The notes beneath the pieces are model-generated. The model searched no databases. It saw only the letters and a program-made list of their open reading frames with translations, and was not told the DNA's origin. A DNA stretch of 64,000 nt from positions 1 through 64,000 of the forward strand of contig NZ_SMBU01000027.1 in the NCBI RefSeq assembly GCF_004342485.1, given 5' to 3'. The stretch is from Roseateles saccharophilus. GTDB taxonomy: Bacteria; Pseudomonadota; Gammaproteobacteria; Burkholderiales; Burkholderiaceae_C. A program made the translations under genes and the position numbers. Positions 1-64,000 of the stretch are shown one piece after another (positions within the stretch are counted from its first letter, which is position 1; every line of letters begins with the position of its first letter).

Positions 1-362
1 TCCCGCGATGACCGCGGCAGCGTTCTCACGAACGCCCCCAACGTTCCTGGGACATCAAGCCCTGGCAAGCCTCAGACAGCGACGGTCATAACACCGGGCC
101 ACGAATGCAGCGGAGCACAGGTCTGACTGGACAGCGAGGTCGGCGACAAGCGCTCTTGCCCGAGCCCCCTGTGATCCAGAGAGCTTCGCCAACGACTGCC
201 CGTCGTGCAGCCCCACCTTCGAAGCCACCCATCGACCTCATCAACCCGTGCCAGCAGCGTGACAAGCTGCCCCGTCTGCAAGGCCACGCGATCTGCTGCT
301 GCCGCGCCGCGGCACTGCATAGGGAAGCTCAGCTGGCCTGTCAGAACTGCGCGTGCGGGCAA
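1..362. other. Non-coding stretch downstream of the dmpD operon
   Basis: I see no convincing gene here. Short open frames exist on both strands, but their translations are Arg/Ser-rich, lack recognisable motifs and have no good ribosome binding site. The stretch lies downstream of the minus-strand dmpD stop codon. I found no clear hairpin followed by a T-run, so where that operon ends is not visible. Confidence 0.5.
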
Positions 363-1202
363 CTAGCCGTCTACTTGTCCCAAGAAGTCGCCTACAAGCC
401 GCGCAAACGCCGCGGCATGCTCGATCTGAGTCCAGTGCCCGCAGAGTCCGAACAGATGCAAGCGGGCCTGCGGGATGAGTTCAAACAGCTTCTGGCTGGT
501 GGCGACGGGAATTACCCGATCTTCTCGGCCATGGATCAGCAGCGTCGGATGAGGCAGCCGCCGGATGTCCTCCTCACGGCTGGCCATGGCATCCACCCAT
601 CGCTGCCTGGGCGCGGGAAACATGCTTGAGAACGCCTCCTGGAAACCGGGGCGGACGCTCGCCTGAAAGCGCAGTCGCGCCAGCTCGTCATTGACAAGGT
701 TTCGGTCGTAGGCAAACACGTCGAGCAGATGGCGCATGTTTTCCAGAGAAGGCGTATAGCCCCACACTGCATCAAGCCCTGGCGTGATCTGGAACGGCAC
801 ACCGACGCTGCCCATCAGCACGAGACGTCTGACCCGCTGCGGGGCGCGAATCGCCAGCGCCAGGGCCAGTGCGCCTCCGAAGGAGTTGCCAATCAGGTCA
901 GTCTGCTCGATGCCCAGGGCATCCAGCACCGACAGCGCGTGGTTCACCCAGGACTCCATCGAATAGCGGATACCTGCCGGTCGATCCGTGTAGCCGAAAC
1001 CGACCATGTCCGGCGCGATGACGCGGAAGCGCTTGGCCAACTCGGGCATGGTCAGCCGCCAATTGGCCCAGGCAGTCACGCCCGGACCGGAGCCGTGGAT
1101 CAGAAACACCGGCTCGCCTTGACCGATGTCGTGGACGTTGGTGCCTATGCCCGCGGCATCGATTTGCCGGCCAAGCTCAGGATTGGGAGATGCGCCATGC
1201 AT
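363..1202 (-). CDS. dmpD: 2-hydroxymuconic semialdehyde hydrolase (DmpD/XylF type)
   Basis: Alpha/beta-hydrolase of 279 aa, the usual length for DmpD/XylF/TodF enzymes. These cleave the C-C bond of meta-ring-fission products, giving 2-hydroxypenta-2,4-dienoate plus a short acid. The oxyanion-hole segment HGSGPG is at residues 36-41, the nucleophile elbow GNSFG puts Ser at 107, and Asp228 (GREDRV) and His256 (CGHW) complete the triad. It is the last gene of the second sigma-54-driven operon, 81 bp after the DUF1329 gene. In classical dmp operons it sits between dmpC and dmpE, so its location here is unusual. It is needed mainly for methylated substrates, whose ring-fission products are ketones and cannot be oxidised by DmpC. 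The exact substrate range is inferred. Confidence 0.88.
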   Translation of the reverse strand: MHGASPNPELGRQIDAAGIGTNVHDIGQGEPVFLIHGSGPGVTAWANWRLTMPELAKRFRVIAPDMVGFGYTDRPAGIRYSMESWVNHALSVLDALGIEQTDLIGNSFGGALALALAIRAPQRVRRLVLMGSVGVPFQITPGLDAVWGYTPSLENMRHLLDVFAYDRNLVNDELARLRFQASVRPGFQEAFSSMFPAPRQRWVDAMASREEDIRRLPHPTLLIHGREDRVIPVATSQKLFELIPQARLHLFGLCGHWTQIEHAAAFARLVGDFLGQVDG

Positions 1203-1283
1203 GGGTGGTATCTCGTGGACGCCGAAGGAAGGCGATGAAGGCCGTCCCAGCTCGGGCCGGCCTGCTCGCGCGGCGCGTGGGGC

Positions 1284-2582
1284 TCAGTTTCCGCCGCGCA
1301 GGTTCTGCACCTGGAACAGCTTGGGCGGGTTCTGCTTGGCGTCGACCTGACCCTTGAACTGGCCGGTCGTGCAGTGCTTGGACTGGACGTCGACCATGGA
1401 GAACGAATCGTCGATCGCGATGCCCGTGCCCTTGTTGATCGGCAGATGCGCGTCCGGGTGCGACTTGCCGATGGTCCAGCTCTTCCACAGCTCACCCTTG
1501 CGGTCGTAGATCAGCGTGCGGTTGATGTTGTAGACCTGCGCGTCGATGTGGAAGACGCGCTTGCTGATCGGATGCGCCGGGTTGACGGGCTCGGCCTCGA
1601 GCACGAAGACCTTGCGCAGCTGCCACGTGATGTTCGGGAAGCAGCCACCCTGCCCGCCGAAGTCCACGAACTTGTAGCCGTCCGCCTCCTTGAACTCGTC
1701 GGTCAACGCGAGCTCGTTGTGGTTGTAGTAGGGCATCAAGATGTTCTTGCTGCCCTTGTACGTCCACTTCATGTCGGACACACGGCCGTTGTAGCCCTCG
1801 AAGTCCTCGATCATCAGATCGGCACCGAGGAAGGCGTCGGTCGCCTGCCCGGTGGCCAGCCGCCGCACGCGTCGCTGGAAGCCCAGGTAGAGGTAGGCGT
1901 CGTCGAATTTCAGGTCGTCGTCATAGCGCTGGATCAACAGCTGCGTGTTCTTCAGATCCTGCGGCTCCTGCACCTGCACGTAGATGCCACGGAACAGCGC
2001 CGACGGGTTGGGGGTCACCTCGGGTACCGGCGCATCCTGCACACGGTGGCGGAAGTTCAGGAAGTGGAAGTCGAACTTGATCGTGCGCTCGACCTGGCCG
2101 CTCGTCATGTTGCGGTACTTCCAATAGAACGGGTCGATGGCGGCGTTGTCGCCCCAGTTGATGCCGTACTTGAAGTTCCACGCGATCTTCTCGCCCGCGC
2201 GCGGGTCGTCCAGGCGGGGCTCCTCGGGGAAGGGGCGGCCCGCCTCGAAACCGCTAATCTCGCCGTTCTTCGCACCGAGCTTGGACTTGTTCAACCCCTT
2301 GCGGGTCGCCTCGACATAGGCCTTGTTGAGCGAGAACTGCGTGGTCGGCCCGACCTTGATCTCGGTCCAGCCACTCTTGATGGCCATGTACATGCCGGCA
2401 TCCAGCGCGTCCTTGAACTGCTCGACGTTGGCCTTGTTGATGACCGTGCCGACGTGCAGGCCCGGGAAGCTCGGCATGCCGTTCTTGTAGGGGTTGAACG
2501 AGGCGTCCACGTCGGCCTCGGTCGCGGCCGAAGCCACGGCAGCCAGGCCTGTGGCGGCAAGGAGTAGGGTCAGTTGCTTCAT
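1284..2582 (-). CDS. DUF1329 family periplasmic protein
   Basis: A 432 aa protein with an N-terminal Sec signal peptide (hydrophobic residues about 4-16, A-x-A cleavage near 19) and a body typical of DUF1329. The family is thought to have a LolA/LolB-like fold and usually neighbours DUF1302 genes. I start at the ATG at 2582 because a GGAG ribosome binding site precedes it and the signal peptide begins there; a longer open frame upstream overlaps the DUF1302 end. It lies 14 bp after the DUF1302 gene in the operon led by the BNR lipoprotein. By analogy with LolA-like carriers it may bind a hydrophobic ligand in the periplasm, but no member has a firmly established substrate that I can cite. The promoter implies induction by phenols. 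Confidence 0.8.
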   Translation of the reverse strand: MKQLTLLLAATGLAAVASAATEADVDASFNPYKNGMPSFPGLHVGTVINKANVEQFKDALDAGMYMAIKSGWTEIKVGPTTQFSLNKAYVEATRKGLNKSKLGAKNGEISGFEAGRPFPEEPRLDDPRAGEKIAWNFKYGINWGDNAAIDPFYWKYRNMTSGQVERTIKFDFHFLNFRHRVQDAPVPEVTPNPSALFRGIYVQVQEPQDLKNTQLLIQRYDDDLKFDDAYLYLGFQRRVRRLATGQATDAFLGADLMIEDFEGYNGRVSDMKWTYKGSKNILMPYYNHNELALTDEFKEADGYKFVDFGGQGGCFPNITWQLRKVFVLEAEPVNPAHPISKRVFHIDAQVYNINRTLIYDRKGELWKSWTIGKSHPDAHLPINKGTGIAIDDSFSMVDVQSKHCTTGQFKGQVDAKQNPPKLFQVQNLRGGN

Positions 2583-2596
2583 CTGGGTCTCCTGGA

Positions 2597-4675
2597 TCAG
2601 AACTGGTAGCGTGCGGTGAAATAGAGCTCGTTCTCCTTCCACGCTGCCCCGATGGGGCCGGCACGGAAGCGTCCGAGCGGCTCGAGGCCACTGAGGCCGC
2701 GCGAGTACGCGGTCATCGGGTTCGCGTCCCCGTAGGGGGCCGTGAACGGCGCCCAGGGATTGCACGAGCGGCAGTCGTCGAACTTCCAGCGCTCGTCGTT
2801 GCTGCGCGTCTTGAAGTTGCCGCCGAAGCTGAGCTTGAGCTTGTCGCTGACTAGCCAGTCAATCTGCGGCGATGTGACGAGGGCGCGGGCGCGCACGTCG
2901 TAGGCCGTGATCAGCTGCGGGCTGATGCGGTCGCTGGCGAGGAAGGCCTTGATCAGCAGGGTGCCGATGACGTTGTCCTTCCAGTCGGGCATGCCGACGG
3001 TGCCCAGCGGTCCCTGGCGCAGCTCGTGGTCGAAGATGTGCTGGTAGAACAGCTGCGCCGAGATCAGCGTCGTTCGATTGGGGTTGATGAAGGGGATGAA
3101 GGTCGGCCGGTCGATGCCGATCACCGAGCGCCAAACCTTGTTGCGGGAGTACAGCTCCGGCCGCGCCGTGTTGGCGAACTCCTCACCCTGGGTCAGAGCC
3201 CCCTCGACGCGCACCGCCGCCTTGGCAGCCTCCCATTGCACATCCAGCGAACCGCCGACCAGGTTGACGCGCGGGTAGGCGACGTCGAACGCGATCAGGA
3301 AGGGGCAATGGCCGGTCCCGTCGTTGCAGGGCTGGCCCGTGAAGCCGTTCTGCGCCGCCTTGCCACCATGCAGCGAGGGCAGCTGCGAGCGGTAGCTCAG
3401 CGCGTTCAGCGAGAACGAGACGCCCTCTTGCGTCACGCCCTCGTACTTGACCCCGACCTGGGTGTTCTGCAGGTTCCACTTGGGCAGGTCGACATTGCGG
3501 ATACCGATCTGCCCCGGACCGAAGTCGGTGGACAGCAGCACACCCGGGCCGACATTGGCGAAGTTGGACACGGTGCCACCGTTGTCCCAGAGGTTCTTCA
3601 TGCCGCGGAAGAAGCAGCCTGCATCCAGGATCGTGTTCGCCGTGCCGCACTGCCCGAGGTTGTTGGGGCGGAACTTGTCGACGTTCCAGATCAGCTGCAG
3701 GTTGCGGTCCTGCATGCTCTCGCTGGCCCCCATGCGCCACTCCGCCTGCGCGATCCACATCGGTATGCGGATGTCCTGCAGCTCGTCGTAGATGTTGTTG
3801 CGCGAGTAGTCGACCGGGTTGACGACGTCCAGCACGCGAAACAGGTCGGTGCGCCCCCAAACAACCTGCTGGCGACCGAGTTTCAGGAAGAGCTGCTGGG
3901 TGCCGTCCAGGTCGACGGACTTGGTGACATAGGCCTCGCGCAGCGCGTCCCAGCGATCGTTGAATTCGGAGAACTCGAGCTGCCGGCGCGTCTTGTCGCC
4001 ATAGCCGCCGAAGTCGACGCAACCGCGACTGTCGGTTTCGCAAGGCCGCACCGGCACCGCGAACTCAACGCCGCCGTTGGACGTGGCGTGCCAACGATCG
4101 CCCAGCAGGCGCAGGCCCGAGTTCGGGTTGTAGTGCGCGGCCGCCGGATTGGTCGCGTTGAAGCCAAAGGTATTGGCGGTCAGGCCGAGGCTGTCGACGA
4201 CGGCCTTGTTGACGACGCCGCCACCATGGGGAAGCGGCGGCGGCCCCCCGGTCGAATCGAGATTGACGGCGCCACCGGCCTGGCGGCCGAACTGGTCACC
4301 GTTGAGGCGGTAGACGCCGTCGTAGCTGCCGCGCAGGATGGAATGGAAGGCCCAACCGGCGTCGAGCCGCTTGCTGGCCTCGATCTGCAGCGTGTTGCGG
4401 AACTTGGACAGGCCGACGGAATCGCCGGTCGCGTCCTTGCCGCGCACGCGGGTGTCGTTCTCGTAATAGACGTCGACCTTCCAGTCGCGGCTGCTGACGC
4501 TTTTGACGAAGTTGTCGCTCTCGCCAGGGCCTTCGGCCTTCGACGAGTCGACCGAGGTGGCCGAGGAGGCCGAGGAGGCCGAGGGCGTGGTCTGCGCATC
4601 AACCTGGGCCATGAAGCCACAGGTCGACAACGCGATCACGTGCAGCGGCCAGCGCCGCCGGGGTGTGGAACTCAT
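2597..4675 (-). CDS. DUF1302 family outer-membrane protein
   Basis: A 692 aa protein with a signal peptide (basic start, then a hydrophobic stretch, ending in A-Q-A near residue 28). The body is Gly/Asn/Tyr-rich with alternating hydrophobic residues, and the C-terminus ends in ...TARYQF, a typical terminal-Phe beta-barrel signal. DUF1302 proteins are predicted outer-membrane barrels and almost always pair with DUF1329. I place the start at the ATG at 4675, which follows a GGAG sequence; the frame stays open further upstream but there overlaps the transporter gene. A Ser/Glu-rich linker follows the signal peptide. With the DUF1329 protein and the RND transporter it could make a path across the envelope. 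Direction and substrate are unknown. Confidence 0.8.
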   Translation of the reverse strand: MSSTPRRRWPLHVIALSTCGFMAQVDAQTTPSASSASSATSVDSSKAEGPGESDNFVKSVSSRDWKVDVYYENDTRVRGKDATGDSVGLSKFRNTLQIEASKRLDAGWAFHSILRGSYDGVYRLNGDQFGRQAGGAVNLDSTGGPPPLPHGGGVVNKAVVDSLGLTANTFGFNATNPAAAHYNPNSGLRLLGDRWHATSNGGVEFAVPVRPCETDSRGCVDFGGYGDKTRRQLEFSEFNDRWDALREAYVTKSVDLDGTQQLFLKLGRQQVVWGRTDLFRVLDVVNPVDYSRNNIYDELQDIRIPMWIAQAEWRMGASESMQDRNLQLIWNVDKFRPNNLGQCGTANTILDAGCFFRGMKNLWDNGGTVSNFANVGPGVLLSTDFGPGQIGIRNVDLPKWNLQNTQVGVKYEGVTQEGVSFSLNALSYRSQLPSLHGGKAAQNGFTGQPCNDGTGHCPFLIAFDVAYPRVNLVGGSLDVQWEAAKAAVRVEGALTQGEEFANTARPELYSRNKVWRSVIGIDRPTFIPFINPNRTTLISAQLFYQHIFDHELRQGPLGTVGMPDWKDNVIGTLLIKAFLASDRISPQLITAYDVRARALVTSPQIDWLVSDKLKLSFGGNFKTRSNDERWKFDDCRSCNPWAPFTAPYGDANPMTAYSRGLSGLEPLGRFRAGPIGAAWKENELYFTARYQF

Positions 4676-4734
4676 GAATGTCTCCGTTGTTGTGATGGGC
4701 TGGATGCCCTGACGAGTCCTGCCTGAGCGCTCGC

Positions 4735-7155
4735 TCAGGCGACTGCCTCGGCCGGCCGCTCCATGGCGCCCGGCAACTCCTGACCCACCTCGGTGTCGCG
4801 GCCACCCTCGACGACGAAACGGGGTTTGAAGACGACGCACCACGCCGGCACGATCAGGATCGCGGCGATGGCGTTCACGACCAGCATGAAAGACAGCAGG
4901 GCCGCGGCGTCGGACTGGAAGCGCAGATCGCTGAGGAAGACCCACAGGATCACGCCCGCGGTCAGCGTCAGCGCCGTGAAGCTGACGGCGTAGCCCGTCG
5001 TGCTGACCGCGTTGATCGCGGCCTGCCGCACGTCGCGGACATGCGGCATCTCCTCGCGGATGCGGTCCATGAAATAGACCGCGTAGTCGATTCCCACACC
5101 GACGCCGACCATGATCACCGGCACCGTGTTGACGCTGATGCTGATGCCCTTCCAGCCCATGTAGGCGTAGGACAGCACGGTCGAGAACAGCATCGGCAGC
5201 ACCATCAGCCAGCCGGCGTGCACCGACTGGTAATAGGCCATCACGACGACGAAGGCCAGCACCATGACCAGCGGCACGAGCAGCAGGTGGTCGGTGTGCA
5301 GAGCCTCGTTGGCCGCGGCGCTCACGCCGATGATGCCGCCAGCCGGCTCGAACTTCAGGTCCGGCACGCCGGCCGTCACGCGCCGTGCGGCATCGTGGGC
5401 CAGGGCCAGCGCGCGGTTGATGGTCTCGGCTTGGCGGTCCTTGTAATAGAACACCAGGTCGGCCTCGTTCTCGTCGGCGTTGACGAACTCCTTCAGCGCC
5501 CCGGGGATGGGGCTGGACGCGAGGTAGGCGAACATCAACCCGCCGACTTCATCGGCGGAATCGGGGATCTGCGCCCAGCGCGGGTCGTCGTTGTGCGTCA
5601 ACCGGTTCACGACCCGGACCACCGTCGGCAGGGCCTTAGTGCCGCCGAGGTTGGGGTCGGCCAGCATCTCGGCCTGGAAGGCCTCGATGGCCCGCAGCAC
5701 GTCGGGTCGCTTGATGCCACCCTTTTCGGCGGTGCCGGCGACGATGTGCAACTCCTCCGAGCCGGGGAACAGCCGGTTGATGGCTTCGGTCGACAGGTTG
5801 TAGGCGTGGTCACGGTGCAGGATGGGCGAGCCCGGCTCGGTCTCCCCCGTCTTCACACCAGCCGCCAGCTTGCCGCCCGCCAGCATCAGCAGGCCGGCGA
5901 CGCACAGGATGGCGGTCGCGCCGCGCACGGTGCCGCCGCTGCGCGCCATGGCGGCGCCCAGGAAGGCACGCACCGCCTGGTTCTTGTTCGTCATCGCGCG
6001 CGGCTCGGGCAGCACCGTCAGCGCCAGGGGCACCATGAAGTGCACGGTGAAGATCACCGAGAAGGCCCAAAAGCCCGCCGAGATGCCCAGCTTCCTGTTG
6101 AAGGGCGCGGCACCGAGCACCATCACGCCGATGCCGATGGCGTCCACCGCGATGGCCAGCGATCCCGGCCGGAACAAGGCCTCCAGCGCATTGCGTGCCG
6201 CGCGCCGGCCGCTGTGTGTGATGGCCAGTTCCTCGTAGTAGCGCGCCACCAGCTGCACCCCGTGTGACATCGCGCGCGCTGCGATCAGGAAGGGGATGGG
6301 CATGGACAGCGGCTCCAGGTTGAAGCCCAGCCAGGACATGAATCCCAGCCCCCAGATCGACGACAGCGCAATGCCAAGCAGCGGCAGGAAGACACCGTAG
6401 AAGCGCCGGAAGTAGGCGATCAGCAGGGCCGCCAGCAGCGCCAGCGTGTAGAACAGGATGGCGACGATCTGGTTCAGGTAGGTGTAGACATAGCCCGTCA
6501 GCACCGGATTGCCGGTCAGGTAGATCTTGTGACCGGGCGTCGCCAGCTCGGCCTGCAGCGCCTGCAGGGCGCCGAAGGTCTTGGCGTAGTCGATCTCTCC
6601 TTCGTTGAGCTGAGCCTTGATGAGTACCGCCTTCAGGTCGGGCGAGACGAGCAGGCCGTAGACCTGCGGGTTGGCCATCACCTTCCGGCGCAGCTGCTCC
6701 AGCTCTTCGACGCTGTGGTGCGGCTGCCGCGCGTCGTAGTAGGGCTCGGAGGCGAAGCTGCCCTCCTCCGTGAGGTGGACATGGCGTGCCGTGCGGTGCG
6801 TCAGGCTGCCGACGAGGTTATGGTTCACGCTGGGCAGGTTGTCCACGCCCTGCGTCGCTCGGTGCAGCAGGGCCAGCGTCCTGTCGTTGAAGACCGTGCC
6901 CTGCTCGACCTCGATCGCCATCACGATCTGGTTGGCGCCGCCGAAGTTCTCCTTCACGCGGTTGTAGGTCTGGATGTAGGGGTGATGCTGTGGCAGCAGA
7001 TCGCTGAAGTCCGTGTAGATGCGCAGCCCCGGCAGCCGGGTGGCAAAGCCCAGCGTGACCGCCAGGATCAAGCCCAGCACGATCTTCGGGTTGGCGAAGA
7101 TCCATTCCTCGGCACGCACGAGAGCGCGCAGCAGTTGTCGTGCAGCCGTTTTCAT
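4735..7155 (-). CDS. RND/MMPL superfamily transporter
   Basis: An 806 aa inner-membrane protein with the RND/MMPL layout. TM1 is near residues 22-42, followed by a large periplasmic loop to about residue 225, a cluster of helices at about 228-430, a second periplasmic loop, and a final cluster at about 625-785. In the second cluster, GVGVGIDYAVYF carries the Asp typical of proton-coupled TM segments. A GGAGG site precedes the ATG. The start overlaps the stop of the upstream BNR lipoprotein gene (ATGA), so the two are translationally coupled. MMPL-type proteins move hydrophobic molecules. Clusters of such a transporter with DUF1302, DUF1329 and a YCF48-like protein occur near catabolic genes for steroids and other hydrophobic compounds. 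A role in handling phenols is inferred from the promoter. Confidence 0.85.
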   Translation of the reverse strand: MKTAARQLLRALVRAEEWIFANPKIVLGLILAVTLGFATRLPGLRIYTDFSDLLPQHHPYIQTYNRVKENFGGANQIVMAIEVEQGTVFNDRTLALLHRATQGVDNLPSVNHNLVGSLTHRTARHVHLTEEGSFASEPYYDARQPHHSVEELEQLRRKVMANPQVYGLLVSPDLKAVLIKAQLNEGEIDYAKTFGALQALQAELATPGHKIYLTGNPVLTGYVYTYLNQIVAILFYTLALLAALLIAYFRRFYGVFLPLLGIALSSIWGLGFMSWLGFNLEPLSMPIPFLIAARAMSHGVQLVARYYEELAITHSGRRAARNALEALFRPGSLAIAVDAIGIGVMVLGAAPFNRKLGISAGFWAFSVIFTVHFMVPLALTVLPEPRAMTNKNQAVRAFLGAAMARSGGTVRGATAILCVAGLLMLAGGKLAAGVKTGETEPGSPILHRDHAYNLSTEAINRLFPGSEELHIVAGTAEKGGIKRPDVLRAIEAFQAEMLADPNLGGTKALPTVVRVVNRLTHNDDPRWAQIPDSADEVGGLMFAYLASSPIPGALKEFVNADENEADLVFYYKDRQAETINRALALAHDAARRVTAGVPDLKFEPAGGIIGVSAAANEALHTDHLLLVPLVMVLAFVVVMAYYQSVHAGWLMVLPMLFSTVLSYAYMGWKGISISVNTVPVIMVGVGVGIDYAVYFMDRIREEMPHVRDVRQAAINAVSTTGYAVSFTALTLTAGVILWVFLSDLRFQSDAAALLSFMLVVNAIAAILIVPAWCVVFKPRFVVEGGRDTEVGQELPGAMERPAEAVA

Positions 7156-8156
7156 CGGACCTCCGCCGCATCGGTTGTCGTCTGCGCGACCTGGGCCGGC
7201 AGGTGGATGACGTTCAGCGCTCCCGCGGCCCCGGCGACCACCATCGAGCGGCCGTCGAGCGCGGTACCCGCGGACAGATAGGCCGGGATGGCCTGCCCAT
7301 GCTCAAAGGCCTGCCACTGCTCGCCCTTCAGCTTCACCATGCGGCCGCCCGCGCCCAGGCCGTAGAGCTCATCCGCCACGCGCAGCAGCGCATACATCGG
7401 CACGCCGGACTGGTTGGGCTGGTTGGTCCATGTCCGGCCGCCATCGCGCGTGCGCTTGATGGCGCCCGCCAGGCCCGAGACCCAGCCGTTGCTGGCGTCG
7501 GTGAACAGCGCGGCGTAGGGATAGAAGTCGCCCTGGATCTTGGGCTGCGGCTGCCAGCTCGCCCCGCCGTCCGCGCTGGTCACCACGGCCCCGAATTCGC
7601 CAGTGATGACCGCGCGGCGTTCGTCGATGAACTGCACGGTGGTCAGGATGGCGTCGTCGCCAAGATCGCGGGCCTGCCAGCTGCCGCCCCTGTCGGCGCT
7701 CCACAGGATGCTGGTGCGCGCGCCCACGGCCCACAGCCGGTTGAGCGGATCGCAGGTCAGCGCCAGCAGGTCGGTGCGGGTCGGCACCTGGCGCATCGCC
7801 CATACGCCGCCCTCGGCGGGCAACACCCAGACCTTCTTGTAGAAGTCCAGCGCCGCAAAGCTGCCGTCCGGGCAGGCCGCCACGGCCAGCACCGACGACG
7901 GCTGGGGCAGCACGTGCCGTACCCAGTTCGTGCCGCCGTCGGCCGACGTCAGGATGACGCCGCCGGCCGCACCGGCCACGACGCGGCTGCCGTGGTTCGC
8001 CACCGTCTGGAAGGTGTCGTAACGCTGCACGGGTTTGCCCCGCTCGGCCTGCACGCCGGCCCAGTCGGGCGCCGGGATGCAGCCGGTCAGCATGGTCAGT
8101 GAGGCACACAGCCACGCGACGCGCGTGGCCTGCCCCCTCGTCGGTCTCGATTCCAT
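7152..8156 (-). CDS. YCF48/BNR-repeat lipoprotein
   Basis: A 334 aa protein. The N-terminus is basic, then hydrophobic, then has a lipobox LTGC with Cys at residue 26, so it should be a lipid-anchored envelope protein. Four Asp-box (BNR) motifs of the form S-x-D-x-G-x-x-W lie near residues 71-78, 153-160, 194-201 and 237-243, each in a repeat consistent with a beta-propeller of the YCF48/sialidase type. I chose the ATG at 8156 because the lipoprotein signal begins there and a GAGGGGA sequence precedes it. It is the first gene after the second sigma-54 promoter, with a leader of about 100 nt, and it overlaps the transporter gene. A scaffold or assembly role for the transporter complex is plausible but unproven. 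Confidence 0.8.
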   Translation of the reverse strand: MESRPTRGQATRVAWLCASLTMLTGCIPAPDWAGVQAERGKPVQRYDTFQTVANHGSRVVAGAAGGVILTSADGGTNWVRHVLPQPSSVLAVAACPDGSFAALDFYKKVWVLPAEGGVWAMRQVPTRTDLLALTCDPLNRLWAVGARTSILWSADRGGSWQARDLGDDAILTTVQFIDERRAVITGEFGAVVTSADGGASWQPQPKIQGDFYPYAALFTDASNGWVSGLAGAIKRTRDGGRTWTNQPNQSGVPMYALLRVADELYGLGAGGRMVKLKGEQWQAFEHGQAIPAYLSAGTALDGRSMVVAGAAGALNVIHLPAQVAQTTTDAAEVR

Positions 8157-8265
8157 CGTTGTCCCCTCAGCACGGACGGCACCTGCCGGCCCGAGGTGGC
8201 TGATCTCGCCACGCTTGTTCAATTCGTCAACCTGCGGGCAGCAGCTGATGCGCCCACCCTGAAAA

Positions 8266-8284
8266 GCGCAAAGCCCATGCCAAG
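8266..8284 (-). promoter_or_regulatory. Sigma-54 -24/-12 promoter of the envelope-dmpD operon
   Basis: Read on the minus strand, TTGGCATGGGCTTTGCGC matches the sigma-54 consensus. The invariant GG (complement of 8280-8281) and GC (complement of 8268-8269) are exactly 10 nt apart. Transcription would begin near 8256 and leave a leader of about 100 nt before the BNR lipoprotein gene. It aligns without gaps to the dmpK promoter. Confidence 0.85.
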
Positions 8285-8289
8285 GCCGC

Positions 8290-8302
8290 CAAGTGCTTGA
8301 TT
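8290..8302 (-). promoter_or_regulatory. IHF site between the UAS and the sigma-54 promoter
   Basis: The minus strand reads AATCAAGCACTTG, a full match to the IHF consensus WATCAANNNNTTR. It starts 9 bp upstream of the -24 GG, exactly as in the dmpK promoter. IHF bending between activator sites and promoter is established for the related Pu and Po promoters. Confidence 0.7.
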
Positions 8303-8381
8303 CGTATCGCTTCGGTCGCAGGTCCCGCTCCGCACCCCGGGGACTCCCGCATACCGAGCTGAGCATTTGCTGCACTGCCGC

Positions 8382-8397
8382 TTGATCAAATGCTCAA
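8382..8397. promoter_or_regulatory. XylR/DmpR-type UAS of the second operon
   Basis: The sequence TTGATCAAATGCTCAA is an inverted repeat close to the XylR/DmpR activator site TTGATCAATTGATCAA. It lies 101 bp upstream of the -24 GG. A weaker related site, CTGAGCATTTGCTGCA, is at 8359-8374, about two helical turns away. The match makes this operon a probable direct target of the DmpR-like protein at 20124-21776. Confidence 0.8.
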
Positions 8398-8442
8398 TTC
8401 GGCGGCGGCCCGCCCGCGCCGGGCGGGGCCCAGGAAGCAGAA

Positions 8443-8475
8443 GGCCCGCCGGCTGCTCGAGGCAGCGGGCGGGCC
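8443..8475 (-). terminator. Hairpin terminator after dmpI
   Basis: GGCCCGCCGGCTGC at 8443-8456 and GCAGCGGGCGGGCC at 8462-8475 form a 14-bp stem with one mismatch and a 5-nt loop. On the minus strand the stem is followed by the pyrimidine-rich TTCTGCTTCC. It lies about 80 bp past the dmpI stop and before the UAS of the next operon, so it probably ends the dmpK-I transcript and insulates the second promoter. Confidence 0.65.
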
Positions 8476-8552
8476 GATGGTCGGTCGTTCGGGAGGTTGA
8501 TCGGTCGGTCGATCAGGCGCAGTCGAATGCGGTCGAATGCGATCGAGCGTGG

Positions 8553-8744
8553 CTAGCGACCGAGATCTTTGGCGCTGACGCCAGCGATTCCCCAGTTCTC
8601 CTTGGGCACCTCGGTGATCCAGACTCGCACGTTTTCCTTGGGTGCGCCTACAGCCTCGGTCAGCGCCTGGGTGACCTTTTCGATCACGGCGCGCTTCTGC
8701 TCCGTCGTGCGGCCTTCGATGAGATAGATCTGCGCAAATGGCAT
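8553..8744 (-). CDS. dmpI: 4-oxalocrotonate tautomerase
   Basis: A 63 aa protein, the normal length for 4-oxalocrotonate tautomerase. After removal of the initiator Met, the catalytic Pro1, Arg11, Arg39 and an aromatic residue at 50 (Trp) fall at the canonical positions. It converts 2-hydroxymuconate to 2-oxohex-3-enedioate in the oxalocrotonate branch of the meta pathway. A GGAG ribosome binding site lies just upstream. It is the last gene of the dmpK-I operon, 17 bp after dmpH, followed by a strong hairpin. Confidence 0.93.
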   Translation of the reverse strand: MPFAQIYLIEGRTTEQKRAVIEKVTQALTEAVGAPKENVRVWITEVPKENWGIAGVSAKDLGR

Positions 8745-8761
8745 GGCGGTCTCCGTGGGGC

Positions 8762-9550
8762 TCAGACGAAGCGCAGGCTGGTCGAGCCCAGGCCCTGCAC
8801 GCTGAGCGTGATCGAGTCGCCGGCCTCGACGGACACGGCCTCGGTGATGCCACCGGACAGGATCAGGCAGCCGGCCGGAATCTCCTGGCCGCGGCGTCCC
8901 AGGTGGTTCGCCAGGGCCGCGATCGCCGCGGCCGGATGGCCGAGCACCGCCGCACCGGCACCGAAGGCCACCGGCTGCCCGTTCTTGCTCAGCACGATGC
9001 CGGTGGTGCGCAGATCGACATCGGCGACCGGCCGGGCACGGCCGCCAATGACGAAGCGTGCCGCCGACGTGTTGTCGGCGATGACGCTTTTCAGGTCGAA
9101 CTTGAAGTCGCGGTAGCGGCTGTCGATGACCTCGATGCCGGGCATGACGAAGTCGGTCGCGGCCAGCACCGCGCCGATGTGGCAGCCCGGCCCCTTCAGC
9201 GCCGTCTTCGTGACGAAGGCAATCTCGGGCTCGACCTTGGGATGGATCAGCCCCGACACCGCGCATTCGCCGCCGTCGGCGATCGCGTAGTCGTCGGTCA
9301 TGAAGCCGAACACCGGCGTGTCGACGCCCATCTGCTTCATCTTGGCAAAGGAGGTCAGGCCGGCCTTCAACCCCACGACACGCAGGCCACGCGCCAGCTT
9401 GCGGCGGCGGATCTCGTCCTGGATGGCGTAGGCGTCGTCCCAGTCCATGCCCGGGTGCTCGTCGGTGATCTTGGGCGTGTCGCGGGCCTCGAGCTGGCAG
9501 GCCTCGAGGTGGGCCGCCAGGTCGGCGATGGTGGCGGTGTCGAGCTTCAT
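8762..9550 (-). CDS. dmpH: 4-oxalocrotonate decarboxylase
   Basis: A 262 aa member of the hydratase/decarboxylase family, similar along its length to dmpE in the same operon. The metal-binding E-x-E motif is at Glu107/Glu109 (within [10 protein letters not shown]). Its position next to dmpI and dmpG marks it as the decarboxylase rather than the hydratase. It makes 2-hydroxypenta-2,4-dienoate from 2-oxo-3-hexenedioate with Mg2+. DmpH and DmpE are known to form a complex in the CF600 system. Its start overlaps the dmpG stop (ATGA), so the genes are coupled. Confidence 0.9.
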
Positions 9551-10593
9551 GCAGCCGCCTTCTGCATCTGGGCGCTGCGCTCGCGCGCCAGCGTCATCGC
9601 CGTGTCTTCGATCATGTCCTCCTGGCCGCCCACCATGCCGCGCCGGCCGAGCTCCACGAGGATGTCGCGCGCCGGCACGCCGTACTTGGCCTCGGCGCGC
9701 TTGGCGAACAGCAGGAAGCTGGAATAGACGCCGGCATAGCCCAGCGTCAGCGAGTCGCGGTCGACACGGATGACGTGGTCCATGATGGGCAAGACGAGAT
9801 CCTCGGCGACGTCCTGGATCTTGAACACGTCCACGCCGGTTTCCATGCCCATGCGCGCGCAGACGGCGATGAAGACCTCCATCGGCGTGTTGCCGGCGCC
9901 GGCGCCCAGGCCGGCCGCCGCGGCGTCGATGCGCGTCGCGCCGGCCGCCACCGCAGCCAGCGAGTTGGCCACGCCCATGGCGAGGTTGTGGTGGCCATGG
10001 AAGCCGATCTCGGTCTCGGGCCGCAGCGTCTCGCGCACGGCACGCAGCCGCACCGTCACGTCGTCGGGCAGCATGTGCCCGGCCGAGTCGGTCACGTAGA
10101 CGCAGTTGGCGCCATAGCCTTCCATCAGCCGGGCCTGCTGGACCAGCTTCTCCGGGCTGGCCATATGGGCCATCATCAAAAAGCCCACCGTGTCCATGTC
10201 GAGCTTGCGCGCCATCTTGATGTGCTGCTCGGAGACATCGGCCTCGGTGCAGTGGGTGGCGACTCGGATGGTGTGCACGCCGAGGTCCTTGGCCATGTGC
10301 AGGTGCTCGACGGTGCCGATGCCCGGCAGCAGCAGGGCCGAGACCTTGGCCTGCTTCATCAGCGGAATGACGGCGCCAAGGTACTCCTCGTCGCTGTGCG
10401 CCGGAAAGCCATAGTTGACCGAGCTGCCGCCCAGGCCGTCGCCGTGGGTGACCTCGATCAGCGGTACACCGGCGGCATCCAGGCCGCTGGCGATGCGCCG
10501 CATCTGGTCCAGCGTCATCTGGTGGCGCTTGGGGTGCATGCCGTCACGCAGCGTCATGTCGTGGACGGTGATCTTCTTGCCTTGCAGATTCAT
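9547..10593 (-). CDS. dmpG: 4-hydroxy-2-oxovalerate aldolase
   Basis: A 348 aa TIM-barrel aldolase of the HMGL-like family. Near the N-terminus, [10 protein letters not shown] carries Arg16, Asp17 and catalytic His20; GFHGHHN further on supplies metal-binding histidines. It splits 4-hydroxy-2-oxovalerate into pyruvate and acetaldehyde and channels acetaldehyde to DmpF. I start at the ATG at 10593, preceded by GGAG, rather than at an in-frame TTG four codons upstream. It lies 25 bp after dmpF and overlaps dmpH by 4 bp. Confidence 0.93.
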
Positions 10594-10618
10594 GGGGGTC
10601 TCCAATGCTTAGGGGCAC

Positions 10619-11530
10619 TCAGGCCGGCACGGCATGGCGGGCCGATGCGCCGGCCAGCATGTCCTCGGCGAACATCTCGGCGGTGCGGGCTGCGGCGGCG
10701 GTCATGATGTCGAGGTTGCCGGCGTACTTGGGCAGGTAGTCGCCCAGGCCCTCCACTTCCAGGAAGAGGGAGACGCGCTTGCCGTCGAAGACGGGGCCGT
10801 TGACCAGCTTGTAGCCGGGCACGTACTTCTGCACCTCGGCGATCATGGCGTGCACGGAGGCGGTGATGCGGGCCTGGTCGGGCTCCTCGTCGGTCAAGCA
10901 GTGCACCGTGTCGCGCATGATCAGCGGCGGCTCGGCCGGGTTGATGATGATGATGGCCTTGCCCCGGCGGGCACCGCCCACCTTCTCGACGGCGCCGGCC
11001 GTGGTCTTGGTGAACTCGTCGATGTTCTTGCGCGTGCCCGGTCCGGCGGAGCGGCTGGACACGGTGGCGACGATCTCGCCATAGGCCACGGCCTGCACAC
11101 GCGACACGGCGGCCACCATCGGGATGGTGGCCTGGCCGCCGCAGGTGACCATATTGACGTTCATCTCGCCGCGGCCGATGTGCTCCTTCAGGTTCACCGG
11201 CGGCACGCAGTAGGGGCCGATGGCGGCGGGCGTCAGGTCGATCATCATGACGCCCAGTGCGTTCAGCTTGGCGCTGTTCTCGGCATGCACATAGGCGCTG
11301 GTCGCGTCGAACGCGATCTGGACGCCGTCAGCCTCCACATGGGGCAATAGGCCGTCCACGCCATCGGACGTCGTCTTCAGGCCGAGCTCGCGGGCTCGCT
11401 TGAGGCCATCCGACTCCGGGTCGATGCCCACCATCCACACCGGCTCCAGCACAGGGCTGCGCATCAGCTTGGCGAGCAGGTCGGTGCCGATGTTGCCGGG
11501 CCCGATGAGGGCGCATTTGATCTTCTTCAT
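10619..11530 (-). CDS. dmpF: Acetaldehyde dehydrogenase (acylating)
   Basis: A 303 aa CoA-acylating acetaldehyde dehydrogenase. The Rossmann motif GPGNIGTD is near residues 10-17 and the catalytic Cys130 lies in VTCGGQAT. It oxidises acetaldehyde from the DmpG aldolase to acetyl-CoA with NAD+ and CoA, in a stable DmpG-DmpF complex. It lies between dmpE and dmpG as in the standard meta-pathway order. Length and all motifs are as expected; nothing is odd. Confidence 0.94.
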
Positions 11531-11572
11531 GGGGTATTCCTATCACTGCGAAGGTTGCAAGCCGGGCGTTCC

Positions 11573-12355
11573 TCAGTGGAAACGCACCGAGCAGCCGCCG
11601 AGGCCGCCGACCGTCATGCGGAAGTGGTCGCCGGCCTGGGTCGGCACCATGGCGCCGAGGGCGCCCGACAGCACGACCTCGCCGGCCTTCAGGCCGATCC
11701 CGAGGCGCCCCAGCGTGTTGGCCAGCCAGGCGATGGCGTTGACCGGCGAGCCCAGGGCGGCGGCGCCGGCGCCGGTGACGACCACCTCGCCGTTCTTCTC
11801 CAGCACCATGCCGCACAGCGACAGGTCGATGCGGCGCGGGTCGACGGCGCGGTCACCGAGCACGAAGACGCCGCAGGAGGCGTTGTCGGCGACCGTGTCC
11901 TGGATCTTGATCTTCCAGTCGCGGATGCGCGAGTCGACGATCTCGAAGCAGGGCATGACGCATTCCGTCGCCGCCAGCACGTCGGCGTTGCTCAGGCCCG
12001 GGCCCATCAGGTCGCGCTTCATGATGAAGGCGATCTCGCCCTCGGCCTTGGGCTGGATCAGCGTGCTCATCGCGATCGACTCGCCGTCCGCGACGATCAT
12101 GCCGTCCAGCATGTAGCCGAAGTCGGGCTGGTAGACGCCCAGCATGTTCATGACGGCGCGCGAGGTCACGCCGATCTTCTTGCCGACGACACGCTCGCCG
12201 TCCTGCAACCGGCGCGCGATCATGCGCTGCTGGACCCGATAGGCGGCGTCAATGTCGATCTCGGGGTGGCGGCTGGTCAGCGGCTCGACGACACGGCGCT
12301 CGCGCAGCGCGGTGTAGAGCTCGTCGCCGAGGCCTTGGATGAGGCTGTCGTTCAT
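11573..12355 (-). CDS. dmpE: 2-oxopent-4-enoate hydratase
   Basis: A 260 aa hydratase of the same family as dmpH. The E-x-E metal motif is at Glu105/Glu107 (QPKAEGEIAF), with a third ligand candidate Glu138 in FEIVDSR. It adds water to 2-hydroxypenta-2,4-dienoate to give 4-hydroxy-2-oxovalerate. The ATG at 12355 overlaps the dmpC stop (ATGA). A much longer open frame runs upstream but is only the opposite reading of dmpC. In the classical order dmpD lies between dmpC and dmpE; here the two are directly joined, so dmpD was lost from or never inserted at this point. Confidence 0.92.
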   Translation of the reverse strand: MNDSLIQGLGDELYTALRERRVVEPLTSRHPEIDIDAAYRVQQRMIARRLQDGERVVGKKIGVTSRAVMNMLGVYQPDFGYMLDGMIVADGESIAMSTLIQPKAEGEIAFIMKRDLMGPGLSNADVLAATECVMPCFEIVDSRIRDWKIKIQDTVADNASCGVFVLGDRAVDPRRIDLSLCGMVLEKNGEVVVTGAGAAALGSPVNAIAWLANTLGRLGIGLKAGEVVLSGALGAMVPTQAGDHFRMTVGGLGGCSVRFH

Positions 12356-13806
12356 AGCTTGATGCAGATGTTGCGGAGCTCGGTGTAGAACTCGAGCGAA
12401 TGGACGCCGCCCTCGCGGCCGATGCCGGAGGCCTTGGCGCCGCCGAAGGCGGTGCGCAGATCGCGCAGGAACCAGCTGTTGACCCAGCAGATGCCGACCT
12501 CGACCTGACGGGCCACGCGGTGGGCGGTGCCGAGGTCGCGGGTCCAGACCGTGGTGGCCAGGCCGTAGTCGGTGGCATTGGCCAACCGGATAACCTCGTC
12601 CTCGGTGTCGAAGGGCGCGATATGGCAGCAGGGACCGAAGATCTCCTCGCGCACGACGGCGGCGCTCTCGGGCAGGCCGGTCCAGATGGTCGGCTGCACC
12701 CAGTGGCCTTCGGCCAGGGCGCCGGCCATCGTCGGCACGCCGCCGCCGGTGACGACGGTGGCGCCCTCCTCGACCGCCTTGCGGTAATAACCCAGCACCT
12801 TGTCGCGGTGCTCGGCCGAGATCAGCGGGCCCAGGCCGACGCCGGGCTCTTCCGAGGGGCCGATCTTCAGCGCCTCGGCCTTGGCCTTCAGCGCGGCGAC
12901 GAACTTGTCGAAGATGGGCCGTTGCACATAGACCCGCTCCGTGCCCAGGCAAACCTGGCCGCAGTTCTCGAAGGCGCTGCGGGTGATGCCGGCCACGGCC
13001 TTGTCGAAGTCGGCGTCCGCGAAGACGATGCCGGCGTTCTTGCCGCCGAGCTCGAAGCTGACCGGCCGCACGCCCTTGGCCGCCGCGGCCATGATCGCCT
13101 CGCCGGTGCGCGTCTCGCCGGTGAAGGTGATGGCGTCGACATCCGAGTGGCGGGTCAGCGCCTCGCCGGCCGAGCCGGGACCGAAACCATGCACGACGTT
13201 GTAGACGCCGTGTGGGATGCCGACCTTCTGCATGACCTCGCCGAGCAGCGTGGCCGTGGCCGGCGTTTCCTCGGAGGGCTTGACGACGACCGTGTTGCCA
13301 CAGGCCAGCGCCGGGCCGACCTTCCAGGTCATCAGCAGCAGCGGAAGGTTCCAGGGGCAGATCACGCCGACGACGCCGACCGGGCTGCGTACCGCGTAGT
13401 TCAGCGCCTGGCCGCCGTCGGGCGTCGTCATCTCGAAGCTCTCGGCCGGCACGTTCTTGATCATGTCGGCAAAGACCTTGAAGTTGGCTGCGCCGCGCGG
13501 GATGTCGATGTGCGAGGCCAGCGCATAAGGCTTGCCGGTGTCGGCCATCTCGGCCTGCAGGAAGTCGTCGAAGCGGAGGTTGATCTCGTCCGCCACGGCG
13601 TAGAGCAACTCGACGCGCTTCGCGACGGACATCCGGCCCCACTCACCCTGTAGCGCGGCACGGGCCGCGCGGACGGCCGCGTCGACCTCAGCCTTGCCGG
13701 CCTCGTGCACCTGGCCGATGACACGGTTGTCCACCGGCGCGCGCTTGTCGAAGGTCTTGCCCGTGGCAACGAAGTCGCCGTCGATGAAGTTCAGGAACTG
13801 TTTCAT
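12352..13806 (-). CDS. dmpC: 2-hydroxymuconic semialdehyde dehydrogenase
   Basis: A 484 aa aldehyde dehydrogenase. It has PWNLP with Asn153, the general base Glu252 in FELGGKN, and the nucleophile Cys286 in GQVCLGTE, with the usual spacing. It oxidises 2-hydroxymuconic semialdehyde to 2-hydroxymuconate with NAD+, feeding the dmpI-dmpH branch used for phenol itself. It starts 10 bp after dmpB and overlaps dmpE by 4 bp. Confidence 0.93.
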   Translation of the reverse strand: MKQFLNFIDGDFVATGKTFDKRAPVDNRVIGQVHEAGKAEVDAAVRAARAALQGEWGRMSVAKRVELLYAVADEINLRFDDFLQAEMADTGKPYALASHIDIPRGAANFKVFADMIKNVPAESFEMTTPDGGQALNYAVRSPVGVVGVICPWNLPLLLMTWKVGPALACGNTVVVKPSEETPATATLLGEVMQKVGIPHGVYNVVHGFGPGSAGEALTRHSDVDAITFTGETRTGEAIMAAAAKGVRPVSFELGGKNAGIVFADADFDKAVAGITRSAFENCGQVCLGTERVYVQRPIFDKFVAALKAKAEALKIGPSEEPGVGLGPLISAEHRDKVLGYYRKAVEEGATVVTGGGVPTMAGALAEGHWVQPTIWTGLPESAAVVREEIFGPCCHIAPFDTEDEVIRLANATDYGLATTVWTRDLGTAHRVARQVEVGICWVNSWFLRDLRTAFGGAKASGIGREGGVHSLEFYTELRNICIKL

Positions 13807-13816
13807 GATGGTGGCC

Positions 13817-14749
13817 TCAGGTCACGACGCCCAGGAAGCTCTCGTTGAGCTTGCGGTCGTGATAGAAGATCGCGCGCCCGAGCTCGTCGTCAGTCCAGGT
13901 CAGCGTCGGCCGGTCCGGGTAGTGGATGTAGCCGCCGGAGAAGACCTCGTTGCGGTTGCCGCTGGGGTCGAAGAAATAGATGGTCTCGCCGCGCGTGATG
14001 CCGTGGCGGGTCGGGCCGATGTCCAGCGACACGCGCTTGCGCGTGATGATGTCGGCCGCCTTCAGCACCTCGCCCCAGTTGTCGAGGATGAAGGAGGCGT
14101 GGTGGAACTTGTTCTTCTCCGGGCTGCGGATGAAGGCCACGTCGTGAGGCTTGTTGGAGCAGGTCAAGAAGGCGGCGATCTGCAGCCTGTCGGGCCCGGC
14201 GACCACCTGCTCGGAGAGACGGAAGCCCAGCACGTCCATGAAGAGCTTGACCGTGCCGTCGAGGTCGTCGCCGTAGAGCAGGCAATGGTCGAAGCGCGTC
14301 GGCGACATGCCCTTGAGGCCGTCCGGGTAGATCTCGGGGTTCTCCAGCGGCATGCCGTTGCCGACCTTGTCCTTGTCGGCGAACAGCTCAACGACATGAC
14401 CGGTCGGCACCGTGAAGCGGAAGCGCTCGCCGGTCTTCAGCATCTCGCCAGCCTCGACCCACTTCATGTCGGTGGCCAGGCCGCTGGCCTTGACGTCTTC
14501 GGCCAGCTTCTTCAACGTGGCCGGCGAGTCGACGCGAAAGCCCATGAAATCCATGCCGGCGGTATCGGCCTCGCGCAGCACGACGCTGTGGTGGTCGTGC
14601 TCGTCCCAGGCCTTGAAGTAGACGCGGCCCTGCGGGTCTCGCGCCACCTCCCAGAGGCCGAGCACGTCGCCGTAGTGGCGGACGGCCGCCTCCAGGTCGA
14701 GCACGCGAAGTTGTACGTGGCCGGGTCTCAAAACGCCTGTCAGTGCCAT
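13817..14749 (-). CDS. dmpB: Catechol 2,3-dioxygenase
   Basis: A 310 aa two-domain extradiol dioxygenase of the I.2.A type. Fe(II) ligands are His155 (FDHCLLYG), His216/217 (KFHHASF) and Glu268 (NRNEVFSGG). It cleaves catechol next to the hydroxyls to give 2-hydroxymuconic semialdehyde. A ferredoxin gene (dmpQ) sits directly upstream, as in other dmp/xyl systems, where it reactivates oxidised enzyme. Length and domain order are normal. Confidence 0.95.
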   Translation of the reverse strand: MALTGVLRPGHVQLRVLDLEAAVRHYGDVLGLWEVARDPQGRVYFKAWDEHDHHSVVLREADTAGMDFMGFRVDSPATLKKLAEDVKASGLATDMKWVEAGEMLKTGERFRFTVPTGHVVELFADKDKVGNGMPLENPEIYPDGLKGMSPTRFDHCLLYGDDLDGTVKLFMDVLGFRLSEQVVAGPDRLQIAAFLTCSNKPHDVAFIRSPEKNKFHHASFILDNWGEVLKAADIITRKRVSLDIGPTRHGITRGETIYFFDPSGNRNEVFSGGYIHYPDRPTLTWTDDELGRAIFYHDRKLNESFLGVVT

Positions 14750-14767
14750 GGTGTGTCTCCTGTGGGT

Positions 14768-15142
14768 TTATCGGTTGGGGTCAGGGTCGGAAGGGCTGCC
14801 CTTGGCGAGGGCAGCCTGCAGGAATCCGGTTTCGGGGCGGCCGCGCTCGATGCAGCGCGCCAGCTTGTCGACCGCGCTCAGGCGCAGGTCGCTGCAGGGG
14901 TAGGCGCGGCAGGCCAGGACTAGGCCGGCGGCCTCGTCCTCGGCGCTGATGTGGCAGCGGCTCATCTTGTCGGTACGCACCTGGCCGGTCTCGATGCGCA
15001 CCTTGCAGACGCCGCAGCCACCGCCGCGACAGCCGACGGGAATGCCGCGACGGGCCAGCGCCTCCATGCCGGCCAGCAGCGTGGCGCTGTCGGCGCATGC
15101 ATAGCGCTCCTCGGTATTGGCGATGTCGACCTGGTAGGGCAT
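14768..15142 (-). CDS. dmpQ: Plant-type [2Fe-2S] ferredoxin (DmpQ/XylT type)
   Basis: A 124 aa protein with a single [2Fe-2S] domain: Cys38, Cys43 and Cys46 in the CxxxxCxxC loop and Cys78 in LACRAYP. DmpQ/XylT ferredoxins reduce the iron of catechol 2,3-dioxygenase after inactivation. I start at the ATG at 15142, 13 bp after the dmpP stop; the ribosome binding site (GAGGCGAG) is moderate. The Ser/Pro/Asp-rich tail after residue about 105 is slightly longer than usual. Confidence 0.88.
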   Translation of the reverse strand: MPYQVDIANTEERYACADSATLLAGMEALARRGIPVGCRGGGCGVCKVRIETGQVRTDKMSRCHISAEDEAAGLVLACRAYPCSDLRLSAVDKLARCIERGRPETGFLQAALAKGSPSDPDPNR

Positions 15143-15155
15143 GGCCGGGCTCGCC

Positions 15156-16214
15156 TCAGAGGCTGCGGAACAGCGGGCTGCGCGGCGCCGCGCTGGCGGC
15201 ATCCGACGCGGTGAAGAACTTCTCGATGTAGATGTCGCGCTCGAACAGCCGGCCCTGCATCAAGGTTTTCAGGCTGGCCTCGATCATGGGCGGCGGTCCG
15301 CACAGATAGGCCTTGTGGCCGCGGAAGTCGCTGGCGAACTGGGCCTTCAGCGCTTCGTGGGCGTAGCCACGTGCGCCGCGCCAGTCGCTGCCCTCGGGCA
15401 GGTCCGACAGCACGGGCACATAGGCGAAATTGGGACGCTGATCGGCCAGGCTTTCGAAGAGCTCGCGGAAATAGAGCTCCTCGACGTTGCGCGCCCCCTG
15501 CACCAGCGTGATGGGCAGGCGGCAGCCCTCGGCCAGCAGGTCCAGGATCATGGACTTGAGACTGGACAGGCCCGAGCCGCCGGCGACGAAGATCAGCGGC
15601 AGCTGGGCCGACTTGCGCACGAAGAAGCGGCCGCTCGGCGCGGTGAAGTTCAGCGTCTGGCCGACCTGGAGCTCGTCGTGCAGCCAGCCGGTCGCACGGC
15701 CGCCCGGCACGCGGCGGATATGCAGTTCGACGAGTTCCTCGCCCGGCGCGCTGGCCACCGAGAAGGCACGCGCGCCGTCGACGCCGGGCACCTGCAGCAT
15801 CAGGTATTGCCCGGCCTGGAAGGGCAGCTCGCGATCCGGCCGCAGCCAGAGGCCACGGATGGTCGGCGTCAGCATGCGCGCCTCGACCAGCTCGGCCCGG
15901 TAGTCCGCCAGCGGCAGGAACTGCGCGTCGGGGTCTTCGTCGATCTCGGCCTCGATGACGAGGTCGGTGCGGGCCATGGCGCAGCAGGCCAGGATGCGTC
16001 CCTCGTCGCGCTCGAAGTCCATCAGCGCGAAGCTGGACGCATCGCCATGCTCAAACTCGCCCTCGAGCACTTGGACCTTGCAGGTGCCGCAGACGCCGTG
16101 GCCGCAGGCATGGGGCAGCCAGACGCCGGCGCGCAGGCAGGCGTCCAGCACCGTCTGGCCCTCGCGCGCCGGCACGGCCTGGCCCAGCGGCTCGATGGTG
16201 ATGTGCGTGCTCAT
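15156..16214 (-). CDS. dmpP: Phenol hydroxylase reductase component P5
   Basis: A 352 aa reductase, matching the usual DmpP length. An N-terminal [2Fe-2S] ferredoxin domain has Cys37, Cys42, Cys45 and a fourth Cys at 77/78. An FAD domain follows (RAFSVASAP), then an NAD(P)H domain (VAGGSGLSS, YLCGPPPM). It passes electrons from NADH to the di-iron oxygenase DmpLNO. The ATG at 16214 follows an AGGGG site 17 bp after dmpO. Confidence 0.95.
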   Translation of the reverse strand: MSTHITIEPLGQAVPAREGQTVLDACLRAGVWLPHACGHGVCGTCKVQVLEGEFEHGDASSFALMDFERDEGRILACCAMARTDLVIEAEIDEDPDAQFLPLADYRAELVEARMLTPTIRGLWLRPDRELPFQAGQYLMLQVPGVDGARAFSVASAPGEELVELHIRRVPGGRATGWLHDELQVGQTLNFTAPSGRFFVRKSAQLPLIFVAGGSGLSSLKSMILDLLAEGCRLPITLVQGARNVEELYFRELFESLADQRPNFAYVPVLSDLPEGSDWRGARGYAHEALKAQFASDFRGHKAYLCGPPPMIEASLKTLMQGRLFERDIYIEKFFTASDAASAAPRSPLFRSL

Positions 16215-16231
16215 GTCAGCCCCTGCGGTGT

Positions 16232-16594
16232 TCAGCTGCGCGAGCCCTGGATGCCATGCAGACCCGGCGTGCGAAAACGCAGGATCGCCTTGTGCACCAG
16301 GCCGTTGTCCGCGAGGGACTTGGCCGGATCGGGCTTGAAGGGCTTGCCGGAATCGGTCCACAGGGCCTGACCCCAATCGATCCGGGCGAAGTCCGGGTGG
16401 CTGCCGTAGACGCCGGGCAGCACGTCGCTGAGCAGCGCGCCGAAGGGCATGGCGGGCGGCAGCGGCAGGGCCACCGGGGCGCAGAACAGCAGATGCTCGT
16501 CCCAGCAGATGTAGAGCAGGCGGTTGCCGTGGAACTTGTCCTCGGTGTCCTGCACGGGGCCGGCATAGCCGGGCTTGAGGGCGACGACGGCCAT
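16232..16594 (-). CDS. dmpO: Phenol hydroxylase component P4
   Basis: A 120 aa protein, the small gamma subunit of the (alpha-beta-gamma)2 hydroxylase. It has no catalytic motif; identity rests on length, its place between dmpN and dmpP, and sequence typical of the family (a segment around LYICWDEHLLFC, a Pro-rich middle and a HPDF motif). An AGGAG site precedes the ATG. It is 37 bp after dmpN. Confidence 0.92.
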   Translation of the reverse strand: MAVVALKPGYAGPVQDTEDKFHGNRLLYICWDEHLLFCAPVALPLPPAMPFGALLSDVLPGVYGSHPDFARIDWGQALWTDSGKPFKPDPAKSLADNGLVHKAILRFRTPGLHGIQGSRS

Positions 16595-16633
16595 AGGCGT
16601 CTCCTGAAAATCCAGTGTTGAAAGAGGCGCGGC

Positions 16634-18211
16634 TCAGGCCGCCTTGACGTCGGGCTGCGCCAGAGACTGGCCCGTCCAGCGTTCCCAGTTGGCGCGGTCC
16701 GGCGAGCTGTCGAAGTCGCCGCTGTCGGCGCCCGGGGCCAGGTGGTAGTACTCCAGCACCTTGGCCAGCGGGTTGAAGCCAGGCACGGTGGGATCGGTGC
16801 CCTCCGGGAAGCAGTTGCCCTGGTAGATCTGGTGCACCGGCAGCCAGCTCTGCACATACTTCTCGGGCTCATGCTCGAAGATGTCCTTGCAGCCGTCCGA
16901 GCAGAAGTGGTACTTCATGCCGTGGTAGCTGGTCTCGCGCAGGCTGATGCGCGTCGGGTCGTCGACCTCGGTGAAGACGCAGGGGACCTGGCAGGTCTGG
17001 CACAGCATGGGCAGGGTGTTGTTGCGCCACATTGCGCCGTTGCGGCGCTCATGCTCGGCCAGCCACTCGAAGCGCGGGCGGTAGAGCTGGTCGAAGCTCT
17101 CTGGATACTTCTGGCTCAGCCAGTCGAGCTCGTCGGGGCGCGGCACCCAGGTGTTGAAGTCCGCGGCATGGCCGTAGTTGTTGAAGGTGGCCCAGGCGAT
17201 GTGGGAGAGGTGGGGCTTCTCGGCCTGGGCGACCTCGTGGTACTTCGGCATGCGGATGCCGTAGCGACTCAGGTCCTCGAACAGCGCCCCGCCGTTCTTC
17301 TCGAAATACATCTCCCAGGCCTCGGACCAGCTCATCACGCGCTTGGGCAGCATGTAGTCCATCATCATGGCCACCAGCGTCAGCAGGCGGTAGCCGCGCC
17401 AGAACCACTTGTCGATCCAGCGCTGGATGATGGGCACGTTGTCCGGGTCCTGCTCGAGCATGAACTTGACGACCTCCAGGCCCAGCGTCATGTGGCGCGA
17501 CTCGTCGCTCTGCGCCGAAAAGCCGAAGGTCACCGTCGCCATGTCGCCGTTGAAGGCGGCGCCGCTCATGAAGGGCATGAACAGCAGATTGGTCAGCACG
17601 TACTCGAAGGAGAAGGAGATCGCAGTGATGAACTCGAAGGGCCCGGCCGTCATCGCGTCCTCGAAGTAGGACTTGGGCACCGACAGGTACCAGACGCGGT
17701 CGTGCATGTACTGCGGGTCGTGCAGTCCGTTGAAGTAGCGATTGAAATGGCTGATCGTGTGGAACTGCGTCTGCGCATGACGGAGTTCGTCGATGGACTG
17801 CATCTGGGCCGCCACGCGCGCACCGACGCCGCGGAAGGCGCGTCCGGCCATCGCGTAGCCGCGGTGGGCCGCGTACTCAAGCGGCGACACACCGGTGAGG
17901 AACAGCTTGAGCGTGTTCAGGTAGCGCGGGTCGCTGATGTTGAACTGGCCCTGGTTCTGCTGGAACGCGTCGATGATGGCGTAGAGCTTCTTCTCCTTCT
18001 CGCCCTGGAACTTCCAGTAGGCGTCCATCGTCAGGCGGAAGGGGTCCTCCCATTTGTCCCAGTCATGAATCTTGATGCCTTCGAACTTGTCGTAGGGGAA
18101 GACGTCGTCCATCGCCTGGTAGCTGGTCTCCCAGCCCAGGCCGCGGGTCATCATGGCGTAGCGCTCCTTGATGCCGAGGCGCTTGGCGGTCTTGGTGGCT
18201 GTCTGATTCAT
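16634..18211 (-). CDS. dmpN: Phenol hydroxylase large oxygenase subunit P3
   Basis: A 525 aa alpha subunit of the bacterial multicomponent monooxygenase. Di-iron ligands fit the family pattern: Glu112, Glu142 and His145 (DELRHAQ), then Glu203, Glu237 and His240 (DESRHM). A Cys-rich region near residues 399-440 (LCQTCQVPC, CSDGC) corresponds to the structural zinc site of phenol hydroxylases. It hydroxylates phenol to catechol with O2. It is the third structural gene of the hydroxylase set, after dmpM. Confidence 0.96.
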   Translation of the reverse strand: MNQTATKTAKRLGIKERYAMMTRGLGWETSYQAMDDVFPYDKFEGIKIHDWDKWEDPFRLTMDAYWKFQGEKEKKLYAIIDAFQQNQGQFNISDPRYLNTLKLFLTGVSPLEYAAHRGYAMAGRAFRGVGARVAAQMQSIDELRHAQTQFHTISHFNRYFNGLHDPQYMHDRVWYLSVPKSYFEDAMTAGPFEFITAISFSFEYVLTNLLFMPFMSGAAFNGDMATVTFGFSAQSDESRHMTLGLEVVKFMLEQDPDNVPIIQRWIDKWFWRGYRLLTLVAMMMDYMLPKRVMSWSEAWEMYFEKNGGALFEDLSRYGIRMPKYHEVAQAEKPHLSHIAWATFNNYGHAADFNTWVPRPDELDWLSQKYPESFDQLYRPRFEWLAEHERRNGAMWRNNTLPMLCQTCQVPCVFTEVDDPTRISLRETSYHGMKYHFCSDGCKDIFEHEPEKYVQSWLPVHQIYQGNCFPEGTDPTVPGFNPLAKVLEYYHLAPGADSGDFDSSPDRANWERWTGQSLAQPDVKAA

Positions 18212-18257
18212 CGTGGGTCTCCGTGGATTTGTTGTGTGGGCGCTCGCAAGTCCGGGC

Positions 18258-18566
18258 TCAGCCGCGCCGGCCCCACTGCAGCGAGAACTCGTCGTCGGTC
18301 TCGTCGATGTTTCCGGATAGCGAGATCAGGCTCAGGTGGAGCTCCTGCACGTCCCAGCGGCGACCGAGGCGCTCCTCGACCGAGTCGCGGCGGATGACGA
18401 GGCGCCCGGGCGCGTCGACCTTGACCATGGCCGGGTACTCCTGGACGCTGGCCTCGGGGTTGTCGGCCACAATGGCATCGACGATGCAGCGCGACACGTC
18501 GTTGCTCAGCAGCGAGATAAAGACAGGCGCGCGCGAGGCGGCCGGGATGGCGGTGGAAGTGTTCAT
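18258..18566 (-). CDS. dmpM: Phenol hydroxylase effector component P2
   Basis: A 102 aa effector (coupling) protein, about a dozen residues longer than the usual 89-90 aa because of an Ala/Ser-rich N-terminus. It has no cofactor motif. DmpM binds the hydroxylase and is needed for turnover. It lies between dmpL and dmpN as in the standard operon. An internal start is possible, but I see no better ribosome binding site. Confidence 0.9.
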   Translation of the reverse strand: MNTSTAIPAASRAPVFISLLSNDVSRCIVDAIVADNPEASVQEYPAMVKVDAPGRLVIRRDSVEERLGRRWDVQELHLSLISLSGNIDETDDEFSLQWGRRG

Positions 18567-18581
18567 CGGGAGGCTCCGGCT

Positions 18582-19580
18582 TCAGGCCTGCAGGCCCATG
18601 CGTTGGATGCGGGTGTCGAACTCGGCGCGTACGGCGGCCAGCGCCGCAGGGGCCTGGTCGCCCAAGGCCAGGCGGGCCAGCGGGTCCAGCGCCCGCTGCA
18701 CCTCGTCACGCCAGCCGGCGATCCAGCTGACCAGCCTGTCCTTGTTCGCGGGCGACTCGTCGGCCGCGGTCTTGACGGTCGCATCCACCCAGCGCGCCGT
18801 CTCGGCATACCAGTCGCCCATGAATTCGGTCAGCATGGCCAGCGCATTGCCCGTCCGGGGGCTGAGGGCGTCGACGTAGTGGCGGTAGATCAGCGGGTAG
18901 AGCAGCCCGTCAAACACGAGGTTCTGCGCGACGAAGAGCTCGAACCAGTCGCGCGTGACGAAGAGGTTCTCCATGACGCGGCGCACGCCCTGCCAGGCCG
19001 GCTCGGCCAGCCAAGCCTGCCGGCCCGCGTCGAGCGCGGCACCTTGGTTGAGGTCGAGCAGCAGGCCGATACGCGACAGGTACTGCGCGATACCCAGGCG
19101 GTCCATGGCGGCGAAGTTGCAGGCCTGGGTCACCGCCGTGCCATAGCCATAGCCGCAGCAGTAGGTGTTGTTCATATTGCCGCCCCACTCGTAGTGGCGC
19201 AGCGGCACCAACACCTGCGTCAGCGACTCGCGCGTCGCCTCGTCCACATTGCCCAGCAGGTTGCGCTTCTCGGCAAACTCGAACTGCTTGTCGGTGCCCT
19301 CCTGCTGCTTGGCGCGCGCCATGGTGTAGACGCCGTAGTAGAAGTGGCGCGGGTCTTTGAAGACATACCAATCGGCCATGACAATGGCCGTGCGGCGCGG
19401 GTCGTAGACATGGCGGTCCGGTTCCCACAGCGGCCGGTAGTGCCAGTTGGTCGTCGGCTGCATGTCGAAGGTGGCCTCCTGGTAGCGCGAGGCTGCCTTG
19501 TCGGCGCCCAATCGGCGCGCGATATGCGAGAAGGTCTGGCGAATTGGCTGGATATCGGTGGTCTTGATGTCGACTTGCAC
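18582..19580 (-). CDS. dmpL: Phenol hydroxylase subunit P1
   Basis: A 332 aa beta subunit of the di-iron phenol hydroxylase. It has the ferritin-like fold of the family but lacks the ExxH metal ligands, as expected for a non-catalytic subunit. It pairs with DmpN and DmpO. The ATG follows AGGAGACCC. It is 39 bp after dmpK and 15 bp before dmpM. Confidence 0.94.
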   Translation of the reverse strand: MQVDIKTTDIQPIRQTFSHIARRLGADKAASRYQEATFDMQPTTNWHYRPLWEPDRHVYDPRRTAIVMADWYVFKDPRHFYYGVYTMARAKQQEGTDKQFEFAEKRNLLGNVDEATRESLTQVLVPLRHYEWGGNMNNTYCCGYGYGTAVTQACNFAAMDRLGIAQYLSRIGLLLDLNQGAALDAGRQAWLAEPAWQGVRRVMENLFVTRDWFELFVAQNLVFDGLLYPLIYRHYVDALSPRTGNALAMLTEFMGDWYAETARWVDATVKTAADESPANKDRLVSWIAGWRDEVQRALDPLARLALGDQAPAALAAVRAEFDTRIQRMGLQA

Positions 19581-19619
19581 TTGGGTCTCCTGCTGTCGTT
19601 ATGGGCGCTCCGGGGCGCG

Positions 19620-19898
19620 TCAGTGGTCCAGGCCCGGCTCTCCGTAGCGCCACTTCATGCGCTCGTAGTCGAGTCGGGCGCCCTCGTCCGCGCTGAGATG
19701 GGTGACGCCGTGTAGGGCGCAGAACTGGCTGAACTGCTCGAAGCTCAGCACCAGCTCGACGGCCAGCTCAGGGTCGCCGATGGCGAACTCGAACTCCACG
19801 AAGCGAGCGCCGGCTGTGCCGGTCACGCGCACGAAGCAGGGCTGACCGGTCAGCACGGCTGCCGAGGCGGAACGCTGGGATGCGGGGCGCGGGCTCAC
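19620..19898 (-). CDS. dmpK: Phenol hydroxylase assembly component P0
   Basis: A 92 aa protein, first gene of the operon. DmpK is not needed for catalysis in vitro but for assembling the active oxygenase, probably at the iron-loading step. I use the GTG at 19898; there is no in-frame ATG nearby and the ribosome binding site (GGA) is weak. About 40 nt separate it from the predicted sigma-54 start. The sequence just upstream of this GTG is where similarity to the second promoter copy begins. Confidence 0.88.
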   Translation of the reverse strand: MSPRPASQRSASAAVLTGQPCFVRVTGTAGARFVEFEFAIGDPELAVELVLSFEQFSQFCALHGVTHLSADEGARLDYERMKWRYGEPGLDH

Positions 19899-19949
19899 TT
19901 GTTCAATCCATCAGGTTGCAGACGATGGGGCTGTCGTCCACCCTGAAGA

Positions 19950-19968
19950 ACGCAACGGCCATGCCAGG
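19950..19968 (-). promoter_or_regulatory. Sigma-54 -24/-12 promoter of the dmpK-I operon
   Basis: On the minus strand, CTGGCATGGCCGTTGCGT has GG (complement of 19964-19965) and GC (complement of 19952-19953) exactly 10 nt apart, matching the sigma-54 consensus. Predicted transcription start is near 19940. This corresponds to the Po promoter of the Pseudomonas dmp system. Confidence 0.88.
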
Positions 19969-19973
19969 CCAGC

Positions 19974-19986
19974 TAAGTGATTGATT
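19974..19986 (-). promoter_or_regulatory. IHF site in the dmpK promoter
   Basis: The minus strand reads AATCAATCACTTA, a full match to WATCAANNNNTTR. It begins 9 bp upstream of the -24 GG, the same offset as in the second promoter. Confidence 0.72.
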
Positions 19987-20065
19987 TTCCTGAGGCAAGC
20001 GGCGGGGCACCGCGGTATCCGGGGGATGTCCCGGATGCCCAACTCGTCACTTGCTGCAGTGCAGC

Positions 20066-20081
20066 TTGATCAATTGATGAA
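20066..20081. promoter_or_regulatory. DmpR/XylR-type UAS of the dmpK promoter
   Basis: TTGATCAATTGATGAA matches the XylR/DmpR site TTGATCAATTGATCAA at 15 of 16 positions. It is 101 bp upstream of the -24 GG and 43 bp downstream of the regulator gene stop. The adjoining TTGCTGCAGTGCAG is also conserved in the other promoter copy and may hold a second half-site. Confidence 0.85.
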
Positions 20082-20123
20082 GCAGGCGATGCCGGCGGCG
20101 CTCCCGCGCCCCGGGCACCGACC

Positions 20124-21776
20124 TCAGGCGGCCGGCAGGCCTTCCTTCTTGAGCCGATAGGCCAGTTGGGGGCGCGTGATGCCCAGCAGGCGAGCGGCCT
20201 GCGAAAGATTGCCCTTGGCCCGCTGCATGGCCAACTGCATCAACCGCTGCTCGAGCGAGGCCATGTCGATCTTCTGCTGCAACACCTGATCGCACAGGCC
20301 ATCAAGTTCGGTCCCCGACGCGCTGGCCACGTGGCCCAGGGCGTTGAGCTGCTGTTCGGGCACCTGGGCCGCGCCGTGGCTCCACAGATGTGCGGATTCG
20401 ATGGCTCCGCCATCGGGGGCCAGCAGCACAGCACGCTCGATAGCGTTCTCGAGCTCACGGATATTGCCGGGCCAGGGCTGGCTCAGCACCTCGCGCATCG
20501 CGCGGTCCGTCAGGCCGCTGAAGCGCTTGCCGTAGAGCTCGCCGTACTTCTCGAGGAAGCGGTTGACGAGCGGCGGGATGTCGGCCACGCGCTCGCGCAG
20601 CGGCGGTATCGTGATCGGGAAGGTGCTGAGGCGGTAGAACAGGTCGCTGCGGAACTTGCCGGCCTGCATCGCCTGCTGCAGGTCCACGTTGGTGGCCGCG
20701 ACGATACGGACGTTCAACTTGACCGGCTGCTCGGCGCCCAGGCGCTCGATCTCGCCGGTTTGCAGCACGCGCAACAGCTTGACCTGGGTCGCCAGCGGCA
20801 GGTCGCCGGTCTCGTCGAGAAAGAGCGTCCCGTTGTGGGCCCGCTCGAAGCGCCCTGCCCTGGCCATGTGGGCCCCGGTGTAGGCGCCCTTCTCGACTCC
20901 GAACAACTCGGCCTCGATGAGGTCGGCCGGGATGGCGGCACAGTTGACGGCGATGAAGGGGCCACCGGCGCGCGGGCCGTTGTCATGCAGCCAGCGGGCA
21001 AAGACCTCCTTGCCGACGCCGGTCTCGCCGAGCAGCAGAACCGTGATCGCGCTCGGCGCGCCGCGCTTCAGCAGCTCGAAGGCCGCGCGGAAGCCCGGGG
21101 ACACGCCGACAAGATTAGTGTCGTGCTCGCGGCGCGGCTGCACGGTGCGCAGGTGCTCAAGCCCTATGCTGTAGTCGATCAGTCGCTCGCCGATGCGGCG
21201 TGGTCTGAAGTAGTCCACATACTCGTCGTCATGCCAGTCCTCAGCCGGCTGACCGACGATGCGGCAATGGCTGTCGCCCATGCTGTGGCACTCGGTCTCC
21301 CTGAAGACGATCAGGCGTCCGACGAAGGCACTTGTATAGCCCGAGGCGTAGCCGATCTGCTGCCAGCACTGCGGGTCATCGCCATAGCCCAGGTCGCTGA
21401 CATGGGCGTCGCACTCCCAGGAGTTGGTCCAGAGAAACTCGCCGAAGAAATGCTTGGTCTTGAGGTCCAGCTCCGTGTGGACCTTCTCGACACGCACGGC
21501 ACCCTCGATCGAGTGCAGCTGCGGACCGAGCATGAAGGCCTTCTCGCAGGGCATGCCGGCGCGCATCTCCTTGACGGCGAGTTCACCGTCGCGCTGCCCC
21601 GAGGCAAAGCCCATGCGGACCAAAAGACCACGGGCCCGATCAACGCCCAGCGAGTCGAACAACTCCCGGCGCAATTCGGCCAGAGCTCGCGTATGCAGCA
21701 GCATCATGCGGTGCTCGTTCAGCCAGATGTGGCCCGAGGCCGCATTGAAGCGGAGCATGGACAGGAGTTCACCCAC
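20124..21776 (-). CDS. dmpR: Phenol-sensing sigma-54 activator (DmpR/MopR type)
   Basis: A 550 aa NtrC-family activator. The N-terminal sensor (XylR_N and V4R, about residues 15-190) has a zinc site Cys137, Glu160, Cys163, Cys171 with the same spacing as MopR. His88 and Trp116 align with the MopR residues that bind the phenol hydroxyl. The AAA+ domain has Walker A GETGVGKE at 250-257, the sigma-54 contact loop GAYTGA at 297-302 and Walker B FLDE at 319-322. A Fis-type helix-turn-helix occupies about residues 505-548. The start is a GTG preceded by GGGGA; an ATG seven codons in is an alternative. The gene points the same way as the operon it controls, unlike the divergent dmpR of strain CF600. 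It probably activates both promoters at 19950 and 8266. Confidence 0.93.
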   Translation of the reverse strand: MGELLSMLRFNAASGHIWLNEHRMMLLHTRALAELRRELFDSLGVDRARGLLVRMGFASGQRDGELAVKEMRAGMPCEKAFMLGPQLHSIEGAVRVEKVHTELDLKTKHFFGEFLWTNSWECDAHVSDLGYGDDPQCWQQIGYASGYTSAFVGRLIVFRETECHSMGDSHCRIVGQPAEDWHDDEYVDYFRPRRIGERLIDYSIGLEHLRTVQPRREHDTNLVGVSPGFRAAFELLKRGAPSAITVLLLGETGVGKEVFARWLHDNGPRAGGPFIAVNCAAIPADLIEAELFGVEKGAYTGAHMARAGRFERAHNGTLFLDETGDLPLATQVKLLRVLQTGEIERLGAEQPVKLNVRIVAATNVDLQQAMQAGKFRSDLFYRLSTFPITIPPLRERVADIPPLVNRFLEKYGELYGKRFSGLTDRAMREVLSQPWPGNIRELENAIERAVLLAPDGGAIESAHLWSHGAAQVPEQQLNALGHVASASGTELDGLCDQVLQQKIDMASLEQRLMQLAMQRAKGNLSQAARLLGITRPQLAYRLKKEGLPAA

Positions 21777-22013
21777 GTCTTGTCCCCATCGTTATTTGTG
21801 CAATAGCGGTCTGCGCCACTCGCCCCAATGCTACAGGACGACCTCTTCGGCCGCCCGCGCCTGGCATTCAAGCGGGAGCCTCGTCCGATACGCGCGACCA
21901 CTCCCCATGCGGCCCAGCTTCCTTGCACGAGCGCCCTGCGGGGTTCGTTGCGGGGCTTCAGTCACTGGGACCTGTGGACCGTCAGGGGCTTAGCGTCGAC
22001 ATCGACGTTCAGT

Positions 22014-22031
22014 TGAATAGCGCACTATTCA
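22014..22031. repeat. Palindrome overlapping the end of the integrase remnant
   Basis: TGAATAG at 22014-22020 and CTATTCA at 22025-22031 are perfect inverted repeats around CGCA. The right arm contains the stop codon of the minus-strand integrase fragment. It could be a weak terminator, a regulator site for the dmpR upstream region, or an old recombination site; the sequence alone does not decide. Confidence 0.4.
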
Positions 22032-22277
22032 GGCGGCCTGCAAACTAGCGACGTGCGGCCGCAGACATCCCAACACGGCAAACAGACGCGCCCCAAGTGC
22101 ATCAAACGCTCGCACCTGCGCCGCTTCCCGGCGATCACGAACATAGGTCCTACGCACCCGGCTTTCGATCTTGTGATTCAAACACTCGTCGATCACGTCG
22201 CCACTGACGTCTAGGCCGGCCATCATCGTCCCGGCGGTGCGACACAGCTCCGGCCCACGCTTGCGCGACCTCGTCAC
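22029..22277 (-). pseudogene. C-terminal remnant of a phage-type tyrosine integrase
   Basis: The 82 aa frame resembles only the end of tyrosine recombinases: an R-T-A-G-T box, then a G-x-x-x-D-V-I-x-x-C-L-N-H segment, then R-R-T-Y with the candidate nucleophile Tyr, then a tail like ...AFDALGARL. The N-terminal and most catalytic parts are missing, so it cannot be active. Its start overlaps the stop of the UDG-like gene by 4 bp, so the fragment may still be translated. It marks a past integration between dmpR and the islet. Confidence 0.65.
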
Positions 22278-22888
22278 CTCAGCCGCTCGACAACGCGCTG
22301 AAAACCACCGTCTTTAAAGTTGCCCGGCGATACGTAACCGCTCAGCGGGCTTGCGCATTCGATGAATTCCGAGCCAGCCAAGGCCGGCTCCCACCAAGCC
22401 TTGCATCGAAGCACGACGAGCAGGGCTCCCCGACGCCCTGCAGCACTAACTTCGCTCAGGATGCGATTCGACGAAGGCAGCTTCGTAACCGCAGACCTGG
22501 GGAACTTGACACTAGCCCAGGGATCCAGCTGCACCATCGCTACACGCTGAGCAACATACTGAGCCCCAAACTTATCGACCAATAGCCGTAAACGCTGACG
22601 CGTCCAGTGGTAGCCGCCTGCCGGGGCGTCCGGATGCAGGGAGGCCAGCGGCCATCCGTCGCGCCCCCATTCGTCACAGCCGTCGGGGCAAACTGTCAGA
22701 TCAGGCGAATAGGCCGGGTTGGCCAGGAGCAGCACAACTGGAGCTGTCGCTAGATTTGACGTTGGCACCGCGGCTCCGGTGCGCGTGTGCAAAACATGCA
22801 GTGGATTTCGATCAACGTTGAAACGCGCGATTGCATCAGCGTCAATTTCCCTCGCCTCAGCGGCGGTCAAGGCTGGGTGCACGGACAT
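22274..22888 (-). CDS. Divergent uracil-DNA-glycosylase-superfamily-like protein
   Basis: A 204 aa protein of unassigned function. Two segments look like the UDG superfamily. VVLLLANPAYSPD (near residues 51-63) sits where motif A (GQDPYHGP or G-x-N-P-G in other families) would be. ASPLSGYVSPGNFKDGG (from about residue 177) resembles motif B (HPSPLS...F-x-x-x-x-F). The motif A Asp and motif B His are not present in the usual form (Ala/Asn-Pro and Cys-Ala-Ser-Pro), so normal uracil excision is doubtful. An alternative is an unrelated alpha/beta protein. It sits next to an integrase fragment and near hipBA, suggesting an accessory or defence-related role, which is inference. Confidence 0.45.
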   Translation of the reverse strand: MSVHPALTAAEAREIDADAIARFNVDRNPLHVLHTRTGAAVPTSNLATAPVVLLLANPAYSPDLTVCPDGCDEWGRDGWPLASLHPDAPAGGYHWTRQRLRLLVDKFGAQYVAQRVAMVQLDPWASVKFPRSAVTKLPSSNRILSEVSAAGRRGALLVVLRCKAWWEPALAGSEFIECASPLSGYVSPGNFKDGGFQRVVERLR

Positions 22889-23107
22889 CCCTTCACGGCT
22901 CAGCGATTGCAGAAACGAGTGGCCATAGCATTGGAGTTAGTCCGGTCTATCGAACGGCAGTCGGGCTGCTTTGGTCACCGGCGCTTCAAGCAGGTCGGTT
23001 GTTGCTGCCACAAAGGACGGCTTCATACCGTCACCATGAAGACGGCGCTCGGCCGCGAATGACGGCACCCGTAGCGGATTCAAACGGTCGGCTGCGCAGC
23101 AGTCTTT

Positions 23108-24454
23108 TCAGCCAGCCAGACGATCTGCAGCTTCTTGCATTCCGCTGAAGATGGCATTGGCGAGTTGAGCATCAAACGCCTGGGGCAACTGTGCGCACAC
23201 CGTGGCGATGACTTCAGGCACTTGGTCGACCGTCTCGGCGATCAGACGCGCGGCATCGCGGCCATCCAGCGTCAGGATGCCGTGGCGTGCTCCCAGAGCG
23301 ATCCAGTGCCGACGCAGGATGTCCCTCATCTTCCAATGAGCGCTCTTCGAGCGCACAGCCATGGCCATCTTGGCTCTGAACGTTGACATCCTGGCTGGCC
23401 CCTCCCCGAGCACCGGGTAGGCTGACAGCACGTCATACAGCGGCGTCAGTTGGTATCGCCCACCGGGGCGCAGGAACAGGCTGAAGTTCTTGGCGTGGCC
23501 GTCGGTGGCGCACAGCATCCAGAAGATCAGCTGCGCCTTGAAGAAGTTGCGCCGGTCCTCCTCGCGAGTCATTGAGCCGTCAAGGACGTCGAGGATGCGA
23601 TCCATGCCCGGCCCGCCGTCCACCTCGTACTTCGCATCCGGCGCCACGCCGGTGGCCTGGCACATGTCTTCCTGCGGCAGGCGGACAAGGCGTTGGTCGC
23701 CGGACGGATGCGTCCACCAGGTGCGGTCAAAACGCTCCACGACCAACACCTTGACGTCTTCGAACTGCAGCGGATGGCAGGTCGCCACAGGCAGCCCGAA
23801 CTCGCGCAGGATCAGCGAGCACAGCCACTCGTTCTCGACCGAGCCGCGCATGTCGAGATTCATGCCGCCGATGAGGCCCAGCGGCAGCTTAAAGATGTGC
23901 GTCGTCGGTGTACCACCGCGCGGTAGGCACCACTGCCCTTCGTGCAGCAGCAGCGCCGTCTTCTCCTGCGCGCCGGCGATGGAGATGCGGAAGTCGTCGT
24001 CATCCCGCCAGCCCAGCGCATTCGACGTCGTCGTGCCACGCAGGATCTGGGCGACCTGGGCTTCGCTCAGCACCTCGGCCTGCAGGGACGACGTGCCGGC
24101 CGAGATTGCATCCTCCGGCAGGATCTCCAGCGCGCCCACGCAGTCTCGGCCGATCTCGGCCAGCAGCTCGAATGCACCTATCGAGCCGGTGTTGAATCGG
24201 CGCGCCAGTCGTTCGCGGATCTCCTTGCTGTCCGGGAGCAGGTTCTCGAAGTAGGCGCGGACCTTGGCTCCACGGTGCGGCGCGTTGCCCGGCGTGAAGG
24301 GCAGCGAAAGCGAGAGCGACCTCCCCTGCCCTGACTGCGTCCAAGCCAGGTCGTACTGCAGCACATCGGGTGCGTTGGGGGCCAGGCTCCAGGTGCCAAC
24401 CCGCGCACCGTTCATCCAGAGGCCCTGCGCGCGGGTGTGGGAGCGGCGACCCAT
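23108..24454 (-). CDS. hipA: HipA-family Ser/Thr kinase toxin
   Basis: A 448 aa HipA-like kinase. The N-terminal HipA_N region (about 10-110) precedes the kinase core, which carries ISIAGAQEK (the HipA substrate/ATP segment) and the catalytic Asp in ATDGHAKN followed by the metal-binding PLYD. HipA proteins phosphorylate tRNA synthetases or related targets and cause growth arrest. I choose the ATG at 24454, 5 bp after the hipB stop; a longer frame upstream overlaps hipB in another phase. It is shadowed by the antitoxin directly upstream. The target is not inferable. Confidence 0.85.
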   Translation of the reverse strand: MGRRSHTRAQGLWMNGARVGTWSLAPNAPDVLQYDLAWTQSGQGRSLSLSLPFTPGNAPHRGAKVRAYFENLLPDSKEIRERLARRFNTGSIGAFELLAEIGRDCVGALEILPEDAISAGTSSLQAEVLSEAQVAQILRGTTTSNALGWRDDDDFRISIAGAQEKTALLLHEGQWCLPRGGTPTTHIFKLPLGLIGGMNLDMRGSVENEWLCSLILREFGLPVATCHPLQFEDVKVLVVERFDRTWWTHPSGDQRLVRLPQEDMCQATGVAPDAKYEVDGGPGMDRILDVLDGSMTREEDRRNFFKAQLIFWMLCATDGHAKNFSLFLRPGGRYQLTPLYDVLSAYPVLGEGPARMSTFRAKMAMAVRSKSAHWKMRDILRRHWIALGARHGILTLDGRDAARLIAETVDQVPEVIATVCAQLPQAFDAQLANAIFSGMQEAADRLAG

Positions 24455-24459
24455 TGGGG

Positions 24460-24726
24460 TTACCAGGCCGGCTTGTCGGTAGACGAGCTGGAGGCGGTGG
24501 AAGCTAGCGGCGGCTTGCCAAGCGCAACTTCCACACCAAGGATGTTGAACAACCTCAGCAGGCGTGCAGCCCCCACCTTGTCGGCATTCCTCTCCATCGC
24601 GGAATAGGTCTGCTGCGAGACGCCCAGCCGCAAAGCCACCTCTTCCTGCGTCAGGCCGGCTTCCTTGCGGAAGGCCTGCAACAGGGATGACAGCTGATCG
24701 GGCGTACGGACGATAAACTGGGGCAT
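24460..24726 (-). CDS. hipB: HipB-like XRE antitoxin
   Basis: An 88 aa protein with a Cro/C1-type helix-turn-helix (about residues 20-60: R-K-E-A-G-L-T-Q-E-E-V-A-x-R-L-G-V-S-Q-Q-T-Y). HipB antitoxins bind HipA and repress the operon. The ATG at 24726 has a weak ribosome binding site but lies 12 bp from a perfect operator palindrome. The C-terminus is Ala/Ser-rich, as in other HipB proteins. Confidence 0.82.
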   Translation of the reverse strand: MPQFIVRTPDQLSSLLQAFRKEAGLTQEEVALRLGVSQQTYSAMERNADKVGAARLLRLFNILGVEVALGKPPLASTASSSSTDKPAW

Positions 24727-24737
24727 ACAAGTTCTAG

Positions 24738-24758
24738 GCTGTAAATCTAATTTACAGC
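24738..24758. promoter_or_regulatory. Operator palindrome of hipBA
   Basis: GCTGTAAAT at 24738-24746 and ATTTACAGC at 24750-24758 form a perfect 9-bp inverted repeat around CTA, directly upstream of hipB. A half-site like GCAGTAAAT recurs near 24792. This is the expected place for HipB autorepression. Confidence 0.7.
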
Positions 24759-24806
24759 TTTTGACGTGTATGTTCAGTCTACATATCGCAGGCAGTAAAT
24801 TCAATG

Positions 24807-24824
24807 CACAGCTTACAAGCTGTG
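24807..24824. repeat. Palindrome between the XRE gene and hipBA
   Basis: CACAGCTT at 24807-24814 and AAGCTGTG at 24817-24824 form a perfect inverted repeat around AC. It lies about 40 bp past the stop of the minus-strand XRE gene and about 80 bp upstream of hipB. It could be a second regulator site or a weak terminator without a T-run. Confidence 0.4.
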
Positions 24825-24863
24825 AGCTTCCTGCACCCAAGCCCGCGGGAGGCACAAGGCGCG

Positions 24864-25187
24864 CTACTCGAGCTTTTGCAAAGCAGCAAGCGCCTGCCGT
24901 CTCTGCGGCTTAGATGCTCGATGGAAAGCCAAGATCATCTGCGCCATCTCGTCAGCATCGCAGTAGAGAAACGCAACCGGGACCTGAAGCACGTCTGCCA
25001 AGCGCATTGCAATCTGGAAGTCCGGGGCGTGAACGCCTTGCTCGTAGCGGTTGATTCTGGTTGACGCCACGAACTCGTCCAGCCCAGCTTCGATACCCAA
25101 CTGCTTCTGGCTCATCCCAAGCGCGAGCCTCGCCTCTTTGAGGCGCTTGCGCCAGACATCCGATGAGCCCTCATTTGTCGCAGACAT
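24864..25187 (-). CDS. XRE-family transcriptional regulator
   Basis: A 107 aa protein with an N-terminal Cro/C1 helix-turn-helix (about residues 16-72). Its C-terminal extension (AFLYCDADEMAQ...) resembles the standalone regulators of prophages and islets. I choose the ATG at 25187; the longer frame upstream would cover the operators. Two CTACGA-N3-TCGTAG palindromes lie immediately upstream, so it almost surely represses itself and may also control the divergent operon starting at 25316. No toxin partner is obvious besides that divergent operon. Confidence 0.78.
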   Translation of the reverse strand: MSATNEGSSDVWRKRLKEARLALGMSQKQLGIEAGLDEFVASTRINRYEQGVHAPDFQIAMRLADVLQVPVAFLYCDADEMAQMILAFHRASKPQRRQALAALQKLE

Positions 25188-25190
25188 GTT

Positions 25191-25207
25191 GCTACGAGAG
25201 TCGTAGC
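25191..25207. promoter_or_regulatory. XRE operator O1
   Basis: GCTACGA at 25191-25197 and TCGTAGC at 25201-25207 form a perfect 7-bp inverted repeat around GAG. It abuts the XRE start codon, so a bound repressor would block that gene's translation start region or promoter. Confidence 0.7.
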
Positions 25208-25225
25208 TTTCGTAGAATTCGACTA

Positions 25226-25240
25226 CTACGACTTTCGTAG
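25226..25240. promoter_or_regulatory. XRE operator O2
   Basis: CTACGA at 25226-25231 and TCGTAG at 25235-25240 form a perfect 6-bp inverted repeat around CTT, with the same core as O1. The two centres are 34 bp apart, about three helical turns, which suits cooperative binding. O2 is 75 bp upstream of the divergent gene at 25316. A further TCGTAG half-site lies between them near 25210. Confidence 0.7.
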
Positions 25241-25315
25241 CTGTCGTGTGTTCTCCAGGCCTAGACCTCAAGAGGGTCCAGCTTGGATTTCGCAGTGACC
25301 CGCCTGGAGTGACCT

Positions 25316-25909
25316 ATGTCCTACTTCTTCTGGGATTCCGCCGACTGGTTCAGCAGCACCCTCTGCTGCCGCTACACGGTTGTGCAGTTCGGCAAGCTTC
25401 AGCTTCCGATGCGGATCGACGGGGTGCCCACCACCGCTGGTTGGCACTGGGCGCTCGGCCTCTTCACGGATGGTCAGTTCCAGGTGTTCGGCGCCTGGCG
25501 CGATGACGGCCCTGAGACGCCTCAGCGCATCGCCTTGGACCTCCATGACCGCGGGTTGGAGCGGGTTCAGGCACTGGCCGCGGACGACGGCCTTGTGGCC
25601 GCCATGAGAGTCCGGCACCCCAAGCTCTGCGAGCGCACCGTAGCCGAACTTGTCGAGTCCGGCGCCGTCAGCTATCGCATGCGGCAGGCCATCCGCTGGA
25701 CCGACACCGCCACGCAGCGCCTTCAGGAACGAATGTCGCGCGCCGCGAAGAAGTACGGACCGTTCGCCGATCACGCAGCAGCAGCCGACTTCCTCGCGCA
25801 GGCCTTCCAGCGCGCAGACCGGGATTTGCTGGCGGACTACTGGGAGCGTGCCAAGCCAGCGCCGTATGGCGCCGGCGCTGCGCCCCGTGTCCTGGTCCGA
25901 GCGGTCTGA
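25316..25909 (+). CDS. Short protein resembling part of an IS256/mutator transposase
   Basis: A 197 aa protein with a good GGAG ribosome binding site. I do not recognise it firmly. Its layout resembles the DDE half of IS256-family transposases: MRIDGVP (possible first Asp), then WALGLFTDGQ, then DLHDRGLERVQALAADDG (possible second Asp), then a helical tail ending in DYWER. Full IS256 transposases are about 400 aa; the N-terminal DNA-binding half is absent and no terminal inverted repeats are visible. It may be a remnant or a domesticated derivative. Its stop is 5 bp from the sigma-factor gene downstream, so the two seem co-transcribed. It is divergent from the XRE repressor. Confidence 0.5.
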   Translation: MSYFFWDSADWFSSTLCCRYTVVQFGKLQLPMRIDGVPTTAGWHWALGLFTDGQFQVFGAWRDDGPETPQRIALDLHDRGLERVQALAADDGLVAAMRVRHPKLCERTVAELVESGAVSYRMRQAIRWTDTATQRLQERMSRAAKKYGPFADHAAAADFLAQAFQRADRDLLADYWERAKPAPYGAGAAPRVLVRAV

Positions 25910-25914
25910 CTGCC

Positions 25915-26409
25915 ATGTCAGCCCGCCTTATGAAGAACTGGCAGGAGGTCTTCGCGAGAGTCCGCGGCGTGTTGCGGCGCCGTGGACGCACCGAACAGGA
26001 AGCGGAGGACTTGACGCAGGAGGCGTGGCTACGGATGGTTTGCTACGAGGATGAGCGTCAGCCCGTCGACCAGCCGGAGGGGTTCCTGATGCGCACGGCG
26101 CTGAACCTGTCCTACGACGCGTATCGGTCGAACGTGAGCCGCGGAGAGCACGTCGAACTGGAGCATGCGGTATTGCTCGACACCGCGCCATCGACCGAAG
26201 CGGTCGTGCTGGCCCGGGAGCGCACGGCTCGCCTGGAGGTGTGCCTGGGCCGTCTGCCCGCAAAAACCCGGGACGTCTTCCTTGCCAGCCGCCTCGAAGG
26301 TTTGCCCTACACCGAGATTGCCAAGCTCTACGGCCTCAGCGTCTCCACGGTGCACCACCACATTGCCCAGGCCACCTTGCGGCTCACGACATGGATGGAA
26401 GGCTGGTAG
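25915..26409 (+). CDS. ECF RNA polymerase sigma factor (FecI-like)
   Basis: A 164 aa extracytoplasmic-function sigma factor. Sigma region 2 lies near residues 10-75 (AEDLTQEAWLRM) and region 4 near 108-160 (PAKTRDVFLASRLEG...YTEIAKLYGLS). The FecI-type subgroup is suggested by the FecR-like gene whose GTG start immediately follows this stop codon. It starts 5 bp after the transposase-like gene. An internal ATG five codons in is possible. It presumably responds to an envelope signal relayed by the FecR partner. Confidence 0.85.
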   Translation: MSARLMKNWQEVFARVRGVLRRRGRTEQEAEDLTQEAWLRMVCYEDERQPVDQPEGFLMRTALNLSYDAYRSNVSRGEHVELEHAVLLDTAPSTEAVVLARERTARLEVCLGRLPAKTRDVFLASRLEGLPYTEIAKLYGLSVSTVHHHIAQATLRLTTWMEGW

Positions 26410-27495
26410 GTGCGACCGCCTGAAGCTCCCGCCGAGGGAGCACGAAGCGAGCCGCTCGTCACCCAGGCCATCGCGGCGGAAGCTGCGGTCTGGCTGGCCC
26501 GCCTGCATGGCCCCTATCGATCCCGCGCGATGCAGCGTGAATGCCTGGCCTGGCAGGCCCGGTCTGCCGCGCACCGCCTGGCCTTCGAGCGCTGCACGGA
26601 CACGTGGCAGGAGGTGGCCGGCGTGAGCCGGGCGCGGATTCAAGCGGCCGTCAGCGAACCGCGTCGCACCGACATACGCACCGGCTGGCCTGGCGGCATG
26701 GCACTGGCATTCGCGACGCTGTGTCTCGCAGCCGGGTTTGCCGTGGTCCTTTGGCCGGGCGGCACCTACAGCACCGGCGTGGGCGAACAGCGGTTGGTCG
26801 TGCTGGACGACGGCAGCCGCATGACGCTGAACACATCGACCGAGGTTCGCGTCCGGCTGACGGAGGCGCAGCGGGCCGTGACGGTCAGGCAGGGCGAGGC
26901 GCTGTTCGAGGTGGCGAAAGACGCCAGCCGGCCGTTCGTCGTGAGCGTGGCCGACGCCCAGGTGGTCGCCACCGGAACGGCCTTCCTGGTTCGATCCACG
27001 CCGCCACAGCAGGCGACGCGTGACGCCTTCGGCGTGACGCTGTTGGAAGGGCAAGTGGTCGTGCAGCGAGCTGAGGGCGTCGCGCAGAGCGCGCTCAGCA
27101 CCCCCGTGGTCATGGCACCAGGCGATCGCTTGCGTGTGGGCCAGTCGCCCGGCACTGCGCGCCAGGCACCCGCGCAAGCGCGCGTGGACCGCCCCAAGCT
27201 CGACCAACTCCTGGCCTGGAAACGTGGCGCTGCCATCCTCGACAACACCCCGTTGCCCGAGGCCATCGCCGACCTGAACCGCTACAGCAAGGTGCAGATC
27301 ACCCTCGCTGATCCAGAGGCGATGAGGGCGCTGCGCATCAGCGGATCGTTCCGCACGGGTGACAACAAGGCCTTCGCGCAGGCTGTGGCGAGACTGTTTG
27401 GTTTGGTTGTCAAATCGCGTGACGGTGGGTTTGAGCTGAGCGCCAGTTCATCGGGCGCCGCCTCCGTACTCAGTGGAGTTGAAACGGATCGTTAG
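26410..27495 (+). CDS. FecR-type anti-sigma regulator with STN-like C-terminus
   Basis: A 361 aa single-pass membrane protein. A cytoplasmic DUF4880-type N-terminus (about 15-60) is followed by a transmembrane segment near residues 97-117, a periplasmic FecR domain (about 120-220; a DGSRMTLNTST segment) and a C-terminal region like the secretin/TonB short N-terminal domain (about 270-345). The start is GTG directly after the sigma-factor stop. FecR proteins usually respond to a TonB-dependent receptor gene next door; none is present here. The gene is followed by a good terminator. Confidence 0.82.
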   Translation: MRPPEAPAEGARSEPLVTQAIAAEAAVWLARLHGPYRSRAMQRECLAWQARSAAHRLAFERCTDTWQEVAGVSRARIQAAVSEPRRTDIRTGWPGGMALAFATLCLAAGFAVVLWPGGTYSTGVGEQRLVVLDDGSRMTLNTSTEVRVRLTEAQRAVTVRQGEALFEVAKDASRPFVVSVADAQVVATGTAFLVRSTPPQQATRDAFGVTLLEGQVVVQRAEGVAQSALSTPVVMAPGDRLRVGQSPGTARQAPAQARVDRPKLDQLLAWKRGAAILDNTPLPEAIADLNRYSKVQITLADPEAMRALRISGSFRTGDNKAFAQAVARLFGLVVKSRDGGFELSASSSGAASVLSGVETDR

Positions 27496-27525
27496 CCCGG
27501 TGGGACGGCACGAGACGTCGCTGTT

Positions 27526-27551
27526 CGTCCTGGGACCGCCTAGGACGTTTT
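27526..27551 (+). terminator. Rho-independent terminator after fecR-like gene
   Basis: CGTCCTGGG (27526-27534), loop ACCG, and CCTAGGACG (27539-27547) form a 9-bp stem with one G-T pair, followed by TTTT. It lies 30 bp after the plus-strand FecR-like stop, between convergent genes. Confidence 0.75.
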
Positions 27552-27583
27552 GACGCACTAGGCGCACCGCTGCTTTGGGCTAT

Positions 27584-29878
27584 TCACGTCACCTGCAGAC
27601 GGGCCTCGCCCGTCTCAAGTGGCGCGAGCAGCAGGTTCAGCTCCGTCGTGCTGAACTTGGTCAGAGCGGCGCCTTCGTCGCGCCCAAGCAGCCCATCGGC
27701 CAACGCCTTCTTGCGCGCCTGCAGCTCCAGCATGCGCTCCTCGATGCTGCCCTCGGCCACGAGCTGGTAGACGAAGACCGGCTGGTGCTGGCCAATGCGG
27801 TGGGCGCGTGCGCTGGCCTGGGCCTGCACGGCCGGGTTCCACCAGGGGTCGACGTGGATGACCGTGTCGGCCGCCGTCAGGTTCAGGCCCACGCCGCCGG
27901 CCTTCAGGCTGGCCAGCAGGATGGGCACCTCCTGCGCCTGGAAGCGCCGCACCACGTCGCCGCGGGCCGAGGCCGCCGTCTGCCCCGTCAGCCGCAGGTG
28001 CGGCAGGCCGAGTTCGGCCAGCAGCGCGGCGATCAGGTCCAGCATCTCGGTGAACTGCGAGAACACAAGCAGCCGCCGGCCCTCGGCGACGAGGTCGGGC
28101 AGGTGCTCGCGCAGCCATTCGAGCTTGGCGCGCTCCACGCCCGGCGGCGTCTGCACGCCCTTGAGCAGCAGCGGGTCGCAACAGACCTGGCGCAGCTTCA
28201 GCATCGCGTCCAGCACGCTGATGAGGCTGGTGGGCGTGAAGCCGTCGCGCACCAGGATACGCCTGACCATGTGGTCGGCCGCGACGCGCACGCTCTCGTA
28301 GAGCTGCTTCTGCTGGCCGACCAGCGGCACGCGCCTGACCAGCTCGGTCAGCGGCGGCAGCTCGGTGGCCACCTCGGTCTTCAGGCGGCGCAGGATGAAG
28401 GGCCGCACGCGGGCCGCCAGCAGGCGCGCGCGGGGGCCGTCGCGGTTGACCTCGATGGGCTTGCGCCAGTGGCGCGCGAAGTTGCGCGAGTCGCCCAGCA
28501 GGCCGGGCATCAGCAGGTCGAACAGCGACCACAGCTCGCCGAGGTGGTTCTCCAGCGGCGTGCCGGTCAGGGCCAGGCGATGGCGGGCATCGAGCCGGCG
28601 CAGCGCGCGGGCGGCGCGGGCATGCGCGTTCTTGACGGCCTGGGCTTCGTCGAGGATCAGCAGATGCCAGGGCTGGGCAGACAGCGCACGCAGGTCGCGC
28701 CAGACCAGGGAATAGGTGGTCAGCACGACGTCGGCGTCAGCGAAGCGAGCCCCGGCCGCGCGGTCGGCGCCATGCCAGGTCTGCACCCTCAAGCCCGGCG
28801 CGATGCGGGCGGCCTCCTGCTGCCAGTTGAACAGCAGCGAGGTCGGCAGGATGACGAGCGCGGGCCGGTCCAGTCGGCCGGCCTGCTTCTCGACCCAGAG
28901 GTGGGCCAGCGCCTGAGCCGTCTTGCCCAGGCCCATGTCGTCGGCCAGGACACCCGCGAGCCCCTGCTCGCGCAGGTATTGCAGCCAGGCCAGGCCGTGC
29001 AGCTGGTAGGGGCGCAGCGCCAGGCCCAGGCCGGGCGGCTGCGGCAGGGCCCCGGGCGCGCCGGCCGCGAGCAGGCGCCGGCCCAGCGCCTCCAGGCCGG
29101 CGTCGCCGTGGATCTGCCAGCGGCCGGGGGCTTCGTCCTCGATGCAGCGGATGCGTTCCGCATCCCATTCATTGAGGCGCAGCGGCAGGCCCTTGTCCAG
29201 CTCGGCCGGCTTGAGCAGGTCCAGCAACGCCAGCATCATGGCCTTCAGCGGCGCGGCCGGTGCATGGAAGCGCCGGCCGCCCGGCGCGCGCAGCGACACG
29301 ATGGCGTCGTCCTCGATGGCACCTATGGCGACGGCGTCCAGCCAGCGCTTGTCGCGGCGCAGCAGGTTGGCGATCAGCGGCGCGAGGTCGAGCCGCTTGC
29401 CCTCCACTTCCATGCCGAGGCTGACCAGCCAGGCGCCTTGGCGACGCTCCAGGCCCAGGCCCTGCACGCGGCGGCTGGGCCTGGGCGCCTCGGGTGCTTC
29501 TTCGGCCAGCTCGAGCTGCCAGCCGCTGACGAACTGGCTGTGGTGGGCGAAGCCCGGCTCGGTGTTGACCTGCCAGCCCTGGGCCAGCAGCTCCGGCACG
29601 CTGTCGGCATGGAAGTCACCGAAGAACTCTTCCTGCACCAGGGTCCACAACGAGGCGCCCAGCGGCTGCGGCGCACCGCGCCACTGCAGCAGGGCCGGGT
29701 CCAGCGGCACGAGGCCCAGCTTCTGCAGCGTCTGCTCGGCCTCGGTATCCCGCTGCGCCAGCATCGCCACCGTCACCTGCTCGCCGCGCGGGCCGAGGGG
29801 GCCGCGCGGGCGCAGGCCGAGCAGGCCGTCGCCGCGCGTCAGCGTGCGCAGCGTGAGTTGGGGCGGTGCGGTGGGCAT
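27584..29878 (-). CDS. SNF2-family DEAD-like helicase
   Basis: A 764 aa SNF2/RapA-type ATPase. The N-terminal third (about 1-290) is a variable module. The ATPase core has DDMGLGKT (motif I, about residue 318), LILDEAQ (motif II), LTGTPLENHLGELWSLF (motif III region) and a C-terminal helicase lobe with NLTAADTVIHVDPWWNP and the Arg-finger segment AHRIGQ. These enzymes translocate on double-stranded DNA and remodel proteins bound to it. No SWIM-domain partner gene is adjacent. It is convergent with the FecR operon, so it probably has its own promoter. Confidence 0.88.
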   Translation of the reverse strand: MPTAPPQLTLRTLTRGDGLLGLRPRGPLGPRGEQVTVAMLAQRDTEAEQTLQKLGLVPLDPALLQWRGAPQPLGASLWTLVQEEFFGDFHADSVPELLAQGWQVNTEPGFAHHSQFVSGWQLELAEEAPEAPRPSRRVQGLGLERRQGAWLVSLGMEVEGKRLDLAPLIANLLRRDKRWLDAVAIGAIEDDAIVSLRAPGGRRFHAPAAPLKAMMLALLDLLKPAELDKGLPLRLNEWDAERIRCIEDEAPGRWQIHGDAGLEALGRRLLAAGAPGALPQPPGLGLALRPYQLHGLAWLQYLREQGLAGVLADDMGLGKTAQALAHLWVEKQAGRLDRPALVILPTSLLFNWQQEAARIAPGLRVQTWHGADRAAGARFADADVVLTTYSLVWRDLRALSAQPWHLLILDEAQAVKNAHARAARALRRLDARHRLALTGTPLENHLGELWSLFDLLMPGLLGDSRNFARHWRKPIEVNRDGPRARLLAARVRPFILRRLKTEVATELPPLTELVRRVPLVGQQKQLYESVRVAADHMVRRILVRDGFTPTSLISVLDAMLKLRQVCCDPLLLKGVQTPPGVERAKLEWLREHLPDLVAEGRRLLVFSQFTEMLDLIAALLAELGLPHLRLTGQTAASARGDVVRRFQAQEVPILLASLKAGGVGLNLTAADTVIHVDPWWNPAVQAQASARAHRIGQHQPVFVYQLVAEGSIEERMLELQARKKALADGLLGRDEGAALTKFSTTELNLLLAPLETGEARLQVT

Positions 29879-29924
29879 CCCGACAGTCTCGCAGCCCGCG
29901 AGGCCGTCGCGAGGCAGGCCCGGC

Positions 29925-30161
29925 TCAGCTCGGGCGCAGGGCTGCGCTCAACTGGTCCGACACCTCCGCCCAGTCCGAATCCTGGCCGACCGCGTCGCGC
30001 AGGAACTGCGCCTGCGCGGCGGTCCAGAACGGCGCGTCCTCCAGCCTCACGCCGCCTGGCAGAGGTGTGTGAGAAGCGATGAAGCGCCCGATCGAGGCCG
30101 GGTCATTGGCCAGGCCCAGCTGGGCGAAGAGTTCGCTGAAACGGTGGAATCCGGCATCCAT
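29925..30161 (-). CDS. DUF2789 family small protein
   Basis: A 78 aa protein of the DUF2789 type, with the family-like opening FSELFAQLGL, a central ASHTPLPGGVRLEDAPFWTAAQ segment and a WAEV motif near the end. The family has no established function. I start at the ATG at 30161, which fits the family N-terminus; in-frame TTG codons lie just upstream. It is 46 bp upstream of the SNF2 gene on the same strand and may be co-transcribed. Confidence 0.75.
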   Translation of the reverse strand: MDAGFHRFSELFAQLGLANDPASIGRFIASHTPLPGGVRLEDAPFWTAAQAQFLRDAVGQDSDWAEVSDQLSAALRPS

Positions 30162-30215
30162 CAAATCCAAGCCTCATGCAGAAGGATGTGCGGCGGGGCC
30201 GCAAGGCGCCCGCCC

Positions 30216-30857
30216 CTATTCGGATCGATCGTACGAGAACTGGATGCCCGCGGTGCCGCCAGTCTCGATGAACAGGCTGATGAAGGCCGGCACGGTCTCC
30301 TTGCGCTGCCAATCGCGCTGCAGCTCGCAGAACAGCTGCGGGACGCTGATCATCCGGCCCCCGGCCTGCTCGATGCGGCGCAGCGCCATCTCGTGGGCCG
30401 TGACCGAGGTCCCGCCGACGGCGTCGGCGACCACATAGACCTCGTAGCCCGCGGCCAGCGCATCGAGCGCCGGGAAGGTCAGGCAGGCCTCGGTCCAGAG
30501 CGCCGTCATGATCAGCTTCCTGCGGCCGGTGGCCTCGACCGCCTGGCGGAACTCGACGTCCTCCCAGGAATTGATGCTGGTGCGGTCATAGGTCGGGAAG
30601 TCGCCCAGCACCTTGTGCAACTGCGCAATGGGCGGCTTGTTGAGCCCGGTCTTCACGTTGACCGTCGAATGCACGATAGGCAGGCCGTAGGCCACCGCCG
30701 CCTTCGCGGCGCCGACGATGTTGTTGACGAGCAGCTGCCTGTCCATCGATGCGATGGAGTTCACCTGCACCGGTTGGTAGTCGATGATGATGAAGGCGGC
30801 GTTCTTCGGGGTGAGCAGCGCGTCTCGGGCCGGATCGCGTATCGCTTCGCTTGCCAT
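30216..30857 (-). CDS. Isochorismatase-like cysteine hydrolase
   Basis: A 213 aa hydrolase of the isochorismatase/YcaC superfamily. Catalytic candidates are Asp26 (IIIDYQ) and Cys125 (WTEACLTF), with a basic residue between them. The extended tail after residue 170 resembles YcaC-type enzymes rather than nicotinamidases. The substrate is unknown. A GAGGAG site precedes the ATG at 30857. About 165 bp separate it from the beta-oxidation operon upstream. Confidence 0.8.
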   Translation of the reverse strand: MASEAIRDPARDALLTPKNAAFIIIDYQPVQVNSIASMDRQLLVNNIVGAAKAAVAYGLPIVHSTVNVKTGLNKPPIAQLHKVLGDFPTYDRTSINSWEDVEFRQAVEATGRRKLIMTALWTEACLTFPALDALAAGYEVYVVADAVGGTSVTAHEMALRRIEQAGGRMISVPQLFCELQRDWQRKETVPAFISLFIETGGTAGIQFSYDRSE

Positions 30858-31022
30858 GGGATCTCCTCGTGGGTGATCTGGCATGCGGACGCCGGCATGC
30901 CTCGGTGGCTCGCGGCTGGAGCCGAGGGCCATCCTAGGCAGGCCGGCAGCGCCTCACAACGCCAAACCCGGGACGAAGGCATGGACATGCCTGCGCCGCG
31001 GGCCGGGCAGCGCGGCCCGGTC

Positions 31023-31460
31023 TCAGTCGCCCTCGCCGCCCAGCGGCTTGAGCTGCCGCCCGGCCGGCAGCGCGCGCAGGTATTTGAAGGTGCCGGTGGC
31101 GTGGGCGCAGAGCTTGTCGCTGGCGCCGAAGACCGAGCCCTCGCAGAAGGCCATCGTCGTCGAGCGGTGCAGCAGCCGACCCACCGCGCGCAGCTCACCC
31201 TCGCCGGGGCGCATGAAGCTGGTCTTCATCTCCACGGTCACCACGCCGGGCCCGAGGTCGGGCAGGTGCCGGTTCACGCTGCGCGCCGCGTGCGCCATCG
31301 CCACGTCCAGCAGCGTCATCACGACGCCGCCATGAGCCACGCGCCAGGAGTTCAGGTGCTGCTCGGCGATGGCGAGCCGCAGCTCGGCCTCGCCGTCGCT
31401 GACCGAATGCAGCTCGAAGCCCAGCTGCTGGACAAAGGGGATGTGGACCGGGAATTCCAT
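31023..31460 (-). CDS. PaaI-type hotdog thioesterase (third of three)
   Basis: A 145 aa single-hotdog protein. The family signature NSWRVAHGGVVMTLLDVAM has the conserved His-Gly-Gly and Asp used in acyl-CoA hydrolysis. It is the last gene of the beta-oxidation operon, 6 bp after the SDR gene. It shares the general fold but little close identity with the two other thioesterases in the same operon. Confidence 0.82.
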   Translation of the reverse strand: MEFPVHIPFVQQLGFELHSVSDGEAELRLAIAEQHLNSWRVAHGGVVMTLLDVAMAHAARSVNRHLPDLGPGVVTVEMKTSFMRPGEGELRAVGRLLHRSTTMAFCEGSVFGASDKLCAHATGTFKYLRALPAGRQLKPLGGEGD

Positions 31461-31466
31461 GGGCCG

Positions 31467-32258
31467 TCAGTTTCCATGAACGGCGCTGACGCCGCCGTCG
31501 ATGGCCAGGATCTGCCCCGTGATGTGCTTGCCGGCCTTGGACGCGAACAGCAGGGCCGCGCCCTTCAGGTCGTCGTCGTCGCCGAGGCGGTTCAGCGGCG
31601 CATGGGCGGCCATCTTGTCGGCGCCCACGGAAGCCAGCAGGCCCTGGGTCATTTTGCTCGGGAAGAAGCCCGGCGCCAGCGCGTTGACGGTGATGCCATA
31701 GGCGCCCCACTCGCCGGCCAGTGCGCGCGTGAAGTTCACGGCCGCGCCCTTGCTGGTGTTGTAGGCGATGGTCTTCATCGCACCCGAGTTGCCCGACAGG
31801 CCGGCGATGGAGGCCACGTTGATGATGCGACCTGACTTGCGCGGGATCATGCTGGCCTTGGCCACCGCCTGAGCAAACACGAAGAGGCTGCGGATGTTCA
31901 GGTTCATGACCTTGTCCCAGGCCTCGATGGGATGCTCCTCGGCCGGGGCGCCCCAGCTGGCGCCGGCGTTGTTGACGAGGATGTCGATCTGGCCCAGGCG
32001 CTCCATCGTCTCGGTGACGACGCGCTGCACGTCCTCGTCCTTGGCCGCATCGGCGGCGATCCAGCGTGCATCGATGCCACGCGCCTGCAGGTGGGCAGCG
32101 GCCTCCTCCAGGTCGGCCGCCTTGCGCGAGGTCAGCATGATCTTGGCGCCGGCTTCGCCGAGTGCCTCGGCGATCTGCAGGCCCAGGCCGCGCGAGCCGC
32201 CTGTGACGAGGGCCACCTGGCCCGTGAGGTCGAAAAGGTCTTGGACTTTGGTGCTCAT
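31467..32258 (-). CDS. Short-chain dehydrogenase/reductase
   Basis: A 263 aa classical SDR: TGGSRGLG (residues 19-26) for the nucleotide, NNAG near 93, a catalytic Ser-Tyr-Lys set with YNTSK near 162, and a C-terminal IDGG motif. The operon context suggests a 3-hydroxyacyl-CoA or 3-oxoacyl reduction/oxidation step. It lies 14 bp after the acyl-CoA dehydrogenase gene. I use the ATG at 32258; a longer frame overlaps that gene. Confidence 0.85.
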   Translation of the reverse strand: MSTKVQDLFDLTGQVALVTGGSRGLGLQIAEALGEAGAKIMLTSRKAADLEEAAAHLQARGIDARWIAADAAKDEDVQRVVTETMERLGQIDILVNNAGASWGAPAEEHPIEAWDKVMNLNIRSLFVFAQAVAKASMIPRKSGRIINVASIAGLSGNSGAMKTIAYNTSKGAAVNFTRALAGEWGAYGITVNALAPGFFPSKMTQGLLASVGADKMAAHAPLNRLGDDDDLKGAALLFASKAGKHITGQILAIDGGVSAVHGN

Positions 32259-32272
32259 CGTGTGTCTCCGGT

Positions 32273-34069
32273 TCAGAAGTATTCGGGCTTGATCTCGCGG
32301 CACAGCAGCTCGCGCCGTGCGACGACGTCCAGCCAGGCGCCGATCTTGGGCAGTTCGTAGGCGAAGAAGTAGCGGGCCGCGGCGCGCTTGCCGTGGGCGA
32401 AGTCGCTGTCACCGCCCACGGTCAGCGCCACGTCCAGCCAGATCCAGGCCAGCACCGTGTGGCCGAAGGCCTGCATGTAGGGCGTCGCGTTGGCCAGCGC
32501 CTCCTCGGGCTCGCCGGTGCTCCATGCCTTCTTCGTCGCGCCGCCGACCTGGGCGAGGGCCGCGGCCAGCTGGTTGGCCTCGGGCGCCCAGCCGGTCTGC
32601 ATCGCGCGGGCTATCGTCTGCTGCATGCGCGCGGCCAGCGCCGCGAGCGAAGCCCCGCCCTGCTGCACGACCTTGCGGCCCAGCAGGTCCAGCGCCTGGA
32701 TGCCATGCGTGCCCTCGTGGATCATGTTCAGGCGCTGATCGCGCCAGTACTGCTCCACCGGGAAGTCGCGCGTATAGCCGTAGCCGCCCAGCACCTGGAT
32801 GGCCAGCGAATTGCCTTCCAGGCACCACTCGCTGGGCCAGCTTTTGGCGATCGGGATCAACACGTCCAGCAGGGCCTGCGCCTCGGCCTTGGCGTCGCCC
32901 GTGTTCAGCTCGTCGACCAGGCGGGCGCAATACAGCTCCAGCGCCAGGGCACCCTCCGCGTAGCTCTTCTGCGCCAGCAGCATGCGGCGCACGTCGGCAT
33001 GCTCGATGATGGGCCGCTGCGGGCTGGCAGAGTCCTTGCCGGCCGCCGTCATCGGCCGGCCCTGCGGGCGCTGCTTGGCGTATTCCAGGCTGGCTTCAAA
33101 CCCGGCATAGCCCAGCATCGTCGCGCCCAGGCCCACCCCGATGCGCATCTCGTTCATCATGAAGAACATGCAGCGCAAGCCCTCACCGGGCTTGCCGACG
33201 AGGTAGCCGACCGCACCGGCCCGGCCGCCCGGCATATGGCGGCCCTCCCCGAAATTCAGCAGGCAGTTGGTCGTGCCGCGGTGGCCCAGCTTGTGGTTCA
33301 GCCCCGCCAGCGCGATGTCGTTGCGCTCGCCGGTCAGTTGGCCATCAATTCCTACCATCTGCTTGGGCACGATGAAGAGGGAGATGCCCTTGGTGCCGGG
33401 CACTGGCTTGCCATCCGGCCCCGGAATCTTGGCCAGCACCAGGTGGACGATGTTCTCGCGCAGCTCATGCTCGCCACCCGAGATCCACATCTTGTTGCCG
33501 CGCAGGCGGTAGCGCGCGCCCAGCGGGTCGTTCTCGTCTTCCAGTTCGGCACGCGTCATCACGTCGGACAGCGATGAACCCGCCTGCGGCTCGGACAGGC
33601 ACATCGTGCCGAACCATTGGCCGGCGAGCAGCGTCTTCGCGAAGACCTCGCGCTGACGTTCGCTGCCATGCTCCATCAGCAGGTTGGCGTTGCAGGTCGT
33701 CAGCACGGCGTAGGACCCGGCATGGACGTTGGCCATGCTGACGAAGGCGTGGGCCGCCGTCTCGACGAGGCAGGGCAGCTGCATGCCACCCACGTCGTAG
33801 TCCTGTGCCGCGGCCAGCATGCCGGAGTCGACCAGCGCATTGACGGCATCCAGCGTCGCCGCGGGCAGGTGCACGCGCTCGCCATCGAAGCGCGGCTCCT
33901 CGATGTCCATCAGCCGGTAGAAAGGTGCGAGCTTCTCGCGGGCGATGCGCTCACTGGTATCGAGCACGGCGCCGAAGGTCTCGCGCGAGTGGTCGGCAAA
34001 GCGCTCGCGGGCCGTCAGGTCGGCCGCGCGCAGCCAGTCGTAGAGCAGGAATTCCAGGGTTTCGCGCAT
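32273..34069 (-). CDS. Acyl-CoA dehydrogenase (long FadE-like form)
   Basis: A 598 aa acyl-CoA dehydrogenase, about 200 residues longer than short-chain types because of a C-terminal extension, as in AcdA/FadE5-like enzymes. FAD/substrate segments are visible (MCLSEPQAGSS near residue 156, MWISGGEH, QVLGGYGYTRDFPVEQ, and HEGTHGIQ with the probable catalytic Glu). It performs the first oxidation of fatty acyl-CoA. It starts 5 bp after the second thioesterase. Confidence 0.88.
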   Translation of the reverse strand: MRETLEFLLYDWLRAADLTARERFADHSRETFGAVLDTSERIAREKLAPFYRLMDIEEPRFDGERVHLPAATLDAVNALVDSGMLAAAQDYDVGGMQLPCLVETAAHAFVSMANVHAGSYAVLTTCNANLLMEHGSERQREVFAKTLLAGQWFGTMCLSEPQAGSSLSDVMTRAELEDENDPLGARYRLRGNKMWISGGEHELRENIVHLVLAKIPGPDGKPVPGTKGISLFIVPKQMVGIDGQLTGERNDIALAGLNHKLGHRGTTNCLLNFGEGRHMPGGRAGAVGYLVGKPGEGLRCMFFMMNEMRIGVGLGATMLGYAGFEASLEYAKQRPQGRPMTAAGKDSASPQRPIIEHADVRRMLLAQKSYAEGALALELYCARLVDELNTGDAKAEAQALLDVLIPIAKSWPSEWCLEGNSLAIQVLGGYGYTRDFPVEQYWRDQRLNMIHEGTHGIQALDLLGRKVVQQGGASLAALAARMQQTIARAMQTGWAPEANQLAAALAQVGGATKKAWSTGEPEEALANATPYMQAFGHTVLAWIWLDVALTVGGDSDFAHGKRAAARYFFAYELPKIGAWLDVVARRELLCREIKPEYF

Positions 34070-34074
34070 TGCTG

Positions 34075-34497
34075 CTATTCCTGTTTCGTGACGGCCATGG
34101 TGCCGCTGGCCTTGGCCACGAGCCTGCGCTCGCCGCCCGTCGCCACCGCGTACACCTCGGCCTCGGTGAAAGAGACTTGTCGGCCGGGTTTGACGACCCA
34201 AGCCTCGCATTCCAGCCGCTCACCGCTGGCGCCGCGCAGCAGGCTGGTCTTGAATTCGGCGGTCAACACCCAGTGGCCGTCGGCGGCACAGGTCTGGGCC
34301 GCAGCGCCCATCGTGTGGTCGGCCAGCGCAGCGATGACGCCGGCATGCACGACGCCGGTGTGCTGGCAGTGCCGCTTCTCGATGGTGATCCGCGTCCATA
34401 CCCGGCCGGGATCGACAGCCGTGGGCTCCACGCCCAGGTCGGCCATGAAGGGCGCCGAGCGGAAGAAACCGCGCAGCGTGTCGAGGTCGACCTGCAT
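34075..34497 (-). CDS. PaaI-type hotdog thioesterase (second of three)
   Basis: A 140 aa hotdog-fold thioesterase with HTGVVHAGVIAALADHTMG, the PaaI/DUF4442-like active-site helix. It begins 1 bp after the first thioesterase stop, so translation is likely coupled. It probably hydrolyses acyl-CoA dead-end products or releases CoA during beta-oxidation. The longer frame upstream is in the wrong phase of the neighbour. Confidence 0.82.
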   Translation of the reverse strand: MQVDLDTLRGFFRSAPFMADLGVEPTAVDPGRVWTRITIEKRHCQHTGVVHAGVIAALADHTMGAAAQTCAADGHWVLTAEFKTSLLRGASGERLECEAWVVKPGRQVSFTEAEVYAVATGGERRLVAKASGTMAVTKQE

Positions 34498-34498
34498 C

Positions 34499-34917
34499 TC
34501 ACTCGCCCTGCGAGAGCTTGACGATGGTGCCCTGGGCCACGGCGCAGAGCTTCTCGACGCCATCCTGCACCGCGAACACGTCGCAGCGGCAGACGGCCTG
34601 CGTGCGGCCGGCATTGACAGCCTCGGCACGCGCGATCAGCAGCTCGCCGACGGCGGGGCGCAGGTAGTTGATCTTGTACTCGCTGGTCAGCGCGTCGGAC
34701 GCGAAGGCCGTGCCGCCGGCGAAGGTCAGCGCGTTGTCGGCCAGATAGCTGAGCACGCCGCCATGTGCGAACCCGTGCTGCTGCTGCAGCTCGGGCCTGA
34801 GCGCCAGCCGCAGCTCGACGCGGCCCGGCGCCACCGCGCCGATCTCCACGCCGAGCAGGCGGCTGAAGGGCTGCGAAGCGAGGATGTCCGCGCCGCGCCT
34901 GAGGAAAGCCTCTTGGC

Positions 34918-34921
<4 letters not shown>
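34499..34921 (-). CDS. PaaI-type hotdog thioesterase (first of three)
   Basis: A 140 aa hotdog-fold protein with [19 protein letters not shown], the His-Gly-Gly/Asp signature. The start is GTG at 34921 overlapping the thiolase stop (GTGA). No ATG fits the domain start. It is directly followed by a second, different thioesterase. Confidence 0.8.
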
Positions 34922-36093
<1,172 letters not shown>

Positions 36094-36123
36094 GTCTTGA
36101 TCCTTGTTCGGTAGGCCGGGGGC

Positions 36124-38217
36124 TTAAGTGAAGGACTTGCCTTCAGCCACCAGTCGGGCCAGCAGCGGCGCCGGCGTCCAGAACGCGCCGTCGTCCATCG
36201 GGTTCTTCGCAAAGCGCTTCATCGCCTGCACGACGTTGAAGAGGCCCAGCGTGTCGGCGTAGCACATCGGGCCGCCGCGCCAGATCGGGAAGCCGTAGCC
36301 GGTGAGATAGACCATGTCCACGTCCGAGGCGCGCTGGGCGATGCCCTCCTCCAGCAGGTGGGCGGCCTCGTTGACGAGGGCGAACACCAGGCGGTGCACG
36401 ATCTCCTCATCGCTGATGTCGCGCGTCTTCGCGCCGATGGCCTCGCGGTGCTTCTTCAGCATCTCGTCGACGATCGGCGACGGAATGGCGTCGCGCTTGC
36501 CGGGCTGGTAGTCGTACCAGCCGGCACCGGTCTTCTGGCCGAAACGGCCCAGCTCGCACAGGCGGTCGGCGCTGGCCGAATACTTCATGCCGGGCTTCTC
36601 GACATAGCGGCGCTTGCGGATGGCCCAGCCGATGTCGTTGCCGGCCAGGTCGCCCATACGGAAGGGGCCCATCGCGAAGCCGAACTTCTCGACCGCCTTG
36701 TCCACCTGCTGCGGGCTGCAGCCCTCGTCCAGCAGGAAGCCGGCCTGGCGGCTGTACTGCTCGATCATGCGGTTGCCGATGAAACCGTCGCAGACGCCGG
36801 ACACGACGGCCGTCTTCTTGATCTTCTTGGCCGTCGCCATCACCGTGGCCAGCACGTCCTTGGCGGTGGCCTTGCCGCGCACCACCTCCAGCAGCTTCAT
36901 CACATTGGCCGGGCTGAAGAAGTGCATGCCCACCACGTCCTGCGGACGCCTGGTGAAGGCCGCGATCTTGTCGACGTCCAGCGTGGAGGTGTTGGACGCC
37001 AGGATGGCGCCGGGCTTGGCGACCTCGTCCAGTTGCTTGAAGACGGCCTCCTTGACGCCGATCTCCTCGAACACCGCCTCGATGATGAGGTCGCAGTCCT
37101 TCAGGTCAGCGTAGTTCAGCGTCGGGCTCAAGAGCGCCATGCGCTGGGCGTACTTGTCTTCCTTCAGCTTGCCCTTCTTGACCTGGGCCTCGTAGTTCTT
37201 CCTGATGGTCGCGACGCCGCGGTCCAGAGCTTCCTGCTTGGTCTCCAGGATGGTGACGGGAAGACCAGCGTTCAGGAAGTTCATCGAGATGCCGCCGCCC
37301 ATCGTGCCGGCGCCGATGACGCCGACCTTGGCGATGGTGCGCAGCGGCGTGTCCTCGGGCACGTCGGCGATCTTGCTGGCCACGCGCTCAGCGAAGAACA
37401 GATGGCGCAGCGCCTTGGACTCGGGCGTCACCATCAGCGCCGCGAAGCCCTCACGCTCGGCGCGCATGCCGTCGTCAAACTTCAGCTTGACCGCACCGGC
37501 CACCGCCTCCAGGCAGCGCAGCGGCGCCGGGAAGTTCTTCGACATACCACCCACCATGTTGCGGGCGAACTGGAAGTAGGCGTCGGCATTCGGGTGGCGG
37601 GCCTTGAGGTCGCGCACCTTGGGCAGCGGGCGCTTCTCGGAGATCTCTTCGGCGAACTTGACGGCCGCGCCCACCACGTCGGCATCGACGACCTTGTCGA
37701 ACAGCTTCTGGCCCGGGACCATGGCCAGCATCTGCGCCTCGACGGGCTCGCCGCTGACAATCATGTTCAGCGCGGGCTCCACGCCGAGGGCGCGGGGCAG
37801 GCGCTGCGTGCCGCCGGCGCCGGGCAGCAGGCCCAGCTTCACCTCGGGCAACGCGACCTTGGTGCCGGTCTGCGCGACACGGTAATGGCAGCCCAGCGAC
37901 AGCTCCAGGCCGCCACCCATGCAGACGCTGTGGATGGCCGCGACGATGGGCTTGCTGCAGTTCTCGACCAGCGAGATCAAGCTCAGCAGATTGGGCTCGG
38001 CCAGCGCCTTGGGGCTGCCGAACTCCTTGATGTCGGCACCGCCCGAGAAGGCCTTGCCGGCACCGGTGATGACCAAGGCGGCGATGGCCGGATCGGCCTC
38101 CGCGCGCTCCACGCCGGCCGCGACGGCCGAGCGAGTGGCAAGACCCAGACCGTTGACCGGAGGGTTGTCGAGCGTGATCACGGCAATGCTGCCGCGGACT
38201 TCGTAATGGGCTGTCAT
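36124..38217 (-). CDS. Enoyl-CoA hydratase / 3-hydroxyacyl-CoA dehydrogenase (FadJ/FadB-like)
   Basis: A 697 aa fusion protein. The N-terminal crotonase domain (about 1-185) has [15 protein letters not shown] and oxyanion-hole residues; the 3-hydroxyacyl-CoA dehydrogenase domain begins near 295 with the Rossmann motif [12 protein letters not shown] and has [10 protein letters not shown] choose the ATG at 38217, preceded by GAGG, over a GTG two codons upstream. It leads a seven-gene beta-oxidation operon. A TetR-like operator lies about 55-70 bp upstream. Confidence 0.92.
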
Positions 38218-38271
38218 GGGCACGACCTCGGTTGACGGGCCATGCCGCGTCTCCTGCAGCCGGCCCAGAAA

Positions 38272-38287
38272 TAGAACGACCGTTCGA
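38272..38287. promoter_or_regulatory. TetR-type operator upstream of the beta-oxidation operon
   Basis: GAACG at 38274-38278 and CGTTC at 38281-38285 are inverted around AC, in the context TAGAACGACCGTTCGA. Fatty-acid TetR repressors of betaproteobacteria bind sites of this GAACG-CGTTC kind. No repressor gene is in the window, so control would be in trans. Confidence 0.5.
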
Positions 38288-38346
38288 TTCTAGGCAGCGG
38301 TCCGGGCGCAGTCTTGTCCCGGCAGTGACAAGGCTGTTTCAGCGCC

Positions 38347-38724
38347 TCACTCGGGGTTGCGACGCAGCACCACGGTGTCCTTGAAGGCCTGCGGCCTTTC
38401 CTTGGCCGCCTGCGGGTTCAGCTTGGACTCGGCATACAGCCGCGCCGCTTCGGCCGGGTCCTGCACGGGTTCGGGCGCGGGCGCCGGCCGCGGCGCGGGG
38501 CGCACCGCCAAGCGCAGCTCATGGCATTCGCGCTGCAACTGCTCGATCTGCTTGCGCGCCTGCGTGACCTGCTGCGAAATCTGCTGGCGCGCCTGCTCGA
38601 CATGCAGCAGGCGCTGATGCTCCTGCTTCATGCGGCGCGACAGCCAGGCGAACACCGCGCCCGCCCCCAGCACCAGGCCCAGCACCAGGCTGCCCAGCAT
38701 TTGAATCGTTTGGCTGTTGTCCAT
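38347..38724 (-). CDS. Small membrane-anchored coiled-coil protein
   Basis: A 125 aa protein. It has one N-terminal transmembrane helix (about residues 8-28, Gly/Leu/Val-rich) and then a Gln/Arg-rich coiled coil (about 30-70; SRRMKQEHQRLLHVEQ). A Pro/Ala-rich linker and a short charged tail follow. The architecture resembles YhcB/DUF1043-like proteins involved in envelope growth, but I cannot assign it to that family with certainty. It is a single gene in front of the plus-strand vanZ-like gene. Confidence 0.6.
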   Translation of the reverse strand: MDNSQTIQMLGSLVLGLVLGAGAVFAWLSRRMKQEHQRLLHVEQARQQISQQVTQARKQIEQLQRECHELRLAVRPAPRPAPAPEPVQDPAEAARLYAESKLNPQAAKERPQAFKDTVVLRRNPE

Positions 38725-38945
38725 GGCTTCTCCCCTGGCTTCCTTATCCCTGCAAATGTATAGGCCAGGGGCCGCGGCGCGTCGACCCCATCCGCGAGGC
38801 CAAGGGTTTCCCACGAGTCGCCGCAGGGCGCGGCGCTTGGGCGGCCCGCCCTGCCTGCTGCGCGTGCTGTCACTGCTGCTGGTCTGGCACACCCGCCGCC
38901 TGCCGCTGGACCCCCGCTTCAGGCCCGACACGCCAGGCCGCCACA

Positions 38946-39347
38946 ATGCGGCCCGCCATGCCAAGCTTCATCGTCAACCTCTGCACCGCACCCGAGCGCC
39001 GCGCGATGTGGCGCCTGCTGCTCGCCGCCCTGCTCGTCGTCATCACCTGGCTCGCGCTGATCCCGGCGCCGCCCAAGATGATCACCACGGGCTGGGACAA
39101 GTCCAACCATGCCCTCGCCTTCGCGTCGCTGGCCTTCGCCAGCGCCTGGGCCATCTGGCCGCGGCCGCGGCAGTGGCCCTTCCTGTTCATCGCCGTGCTG
39201 GCCTATGGCGGTGCCATCGAGATCGCGCAGAGCTATCTGCCGCCACGGGAGGGCGACTGGTTCGACCTGCTGGCCGACGGCGTCGGCGTCTCGCTGGGCC
39301 TGCTGCTGGCCTGGCCCATCTCGGCCAGCACCCAACGCCGGCGCTGA
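38946..39347 (+). CDS. VanZ-like family membrane protein
   Basis: A 133 aa protein with four hydrophobic segments and the VanZ-like pattern W-D-K-S-N-H-x-L-A-F near residue 49 followed by YGGAIEIAQSYLPPREGDWFDLLADG. Proteins of this family are widespread and mostly uncharacterised; the glycopeptide-resistance name is historical. An in-frame ATG at 38958 is an equally plausible start. Confidence 0.78.
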   Translation: MRPAMPSFIVNLCTAPERRAMWRLLLAALLVVITWLALIPAPPKMITTGWDKSNHALAFASLAFASAWAIWPRPRQWPFLFIAVLAYGGAIEIAQSYLPPREGDWFDLLADGVGVSLGLLLAWPISASTQRRR

Positions 39348-39440
39348 GGCAGGCAGCGCGCAAGTTCCCTTGCAGGCCGTGAGGTCATCCCCGGGGAACT
39401 GACACACCGTTGGCAGCAGTTTGCGCTACGGTTGGCCCCC

Positions 39441-40592
39441 ATGTTGACCGACTTGCTCCGCACCACACGTGCCCGCACGCTGGCCCTGGCCGCACCGCTG
39501 TCGAACGAGGACGCGCAGCTGCAGTCCATGCCCGACGCCAGTCCGGCCAAATGGCATCTGGCCCACACGAGCTGGTTCTTCGAGGCCCTGGTGCTGCAGC
39601 CCCATCTGCCGGGCTACTGCGTCTTCGACGAGCGCTGGCCCCGGCTGTTCAACTCCTATTACGAGAGCCTGGGCCCGCGTCATGCGCGCCCGCAGCGCGG
39701 CCTGCTGAGCCGGCCCTCGCTCGACGAGGTGAAGGGCTACCGCCGGCATGTCGACGCGGCCCTGGCCGACCTGCTGCCGTTCGCGTCCGACGCGGCCCGC
39801 GCGCTGATCGAGCTGGGCTGCCACCACGAGCAGCAGCACCAGGAACTGCTGCTGACCGACATCCTGCATGCCTTTTCGTGCAACCCTTTGCTACCGGCGT
39901 ATCAGCCGCAGCGGCCCGAGCCGGCCCGAGCGCCGGCCCAGGCCTGGTTGAAGCACCCGGGCGGCGTCATCGACATCGGCCACACGGGCGCAGGCTTCGC
40001 CTTCGACAACGAAGGCCCGCGCCACCGCGTGCTGCTCGAAGCCTTCGAGATCAGCAACCGCCTCGTTACCTGCGGTGAGTACGCCGACTTCGTCGCTGCC
40101 GGCGGCTACCGCGAGCCGCTGCTGTGGCTGTCGGACGGCTGGGCCACCGTGCAGGCCCAGGGCTGGCAGCGGCCCTTGTACTGGCAGCAGGACGGCAGCG
40201 TCTTCGGCCTGCATGGCGTGCAGGCGCTGGACCCCGATGCCCCGGTCACGCAGCTGAGCTTCTACGAGGCCTGCGCCTTCGCCGAATGGGCGGGTGCGCG
40301 GCTGCCGACCGAATTCGAGTGGGAGGCCGCGTCGATATTGCCGGGCTTCGAGCAGGCCGCAGACCCGGCCTGGGGGGCCTGGCAATGGACGCGCTCGGAC
40401 TATGCCCCCTATCCCGGCTTCAAGCCGGCGGCCGGCGCCGTGGGGGAGTACAACGGCAAATTCATGGTCGGCCAGCAGGTGCTGCGCGGCGGCAGCCTCG
40501 CGACACCGGCCGGCCATGCGCGACCGAGCTACCGCAATTTCTTCCCGCCGGCCGCGCGCTGGCAGTTCAGTGGACTGAGGCTCGCACGATGA
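39441..40592 (+). CDS. egtB: Ergothioneine biosynthesis protein EgtB
   Basis: A 383 aa non-haem iron sulfoxide synthase. The N-terminal DinB_2-like domain supplies iron-ligand histidines (WHLAHTSW around 38-45 and HHEQQHQE at 128-135), and the C-terminal formylglycine-generating-enzyme-like domain (about 165-383) ends in FSGLRLAR. It joins trimethylhistidine to a thiol donor. The protein is shorter than mycobacterial EgtB (about 430 aa). I use the ATG at 39441. It overlaps egtD by 4 bp. Confidence 0.9.
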   Translation: MLTDLLRTTRARTLALAAPLSNEDAQLQSMPDASPAKWHLAHTSWFFEALVLQPHLPGYCVFDERWPRLFNSYYESLGPRHARPQRGLLSRPSLDEVKGYRRHVDAALADLLPFASDAARALIELGCHHEQQHQELLLTDILHAFSCNPLLPAYQPQRPEPARAPAQAWLKHPGGVIDIGHTGAGFAFDNEGPRHRVLLEAFEISNRLVTCGEYADFVAAGGYREPLLWLSDGWATVQAQGWQRPLYWQQDGSVFGLHGVQALDPDAPVTQLSFYEACAFAEWAGARLPTEFEWEAASILPGFEQAADPAWGAWQWTRSDYAPYPGFKPAAGAVGEYNGKFMVGQQVLRGGSLATPAGHARPSYRNFFPPAARWQFSGLRLAR

Positions 40593-41560
40593 AACCAGGA
40601 GTCGAATGGGGCCAGCCCCGCACCTGCACGGACAACGAGCAGTTCGGCGCCGACCTGCACGCCGCGCTGGTCCGCACGCCCAAGGCCATCTCGCCCAAAT
40701 ACTTCTACGACGAGGCCGGCTCGCGCCTGTTCGAGCAGATCTGCGAGCTGCCCGAGTACTACCCGACGCGCACCGAGCTGGCCCTGCTCGAGGCCCATGC
40801 GGCCGACATGGCCGAGCAGTTCGGGCCGGGCGTGCAACTCGTCGAATACGGCGCCGGCGCGCTGCGCAAGGTGCGCCTGCTGCTGGACGCGCTGCCGCGC
40901 GACGGCGCGCAGTTCGTCCCCGTGGACATCTCCGGCCCGCACCTGCTGGCCGCCTGCGATGCGCTCGCGGCCGACTACCCCGGCCTCGCCATCCAGCCGC
41001 TGGTGGCGGACTTCACGCAGGCCCACACGCTGCCACCCTGTCCCGACGGCAGCCGCCGCGTCGGCTTCTTCCCCGGCTCCAGCATCGGCAACTTCACGCC
41101 CGCCGAGGCCGAGGCCTTCCTGCGCCTGGCCGCGGCCGAACTGGCCGGCGGCGGCCTGCTGATCGGCATCGACCTGGAGAAAGACCACGACGTGCTGCAC
41201 GCCGCCTATAACGACGCGGCCGGCGTCACCGCGGCCTTCAACCTCAACGTGCTGGAGCGCGCCCGCAAGGAGCTGGGCGCCGAGTTCCCGCAGGGCGGCT
41301 TCGAGCACCTGGCCTTCTACAACCCCGCTTACCGGCGCATCGAGATGCATCTGCGCGCGACGCGGCCGCTGGAGTTGCGGGTCGGCGGCGAAGCCTATGC
41401 CTTCCGCGAGGGCGAGACGCTGCACACCGAGCATTCGCACAAGTACACGGTGTCGGGTTTCCAGGCCATGGCCGAGCGGGCGGGGTTCAGGCCGGGCAAG
41501 GTCTGGATGGATGCGAACCGGTGGTTTGCGGTGCTGTGGCTGGAGGCGGCGGGCGGTTGA
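40589..41560 (+). CDS. egtD: L-histidine N-alpha-methyltransferase EgtD
   Basis: A 323 aa SAM-dependent methyltransferase of the EgtD family. The SAM-binding segment VEYGAGALRKVRLLL lies near residues 83-97, followed by VPVDIS and FFPGSSIGNF. It trimethylates histidine to hercynine, the first step of ergothioneine synthesis. The ATGA overlap with egtB fixes the start. No egtA, egtC or egtE is adjacent, as is common in proteobacteria, where EgtB may use cysteine directly. Confidence 0.92.
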   Translation: MKPGVEWGQPRTCTDNEQFGADLHAALVRTPKAISPKYFYDEAGSRLFEQICELPEYYPTRTELALLEAHAADMAEQFGPGVQLVEYGAGALRKVRLLLDALPRDGAQFVPVDISGPHLLAACDALAADYPGLAIQPLVADFTQAHTLPPCPDGSRRVGFFPGSSIGNFTPAEAEAFLRLAAAELAGGGLLIGIDLEKDHDVLHAAYNDAAGVTAAFNLNVLERARKELGAEFPQGGFEHLAFYNPAYRRIEMHLRATRPLELRVGGEAYAFREGETLHTEHSHKYTVSGFQAMAERAGFRPGKVWMDANRWFAVLWLEAAGG

Positions 41561-41586
41561 GGCTACGGGTGCAACGCGCGAATGGC

Positions 41587-41612
41587 GTAGGGCGGGTCGC
41601 GCCCCACCCTAC
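41587..41612. terminator. Hairpin between convergent egtD and urtE
   Basis: GTAGGG (41587-41592) pairs with CCCTAC (41607-41612), with GGG/CCC pairing inside and the loop TCGCG. It lies 27 bp after egtD and 20 bp after the urtE stop on the other strand. There is no long T-run; it may work as a bidirectional terminator or be a dispersed GC-rich repeat. Confidence 0.5.
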
Positions 41613-41632
41613 TCGGCTGGGTTAGAGGTCAT

Positions 41633-42337
41633 TCAGATCGCTAGCCGTTCCCGCACGCCGTTCGACGCCATATCGGCGCCCCGCCCGCGCATGACGATCT
41701 CGCCACGCTGCATCAGCAGATACTGATCCGCCAGCTCAGCAGCGAAGTCGTAGAACTGCTCGACGAGCACGACAGACAGGCCCTTGTCGTGAGCGAGATG
41801 CCGGATGACGCGGCCGATGTCCTGGATGACGTTGGGCTGTATGCCCTCGGTGGGCTCGTCCAGCAGCAGCACCTTCGGCCCCGGCGCGAGCGCGCGGGCG
41901 ATCGCGAGCTGCTGCTGCTGGCCGCCGGACAGGTCGCCGCCGCGACGGCCGCGCATCTTGTCGAGCACGGGGAAAAGCTCGAACAGCTCCCGGGGCAAGG
42001 GCGTGCCGGCGGGCTGGCTGCTCAGGCCCATCTGCAGGTTCTCGATGACCGACAGCCGCCCGAAGATCTCGCGGCCCTGCGGCACATAGCCCAAGCCGGC
42101 GCGCACACGCTGGTGGGTGCGCAGCTTGCCGATGTTTTCGCCGGCCAGCGCGATGCTGCCGGACGTGACGGGCACGACGCCCATCAGGCCCTTCAGCAGC
42201 GTCGTCTTGCCGACGCCGTTGCGGCCCAGCACGACGGTGATCTCGCCGGGCTTCAGCCCAAAGCTCAGGCCGCGCAGGATGTGCGAACCGCCGTAGTGCT
42301 GGTGCAGGCTCTCGACGGTCAGGATGTCATCGGCCAA
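41633..42337 (-). CDS. urtE: Urea ABC transporter ATP-binding protein UrtE
   Basis: A 234 aa LivF-type ATPase with Walker A GRNGVGKTT, signature LSGGQQQQLAIARAL and Walker B LLLDEPTEGIQPN, the last being characteristic of UrtE. It pairs with UrtD to energise urea import. The start is TTG at 42337, overlapping the urtD end by 11 bp. It is the last gene of urtABCDE. Confidence 0.93.
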   Translation of the reverse strand: MADDILTVESLHQHYGGSHILRGLSFGLKPGEITVVLGRNGVGKTTLLKGLMGVVPVTSGSIALAGENIGKLRTHQRVRAGLGYVPQGREIFGRLSVIENLQMGLSSQPAGTPLPRELFELFPVLDKMRGRRGGDLSGGQQQQLAIARALAPGPKVLLLDEPTEGIQPNVIQDIGRVIRHLAHDKGLSVVLVEQFYDFAAELADQYLLMQRGEIVMRGRGADMASNGVRERLAI

Positions 42338-43160
42338 GGTACACCTCGATCACCTTCTCATCCGATTGAACCTGCGCCATCGTGCCTTCGGCCAGCGTCT
42401 GCCCTTCATGCAGGACCGTGACCATGCGGTGCGCGCCCGCCAGCGTGCCGACGAAGGCCATGTCGTGCTCGACGACGACGAGGGAGTGCTTGCCCTCCAG
42501 GCTCAGGAACAGCTCGGCCGTGCGTTCGGTTTCCTCGTCCGTCATGCCGGCCACGGGCTCATCCAGCAGCAGGAGTTTCGGGTCTTGCGCCAGCAACATG
42601 CCGATCTCCAGCCACTGCTTCTGGCCGTGGCTGAGCAGGCCGGCGACGCGGTCGCTGTCGTCGGCCAGATGGACGGTCTTCAGCAGCTCGCCCAGGCGGT
42701 CGCGCTGCTCGCCGCTCAGTCTGGCCCGCATCGCGAAGCGGGCGCGGCGGTCGCCGGCCAGGGCCAGCTCGAGGTTCTCGGCCACCGTCAGCGCCTCGAA
42801 GACCGTGGGCTTCTGGAACTTGCGGCCTATGCCCGCGCGGGCGATCTCGGCCTCGTTCATCAGGCGCAGGTCGAGGTTGCTGCCGAAGAAGATGCGGCCA
42901 CTGTCGGGCCGGGTCTTGCCGGTGATGCAGTCCATCGTCGTCGTCTTGCCGGCACCGTTGGGGCCGATGACGCAGCGCAGCTCGCCCACGCCAACGGTGA
43001 AGCTCAGGCCGCCCAGCGCCTGAAAACCGTCGAAGGCGACCCTGAGGTCTTCGACATACAGGGCCACGCCCTGGTTGAAGACCGGCTCGCCGGCCGTCGC
43101 GATGCGAGTCAGCGCGCGGGCATGGGCCTCGGCGCCGGCTTCAAGAAGCTCCGGCGTCAT
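42327..43160 (-). CDS. urtD: Urea ABC transporter ATP-binding protein UrtD
   Basis: A 277 aa LivG-type ATPase: Walker A GPNGAGKTT near residue 67, signature LSHGQKQWLEIGMLL, Walker B LLLDEPVAGMTDEE. The HGQKQ signature is typical of UrtD. An N-terminal extension of about 30 residues precedes the nucleotide domain. The start overlaps the urtC stop (ATGA). Confidence 0.93.
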   Translation of the reverse strand: MTPELLEAGAEAHARALTRIATAGEPVFNQGVALYVEDLRVAFDGFQALGGLSFTVGVGELRCVIGPNGAGKTTTMDCITGKTRPDSGRIFFGSNLDLRLMNEAEIARAGIGRKFQKPTVFEALTVAENLELALAGDRRARFAMRARLSGEQRDRLGELLKTVHLADDSDRVAGLLSHGQKQWLEIGMLLAQDPKLLLLDEPVAGMTDEETERTAELFLSLEGKHSLVVVEHDMAFVGTLAGAHRMVTVLHEGQTLAEGTMAQVQSDEKVIEVYLGR

Positions 43161-44203
43161 TTCTTGAACCTCCGCGCCAGCCCCATCAAGCCCTGAGGCA
43201 GGAACAACGTCACCGCGATGAAGAGCCCGCCGAGGATGTAGAGCCAGCCCTCGGGCCACCAGGCCGTGAAGACGGACTTGCTGCCGTTGACGAAAAAGGC
43301 GCCCAGCACCGGGCCGATCAGCGTGCCGCGCCCGCCCACGGCGGCCCAGATGGCCATCTCGATGCTGGCCGCCGGGCTCATCTCGCCGGGGTTGATGATG
43401 CCCACCTGCGGCACGTAGAGGGCGCCGGCCAGCGCGCACATCAGCGCGGAGATGACATAGGCGCTGAGCTTGAAGGCGACGGGGTCGTAGCCCAGAAAGC
43501 GCACGCGGCCCTCGGCATCGCGGATGGCCTGCAGGATGCGGCCCCAGCGGCTTTGCGTCAGCGCCCGAGCGACGAGGTAGCAGACGATCAGCGCCACGCC
43601 GCTGGCCACGCACAGCGCCACCTTCATGCCCGGCGTGTTCAGGGAGTAGCCCGCGATGCGCTTGAAGTCGGTGAAGCCGTTGTTGCCGCCGAAGCCCGTC
43701 TCGTTGCGGAAGAACAGCAGCATGGCCGCCACGGTGAGGGCCTGCGTGATGATGGAGAAGTAGACGCCCTGGATGCGCGAGCGGAAGGCGAACCAGCCGA
43801 ACACGGCGGCAATCAGCCCGGGCACGGCCAGCGCCAGCACGAGCTGGGCCGCGAGCGAGTCGCTGAGCGCCCAATGCCAGGGCAGCTCCTTCCAGTTCAG
43901 GAAGACCATGAAGTCCGGCAGGTCCGACTGGTACTGGCCCTCGCGGCCGATCTGGCGCATCAGATACATGCCCATGCCATAGCCGCCGAGCGCGAAGTAC
44001 AGGCCGTGCCCCAGCGACAGGATGCCGCCGAAGCCCCAGATCAGGTCCAGGGCCAGCGCGCAGATGGCAAAGCACAGGAACTTGCCGAGCAGGCCCACGT
44101 AGAACTCGCTCAGATGCAATGCATGGCCTGGCGGGAAGGCCAGGTGCAGAAGCGGCACGAGCAGCAGCAGCACCGCCACAACGATGAGTGCAGCACGCTT
44201 CAT
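43157..44203 (-). CDS. urtC: Urea ABC transporter permease UrtC
   Basis: A 348 aa LivM-type permease with about ten hydrophobic segments and the conserved GYGMGMYLMRQIG and EGRVRFLGYDPVAFK cytoplasmic loops. The ATG at 44203 overlaps the urtB stop by 4 bp; the long frame upstream is an opposite reading of urtB. It forms the membrane pore with UrtB. Confidence 0.93.
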   Translation of the reverse strand: MKRAALIVVAVLLLLVPLLHLAFPPGHALHLSEFYVGLLGKFLCFAICALALDLIWGFGGILSLGHGLYFALGGYGMGMYLMRQIGREGQYQSDLPDFMVFLNWKELPWHWALSDSLAAQLVLALAVPGLIAAVFGWFAFRSRIQGVYFSIITQALTVAAMLLFFRNETGFGGNNGFTDFKRIAGYSLNTPGMKVALCVASGVALIVCYLVARALTQSRWGRILQAIRDAEGRVRFLGYDPVAFKLSAYVISALMCALAGALYVPQVGIINPGEMSPAASIEMAIWAAVGGRGTLIGPVLGAFFVNGSKSVFTAWWPEGWLYILGGLFIAVTLFLPQGLMGLARRFKK

Positions 44204-45741
44204 TCGACGCTCCGGCCCCTGAGGGCGAACAGGCCTTGCGGCTTCTTCTGGATGACGAGCACAAGCAGCATCAGCAGCGCGATCTTGGCCAGCACGGCGC
44301 CCTGCCAGCCCTCCAGCAGCTTGGACAGCACGCCCAGGCCCAGGCCCGCGTAGACGGTGCCGGCCAGCTGGCCGACGCCGCCAAGCACGACCACCATGAA
44401 GGCATCGACGATATAGCTCTGGCCCAGGTCGGGGCCGACGTTGCCGATCTGGCTCAACGCGCAGCCCGCGAGGCCCGCGATGCCGGAACCGAGTGCGAAG
44501 GCCAGGGTGTCGACCCTGGCCGTGTTGACGCCCACGCAGGCCGCCATGCGGCGGTTCTGCGTGACGCCGCGCACCATCAGCCCAAGGCGCGTCCTGGCCA
44601 GCAGCAGCGCCATGCCGCCGAGCACAAGGCCCGCGAAGGCGAGGATGGCGAGGCGGTTGTAGGGCAGCGTCAGGTTGGGCAGGAGCGCCCAGCCGCCGGA
44701 CAGCCAGGCCGGGTTCTCCACCGCCACGTTCTGCGCGCCGAACAGGCTGCGCACGGCCTGCATCAGCACGAGGGAGATGCCCCAGGTGGCCAGCAGCGTC
44801 TCCAGCGGCCGGCCATAGAGCCAGCGGATCACGCTGCGCTCCATCGCCGCGCCCACCAGGGCCGCCGCGATGAAACTGGCCGGCAGCGCCAGCCACAGGT
44901 AGTAGTCGAAGGCGGCCGGCGCCCAGGCGCGGAAGGCCTGCTGCACGCTGTAGGTGGCATAGGCGCCCACCATCAGCAGCTCGCCGTGAGCCATGTTGAT
45001 GACGCCCATCAGGCCATAGGTGATGGCCAGGCCCAGGGCCACGAGCAGCAGCACCGATCCCAGGCTGAGCCCGGAGAACAGCAGCTGGGCGCGCTCGCCC
45101 CAGGCCAGGCGCGAGGCGATGGCGTCGGTGGCCGCCTGCATGGCCGCCCGGGCGCCGGGGTCGGTCTCGGCCGCCAGCTTTTCCAGCAGCAGCGCGCGGG
45201 TCGCGGGGTCGGCACTGCCGGCCAGCTCGGCCGCCGCGGCACGGCGCTGGCCCGGGTCGGTGGACGACAGCTTGGCGCCGGCCACGAGCGCCCCCAGCTG
45301 CGCACGCAGCCCGGCATCGCTCTCGGCCGCCAGCGCCTTCTCGAACAGCGCGAGTTTGGACGTGTCGGCATCGTCGCGCAGCGTCGCCAGCGCCTTGGCA
45401 CGCGTGTCGCTGTCCTTGGACAGCAGATCCAGCCCGGCCAGCGCCGCATCGATCTCACGGCGCATGCGGTTGTTCAGCATCGGCTCCTCGGCATCCGCCG
45501 GCGCCGCAGCGCCCTCGGCGATGACGAGGGCCTGCCCGCCCTTCACCCTCACGCGGCCATCCTGCAGCGCATGCAGGAAAGGCCCGAGCGACTCATCCCC
45601 CGCCGCCAGCGCTTGCTGCAGCGCCGCGACGCGGTCGTCACCCTCCCCCGCCGCGATGCGCGAGGCCAGCTCGGGCGACAAAGCCCAGGCCGAGCAGCCC
45701 AGCAACGCGAGCAAGCAACCCAAAAGAAGTCGTTTGATCAT
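44200..45741 (-). CDS. urtB: Urea ABC transporter permease UrtB
   Basis: A 513 aa LivH-type permease. Unlike ordinary LivH it carries a signal peptide and a roughly 200-residue Ala-rich alpha-helical periplasmic domain (about 25-225) before the transmembrane part, a feature of the longer UrtB form. Membrane segments include ITYGLMGVINMAHGE. I start at the ATG at 45741 where the signal peptide begins. About 190 bp separate it from urtA. Confidence 0.92.
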   Translation of the reverse strand: MIKRLLLGCLLALLGCSAWALSPELASRIAAGEGDDRVAALQQALAAGDESLGPFLHALQDGRVRVKGGQALVIAEGAAAPADAEEPMLNNRMRREIDAALAGLDLLSKDSDTRAKALATLRDDADTSKLALFEKALAAESDAGLRAQLGALVAGAKLSSTDPGQRRAAAAELAGSADPATRALLLEKLAAETDPGARAAMQAATDAIASRLAWGERAQLLFSGLSLGSVLLLVALGLAITYGLMGVINMAHGELLMVGAYATYSVQQAFRAWAPAAFDYYLWLALPASFIAAALVGAAMERSVIRWLYGRPLETLLATWGISLVLMQAVRSLFGAQNVAVENPAWLSGGWALLPNLTLPYNRLAILAFAGLVLGGMALLLARTRLGLMVRGVTQNRRMAACVGVNTARVDTLAFALGSGIAGLAGCALSQIGNVGPDLGQSYIVDAFMVVVLGGVGQLAGTVYAGLGLGVLSKLLEGWQGAVLAKIALLMLLVLVIQKKPQGLFALRGRSVE

Positions 45742-45886
45742 GAAGACCCGCGCGAACAAAACCAGCGCCGCACGAAGTGCGCGCGCCCCTCAAGCAGCCG
45801 CCGTGGAACTGGCTTTGGCTCCGGCATCACATCGCTGCGCGATCTGAGCCTTCACCGGAGCGCAAGCGCTCTGCCAGGCCACTGGC

Positions 45887-45929
45887 GGCGCCCCCTGGGG
45901 GGTGGCGCCTTGGCGCCTCGGGGGGGGGG
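45887..45929 (-). repeat. GC-rich hairpin and C-tract between urtA and urtB
   Basis: GGCGCC at 45887-45892 and GGCGCC at 45904-45909 flank a C-run/G-run pair and form a strong hairpin with a small bulge. A run of about ten G on the plus strand (C on the mRNA) ends right at the urtA stop codon. It probably stabilises or attenuates the transcript so that urtA is made in excess. Similar GC-rich elements are dispersed in related genomes (from general knowledge, not checked). Confidence 0.5.
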
Positions 45930-47180
45930 TTATCTCGTGGGTTCGTCCTTCTTGCCCTTGTTCTCGGGGATGTAGGGGCTCCACGGCTGGGCCTTGACCG
46001 GGCCGGGCGTCTTCCACACCACGTTGAACTGGCCGTCCGCCTTCACCTCGCCGATGAAGACCGACTTGTGCAGATGGTGGTTCTTGGCGTCCATCGTGGA
46101 CGTGATGCCCGACGGCGCCGTGAAGGTCTGGCCGGCCATCGCGGCGATGACCTTGTCGGTGTCGGTGCTGCCGGCCTTCTTCACGGCCTGGGCCCACATA
46201 TTGATGCCGATGTAGGTGGCCTCCATCGGGTCGTTGGTCAGTGGCTTGTCCTTGTGGCCCGGCAGCCCATGGGCCTTGGCGTAGTCGCTCCACTTCTTGA
46301 TGAAGGCGTCGTTGGCCGGGTTCTTGATGGACATGAAGTAATTCCACGCCGCCAGGTGGCCGACCAGCGGCTTGGCATCCACGCCGCGCAGTTCTTCCTC
46401 ACCCACGGAGAAGGCCACCACCGGCACGTCGGTCGCCTTCAGGCCCTGGTTGCCGAGCTCCTTGTAGAAGGGCACGTTGGAGTCGCCGTTGATGGTGGAC
46501 ACGACGGCCGTCTTCTTGCCCTCGGCAGAGAACTTCTTGATCTTGGCGATGATGCTTTGATAGTCGGAGTGCCCGAAGGGGGTGTACTCCTCCATGATGT
46601 CCTCGTCCTTGACGCCCTTGCTGTGCAGGAAGGCGCGCAGGATCTTGTTGGTTGTGCGCGGGTAGACGTAGTCGGTGCCCAGCAGCACGAAGCGCTTCGC
46701 ACCGCCGCCGTCCTTGCTCATCAGGTACTCCACCGCGGGGATGGCCTGCTGGTTGGGCGCGGCACCCGTGTAGAACACGTTCTTGCTCAGTTCCTCGCCC
46801 TCGTACTGCACCGGGTAGAACAGCAGCGAGTTGGTCTGCTCGAACACCGGCAGCACGCTCTTGCGGCTGACCGAGGTCCAGCAGCCGAACACGACGGCGA
46901 CCTTGTCCTGGCTGATCAGCTGCTTGGCCTTCTCGGCGAACAGCGGCCAGTTGGAGGCCGGGTCCACGACGACAGGCTCCAGCTTCTTGCCGAGGAGGCC
47001 GCCCTTGGCGTTGATCTCGTCGATGGCCATCAGCACCGTGTCCTTGAGCACGGTCTCGGAGATGGCCATCGTGCCCGACAGCGAATGCAGCACGCCGACC
47101 TTGATGGTGTCGGCGGCAAAGGCGGCGGGGGCGAACAGGCTGGCGGCAGCGGCCAGCGCGAGAGCGGAACGGCGAAGCAT
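45930..47180 (-). CDS. urtA: Urea ABC transporter substrate-binding protein UrtA
   Basis: A 416 aa periplasmic protein with a clear Sec signal peptide (cleavage A-F-A near residue 22) and the UrtA family body (VGVLHSLSGTMAISE, FGCWTSVSRKSVLPVFE, FYPVQYEGEE). It binds urea for the ABC transporter. The ATG at 47180 follows GGAGGAAT. The leader contains a consensus sigma-54 promoter, implying nitrogen control. Confidence 0.95.
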   Translation of the reverse strand: MLRRSALALAAAASLFAPAAFAADTIKVGVLHSLSGTMAISETVLKDTVLMAIDEINAKGGLLGKKLEPVVVDPASNWPLFAEKAKQLISQDKVAVVFGCWTSVSRKSVLPVFEQTNSLLFYPVQYEGEELSKNVFYTGAAPNQQAIPAVEYLMSKDGGGAKRFVLLGTDYVYPRTTNKILRAFLHSKGVKDEDIMEEYTPFGHSDYQSIIAKIKKFSAEGKKTAVVSTINGDSNVPFYKELGNQGLKATDVPVVAFSVGEEELRGVDAKPLVGHLAAWNYFMSIKNPANDAFIKKWSDYAKAHGLPGHKDKPLTNDPMEATYIGINMWAQAVKKAGSTDTDKVIAAMAGQTFTAPSGITSTMDAKNHHLHKSVFIGEVKADGQFNVVWKTPGPVKAQPWSPYIPENKGKKDEPTR

Positions 47181-47231
47181 CGGTATTCCTCCGGGTTGGG
47201 TGTAGAGGGGTCGGGTAGCCGAGTCCGCAGA

Positions 47232-47249
47232 GCGCAAGCCCCGTGCCAG
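47232..47249 (-). promoter_or_regulatory. Sigma-54 promoter of the urt operon
   Basis: On the minus strand, TGGCACGGGGCTTGCG is a near-perfect -24/-12 element: GG (complement of 47246-47247) and GC (complement of 47234-47235) are 10 nt apart. Transcription would start near 47222, about 40 nt before urtA. NtrC is the likely activator by function. I see only GGTGCA-like half-sites upstream, not a full NtrC site. Confidence 0.78.
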
Positions 47250-47375
47250 CCCATGCACTTCGTCACGCCCGGCCGCGCCCCGCCGAGGCGCACGCTTACG
47301 GCCCATGACAGCCCTGTCGCGGTGCAGGGCGCCCCTTTGGTGTACCGCAGCAATCGGTCTTTGCACGAAAAACGG

Positions 47376-47403
47376 GCCGGCCACGCCCCGCTTTGTGGCC
47401 GGC
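47376..47403. repeat. Inverted repeat in the urtA/SBP intergenic region
   Basis: GCCGGCCAC (47376-47384) and GTGGCCGGC (47395-47403) form a perfect 9-bp inverted repeat with a 10-nt loop. It lies in the middle of the 359-bp region between the divergent urtA and solute-binding-protein genes. It might be an operator for either direction. Confidence 0.45.
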
Positions 47404-47539
47404 ATAAGCCCCAATCGCCGCGCGGCGGCCGGACCGGGACAATCGCGCGCCTCTGCGGCAGTCGGCAGCCCCCTTGAGTCACACAAGCTTACGCAACTCG
47501 TACAAAACGCAAGACGGGGCGCGCCGTGCCGCCCCCAAG

Positions 47540-48841
47540 ATGCGCTGCATGCTGGCGTTGGCGGTGTTGCCCTGGTGTTGCGCAGCCCTCGCGGCCAGCG
47601 CGCCCCTGCCTGCGCCGGTGGACGGCGCGGGCGAGTTGAACGTGCTGCACTGGTGGACTTCCGCCAGCGAACGCGCCGCGGCCAACCATGTGGCCGCGCG
47701 CATGGCCGAGAACGGCCTGAAATGGGTGGACGGCGCTGTGGCCGGCGGCGGTGGCGGCCCCGCCATCAAGGTGCTGAACGAGCGCATCCTGCGCCGCATG
47801 GCGCCCAAGGTGGCGCAGCTCAACGGCCAGTCCATGACCGAATGGGCCGACATGGGCCTGCTGCTTGAGCTGGACGGCGTGGCGGCCAAGCGCAACTGGT
47901 CCAAGGTGATGTTCCCGCAGGTCATGGCGCAGGTGACGGTGCACGGCCATGTCGTCGCCGCGCCGCTGGGCATCCAGCGCATCAACAACCTCTACCTGAA
48001 CAAGGCGGTGTTCAAGCGCCTGGGGCTGGAACTGCCCAACGACTGGGACGGCCTGGAGCGCGCCGCCGTGAAGCTGCGCGCCGCCGGCATCACGCCGGTG
48101 GCCTTCAGCGACGAGCCGTGGCAGGTGGTCACGGTCTTCGAAGCCATGCTACTCAGCGAGGCCGGCCCCGCGCTGTACCGGCGCATGCTGGAGCAGCGCG
48201 ACCTGTCTGCCTTTGACGACCCGGCCCTGGCACGCGCGCTGCAGCGCCTGCGCAACTGGCGCAACCTGGCCCAGCCCGTGGGCGCCACCACCGCGCCGGG
48301 CGAGCGCCCGTGGACCGATGTCGTGGCCGACTTCGCCAACGAACGCGCCGCCATGCTCATCACGGGCGACTGGGCCCGCGGCGAGCTGGGCGCGATGGGG
48401 CTGGAGGGCGAGCGCGACTTCAGCTGCAAGGCCGTGCCGGGCACTGCACAGGCGCACCTGTACAGCATCGACACGCTGGCCATGCTGGCCGGCAACGGCG
48501 GCTCCCAGGCCGACCAGGAAAAGATGGCCGAGCTGCTCGGCAGCGCCACGCTGCAGCTGGGCTACAACCGCATCAAGGGCTCCATCCCCGTGCGCCGCGA
48601 CGTGCCGGTGGACGAGCTGGACCCCTGCGCCCAGGCGTCCTTCCACCTCTTCGCCAACCCGAACACGCCGCGCGTACCCAGCCTCGTGCACCGCATGGCC
48701 TTCGGCGAGGTTGGCAAGAACGCCATCATCGAAACCGTCCACCGCTTCGCGCTGGACCCGACCCAGACGCCCGCCGCCGCCCAGCGCAAGCTGCAGGGCC
48801 TGCTGCGCGCGCTGGCGCCCAAGACGAAAGCTGTTCCATGA
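47540..48841 (+). CDS. Periplasmic sugar-type solute-binding protein coupled to a two-component system
   Basis: A 433 aa family-1 extracellular solute-binding protein of the glucose/mannose-like group: signal peptide (about residues 1-21), then LNVLHWWTSASERAAA, ANERAAMLITGDWARGE and GSIPVRRDVP. I use the ATG at 47540 because the signal peptide starts there; upstream TTG codons are poor. No permease or ATPase gene for it is nearby. Instead its stop overlaps the start of a response regulator (ATGA) that is followed by a histidine kinase. It may be the ligand sensor for that kinase. The ligand is probably a sugar by family, not proven. Confidence 0.82.
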   Translation: MRCMLALAVLPWCCAALAASAPLPAPVDGAGELNVLHWWTSASERAAANHVAARMAENGLKWVDGAVAGGGGGPAIKVLNERILRRMAPKVAQLNGQSMTEWADMGLLLELDGVAAKRNWSKVMFPQVMAQVTVHGHVVAAPLGIQRINNLYLNKAVFKRLGLELPNDWDGLERAAVKLRAAGITPVAFSDEPWQVVTVFEAMLLSEAGPALYRRMLEQRDLSAFDDPALARALQRLRNWRNLAQPVGATTAPGERPWTDVVADFANERAAMLITGDWARGELGAMGLEGERDFSCKAVPGTAQAHLYSIDTLAMLAGNGGSQADQEKMAELLGSATLQLGYNRIKGSIPVRRDVPVDELDPCAQASFHLFANPNTPRVPSLVHRMAFGEVGKNAIIETVHRFALDPTQTPAAAQRKLQGLLRALAPKTKAVP

Positions 48842-49557
48842 CCCCGCGCAAAATCCTGATCGTCGACGACGACCAGAAAATCCGCAGCCTGCTGAAGACC
48901 TATCTCGAGAAGAACCAGTACGACGTGCTACTGGCCCACGACGGCGCCAGCTTCATGGCCGAGTTCGAACGCCACCGCGACGAGATCAGCCTGTGCATCC
49001 TCGACGTGATGCTGCCCGACACCGAGGGCTTCACGCTGTGCCAGTCGGTGCGCCGCCGCTCCGAGGTGCCCGTCATCATGCTGACCGCCAGCGCCGACGA
49101 GACCGACCGCATCGTCGGCCTGGAGCTGGGCGCCGACGACTACCTCGGCAAGCCCTTCAACCCGCGCGAGCTGCTGGCGCGCATCAAGGCCATCACCCGT
49201 CGCGCCGGCCAGGACAAGCCCCGCGAGCCGCGCTACTACGACTTCAACGGCTTCACGCTGGACCTGCTGGAGCGCAGCCTCATCGACCCCGACGGCACGG
49301 CCACCGCGCTGTCGGGCATGGACTTCCAGCTGCTGAAGCTGCTGGTGGAACACCCCGGCGAGGTGCTGGACCGCAGCCGCCTGGCCGAGGTCACGCGCGG
49401 GCGCGACCTGGGGCCGCTGGACCGGTCGCTGGACGTGCAGGTCAGCCGCCTGCGCCAGCGCCTGCAGGACGACGGCAAGCAGCCGGCCCTGATCAAGACC
49501 GTGCGTGGCTCGGGCTATGTGTTCTCGACAACGGTGACCTCGCGGCATGGCCCCTGA
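48838..49557 (+). CDS. OmpR-family response regulator
   Basis: A 239 aa response regulator. The receiver domain has the acidic pocket D10-D11-D12, phosphorylation site Asp56 (ILDVMLPD) and Lys105 (GKPFNPRE); the winged-helix DNA-binding domain covers about 135-232 with RGSGYVF. It overlaps both the binding-protein gene upstream and the kinase gene downstream, so all three are translationally coupled. It is similar in type to the GltR/GtrS-like regulators of sugar transport, by context only. Confidence 0.9.
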   Translation: MTPRKILIVDDDQKIRSLLKTYLEKNQYDVLLAHDGASFMAEFERHRDEISLCILDVMLPDTEGFTLCQSVRRRSEVPVIMLTASADETDRIVGLELGADDYLGKPFNPRELLARIKAITRRAGQDKPREPRYYDFNGFTLDLLERSLIDPDGTATALSGMDFQLLKLLVEHPGEVLDRSRLAEVTRGRDLGPLDRSLDVQVSRLRQRLQDDGKQPALIKTVRGSGYVFSTTVTSRHGP

Positions 49558-51061
49558 CCTGGCCGACGACGCGAGCTCGCCCGCGCCGCTGCGCGGCTGG
49601 CCCAAGCGCTTCGCGAGCTTCCTGTTCGACAGCCTGCAGGGCCGCTTCGTGCTGGCCATGCTGGGCGGCCTCGCCCTCGTGCAGCTGGCGGTCAACCTCG
49701 TCTGGTACAGCCAGATCGAGCAGCGCGTGCGGCGCCAGACGGAGCTGGCCGCCCACCACGTCGCCAGCGGCGCCATCGGCGCGGTGCGCGCGCTGCGCGA
49801 GCTTCCGGCCGCCTACCGGCCCCTGCTCATCGAGCAGCTGCGCACGATGGGCGGCACGCGCTTCCTCGTCTTCTTCAACAACGCTGAGGTGGCCGTCGCC
49901 CAGCTGCCTGGCCAGCCCATGGCGCGGATGCTGGAGCAGCAGGTCACGCAGGAGCTGACGGCCCAGCTACCCAAGGACACGCGGCTGCGCGTGGCCCTGG
50001 CCTCGCCCATCGCGCTGGGCGTGTCGCCCGGCGGCGCGCTGCTGGGCGACCTGCCCGAGAGCTGGGTCGAGCCCTCGCTGATCACCGCCGAGCGGCCCGC
50101 GCCCTTCCTCGTCATCCAGGCCGAGACCGAACCGGGCCAGTGGCTCTACCTCGGCAGCACCCTGCCCGACCCCTATTTCCTCGAACAGCTGGAGTTCTTC
50201 ACCTGGCAGCGCCTGACCCCGCAACTGCTGGCACTGGGCCTGGCCGTGGGGCTGACGCTGATCGCCGTGCGCGCCATCACGCGCCCGCTCGCCGGCCTGA
50301 GCCAGGCGGCCGCACGCGTGGGCCGGCGCGTAGCGCCGAAGCCGCTGCGCGTCAGCGGCACCCAGGAGGTGCGCCAGGCCATCGAAGCCTTCAACGACAT
50401 GCAGGAGCGCATCCGCCGCTACATCGGCGACCGCGAGCGGCTGTTCGCCTCCATCTCGCACGACCTGCGCACGCCTATCACGCGTCTGCGGCTGCGCAGC
50501 GAGCTGCTGGACGACCCCGCCGTGCAGGACGAGTTCCACGAGGACCTCGACGAACTGGACATGATGGTCAAGACGGCCCTGCAGATCGTGAAGGACACCG
50601 ACATCCACGAGAACCGCGCGCCGCTGCGCATCGACCTCGTGCTGCAGAAGATGGTGCGCGACGCGCGCATGGGCGGCCACAAGGTCGAGCTGGAGTGCGA
50701 GGCGCTGACCGTCTTCGGCAAGCCGCTGGCGCTCAAGCGCGCCATCGGCAACCTACTCGACAACGCGATGTTCTACGGGGAAGGCCAGCAGCAGCCGGTG
50801 GAGGTGGGCATTGCGCCCGGCGAGGACGGCATGGTGCTGGTGACCGTGCGCGACCACGGCCCCGGCGTGCCCGAGGCCGCGCTGGCCAGGCTGGGCCAGC
50901 CCTACATGCGGCTGGAACACGGCGCCGCGATGCGCAAGGAGGGCCTGGGCCTGGGCCTGTCCATCGTCCGCGAAATCGTCGGCGACCACGGCGGCACGCT
51001 GCGCTTTCGCAACCACCCCGAAGGCGGCTTCGAAGTGCGCCTGGCTCTACCGGCGGGCTGA
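49547..51061 (+). CDS. Sensor histidine kinase (EnvZ-like)
   Basis: A 504 aa transmembrane kinase: TM1 about residues 33-54, a periplasmic domain of about 165 residues, TM2 about 223-243, HAMP, H-box with His305 (ASISHDLRTP), and an HATPase domain with N (GNLLDNAM), G1 (DHGPGVP) and G2 (GLGLGLSI). It shares its first 11 bp with the end of the regulator gene. The periplasmic loop is large enough to contact a ligand-loaded binding protein. Confidence 0.9.
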   Translation: MAPDLADDASSPAPLRGWPKRFASFLFDSLQGRFVLAMLGGLALVQLAVNLVWYSQIEQRVRRQTELAAHHVASGAIGAVRALRELPAAYRPLLIEQLRTMGGTRFLVFFNNAEVAVAQLPGQPMARMLEQQVTQELTAQLPKDTRLRVALASPIALGVSPGGALLGDLPESWVEPSLITAERPAPFLVIQAETEPGQWLYLGSTLPDPYFLEQLEFFTWQRLTPQLLALGLAVGLTLIAVRAITRPLAGLSQAAARVGRRVAPKPLRVSGTQEVRQAIEAFNDMQERIRRYIGDRERLFASISHDLRTPITRLRLRSELLDDPAVQDEFHEDLDELDMMVKTALQIVKDTDIHENRAPLRIDLVLQKMVRDARMGGHKVELECEALTVFGKPLALKRAIGNLLDNAMFYGEGQQQPVEVGIAPGEDGMVLVTVRDHGPGVPEAALARLGQPYMRLEHGAAMRKEGLGLGLSIVREIVGDHGGTLRFRNHPEGGFEVRLALPAG

Positions 51062-51216
51062 CTGTGAGCCCCTCGCCCAAGGAATACCTTGGCCGGTCCC
51101 CCTAGGGGACGGCGATGCTAGCGGCATCGAGCCGCAAGCACGTCGCCAGCGCGGGCCGGCTAGGGAGCGGCCCGGCGCTCGGCCCGCCAAGTGCACGACC
51201 CAAATGACCACTTGAT

Positions 51217-52704
51217 ATGACCGCACCGAAACACATCGCCATCATCGGCGGCGGCACCGCCGGCTGGATGACGGCCAACCTGCTGCGCCACCGCTGGGCC
51301 CGGCTCGGTATCGACGTCACGCTGATCGAATCGGCCGAGATCGGCACGGTCGGCGTCGGCGAGGGCTCGACGCCCTATCTGCGCCGCTTCTTCGCGACGT
51401 TGGGGCTGGCCGAGCGCGACTGGATGCCGGCCTGCGACGCCACCTACAAATGCGGCATCCGCTTTCCCGGCTGGAGCCGCGTGGCGGGCTACGAGAGCTA
51501 CGTCCATCCCTTCTTCAACGAGGCCGACCGGGAGCTCGGCAATCAGTTCTTCACCAATGCCTGCCTGCGCCGCCGCGGCCAGGCGGCCGACGCCAACCCA
51601 CAGGACTTCTTCCTCGCCGCCGAGCTGGCCCGCCAGCGCCGCGCGCCCCTCTACGCAGGCGAAGGGCCGGGCACCGACTACGCCTACCACTTCGACGCCG
51701 GCAGGCTCGGCGCCTTCCTGCGCGGGCACGCCCTCGGCCTGGGGGTGCGCCACATCGTCGACACGGTCGCGCGCGTCGAGCGGCACGAGGGCGGCGACAT
51801 CGCCGCCGTGCAGTTGAAAGGCGGCACGCGCATCGCCGCCGAGCTGTTCGTGGACTGCAGCGGCTTCAAGGGCCTGCTCATCAACGAGACGCTGGGCCAG
51901 GCCTTCCTGCCCTATCGCGACAACCTGTTCAACGACCGCGCCATCGCGATCCCGACCGCGCTGGTGGAGGGCGAAGACCTTCCCTCCGAAACCGTGTCCA
52001 CCGCGCTGCGCCACGGCTGGGCCTGGCAGATCCCGTTGACCACGCGCTACGGCAACGGCTATGTCTACAGCTCGGACTTCATCGGAGACGACGAGGCCGA
52101 GCGCGAGCTGCGCGCGCACCTCGGCGCCGCGGCCGAGGGCGCGAGCGCGCGGCGGCTGCGCATGCGCGTGGGCCGCGCCGACAAGCACTGGTCGCGCAAC
52201 TGCGTGGCCGTCGGGCTCTCGCAAGGCTTCATCGAGCCGCTGGAGGCGACGGCCCTGATGCTGATCCAGTTCAGCGTCGAGGGCTTCATAGACGCGCTCG
52301 AAGGCAACGGCTTCGAGCCCGGCCGGCGGGACGCCTACAACCGCCGCGTCAACGAGATGTTCGAGGGCGTGCGCGACTATGTCGTCGCCCACTACCAGCT
52401 CAACACGCGCAGCGACACCGACTACTGGCGGGCCAACCGCGCCAACCGCCACATCTCCGACCGGCTCGCCAGCCTGCTGGACGTGTGGGATGGCGGCGGC
52501 GACTTCGAGGCCGAGCTGGAGCGCCACGGCTCGGCGTTGATGTATCTGCGGCCGTCCTGGTATGCGCTGTTAGCGGGAATGGGGCGCTTTCCGGCGGAGC
52601 TGCGGCCGGCGCCGCAATCAGTCACGGCTAGCCAGGCCAGGGCACGCCTGCACCAGATGGCAAGGGCATTCAGCTCGCACCGCAGCCAGTTGATGGGCGG
52701 GTGA
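51217..52704 (+). CDS. FAD-dependent tryptophan-halogenase-family protein
   Basis: A 495 aa flavoprotein with the halogenase signatures: FAD-binding GGGTAGW at 11-17, a Lys at 78 (ATYKCG) aligning with the lysine that holds hypohalous acid, and the W-x-W-x-I-P motif at 268-273 (GWAWQIP). Members of this group are often found with TonB-dependent receptors, FucP-type transporters and SapC-like proteins in carbohydrate-uptake loci, where real halogenation is rarely shown. A FucP gene and a TonB receptor lie about 4 kb downstream here. The true substrate is unknown. Confidence 0.85.
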   Translation: MTAPKHIAIIGGGTAGWMTANLLRHRWARLGIDVTLIESAEIGTVGVGEGSTPYLRRFFATLGLAERDWMPACDATYKCGIRFPGWSRVAGYESYVHPFFNEADRELGNQFFTNACLRRRGQAADANPQDFFLAAELARQRRAPLYAGEGPGTDYAYHFDAGRLGAFLRGHALGLGVRHIVDTVARVERHEGGDIAAVQLKGGTRIAAELFVDCSGFKGLLINETLGQAFLPYRDNLFNDRAIAIPTALVEGEDLPSETVSTALRHGWAWQIPLTTRYGNGYVYSSDFIGDDEAERELRAHLGAAAEGASARRLRMRVGRADKHWSRNCVAVGLSQGFIEPLEATALMLIQFSVEGFIDALEGNGFEPGRRDAYNRRVNEMFEGVRDYVVAHYQLNTRSDTDYWRANRANRHISDRLASLLDVWDGGGDFEAELERHGSALMYLRPSWYALLAGMGRFPAELRPAPQSVTASQARARLHQMARAFSSHRSQLMGG

Positions 52705-53178
52705 GGCGGTCGGGAAAGACGCCTCTCGTTCAGCCGCGTCGGCAACAAACTGACCTGCTGGGCATTGGGTGTACCGAGCGTCGCTTTAGGCCGGTCAGAG
52801 TCATTCGCCGCTCGCCAGCTGAATGTCAGCGGCAGCGTTCAGCGGTCGTTCGACGCATGCCGGCGTCGACGACTGCTTCACCTTCGAGACCGGGTACTCG
52901 CCGGCTGGTGGGTACAGCTTGGCCCCGAATGACCGGTCGCGGCTCGGGCGAACTGGAACTCACGACCCTGAGCGGACCTAGAAACTGCGGAATTCGGCGC
53001 CTGCCTGCAGTCGGTCGGTCTCGACGTTCGATCTTGGGAGTACCTCTTGCGGCATCACCGCTCCCAAGGCACAACGACTCCGCCCGGAGCCGGCGGCCTC
53101 AGGGCGCCTGACATGTGTTCCGATGCGCCGTCCTTGTCAGCAGCCCTAGGCCCCAGCCTACGTATCGGCCAATCGATT
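52705..53178. other. Gene-free stretch between the halogenase and PIN genes
   Basis: This 474-bp segment has no frame with coding character on either strand. It is rich in short GACCGG/CGGTCG-type words and has mixed composition, unlike the neighbouring genes. I see no terminator with a T-run and no paired terminal repeats. It may be degenerate sequence at the edge of an islet. Confidence 0.5.
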
Positions 53179-53634
53179 TCACCCTGCAGACTCTTCGGGC
53201 GAGAGAGACTCGTCAGGTGACAAGTACAACTTGACCCGGCTGGTCGTCCAGGTGGCGACACCCGTGCCGAAGAAGTCGGCGTCTTCGGTCCAAACGGGGC
53301 AATCCAACATCAATGCACAGGCCAGCGCTGGCCAGTCGTCGGCATCGCGTTCCCCTATGCGTGCGAGGGCGCGTTGCTCAAATGACCGGTACATCTCTGA
53401 GTCCAGCGGGCGTACCACGGCCTCAAGTGCGTCGAGCGTGGCGAGGGCAGCCACGCCGTCGACACCTCGCTTCTCCAACAATCCGGGGAGGTATTTGCGC
53501 GCTTCGTCGAAGGCGGTGTCCGGAGCAAAAAAGCTCACGTCAGCTAGAGACTCCACGATCAGCTCGCGCACACGCTGCCCCAGAACAGCGCGGATCAAGA
53601 TGTTGGCATCGAGGACGATGGCGCGCTGCCTCAT
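53179..53634 (-). CDS. PIN-domain toxin
   Basis: A 151 aa PIN-domain ribonuclease-type protein. The first acidic residue is Asp9 (VLDANILIRA), with acidic residues in the middle (DADDWP) and C-terminal half (TEDADFF). It probably cleaves RNA when free of antitoxin. I start at the ATG at 53634, 7 bp after the antitoxin stop. The N-terminal part of the longer frame overlaps the antitoxin. Confidence 0.75.
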   Translation of the reverse strand: MRQRAIVLDANILIRAVLGQRVRELIVESLADVSFFAPDTAFDEARKYLPGLLEKRGVDGVAALATLDALEAVVRPLDSEMYRSFEQRALARIGERDADDWPALACALMLDCPVWTEDADFFGTGVATWTTSRVKLYLSPDESLSPEESAG

Positions 53635-53641
53635 CGCCTGA

Positions 53642-53947
53642 TCACGCAAGCTTCGAACGAACGTCAGTCTTGCTCTGCTGCTTTGTGCCTGCCTTACGCG
53701 CAGCCTTGAACTCCGATGCAACCTCGCCGACGTCGACCGCCCTGGCAGCCAAGAGGCGATCCAGCTCGGCTGCTGCCTTCTTCAGCGCGACGACATCGGC
53801 TTCGGACTGGCCGTGTGTCGGGATGAAGTAGCCCACCGTTTGGCCATGCCGGGTGACCGCGACAGGTGTGTCTGACGCGATGAACTCGGCAAGCCCCGCG
53901 CGAAACTCACGAATGCCGACCCTTGCGCTTTCCATGTTGAACTCCAT
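53642..53947 (-). CDS. Phd/YefM-like antitoxin of the PIN toxin
   Basis: A 97-101 aa protein. The N-terminus (VGIREFRAGLAEFIASDTPVAVTRHGQTVGYFIP) is the Phd/YefM DNA-binding and dimerisation fold; the C-terminal half is charged and probably binds the toxin. Two in-frame ATGs, at 53947 and 53935, are both possible. It precedes the PIN gene by 7 bp, the usual antitoxin-first order. Confidence 0.75.
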   Translation of the reverse strand: MEFNMESARVGIREFRAGLAEFIASDTPVAVTRHGQTVGYFIPTHGQSEADVVALKKAAAELDRLLAARAVDVGEVASEFKAARKAGTKQQSKTDVRSKLA

Positions 53948-53979
53948 GAGCATCTTGCGTGCTGGGCATTGTGGATCAA

Positions 53980-53989
53980 TGTGTACACA
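53980..53989. promoter_or_regulatory. Short palindrome upstream of the PIN antitoxin
   Basis: TGTGTACACA is a perfect 10-bp palindrome, 33 bp upstream of the first antitoxin ATG, where a Phd-type operator would be. The site is short, so chance is possible. Confidence 0.4.
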
Positions 53990-54091
53990 AAAGCAAGAGG
54001 AGGGATGGAACCTGGCTGGCGGGACGGCCAAGCGACGTGAGCCGTCTCGTAGCCGCCTGTCGTGAGCGGCCGCAGATGGCCGAGGGCAGCC

Positions 54092-54292
54092 CTAGCACTC
54101 AGACGATAACAGCCGTTGCTGAAGCTTCGAGAGCAGTTCCGGCTCGCGGAGCGTCAGGCCGCATACGCAGTTGGCTGGGTCGCGTACCGCAGGGCCAACA
54201 GCATCGAACGCCGGACAGTCCGGGTCATGCTCCGCATAGGAGTCCAAGAACGTTCGGATTTCAGTGACCAGGGGATCTTCGATTGCACTCAT
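54092..54292 (-). CDS. Small Cys-containing hypothetical protein
   Basis: A 66 aa frame (68 aa from a GTG at 54298). It has a plausible amphipathic N-terminal helix (TEIRTFLDSYAEH) and three Cys in CPAFDAVG and CVCGL, and ends in a further Cys. I do not recognise a family. The coding impression comes from composition and the Cys spacing; it could be spurious. It lies between the PIN module and the Fic gene on the same strand. Confidence 0.4.
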   Translation of the reverse strand: MSAIEDPLVTEIRTFLDSYAEHDPDCPAFDAVGPAVRDPANCVCGLTLREPELLSKLQQRLLSSEC

Positions 54293-54644
54293 AGCCACAG
54301 GCTACCTGGGGTTCCCGAAAGCCGCCATCGACGACCGGCGGCTCGTGGCCGGGTGCGAACGGATGGCGTCGGCACCGTCAGCGGTCATCAATGTTGGGGA
54401 TGAAATCGACCTGAGGCAATCGGCCGCCGTGCGGCTCCCGCTGACTGACCGGTTTGTATGAAGCCGGCGAACTGGCAATCCCGGCCACAACCTGCCGTTC
54501 GCCGGCGGCTGCTTTGCGGCCGTCAAATCACTGTGGCCATGAACCGCCAGGCGGATCATCGTCCGCTTGCTTACGGCGACATTGCTGACCGAATCACTGG
54601 AGAATCTGTGGTCGGTACTCTAGAACAACTGTCGCGACCGGTCG
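54293..54644. other. Gene-free stretch upstream of the small hypothetical gene
   Basis: I find no gene or clear hairpin in this 352-bp interval between the small hypothetical protein and the end of the Fic gene. Its composition resembles the other non-coding stretches of the islet (52705-53178 and 56164-56650). Confidence 0.45.
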
Positions 54645-56072
54645 CTAGGCCTTCCCGTGCGCTTTGAGCCAGGCGTCGAACTCGAGCGGACGCAATCCGA
54701 ATCGGATTGCGCTGTCAGGATTCGTTGCAGCGATCTCGTCAGCAACCATGTATTGAAAGCGCTCACGATCTTCGGCTGGGACGTCCTCAGGCACGTGCAG
54801 TGCGATGGACTCCACATCCGCCGGCAGATCAGCTTGCACCACACCCTTGATGGTTGCTCCGATCTGGCGACGGTAGCGATTGCGGAACGGGTCGGGCGGC
54901 CGGAGCGATTGCTTGGCGGCCGTGTACTGCTGGCACGATCGCTCGTACGCAAAAAGGAACACGTCGCGAAGCAAGTCGACGCGGTTCAGCTCGTACACCC
55001 CGAGCGCCGCATCGACATACGCGTTGACCGGTACGTCAATGAACGAAAGCGGGCACAGGTTGGCCTGTATGAGCGGAATGTTGGCTGCCAAGCGTGAGAC
55101 GCGCTTGTTCACGTCCATGAACGGCTGCAGGTACGGCAACTGCACCATCAGGAACAGCGCCTGTTCGAAGGGATCGAGGATGGCTGCCGCCTTCTCGATG
55201 AGCATCCCGAATTCGGCTTCGATCGCTAGGCCGGAGGCTAGCGGCTTGTAAACGCTTCCCGCGATCTCCACGCCGCGATCGCGCAACCTTCCGACGTCGG
55301 CGTCGTTGCGCATCAGGCCATCGGAGAGGAGCGCATGCAAGCTCTTGATCGCGCTTGGATTGACCGTAGTGCAAGACGCATCGTGCACAAGGAATTCGAT
55401 CGCCTCCTTGTGGTTCAGGATCATCTGGGTCTCGATCGCTGCCTTGCCCTCCGCGGCTTGGCCTTTCTCGAGCAGCTGCATCGTGTCTAGACGACTGTAG
55501 GTGTTGCCTTCTAGATGCGACGACGCGTAGGACAGGTCGATCAGCAGACGATCGAGAATGTCGTTTGCGAACGTGCCAGCAGCCGGCACGGTGTCCGCGG
55601 GGGGGCTTCCCATTGCCAGCAGCCCCTGGCGCAGCTCTTGACTCAAGTAGTACGTGACGTTGGGCTCGTAGTTGTCAAGGAGTCCTTCCTCATGGCCGAC
55701 CGGCTTGCGCAAATGTGCCGGCAGCCGCACTGCGTCGCGGATGCTTGCCCCGGCCTCGGATACGCGGATGTATGGCTCGGTGACTTGCAATCCCAAGCGC
55801 TGGGTTCCAGGACGGGAGCCTGGTGCGAGCTTCAGTGCATAGCGCGCGCCACGCTTTTCGCCGTGGCGTTCGACCAGCTGATGCGCGGTGAGCTCGTTCA
55901 GCCAGCGCTGCAACGTTCGGCGTGCAGGCGGAGGAATCAGTAGCCGCTCAATGCCGTCGATCGCCACAGCCGGCAGAGGTGGCGCCGGGATCACGGCAAG
56001 AAGGCGCTGCTGCCGTGGGTCGGCTAGCACGGCTTCTTGCGAACGCTGGAGAGGGGTGGGAGAGATCGGCAT
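54645..56072 (-). CDS. Fic-fold protein with altered catalytic motif
   Basis: A 475 aa protein. An N-terminal winged-helix-like segment (about residues 40-85; RRTLQRWLNELTAHQLVERHG) is followed by a Fic domain (about 165-390). The inhibitory helix motif S-S-H-L-E-G-N is at 184-190. The active-site motif reads LQPFMDVNKRVSR (315-327): Gln316 stands where active Fic enzymes have the catalytic His of HPFxxGNxR, so normal AMP transfer is doubtful. A C-terminal region of about 80 residues is unassigned. The ribosome binding site is weak. Clustered GCGCCA repeats just upstream may be its own operator. Confidence 0.8.
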   Translation of the reverse strand: MPISPTPLQRSQEAVLADPRQQRLLAVIPAPPLPAVAIDGIERLLIPPPARRTLQRWLNELTAHQLVERHGEKRGARYALKLAPGSRPGTQRLGLQVTEPYIRVSEAGASIRDAVRLPAHLRKPVGHEEGLLDNYEPNVTYYLSQELRQGLLAMGSPPADTVPAAGTFANDILDRLLIDLSYASSHLEGNTYSRLDTMQLLEKGQAAEGKAAIETQMILNHKEAIEFLVHDASCTTVNPSAIKSLHALLSDGLMRNDADVGRLRDRGVEIAGSVYKPLASGLAIEAEFGMLIEKAAAILDPFEQALFLMVQLPYLQPFMDVNKRVSRLAANIPLIQANLCPLSFIDVPVNAYVDAALGVYELNRVDLLRDVFLFAYERSCQQYTAAKQSLRPPDPFRNRYRRQIGATIKGVVQADLPADVESIALHVPEDVPAEDRERFQYMVADEIAATNPDSAIRFGLRPLEFDAWLKAHGKA

Positions 56073-56102
56073 TGAAGTCGCGAGAGTTTCTTGCGCCAGT
56101 TA

Positions 56103-56163
56103 GCGCCATCCTGAGCGCCATCGATTGGTGGCGTAGATATCAATTATGCGCCAAATAGCGCCA
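56103..56163. promoter_or_regulatory. Cluster of GCGCCA repeats upstream of the Fic gene
   Basis: GCGCCA occurs at 56103, 56115, 56148 and 56158, and its inverted relative TGGCGT at 56129, all within 61 bp that start 31 bp upstream of the Fic ATG. The surrounding bases are AT-richer than the rest of the window. Spacings of 10-12 bp between pairs suit protein binding on one face of the helix. The Fic N-terminal winged helix is a candidate binder. Confidence 0.55.
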
Positions 56164-56650
56164 TTTTGAACGCCTGGCAGCGGTGTCAGCGCACGCGCAC
56201 CACTTGTCCCGTTAGGCGATTCCCAGCAGCCCATACGTCAGCTTTCCGGTAAGCACGCGCGGCTTGTTTCTATTTCCGCTATGGGTCGGGTGCGGAGATT
56301 CACGGCGCCAAACAGTGGCCGTTCGGGTCGCCGTCGGTCAGACCACGGCGCCGGCGTCACCTGCCACGCCGAAACCTGCCGTGGCCGCCGCCATCAATAT
56401 CGCGCAGCAATGACCGTGGTGTGTCCGACACCGTGAGCCTGGCTGCCGGGACCGGCAGACGGCTCCCGCTGCAAATCAACCGGCCCCAAGAGCCGCGACG
56501 CGGCCTGAACTCATTGCATGGCGGCGCTGAATTCCGCACCCATCGTGCGGCGCACGCGGCATGCCATTGGAATGCCATGGCCGGCGCCGTTGCGTGGAAT
56601 CTGGGCTGGCCGGACCTTCACGCTCAATGACGCGACGCCCAGCCGCCGGC
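56164..56650. other. Gene-free stretch between the Fic promoter and fucP
   Basis: No convincing gene is visible in this 487-bp interval. A sequence GTTAGGC near 56212 resembles half of an integron core site, but no partner site was found. The downstream end leads to the stop of the minus-strand fucP gene with no strong hairpin. Confidence 0.45.
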
Positions 56651-57970
56651 TCACCAGCGCCTGCGCTTGCTGCCAAACAAGGCATAGAACAGGATCAGCC
56701 CGTACCAGGGCAGCATGACCCAGTAGCCGTGCTGCGGGCCGCTCACGTCGGCTAGGTGGCCGTAGAGCATCGGAATGAGTGCGCCGCCCGCGATACCCAT
56801 GATGAGCAGGGCCGAGCCCGCGGCGGTGTACCGGCCCAGGCCTTCAAGGGCCAGCGGCCAGATGGACGGCCAGACCAGCGCGTTGGACAGGCCCAGCAGC
56901 GCGAGGCAGAACACCGTATCCGGCACGGCCGGCACGCCCGCCCAGCCCAGCAGGGCCTGCGACAGGCCGCTGCCGGTCGCCGAGCTCAGCGCGATGCCGC
57001 TGGCGAACAGCAGGCCCGTGACGGCCGAGGCGACGAGGGCCATGCGCTGCGACAACCAGCGCGGGATCAGCGCGACGCCGAGCAGATAGCCCAGCACCAT
57101 GAAGCCCATCGTGTAAGACGTCAGCACGCCATAGTGCGCCACGCCGAGCTGGCGGCCGTAGAGGCCGATGGTGTCGCCGGCGATGACCTCGACGCCCACA
57201 TAGCCGAACAGCGCGATCGCGCCGAGCACCACCTGCGGATGCTGGAACACGCCCCAGCGCCTCACTTCACCGGACGGCGCATCGGCCGCCTCCAGTTCGG
57301 GCTCGCGCAGCGACGAGAAATGGATCAGCCCCATGAACAGCACGAGGCCCGCGGCCATCACGGCATAGGGGAAGACCAGGCGCTGGGACAGCTCGCTACG
57401 CAGCACGTCGCGGCCGGCGGCGTCCAGCGCCGCGAGAGCCGAATCGGAGAAGCGCTCCATGCCCGACAGGATCAGCGCCGTGAACACCAGGGGCACGACG
57501 ATGCCGGCGCCCTTGTTGAACAGGCCCATGATGGAGATGCGCATGGCCGCGCTCTCGCGCGGCCCGATGCAGACGATGTAGGGGTTGATGGCGGTCTGCA
57601 TCAACGTCATGCCGCTGGCCAGCGTGAACAGCGCGAGCAGGAAGACCGGGTAGGCCCCCGAGCGCGCGGCCGGGATGAAGGCCAGCGCGCCGGCGGCCAT
57701 GACGCCCAGCGCAACGGTCATGCCGCGCTTGTAGCCGATGCGCGCCAGGATGGCCGCGCTCGGCAGCGCCATCACCGTGTAGGCGATGTAGAAGGCGAAG
57801 GCCACCCACAGCGCCTGGAAGTTGTTCAGCTCGCAGACGATCTTGAGGAAGGGAATCAGCGAGCCGTTCAGCCAGGTGACGAAGCCGAGGATGAAGAACA
57901 TCAGCCCGATGAAGATCATGGGCAGCAGCACGCCCTGGCCTGCCGGAGATGTAGGTGTTTTTGTGTGCAT
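56651..57970 (-). CDS. FucP-type MFS sugar transporter
   Basis: A 439 aa major-facilitator protein with about 12 transmembrane helices and FucP/GluP-like features: FFILGFVTWLNGSLIPFLK in helix 1, LMQTAINPYIVCIGP near residue 125, and GLSNALVWPSIWPLALEGLG in the C-terminal half. It should import a hexose or fucose with protons across the inner membrane. It lies downstream of the TonB-dependent receptor on the same strand, with two hairpins between, so receptor and transporter may act in series. Confidence 0.88.
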   Translation of the reverse strand: MHTKTPTSPAGQGVLLPMIFIGLMFFILGFVTWLNGSLIPFLKIVCELNNFQALWVAFAFYIAYTVMALPSAAILARIGYKRGMTVALGVMAAGALAFIPAARSGAYPVFLLALFTLASGMTLMQTAINPYIVCIGPRESAAMRISIMGLFNKGAGIVVPLVFTALILSGMERFSDSALAALDAAGRDVLRSELSQRLVFPYAVMAAGLVLFMGLIHFSSLREPELEAADAPSGEVRRWGVFQHPQVVLGAIALFGYVGVEVIAGDTIGLYGRQLGVAHYGVLTSYTMGFMVLGYLLGVALIPRWLSQRMALVASAVTGLLFASGIALSSATGSGLSQALLGWAGVPAVPDTVFCLALLGLSNALVWPSIWPLALEGLGRYTAAGSALLIMGIAGGALIPMLYGHLADVSGPQHGYWVMLPWYGLILFYALFGSKRRRW

Positions 57971-58040
57971 GAACGCAGCGCAACGAAAGGCGACGGATGA
58001 AACGCGGGACGAGCGCCGGGCCGCCCCAAGCCGGCCCGCG

Positions 58041-58075
58041 GGCGATGCGTGCGGCGCAACGCCGCACGCATCGCC
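58041..58075. terminator. Strong 16-bp hairpin between the TonB receptor and fucP
   Basis: Positions 58041-58056 and 58060-58075 are perfectly complementary (16 bp) with loop CAA. There is no T-run on either side, so it may be an mRNA-stabilising or processing hairpin rather than an intrinsic terminator. It lies about 70 bp upstream of fucP. Confidence 0.6.
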
Positions 58076-58094
58076 GTCCCCTCGGGGGGCCGGT

Positions 58095-58126
58095 CAGCCT
58101 CGCCCGCGTTCAGCGAGGCGAGGCTG
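58095..58126. terminator. Second hairpin just after the TonB receptor stop
   Basis: CAGCCTCGCC (58095-58104) and GGCGAGGCTG (58117-58126) pair perfectly over 10 bp with a 12-nt loop. It begins 11 bp after the receptor stop codon. With the hairpin at 58041 it likely lowers transcription from the receptor into fucP. Confidence 0.55.
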
Positions 58127-58137
58127 GACGAGGGGCT

Positions 58138-60741
58138 TCAGAACTTCGCGCGCACGCCCAAGCTGTAGCGCGGCCCGTTCTCATAGACGCCGATGGGGAT
58201 GCCGTCCACGGTGTTGGAGCGGATGACCTCGTTGTTGAGGTTGACGGCGCTCGCGTAGACCGTGATCTTGTTCGTCACGTCCCAGCTCGCCGAAGCGTCC
58301 CACTGGCCGTAGGCCGCGTTGACGACCTGGCCGCCCATCTCCACGTCGCCATAGCTCTTGGAGCGGTAGTTGTACGAGATGCGCAGGCTGATGGAGCCCT
58401 GCTCGTAGTAGCCGCTGAAGTTGAACTGGTCGCGCGAATTGCCCAGCACCTTCAGGTGGGGCTGGCCCGCCACGGCGCCGGCCACGGCGTCGGTGTAGGT
58501 GTAGTTCACGACGGTGCCGAAGCCGCTGTGGCCGAAGGGCTGCTGCCACTGCAGCTCGAAGCCCTTGATGTCGGCGCCGTTGTCGGCGTTGTAGGGGCGC
58601 TCCACCGTCAGCGTCTCGCTGCCCACCTGTTCGGACTTGGAGGCCTTGTAGGTGAAGGTGTCGAGCTTCTTCACGAAGAAGGTGCCCGACAGCAGGGCCG
58701 CGTCGGCGTAGTACCACTCGGCGCCGAACTCGGCCTGGTTGGCATGCACCGGCTTGAGCATGGGGTTGCCGGCGTAGGCCTTGCTCAGCACCGTGCCGTC
58801 GCGGCGCAGGCCGGGGCTGAGCAGGTCGAAGGTCTGGCGGGCCATGGTCTTGCCGATGGCGCCGCGCAGCACCACTTCCTTGCTCAGCTCGTAGATGGCG
58901 TTCAGGTTGGGCAGCGCGTCGGTGTAGCTGTTCTTCACGCTGGTGGGCGAGAAGCCGCCGGTGGCATTGCCGAGGAAGCCTTCCGAGGTCTGCTCGGTGC
59001 GCACCACGCGCAGGCCGAAGTCGCCGCGCAGCTTGCCGGCCGCGAAGTCGGCCCTGCCGTAGACGGCCGAGATGCGCTCGTTGATGCGGTAGTCCTCGTT
59101 GGGCACGTCCTTGTAGGTCATGGCCTTGTCGAACATCGGGATGCCCTTGCTCGCGACCAGGCCGTCGTCGAACCAGGCGTACTGCGTCAGTGCGTCGCTC
59201 GTGGCCGCGGCCTGGCTCAGCAGGGGCGACGGGCCGCTGGACAGGTCGGCCAGCGAGAAGGACTGCCAACCCGCCGAGCCTGGGCCGGCACTGCCCTGGG
59301 TGCGCGTGTTCTTCAGCGTGTTGTCGCGCAGCTTGGCGCCGAACTTCACCGCGGTGATGACGCTGTTGTCGATGTCGAGGGTCACGTCGCCCTGGGCGTA
59401 GTTCTCCCGGCCTTCCATGCGGCGCACGCGGTCGTCGCCGGACTTCAGCGTCAGCGCCTTGGGGTCGAGCGGGCTGATGTCGAGGTACTTCACGCCGTAG
59501 TGGTCGGGCCCGAGGCTGATGGTCGTGCGCGTGTCGCCCTCCATCCAGAAGTGGCGGTCATGCGAGCTGCCGCCCTCGCTGGACGTGGTGCCGAGCTGGC
59601 CGTGCAGCTTCCAGTTGCCGGCCTGGTAGCTGCCGTCGAGGTCGGCCACGCGGGACTTGATGTAGGACTGGCGGTAGATGGGCTCGAAGGACACGCCGGT
59701 CTTGGGCCCGACCGTGCCGCCCACCAGGGCCTTGCTGCCGTCGGAGGTGGAGATGAACTTCGGGTCGGTGACGCTGATCACGCCGCCCACCGCCAGGCCG
59801 CCGGCCTGCCAGAGGTAGTTCTGGTTGTTGTTGTTCATCTTCATGTCCGAATCCATCAGGTTCAGGACGATGTCGGTGGCCGGATTGGGCTGGAACTGCA
59901 GGGCCAGGTTGGTGGTCGTGCGCTCGCGCTCCTGGCGGAAGATGGCCGAGCCGCCGCCCCAGGACGCATAGGCATTGGTGACGTTGCCGTTCTGGTCCTG
60001 GATGTCGTACTTGCCGTCGGAGAACTGCTCCAGGCCGTCGCGGCGCATATGGCGCTTCTGGCTGCTGATGGCCAGCAGCACGCCGAAGGTCTTGGCGTCG
60101 TTCTTCCAGTTCAGCAGGCCCGAAAGCTGCGGGTCGGTCTTGCCCGGCAGCTTGCTGTACATGGCCTCGGCCGCGGCCTGCACGGTGAGCTGGTCCTTGA
60201 AGGCCAGGGGCCTGCGTGTCTTCACGATGACGAGGCCGCCGATGCTGCCTTCGTCCAGGTCGGCCGACGGGCTCTTGAACACGTCCAGGCTGCCGACGAT
60301 CTCGGAGGGCAGCACGTCGTAGTTGAAGCTGCGCGTCTGCGGCTCGTTCAGCCACCACTCCGACGAAGCCACGGCCTGGCCGTTGAGCTGCGTCATGTTG
60401 AGGTTCTTGTCCGTGCCGCGCACGAAGATGGCCTTGCCCTCGCCCCAGATGCGGTCCACCGAGATGCCGGGCACGCGCTGCAGCGAGTCGGCCACGTTCT
60501 TGTCGGGGAACTTGCCCACGTCCTCGGCGCTGATGGAGTCGACGATGTTGCCGGACTCGCGCTTCTCGGACAGGTTCTTCTTCAGCGTCGCGCGCACGCC
60601 GCGGATCTCGACGGTCTCGAGCTGCTGGGCACCCGCTGCGGGCGCGGCCTCCTGGGCGAGGGCTGGCGCGACGGCTGCGCTTCCCAGCGCCAGACCGATG
60701 AGATGGGGCAAAAGGTTCTGCTTGAAGTGAGGCTTGGCCAC
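58138..60741 (-). CDS. TonB-dependent receptor (carbohydrate-type)
   Basis: An 867 aa outer-membrane receptor. A signal peptide ends at A-L-A-Q near residue 30. The plug domain has VADSLQRVPGISVDR and FVRGTDKNLNMTQLNG, of the subfamily linked to oligosaccharide uptake (TIGR01782-like). The barrel ends in SLGVRAKF with the terminal Phe. I place the start at the GTG at 60741, preceded by AGGAG; an in-frame TTG lies six codons upstream. Its partners by context are the FucP-like transporter and probably the halogenase-family flavoprotein. Confidence 0.88.
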   Translation of the reverse strand: MAKPHFKQNLLPHLIGLALGSAAVAPALAQEAAPAAGAQQLETVEIRGVRATLKKNLSEKRESGNIVDSISAEDVGKFPDKNVADSLQRVPGISVDRIWGEGKAIFVRGTDKNLNMTQLNGQAVASSEWWLNEPQTRSFNYDVLPSEIVGSLDVFKSPSADLDEGSIGGLVIVKTRRPLAFKDQLTVQAAAEAMYSKLPGKTDPQLSGLLNWKNDAKTFGVLLAISSQKRHMRRDGLEQFSDGKYDIQDQNGNVTNAYASWGGGSAIFRQERERTTTNLALQFQPNPATDIVLNLMDSDMKMNNNNQNYLWQAGGLAVGGVISVTDPKFISTSDGSKALVGGTVGPKTGVSFEPIYRQSYIKSRVADLDGSYQAGNWKLHGQLGTTSSEGGSSHDRHFWMEGDTRTTISLGPDHYGVKYLDISPLDPKALTLKSGDDRVRRMEGRENYAQGDVTLDIDNSVITAVKFGAKLRDNTLKNTRTQGSAGPGSAGWQSFSLADLSSGPSPLLSQAAATSDALTQYAWFDDGLVASKGIPMFDKAMTYKDVPNEDYRINERISAVYGRADFAAGKLRGDFGLRVVRTEQTSEGFLGNATGGFSPTSVKNSYTDALPNLNAIYELSKEVVLRGAIGKTMARQTFDLLSPGLRRDGTVLSKAYAGNPMLKPVHANQAEFGAEWYYADAALLSGTFFVKKLDTFTYKASKSEQVGSETLTVERPYNADNGADIKGFELQWQQPFGHSGFGTVVNYTYTDAVAGAVAGQPHLKVLGNSRDQFNFSGYYEQGSISLRISYNYRSKSYGDVEMGGQVVNAAYGQWDASASWDVTNKITVYASAVNLNNEVIRSNTVDGIPIGVYENGPRYSLGVRAKF

Positions 60742-60890
60742 GTAGGTGCTCCTGGGCAACGAGTTCTGTCGGACAACAAGGCGCCGTAGCGGCGGTGCAA
60801 CCGCCGGGTCGGGCGCGACTCGGAAAGACCAGGGGCCGGCTTGTCTCCTGTGCTCGGCCCCTGCTCAGTGCCGGCAATCTAGCGGGGCCG

Positions 60891-60914
60891 GCAACGTCCT
60901 GCGCAGGACGTTGC
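60891..60914. promoter_or_regulatory. 24-bp perfect palindrome upstream of the TonB receptor
   Basis: GCAACGTCCTGC followed directly by its reverse complement GCAGGACGTTGC gives a perfect 24-bp palindrome, 150 bp upstream of the receptor start and 49 bp after the fahA stop. It could be a regulator site for the receptor (LacI-type operators are even-symmetric) or a hairpin ending fahA transcription. No T-run follows on the minus strand. Confidence 0.5.
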
Positions 60915-60962
60915 GCTTTGTTGGACTTCATTGCGCCGACGTTACGAAGGCGCAAGACAGCC

Positions 60963-62198
60963 TCAGGTCGCAGCCAGGATGACGCCGTCGCAAGGCCCGA
61001 AGCCAATGCGTCGGAAACCGGGCTTCTCGGCGAACGCACGCAGGCCGAGCTGGTCGCCGTCGAGCACGAAGGTGCGCTGCTCGCCGTTCGGCAAGGTGAT
61101 CGACTGCTTGCCACCCGCGGTCAGCTCCAGCAGCGAGCCCGACTCGGCCTGGGTCGGGCCGCTGATGGTGCCCGTGCCCAGCAGGTCGCCCGGCTGCAGA
61201 TTGCAGCCGTTGCTGGCATGGTGGGTCAGCATCTGCGCGAGCGACCAGTAGGCATGGCGCAGGTTGGAGCGCGAGAGGCGCGTCGGCGCGCTCATCGAAG
61301 GCGTCTTGAACCAGACCTCCAGCTCGATGTCGTAGCTCGCATTCGCGCGGTGGGCAGGCGAGTCGAGATAGGGCAGCGGCTGCGGGTCTTCGGCCGGCCG
61401 CGTGAACGGGATGCGGAAGGGCTCCAGCGCCTCCATCGTGACGATCCACGGCGAGATCGTCGTGCCGAAGTTCTTGGCCAGGAAGGGGCCGAGGGGCTGG
61501 TACTCCCAGGGCTGGATGTCGCGGGCGGACCAGTCGTTCAGCAGCGTCAGGCCGAAGGCGTGCTCGTCCGCCTCGTCGATGCCGAAGGGCTCGCCCAAGG
61601 CGTTGCCGGGGCCGACGAACAGGCCCAGTTCCAGCTCGCAGTCGATGCGGGCACTGGGCTTGAAGACCGGCGCCTCGGCGTCCGGCGGCTTGACCTGCCC
61701 CTTGGGCCGGCGCAGCGCCGTGCCGCTGACGACGATGGAGGAGCTGCGACCGTGGTAGCCGATGGGCACCCACTGGTAGTTGGGCAGCAGCGGGTTGTCA
61801 GGGCGGAACAGGCGGCCGATGGCGCGGGCGTGATGGATGCCAGTGTAGAAATCGGTGTAGTCGCCGATGCGGCAGGGCAGCGTGAACTCGGCCTGGGCCT
61901 GGGGCACGAGCTCGACCTCGGGGGCGCCTTCCTTCAACGTGTCGAACAGGCGATGGCGCAGCGCGCGGCGCTCGCTGCCGGGGCGGGCCATCAGTGCGTT
62001 CAGGTCGGTGATGCCCCAGGCGGAGAGGTCCAGGATCTGGTCGCCGATGCCGACGCCGACGCGCCAGGGCTCCGGCGTGCCGGCGCGGCGGAAGGAGCAG
62101 AACGGCAGGTTCTGCAGCGGGAAGTCGGTGGCCGGGTCGTTGGCCGAGGCGACCCAGGAGAGGGCCGCGGGATCGTGGGTGTGGTCGATGTGGCTCAT
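60963..62198 (-). CDS. fahA: Fumarylacetoacetase
   Basis: A 411 aa enzyme, typical length. The catalytic/metal segment [12 protein letters not shown] (about residues 113-124) and [10 protein letters not shown] (Glu-x-Glu metal ligands near 188-190) are present. It cleaves fumarylacetoacetate to fumarate and acetoacetate, the last step of tyrosine/homogentisate catabolism. Its start overlaps the hmgA stop by 4 bp. No maleylacetoacetate isomerase gene is adjacent in the window. Confidence 0.94.
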
Positions 62199-63487
62199 GC
62201 TTTGAATTCGTCCTTCAGGCCCTGCCAGCAGTCGGCGTAATTGCTCTCCAGCGGCGCGTCGTGCAGCGCCCAGCTGGTGGGCTTGAGAAGCCAGCGGGTC
62301 TCGAACATGAAGGCCAGCGTGGCCTCCAGCTTGTGGGGCTTCAGGTCGGCGTTGCTGGCCTTGTCGAAGGCCTCGGCGTCGGGGCCGTGCGGCACATAGC
62401 TGTTGTGCAGACTGGCGCCGCCGGGCTTGAAGCCCTCGGGCTTGGCGTCGTACTGGCCCAGCACCAGGCCCATGAACTCGCTCATCACATTGCGGTGGTA
62501 CCAGGGGGGCCTGAACGTGTCCTCGGCCACCATCCAGCGCGGCGGGAAGATGACGAAGTCGACATTGGCCCAGCCGGGCGTGTCGCTGGGGCTGGTCAGC
62601 ACCGTGAAGATGCTGGGGTCGGGGTGGTCGAAGCTGACGGTGTTGATCGTCATGAAGCGCGCCAGGTCGTAGCGGCAGGGCACGAGGTTGCCATGCCAGG
62701 CGACGACGTCGAAGGGGCTGTGGCTCTGGGTGGCGCGCCAGAGCTGGCCGCCGTGGCGCTTGACGATCTCGTACTCGCCGGCCTCCTGCTCGTACCAGGC
62801 CACGGGGGCCTCGAAGTCGCGCGGGTTGGCCAGGCCGTTGGAGCCGATGGGGCCGAGCTCGGGCAGGCGGAAGGAAGCGCCATGGTTCTCGCAGACATAG
62901 CCGCGCGCGGGAACGTCCAGCGGGTCGACCTTGAAGGCCATGCCGCGCGGCAGCAGCGCAATGAAGCCGGGCGCGACCTCCAGCCGGCCCAGCTCCGTCG
63001 TGATGAGCAGCCGACCCTGCTGGGGCACGAGCAGCATCTCGGCATCGGCGTTCACGAGCGCGCGGCGGCCCATGGCGCGCGTCGCGACATAGGCCAGCGC
63101 ACCCATGCCGCCGACACCAACCTCGCCGTTGACCGCATAGCTGCGCAGCCCGTCGACGAAGTCACCCTCGCCCTGCAGCGGCGTCGGGCCCCAGCGCAAC
63201 GGGTCGGGCGGCGCGGACTCGCCGGCGGCGGCGCCGCTCTTCCACAGCGCATGGGCCAGCGGCTGGTAGCCACCGACGACGGCTGCGGGCTGGCGGCGGT
63301 AGAGCCAGGTGCGCTGGTTCTGCGCCCGCGGCGCGGTGAAGGCGCTGCCGGACAGCAGCTCGGCGTAGAGGCCATGCGACGCACGCTGCGGGCTGTTGCG
63401 GCCGATGGGCAACGCGCCAGGCACGGCCTCGCTGCTGTGCTGGTTGCCGAAGCCCGTCAGGTATTTCAATGAGGTCAGTTCAGTCAT
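62195..63487 (-). CDS. hmgA: Homogentisate 1,2-dioxygenase
   Basis: A 430 aa cupin-fold ring-cleaving dioxygenase. The iron site is visible as [12 protein letters not shown] (His and Glu ligands, about residues 330-341) and NSYVPHGPD (second His, about 367-375). It opens homogentisate to maleylacetoacetate. It overlaps the DUF2783 gene upstream by 8 bp and fahA by 4 bp. Confidence 0.95.
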
Positions 63488-63680
63488 GGTGTTTGTGGGC
63501 CAGTTCGAAGGCCTGCCTAAGCACTTCGCGGTCGCCGATGTGGTTGCACAGGATCAGGGTCAGCCGCGCGAGCCAGTCGGCGGCCTGCTCGTCGCCCAGG
63601 TCGGCCTGCGCGGCGATGAGTTCGGCGTAGAAGGCATCCGCCTCGTCACCGAAATTTGGGGTCAGGTTCAATTGGGTCAT
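63480..63680 (-). CDS. DUF2783 family small protein
   Basis: A 66 aa protein, mostly helical and acidic ([41 protein letters not shown]). DUF2783 proteins regularly sit between a FAD-binding monooxygenase and hmgA, as here, and may assist the monooxygenase; no function is established. Both ends overlap neighbours (4 bp and 8 bp), so the operon is tightly coupled. Confidence 0.75.
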
Positions 63681-64000
63681 TCGGGCCTCCCATGGGCGCG
63701 CGCCACGGCCGCGTGGACGGCCGCGGCATCGAAGGCATGCCAGCGCGCCGCAACGATGGCGTCGGGCCGCACGAGGTAGAGGCTGCCCGGCCGTGCGCCA
63801 TAGCGCGTGGCCGCCAGGCCCTCGCCCGGCAGCGTGATGAGCCTGACACCCTCCACCGCCACCGGCCAGCCAAAGGCCAGCAGCGCAAAGTCGCCGGCCA
63901 GGGCTTCGCAAAGCCAGCCGCCCTGCTCCAGCGGCGCGTCGGGCGCCGGGAAGCCGGGGCTGGGGCCGCCCGCCCAGACCTGGTCGTCCAGCGTGCTCAG
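63677..64000 (-). CDS. FAD-binding monooxygenase, C-terminal part (cut by window edge)
   Basis: The last 107 codons of a protein whose start lies beyond position 64000. The visible part is the thioredoxin-like C-terminal domain of PheA/TfdB-type flavin hydroxylases (LCEALAGDFALLAFG... and YLVRPDAIVAARW). Upstream of DUF2783 and hmgA, it is probably a hydroxylase feeding homogentisate, or a related aromatic hydroxylase. The exact substrate cannot be told from this fragment. Confidence 0.72.
   Translation of the reverse strand: MSTLDDQVWAGGPSPGFPAPDAPLEQGGWLCEALAGDFALLAFGWPVAVEGVRLITLPGEGLAATRYGARPGSLYLVRPDAIVAARWHAFDAAAVHAAVARAHGRPE

Follow-up and report, generated by a model that had tools for sequence, protein, structure and literature searches.

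A putative copied enhancer-promoter unit with a second regulator-type site in its leader, placed before an efflux-type cassette in Roseateles saccharophilus

Roseateles saccharophilus is a bacterium of soil and water. The window, which is the whole 64-kb stretch of its DNA that was analysed, contains a dmpR-like regulator gene, a phenol-hydroxylase/meta-cleavage operon, and an efflux-type cassette, all on the minus strand. Two control regions, A (segment 8214-8397) and B (segment 19898-20081), lie on the same strand with an offset of 11684. B precedes the phenol-hydroxylase/meta-cleavage operon, and A lies between the last gene of that operon and the YCF48/RND/DUF1302/DUF1329 cassette. Each contains a UAS, a mid element, an IHF consensus, a -24/-12 promoter, and a leader palindrome (DS).

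20124..21776, minus strand: dmpR-like regulator gene with XylR_N, V4R, sigma-54 AAA+ (GAYTGA), and Fis-type HTH domains (Pfam)
20044..20081, minus strand: UAS of B, a 16-bp palindrome (20066-20081) plus right half, 15/16 to TTGATCAATTGATCAA; also seen in an alignment of 10 B promoters
20019..20036, minus strand: mid element of B, a GC-rich inverted repeat and conserved island in the alignment
19974..19986, minus strand: IHF consensus of B (pattern search and alignment)
19952..19966, minus strand: -24/-12 promoter B, TGGCATGGCCGTTGC
19899..19914, minus strand: DS of B, UAS-like (12/16), adjoining the GTG start of the dmpK ORF (19898)
8553..19898, minus strand: phenol-hydroxylase/meta-cleavage operon with dmpKLMNOP, a small ORF, catechol 2,3-dioxygenase, dmpC, E, F, G, H, and tautomerase (Pfam and tblastn synteny)
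8443..8475, minus strand: GC-rich long hairpin between the tautomerase gene and UAS A, terminator-like, no T tract
8360..8397, minus strand: UAS of A, palindrome 8382-8397 (16 bp) with arms TGAGCATTTG/CAAATGCTCA, 14/16
8335..8352, minus strand: mid element of A, conserved island in the alignment
8290..8302, minus strand: IHF consensus of A (pattern search and alignment)
8268..8282, minus strand: -24/-12 promoter A, TGGCATGGGCTTTGC, predicted +1 at 8256
8215..8230, minus strand: DS of A, UAS-like (13/16), within the leader, 58 nt upstream of the YCF48 start codon (ATG)
7152..8156, minus strand: YCF48/COG4447-type gene with a lipoprotein-like signal (Pfam, NCBIfam below cut-off, start context; lipobox read by eye)
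4735..7155, minus strand: MMPL/RND transporter gene, nearest NCBIfam HAE3, below cut-off
2597..4600, minus strand: DUF1302 gene, start approximate (Pfam, synteny)
1284..2765, minus strand: DUF1329 gene, start uncertain (Pfam)
363..1202, minus strand: alpha/beta hydrolase gene, nearest HsaD/BphD (below cut-offs), DmpD-like by position

The dmpM gene and the small ORF, which occupies the ferredoxin position and has no Pfam match, were assigned by position and synteny only. The best NCBIfam match of the RND gene was TIGR00921, at 135.8 bits against a cut-off of 351.9. By Pfam and synteny, the DUF1302, DUF1329, COG4447/YCF48, and RND genes together have the content of an AmeABCD-type cassette, a type associated with export of apolar compounds; here it may serve to export toxic aromatics. 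The hydrolase also closes the corresponding unit in Aquariibacter. The regulator matched PDB 6iy8 with an E-value of 1.2e-140 and is DmpR-like across its sensor and AAA+ parts. It has the complete domain set expected of a cognate regulator, and the genome contains no other XylR_N match. Among the 30 window ORFs run against Pfam, none was of GntR or LysR type.

A sequence-only reading had described A and B as paralogous copies of a sigma-54/IHF/DmpR promoter module, and its coordinates, its offset, and the absence of indels were all correct. Ungapped pairwise comparison on the minus strand found 115 of 184 positions identical (z about 11). Placements of A across the window averaged 49.1 identities (s.d. 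6.0), with next-best values of 73 on the same strand and 74 on the other; for B, these values were 76 and 78. The similarity exceeds that of first-order Markov control pairs (n=5000), whose top identity was 74. The hand counts of the earlier reading proved exact, with 42/52 across the IHF site and promoter and 26/31 in the UAS. TGGC-N7-TTGC is present in both segments, giving the proposed 10-nt GG-GC spacing; the IHF consensus AATCAA-N4-TTR occupies an equal place in both, and in both the distance from the end of the UAS 16-mer to the -24 GG downstream is 101 nt, as had been claimed. The spacer between UAS and IHF site was said to have diverged, which holds for about 31 nt at chance (8/31) but not uniformly, since a GC-rich inverted repeat (13/21) lies inside it. 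This mid element matches at 14-18/21 in eight other pairs compared. BLAST of A against its own genome did not return B among 37 matches, so a pattern search was used instead. This search found the IHF/-24/-12 unit only twice in the 5.77-Mb genome, and a reversed-pattern control found it 0 times. The +1 of promoter A is predicted at 8256 by the usual rule of counting 12 nt from the -12 C. Scanning 8150-8800 for sigma-70 promoters revealed no promoter-like site.

Po/Pu-type promoters of the DmpR/XylR family have a -24/-12 element, a UAS 100-200 bp upstream, and often an IHF site. The UAS palindromes of A (14/16) and B (15/16) fall within this upstream range, with the IHF site at -20 between UAS and -24. 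The IHF consensus lies at an equal place in all 14 aligned promoters, as a consensus match only. Two other UAS-like matches in the R. saccharophilus genome are both inside ORFs. A point against the main reading is that the left arm of UAS A in Pelomonas aquatica is CTCACC. In XylR/DmpR-type promoters, a second UAS palindrome is placed about three helical turns (29-42 nt) from the first (PMC6449761). In most of the aligned promoters, further sites at a distance of 23 or 31 nt reach about 9-11/16, and the second palindrome of the pair is weak.

Both segments close with a second UAS-like palindrome (8215-8230 and 19899-19914) which the earlier reading had not named. In each leader this 16-bp DS occupies roughly +27 to +42. 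In the alignment it stands at position +52 in 14/14 promoters, at a constant distance from -24/-12. The centres of the UAS palindrome and the DS are 167 bp (about 16 helical turns) apart, and the IHF site is in between. The only 16-mers in the 64-kb window that match the UAS consensus at 12/16 or better are UAS A, UAS B, DS A, and DS B, with 0.15 expected; a 20-kb stretch of Aquariibacter again gave exactly these four. In scans with a UAS matrix from which the lineage under test had been excluded, all 11 DS from eight loci ranked 2nd to 8th of 20,000-64,000 positions. Some non-promoter sites outranked the DS, namely window positions 13457, 22351, and 36455 above DS B, and several in G103 and Variovorax.

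It is quite possible, though less probable than a protein site, that the DS is a mere copy of the dmpK translation-start region (GGA, TTGAACAA, GTG) carried along in the duplication. GTG or ATG directly follows the DS in 10/10 B promoters, and its best conserved part there is the right half GATTGAACAARTGA. Because the DS of B abuts the dmpK start codon, part of its conservation may be translational. Scores for the DS of A fall to 11/16 in P. aquatica and 10/16 in Roseateles puraquae, and these two match that of Aquariibacter at 12/16 and 11/16. Against this explanation, the DS of A is kept at 14/16 between R. saccharophilus and Aquariibacter while the leader is at 9/37, although no start codon adjoins it in A, where the ATG is 58-60 or about 93 nt away. 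It also scores as UAS-like against the family consensus and with a matrix not trained on it, and its distance to -24/-12 is constant while leader sequence is near chance. Weighing against a protein site, the first base of the DS of B is G in Variovorax, G060, G172, and G103, and its left half is still weaker in Variovorax. We consider it more probable that the DS is bound by the same regulator, which would limit or gate the promoter through looping or a road-block, than that it is a relic.

The search of related genomes proposed earlier recovered the double promoter in P. aquatica, R. puraquae, a Burkholderiales MAG, and Aquariibacter albus; A has a matching location in these four additional assemblies, which represent two genera. 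The short core pattern was present in 32/399 family genomes. A UAS was sought in 14 of them and found in eight (G000, G238, G306, G185, G060, G172, G103, and G122); the filter used gave no UAS candidate in G206, G143, G154, G028, G225, or G390. Among the other 18 of the 32 genomes is G101, with two core-pattern matches on different contigs; G306 has a third match, and G404 has a single match in the genus search. The matches listed for 199 relatives of G185, with one mismatch allowed, include a same-contig pair only in G185 itself; in G062, two matches lie on different contigs. The locus survey for the UAS gave a row for 15/35 loci and none for 20. Second rows of L066 and L085 were ignored, where the DS was taken as UAS. 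The 14-row alignment contains 10 B and 4 A promoters after the duplicates L026 and both G405 copies (L086) were dropped; over the compared part, the A sequences of L026 and L025 are identical. None of nine further loci that have a candidate promoter of this type shows the complete UAS/IHF/-24 geometry of A and B; one of them, L080, shares the UAS distance only.

Common descent is supported as the best reading of A and B, because they share 20/37 leader positions outside known sites and one geometry. The earlier proposal that a whole control region was duplicated gains support, as does its suggestion of selection on the layout, the latter from comparison across genera. Between A of R. saccharophilus and A of Aquariibacter, the islands are kept (UAS 32/38, mid element 17/21, IHF 13/13, and leader palindrome 14/16), whereas the spacer (9/31) and the leader (9/37) are at chance. 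The -24/-12 element matches at 9/15, with TGGC and TTGC kept. The geometry is alike in A and B as claimed but is not fixed across relatives, with the UAS at -115 or -114 from the -24 TGGC by lineage. This 1-nt difference is common to A and B within each lineage, and the best tree groups the A of Aquariibacter with its B at weak support (62/64). Both observations would fit A arising in Roseateles and Aquariibacter by two separate duplications, or by one followed by gene conversion, which we regard as plausible but not favored. Two letters (columns -68 and 58) are common to the four A copies and absent from all 10 B, 17 columns favor the A-A grouping against 11 for the Aquariibacter A-B grouping, and the AU test does not reject a single clade of A (p 0.41). 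Concerted evolution, read from ungapped identities of 60% for A-B within a genome and 38-41% for A-A across genera, was dropped because the difference is mostly a register artefact of the 1-nt shift. Gapped alignment gives 60% and 55-59%, respectively, with the tree undecided.

The main reading, given a probability of roughly 0.78 on sequence evidence, is that A is an old duplicate of B that provides the efflux-type cassette and DmpD-like hydrolase with their own phenol-responsive start, with a second regulator-type site in the leader. A single DmpR-like protein, loaded with a phenol, would bind the UAS, and IHF would bend the DNA so that the regulator contacts sigma-54 RNA polymerase at -24/-12. 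The phenol-hydroxylase and efflux-type operons would then be turned on together, and the leader of each promoter would carry the second 16-bp regulator-type site. The sequences themselves, with their rarity, conservation, and gene context, are observed; binding, phenol response, the loop, and the exporting role of the cassette are predicted from them. It can be hypothesized, tentatively, that a class of XylR/DmpR promoters, found in Roseateles, Aquariibacter, Variovorax, and relatives, has a putative regulator site on either side, one upstream and one in the leader, with an IHF bend and about 16 helical turns between the two. A loop closed by the same activator could then hold or limit the promoter until phenol opens it, and the unit may have been copied whole to put the efflux operon under the same control.

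It is unlikely that A is a decaying relic and that cassette transcripts arise by read-through from B. In G060, G172, and G103, YCF48 directly follows the dmp genes with no promoter of A type in the gap, and the A promoters of R. saccharophilus and Aquariibacter agree at only 9/15 positions of the -24/-12 element. Yet across two genera A retains its UAS, equally spaced TGGC/TTGC, and an exact IHF consensus, and a long hairpin separates the dmp genes from A in all three Roseateles loci folded. The 48-mer folds at -29.6 kcal/mol (no shuffled control), and similar hairpins occur in P. aquatica and R. puraquae. A consensus terminator scan found no terminator at the hairpin before A; read-through from B may supply the cassette anyway, because the hairpin has no T tract. 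Convergence of A and B on like sites without common descent is very improbable: the sites are short and consensus-like, and two promoters of this type on a Pseudomonas veronii plasmid are not alike (88/301 in register), so that a second promoter can arise without duplication, but the gap-free match across 184 nt includes 20/37 leader positions beyond known sites, and the full layout was not seen in the nine other loci.

One XylR/DmpR regulator with two promoters is already known from HbpR of Pseudomonas azelaica, whose promoters PC and PD (PMC3040749) resemble A and B in placing UAS promoters before two neighbouring operons. Both hbp operons are catabolic, whereas here an efflux-type cassette forms the second operon, and the two control regions are copies of each other without gaps; the part of that paper seen mentions no leader site. 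AphR, AphS, or AphT control has been predicted in Betaproteobacteria for operons with COG4447, COG1033, PF07044, and DUF1302 genes, with a putative AphR motif GCTTGATCATTTGATCATGC (PMC6449761), so that AphR control of such a cassette was proposed earlier. Neither a duplicated promoter nor a leader site is described for these regulons in the part seen. For AmeABCD of Castellaniella defragrans, it is reported that DUF1302, DUF1329, COG4447, and HAE3-type RND proteins are encoded together and that deletion lowers monoterpene tolerance (PMC6394551). The gene order differs from the YCF48, RND, DUF1302, DUF1329 order found here, and the likeness is by description rather than direct sequence comparison.

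The P. veronii T1 plasmid (NZ_CP142043.1) is similar in having a dmpR-like gene, with one UAS/-24/-12 site in front of dmpK and a second in front of a YCF48-RND pair. It differs in that the dmpR-like gene is divergent from dmpK, the UAS are at -122 and -156, and the best leader site is 9/16. Relative to Po/Pu-type promoters, A and B combine a UAS at -115/-114 and IHF at -20 with a mid element and DS, a set unseen in the nine other loci. What is new is a promoter bracketed by upstream and putative leader sites. A and B would represent a clean natural case of regulon growth by copying a whole enhancer-promoter unit, and relatives without A show the read-through arrangement. Extra sigma-54 activator sites downstream of or near promoters occur as the ftr sites of Caulobacter FlbD and the NtrC governor sites at glnA. 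FlbD and NtrC belong to other regulator families, and to our knowledge such sites have not been described for XylR/DmpR. If the DS is bound by the DmpR-like protein, downstream or looped control would be added to the regulator family used in phenol biosensors.

The two promoter segments A and B, which precede the YCF48 cassette and the phenol-hydroxylase/meta-cleavage operon, respectively, are descendants of one unit. The features of the window are as follows.

363-1202: gene for a DmpD-like hydrolase
8214-8397, minus strand: A
8215-8230: DS of A, a UAS-like 16-bp palindrome in the leader
8335-8352: GC-rich inverted repeat (mid element) of A
8443-8475: long GC-rich hairpin, predicted by folding
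19898-20081, minus strand: B
19899-19914: DS of B
20019-20036: mid element of B
20124-21776: dmpR-like regulator gene, preceding B
23108-25271, upstream of dmpR: gene for a HipA-type kinase, with its helix-turn-helix partner
26410-27495, plus strand: FecR-type gene
27575-30082 and 29142-31835: long overlapping ORFs after the FecR-type gene, with no Pfam match
32273-38223: genes of fatty-acid oxidation, encoding an acyl-CoA dehydrogenase, a thiolase and a 3-hydroxyacyl-CoA dehydrogenase
54645-56072: gene for a Fic-domain protein

The sequence-only reading had paired A with B without gaps and proposed a duplication, and a single ancestral unit is indeed behind both. The pairing contains 115 identical positions out of 184, compared with a maximum of 74 in 5000 first-order Markov pairs, and the hand counts of 42/52 (promoter/IHF) and 26/31 (UAS, the putative upstream regulator palindrome) proved exact on recounting. 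When A was slid over the whole window, the mean was 49.1 (s.d. 6.0) and the best other placement reached 73, or 74 on the other strand; for B, the best other placements reached 76 and 78. The flanks outside A and B match at chance level (12/35 upstream, 22/77 downstream). The combined IHF/-24/-12 pattern, with at most two mismatches, occurs in the 5.77 Mb genome at A and B only, and the reversed-pattern control gave 0.

The regulator matches DmpR (6iy8) over the sensor and AAA+ domain (E 1.2e-140), and contains GAYTGA; a search of the genome for XylR_N found no other match. Behind B come genes for phenol hydroxylase, catechol 2,3-dioxygenase and the meta pathway, ending in a tautomerase; dmpM and a small ORF at the ferredoxin position were assigned through synteny only. 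After the tautomerase come A and the genes for YCF48, MMPL/RND, DUF1302, DUF1329 and the DmpD-like hydrolase. Here, as in Aquariibacter, the hydrolase gene belongs to the A operon; in P. aquatica, R. puraquae and the relatives G060, G172 and G103 it lies within the dmp gene set. The hairpin, which has no T tract, lies between the tautomerase and the UAS of A, and is also found in P. aquatica and R. puraquae; a consensus terminator scan of the window found none.

The same double promoter recurs in related genomes, namely in 4 of 20 genus genomes (G000, this genome; G238, P. aquatica; G306, R. puraquae; G405, MAG AWTP1-24) and in Aquariibacter albus (G185), where the UAS was checked as well. Of 299 family genomes searched, 6 gave a YCF48 relative, this genome included, and the closest named loci are those of Pelomonas aquatica (86% identity in the YCF48 protein) and Roseateles puraquae (85%). 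G060, G172 and G103 have B, with YCF48 (split across two contigs in G172) and RND genes behind the dmp genes; the gap before YCF48 is short and lacks A, and scanning it revealed no -24/-12 element. The stretches covered for these genomes do not take in DUF1302 and DUF1329. B-type promoters also occur in G122 and two Variovorax plasmids, with no YCF48 or RND relative in the stretches covered, 20 kb of G122 and 41 kb of Variovorax SRS16.

In the gapped tree, 4 of 11 inner branches were starred. A single A clade was not rejected (AU p 0.41), and the grouping of A with B of Aquariibacter had a support of 62/64. The column counts (17 vs 11; quartets 10:10:7, 11:9:6 and 15:6:5) lean towards a single origin of A rather than two.

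In an alignment of 14 promoters (4 A and 10 B), positions were numbered from the first base of TGGC. The UAS lies at -115 (-114 in Aquariibacter, G060, G172 and G103), IHF at -20 and the -24/-12 element at 0-14, while the mid element between UAS and IHF, and DS at +52, are present in 14/14. Between A here and A of Aquariibacter, the spacer (9/31) and leader (9/37) have diverged around retained islands: UAS 32/38, mid element 17/21, IHF 13/13 and DS 14/16. The 15-base -24/-12 element matches at 9/15, with TGGC and TTGC retained. DS of A matches that of Aquariibacter at 12/16 in P. aquatica and 11/16 in R. puraquae. The UAS of A in P. aquatica (L024 9761-9776) has the left arm CTCACC, which resembles the B form more than it does the other A copies. 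A scan of 35 loci left 20 without a candidate promoter. Nine other loci have one (L069, L076, L077, L080, L081, L083, L095, L096, L099); none has IHF at -20 or a leader site above 10/16, and L080 shares the UAS distance of -115.

DS resembles the UAS, reading TTGATGGATTGAACAA with small changes in B and TTGAYGAAWT.. in A. Only four 16-mers in the 64-kb window match the UAS consensus TTGATCAATTGATCAA at 12/16 or better (UAS A 14, UAS B 15, DS A 13, DS B 12), against a Markov expectation of 0.15. In 20 kb of Aquariibacter, this level is likewise attained by these four kinds of site alone; the other seven loci scanned have a few additional sites at 12/16, some overlapping DS. The A-promoter DS of R. 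puraquae and that of the MAG (both 10), as well as the Variovorax DS (11), fall below it. Allowing up to three mismatches, the whole genome contains five sites (UAS A, UAS B, DS A and two inside ORFs; reversed control 0). By a matrix trained on UAS only, with the tested lineage left out, DS ranked 3rd and 8th in the window, 3rd and 4th in both Aquariibacter and R. puraquae, 3rd in G060, 2nd in G172 and G122, 6th in G103 and 8th in Variovorax; non-promoter sites scored above DS B in the window and above DS in G103 and Variovorax. Letter permutations attained the DS score at frequencies of 1e-5 to 5e-4 (four versions tried). In B, the start codon directly follows DS, and conservation there may therefore be partly translational. 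In A, the ATG lies 58-60 or about 93 nt beyond, and DS is kept in this genome and Aquariibacter despite no adjoining start codon.

In the favoured mechanism, a phenol-loaded DmpR-like protein would sit at the UAS, IHF would bend the DNA and sigma-54 polymerase would be engaged, with both operons on. From its sequence, DS may be a second regulator site; the IHF bend would then lie inside a closed loop of 167 bp (about 16 turns) that limits or gates the promoter.

A plasmid of Pseudomonas veronii also carries a YCF48-RND pair (L096 539-4624), situated behind a dmpR-like gene and preceded by a -24/-12 site of its own and, at -156, by a UAS (13/16); the dmpK promoter there has a UAS (14/16) at -122. 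In register, the two promoters are not alike (88/301), so the second promoter there need not be a copy. A second promoter for YCF48-RND genes thus extends beyond Roseateles and Aquariibacter.

PMC6394551 describes AmeABCD, the cassette type to which the YCF48/RND/DUF1302/DUF1329 genes are likened; by this resemblance, the cassette may reasonably be guessed to export toxic aromatics. Control of this cassette type by AphR, AphS and AphT was predicted earlier (PMC6449761). Literature searches with thin coverage of subscription journals turned up no paper recognisable as an account of the Roseateles double promoter or of a XylR/DmpR-family leader site. One regulator with two promoters is already known for HbpR (PMC3040749), and the same design is predicted here.
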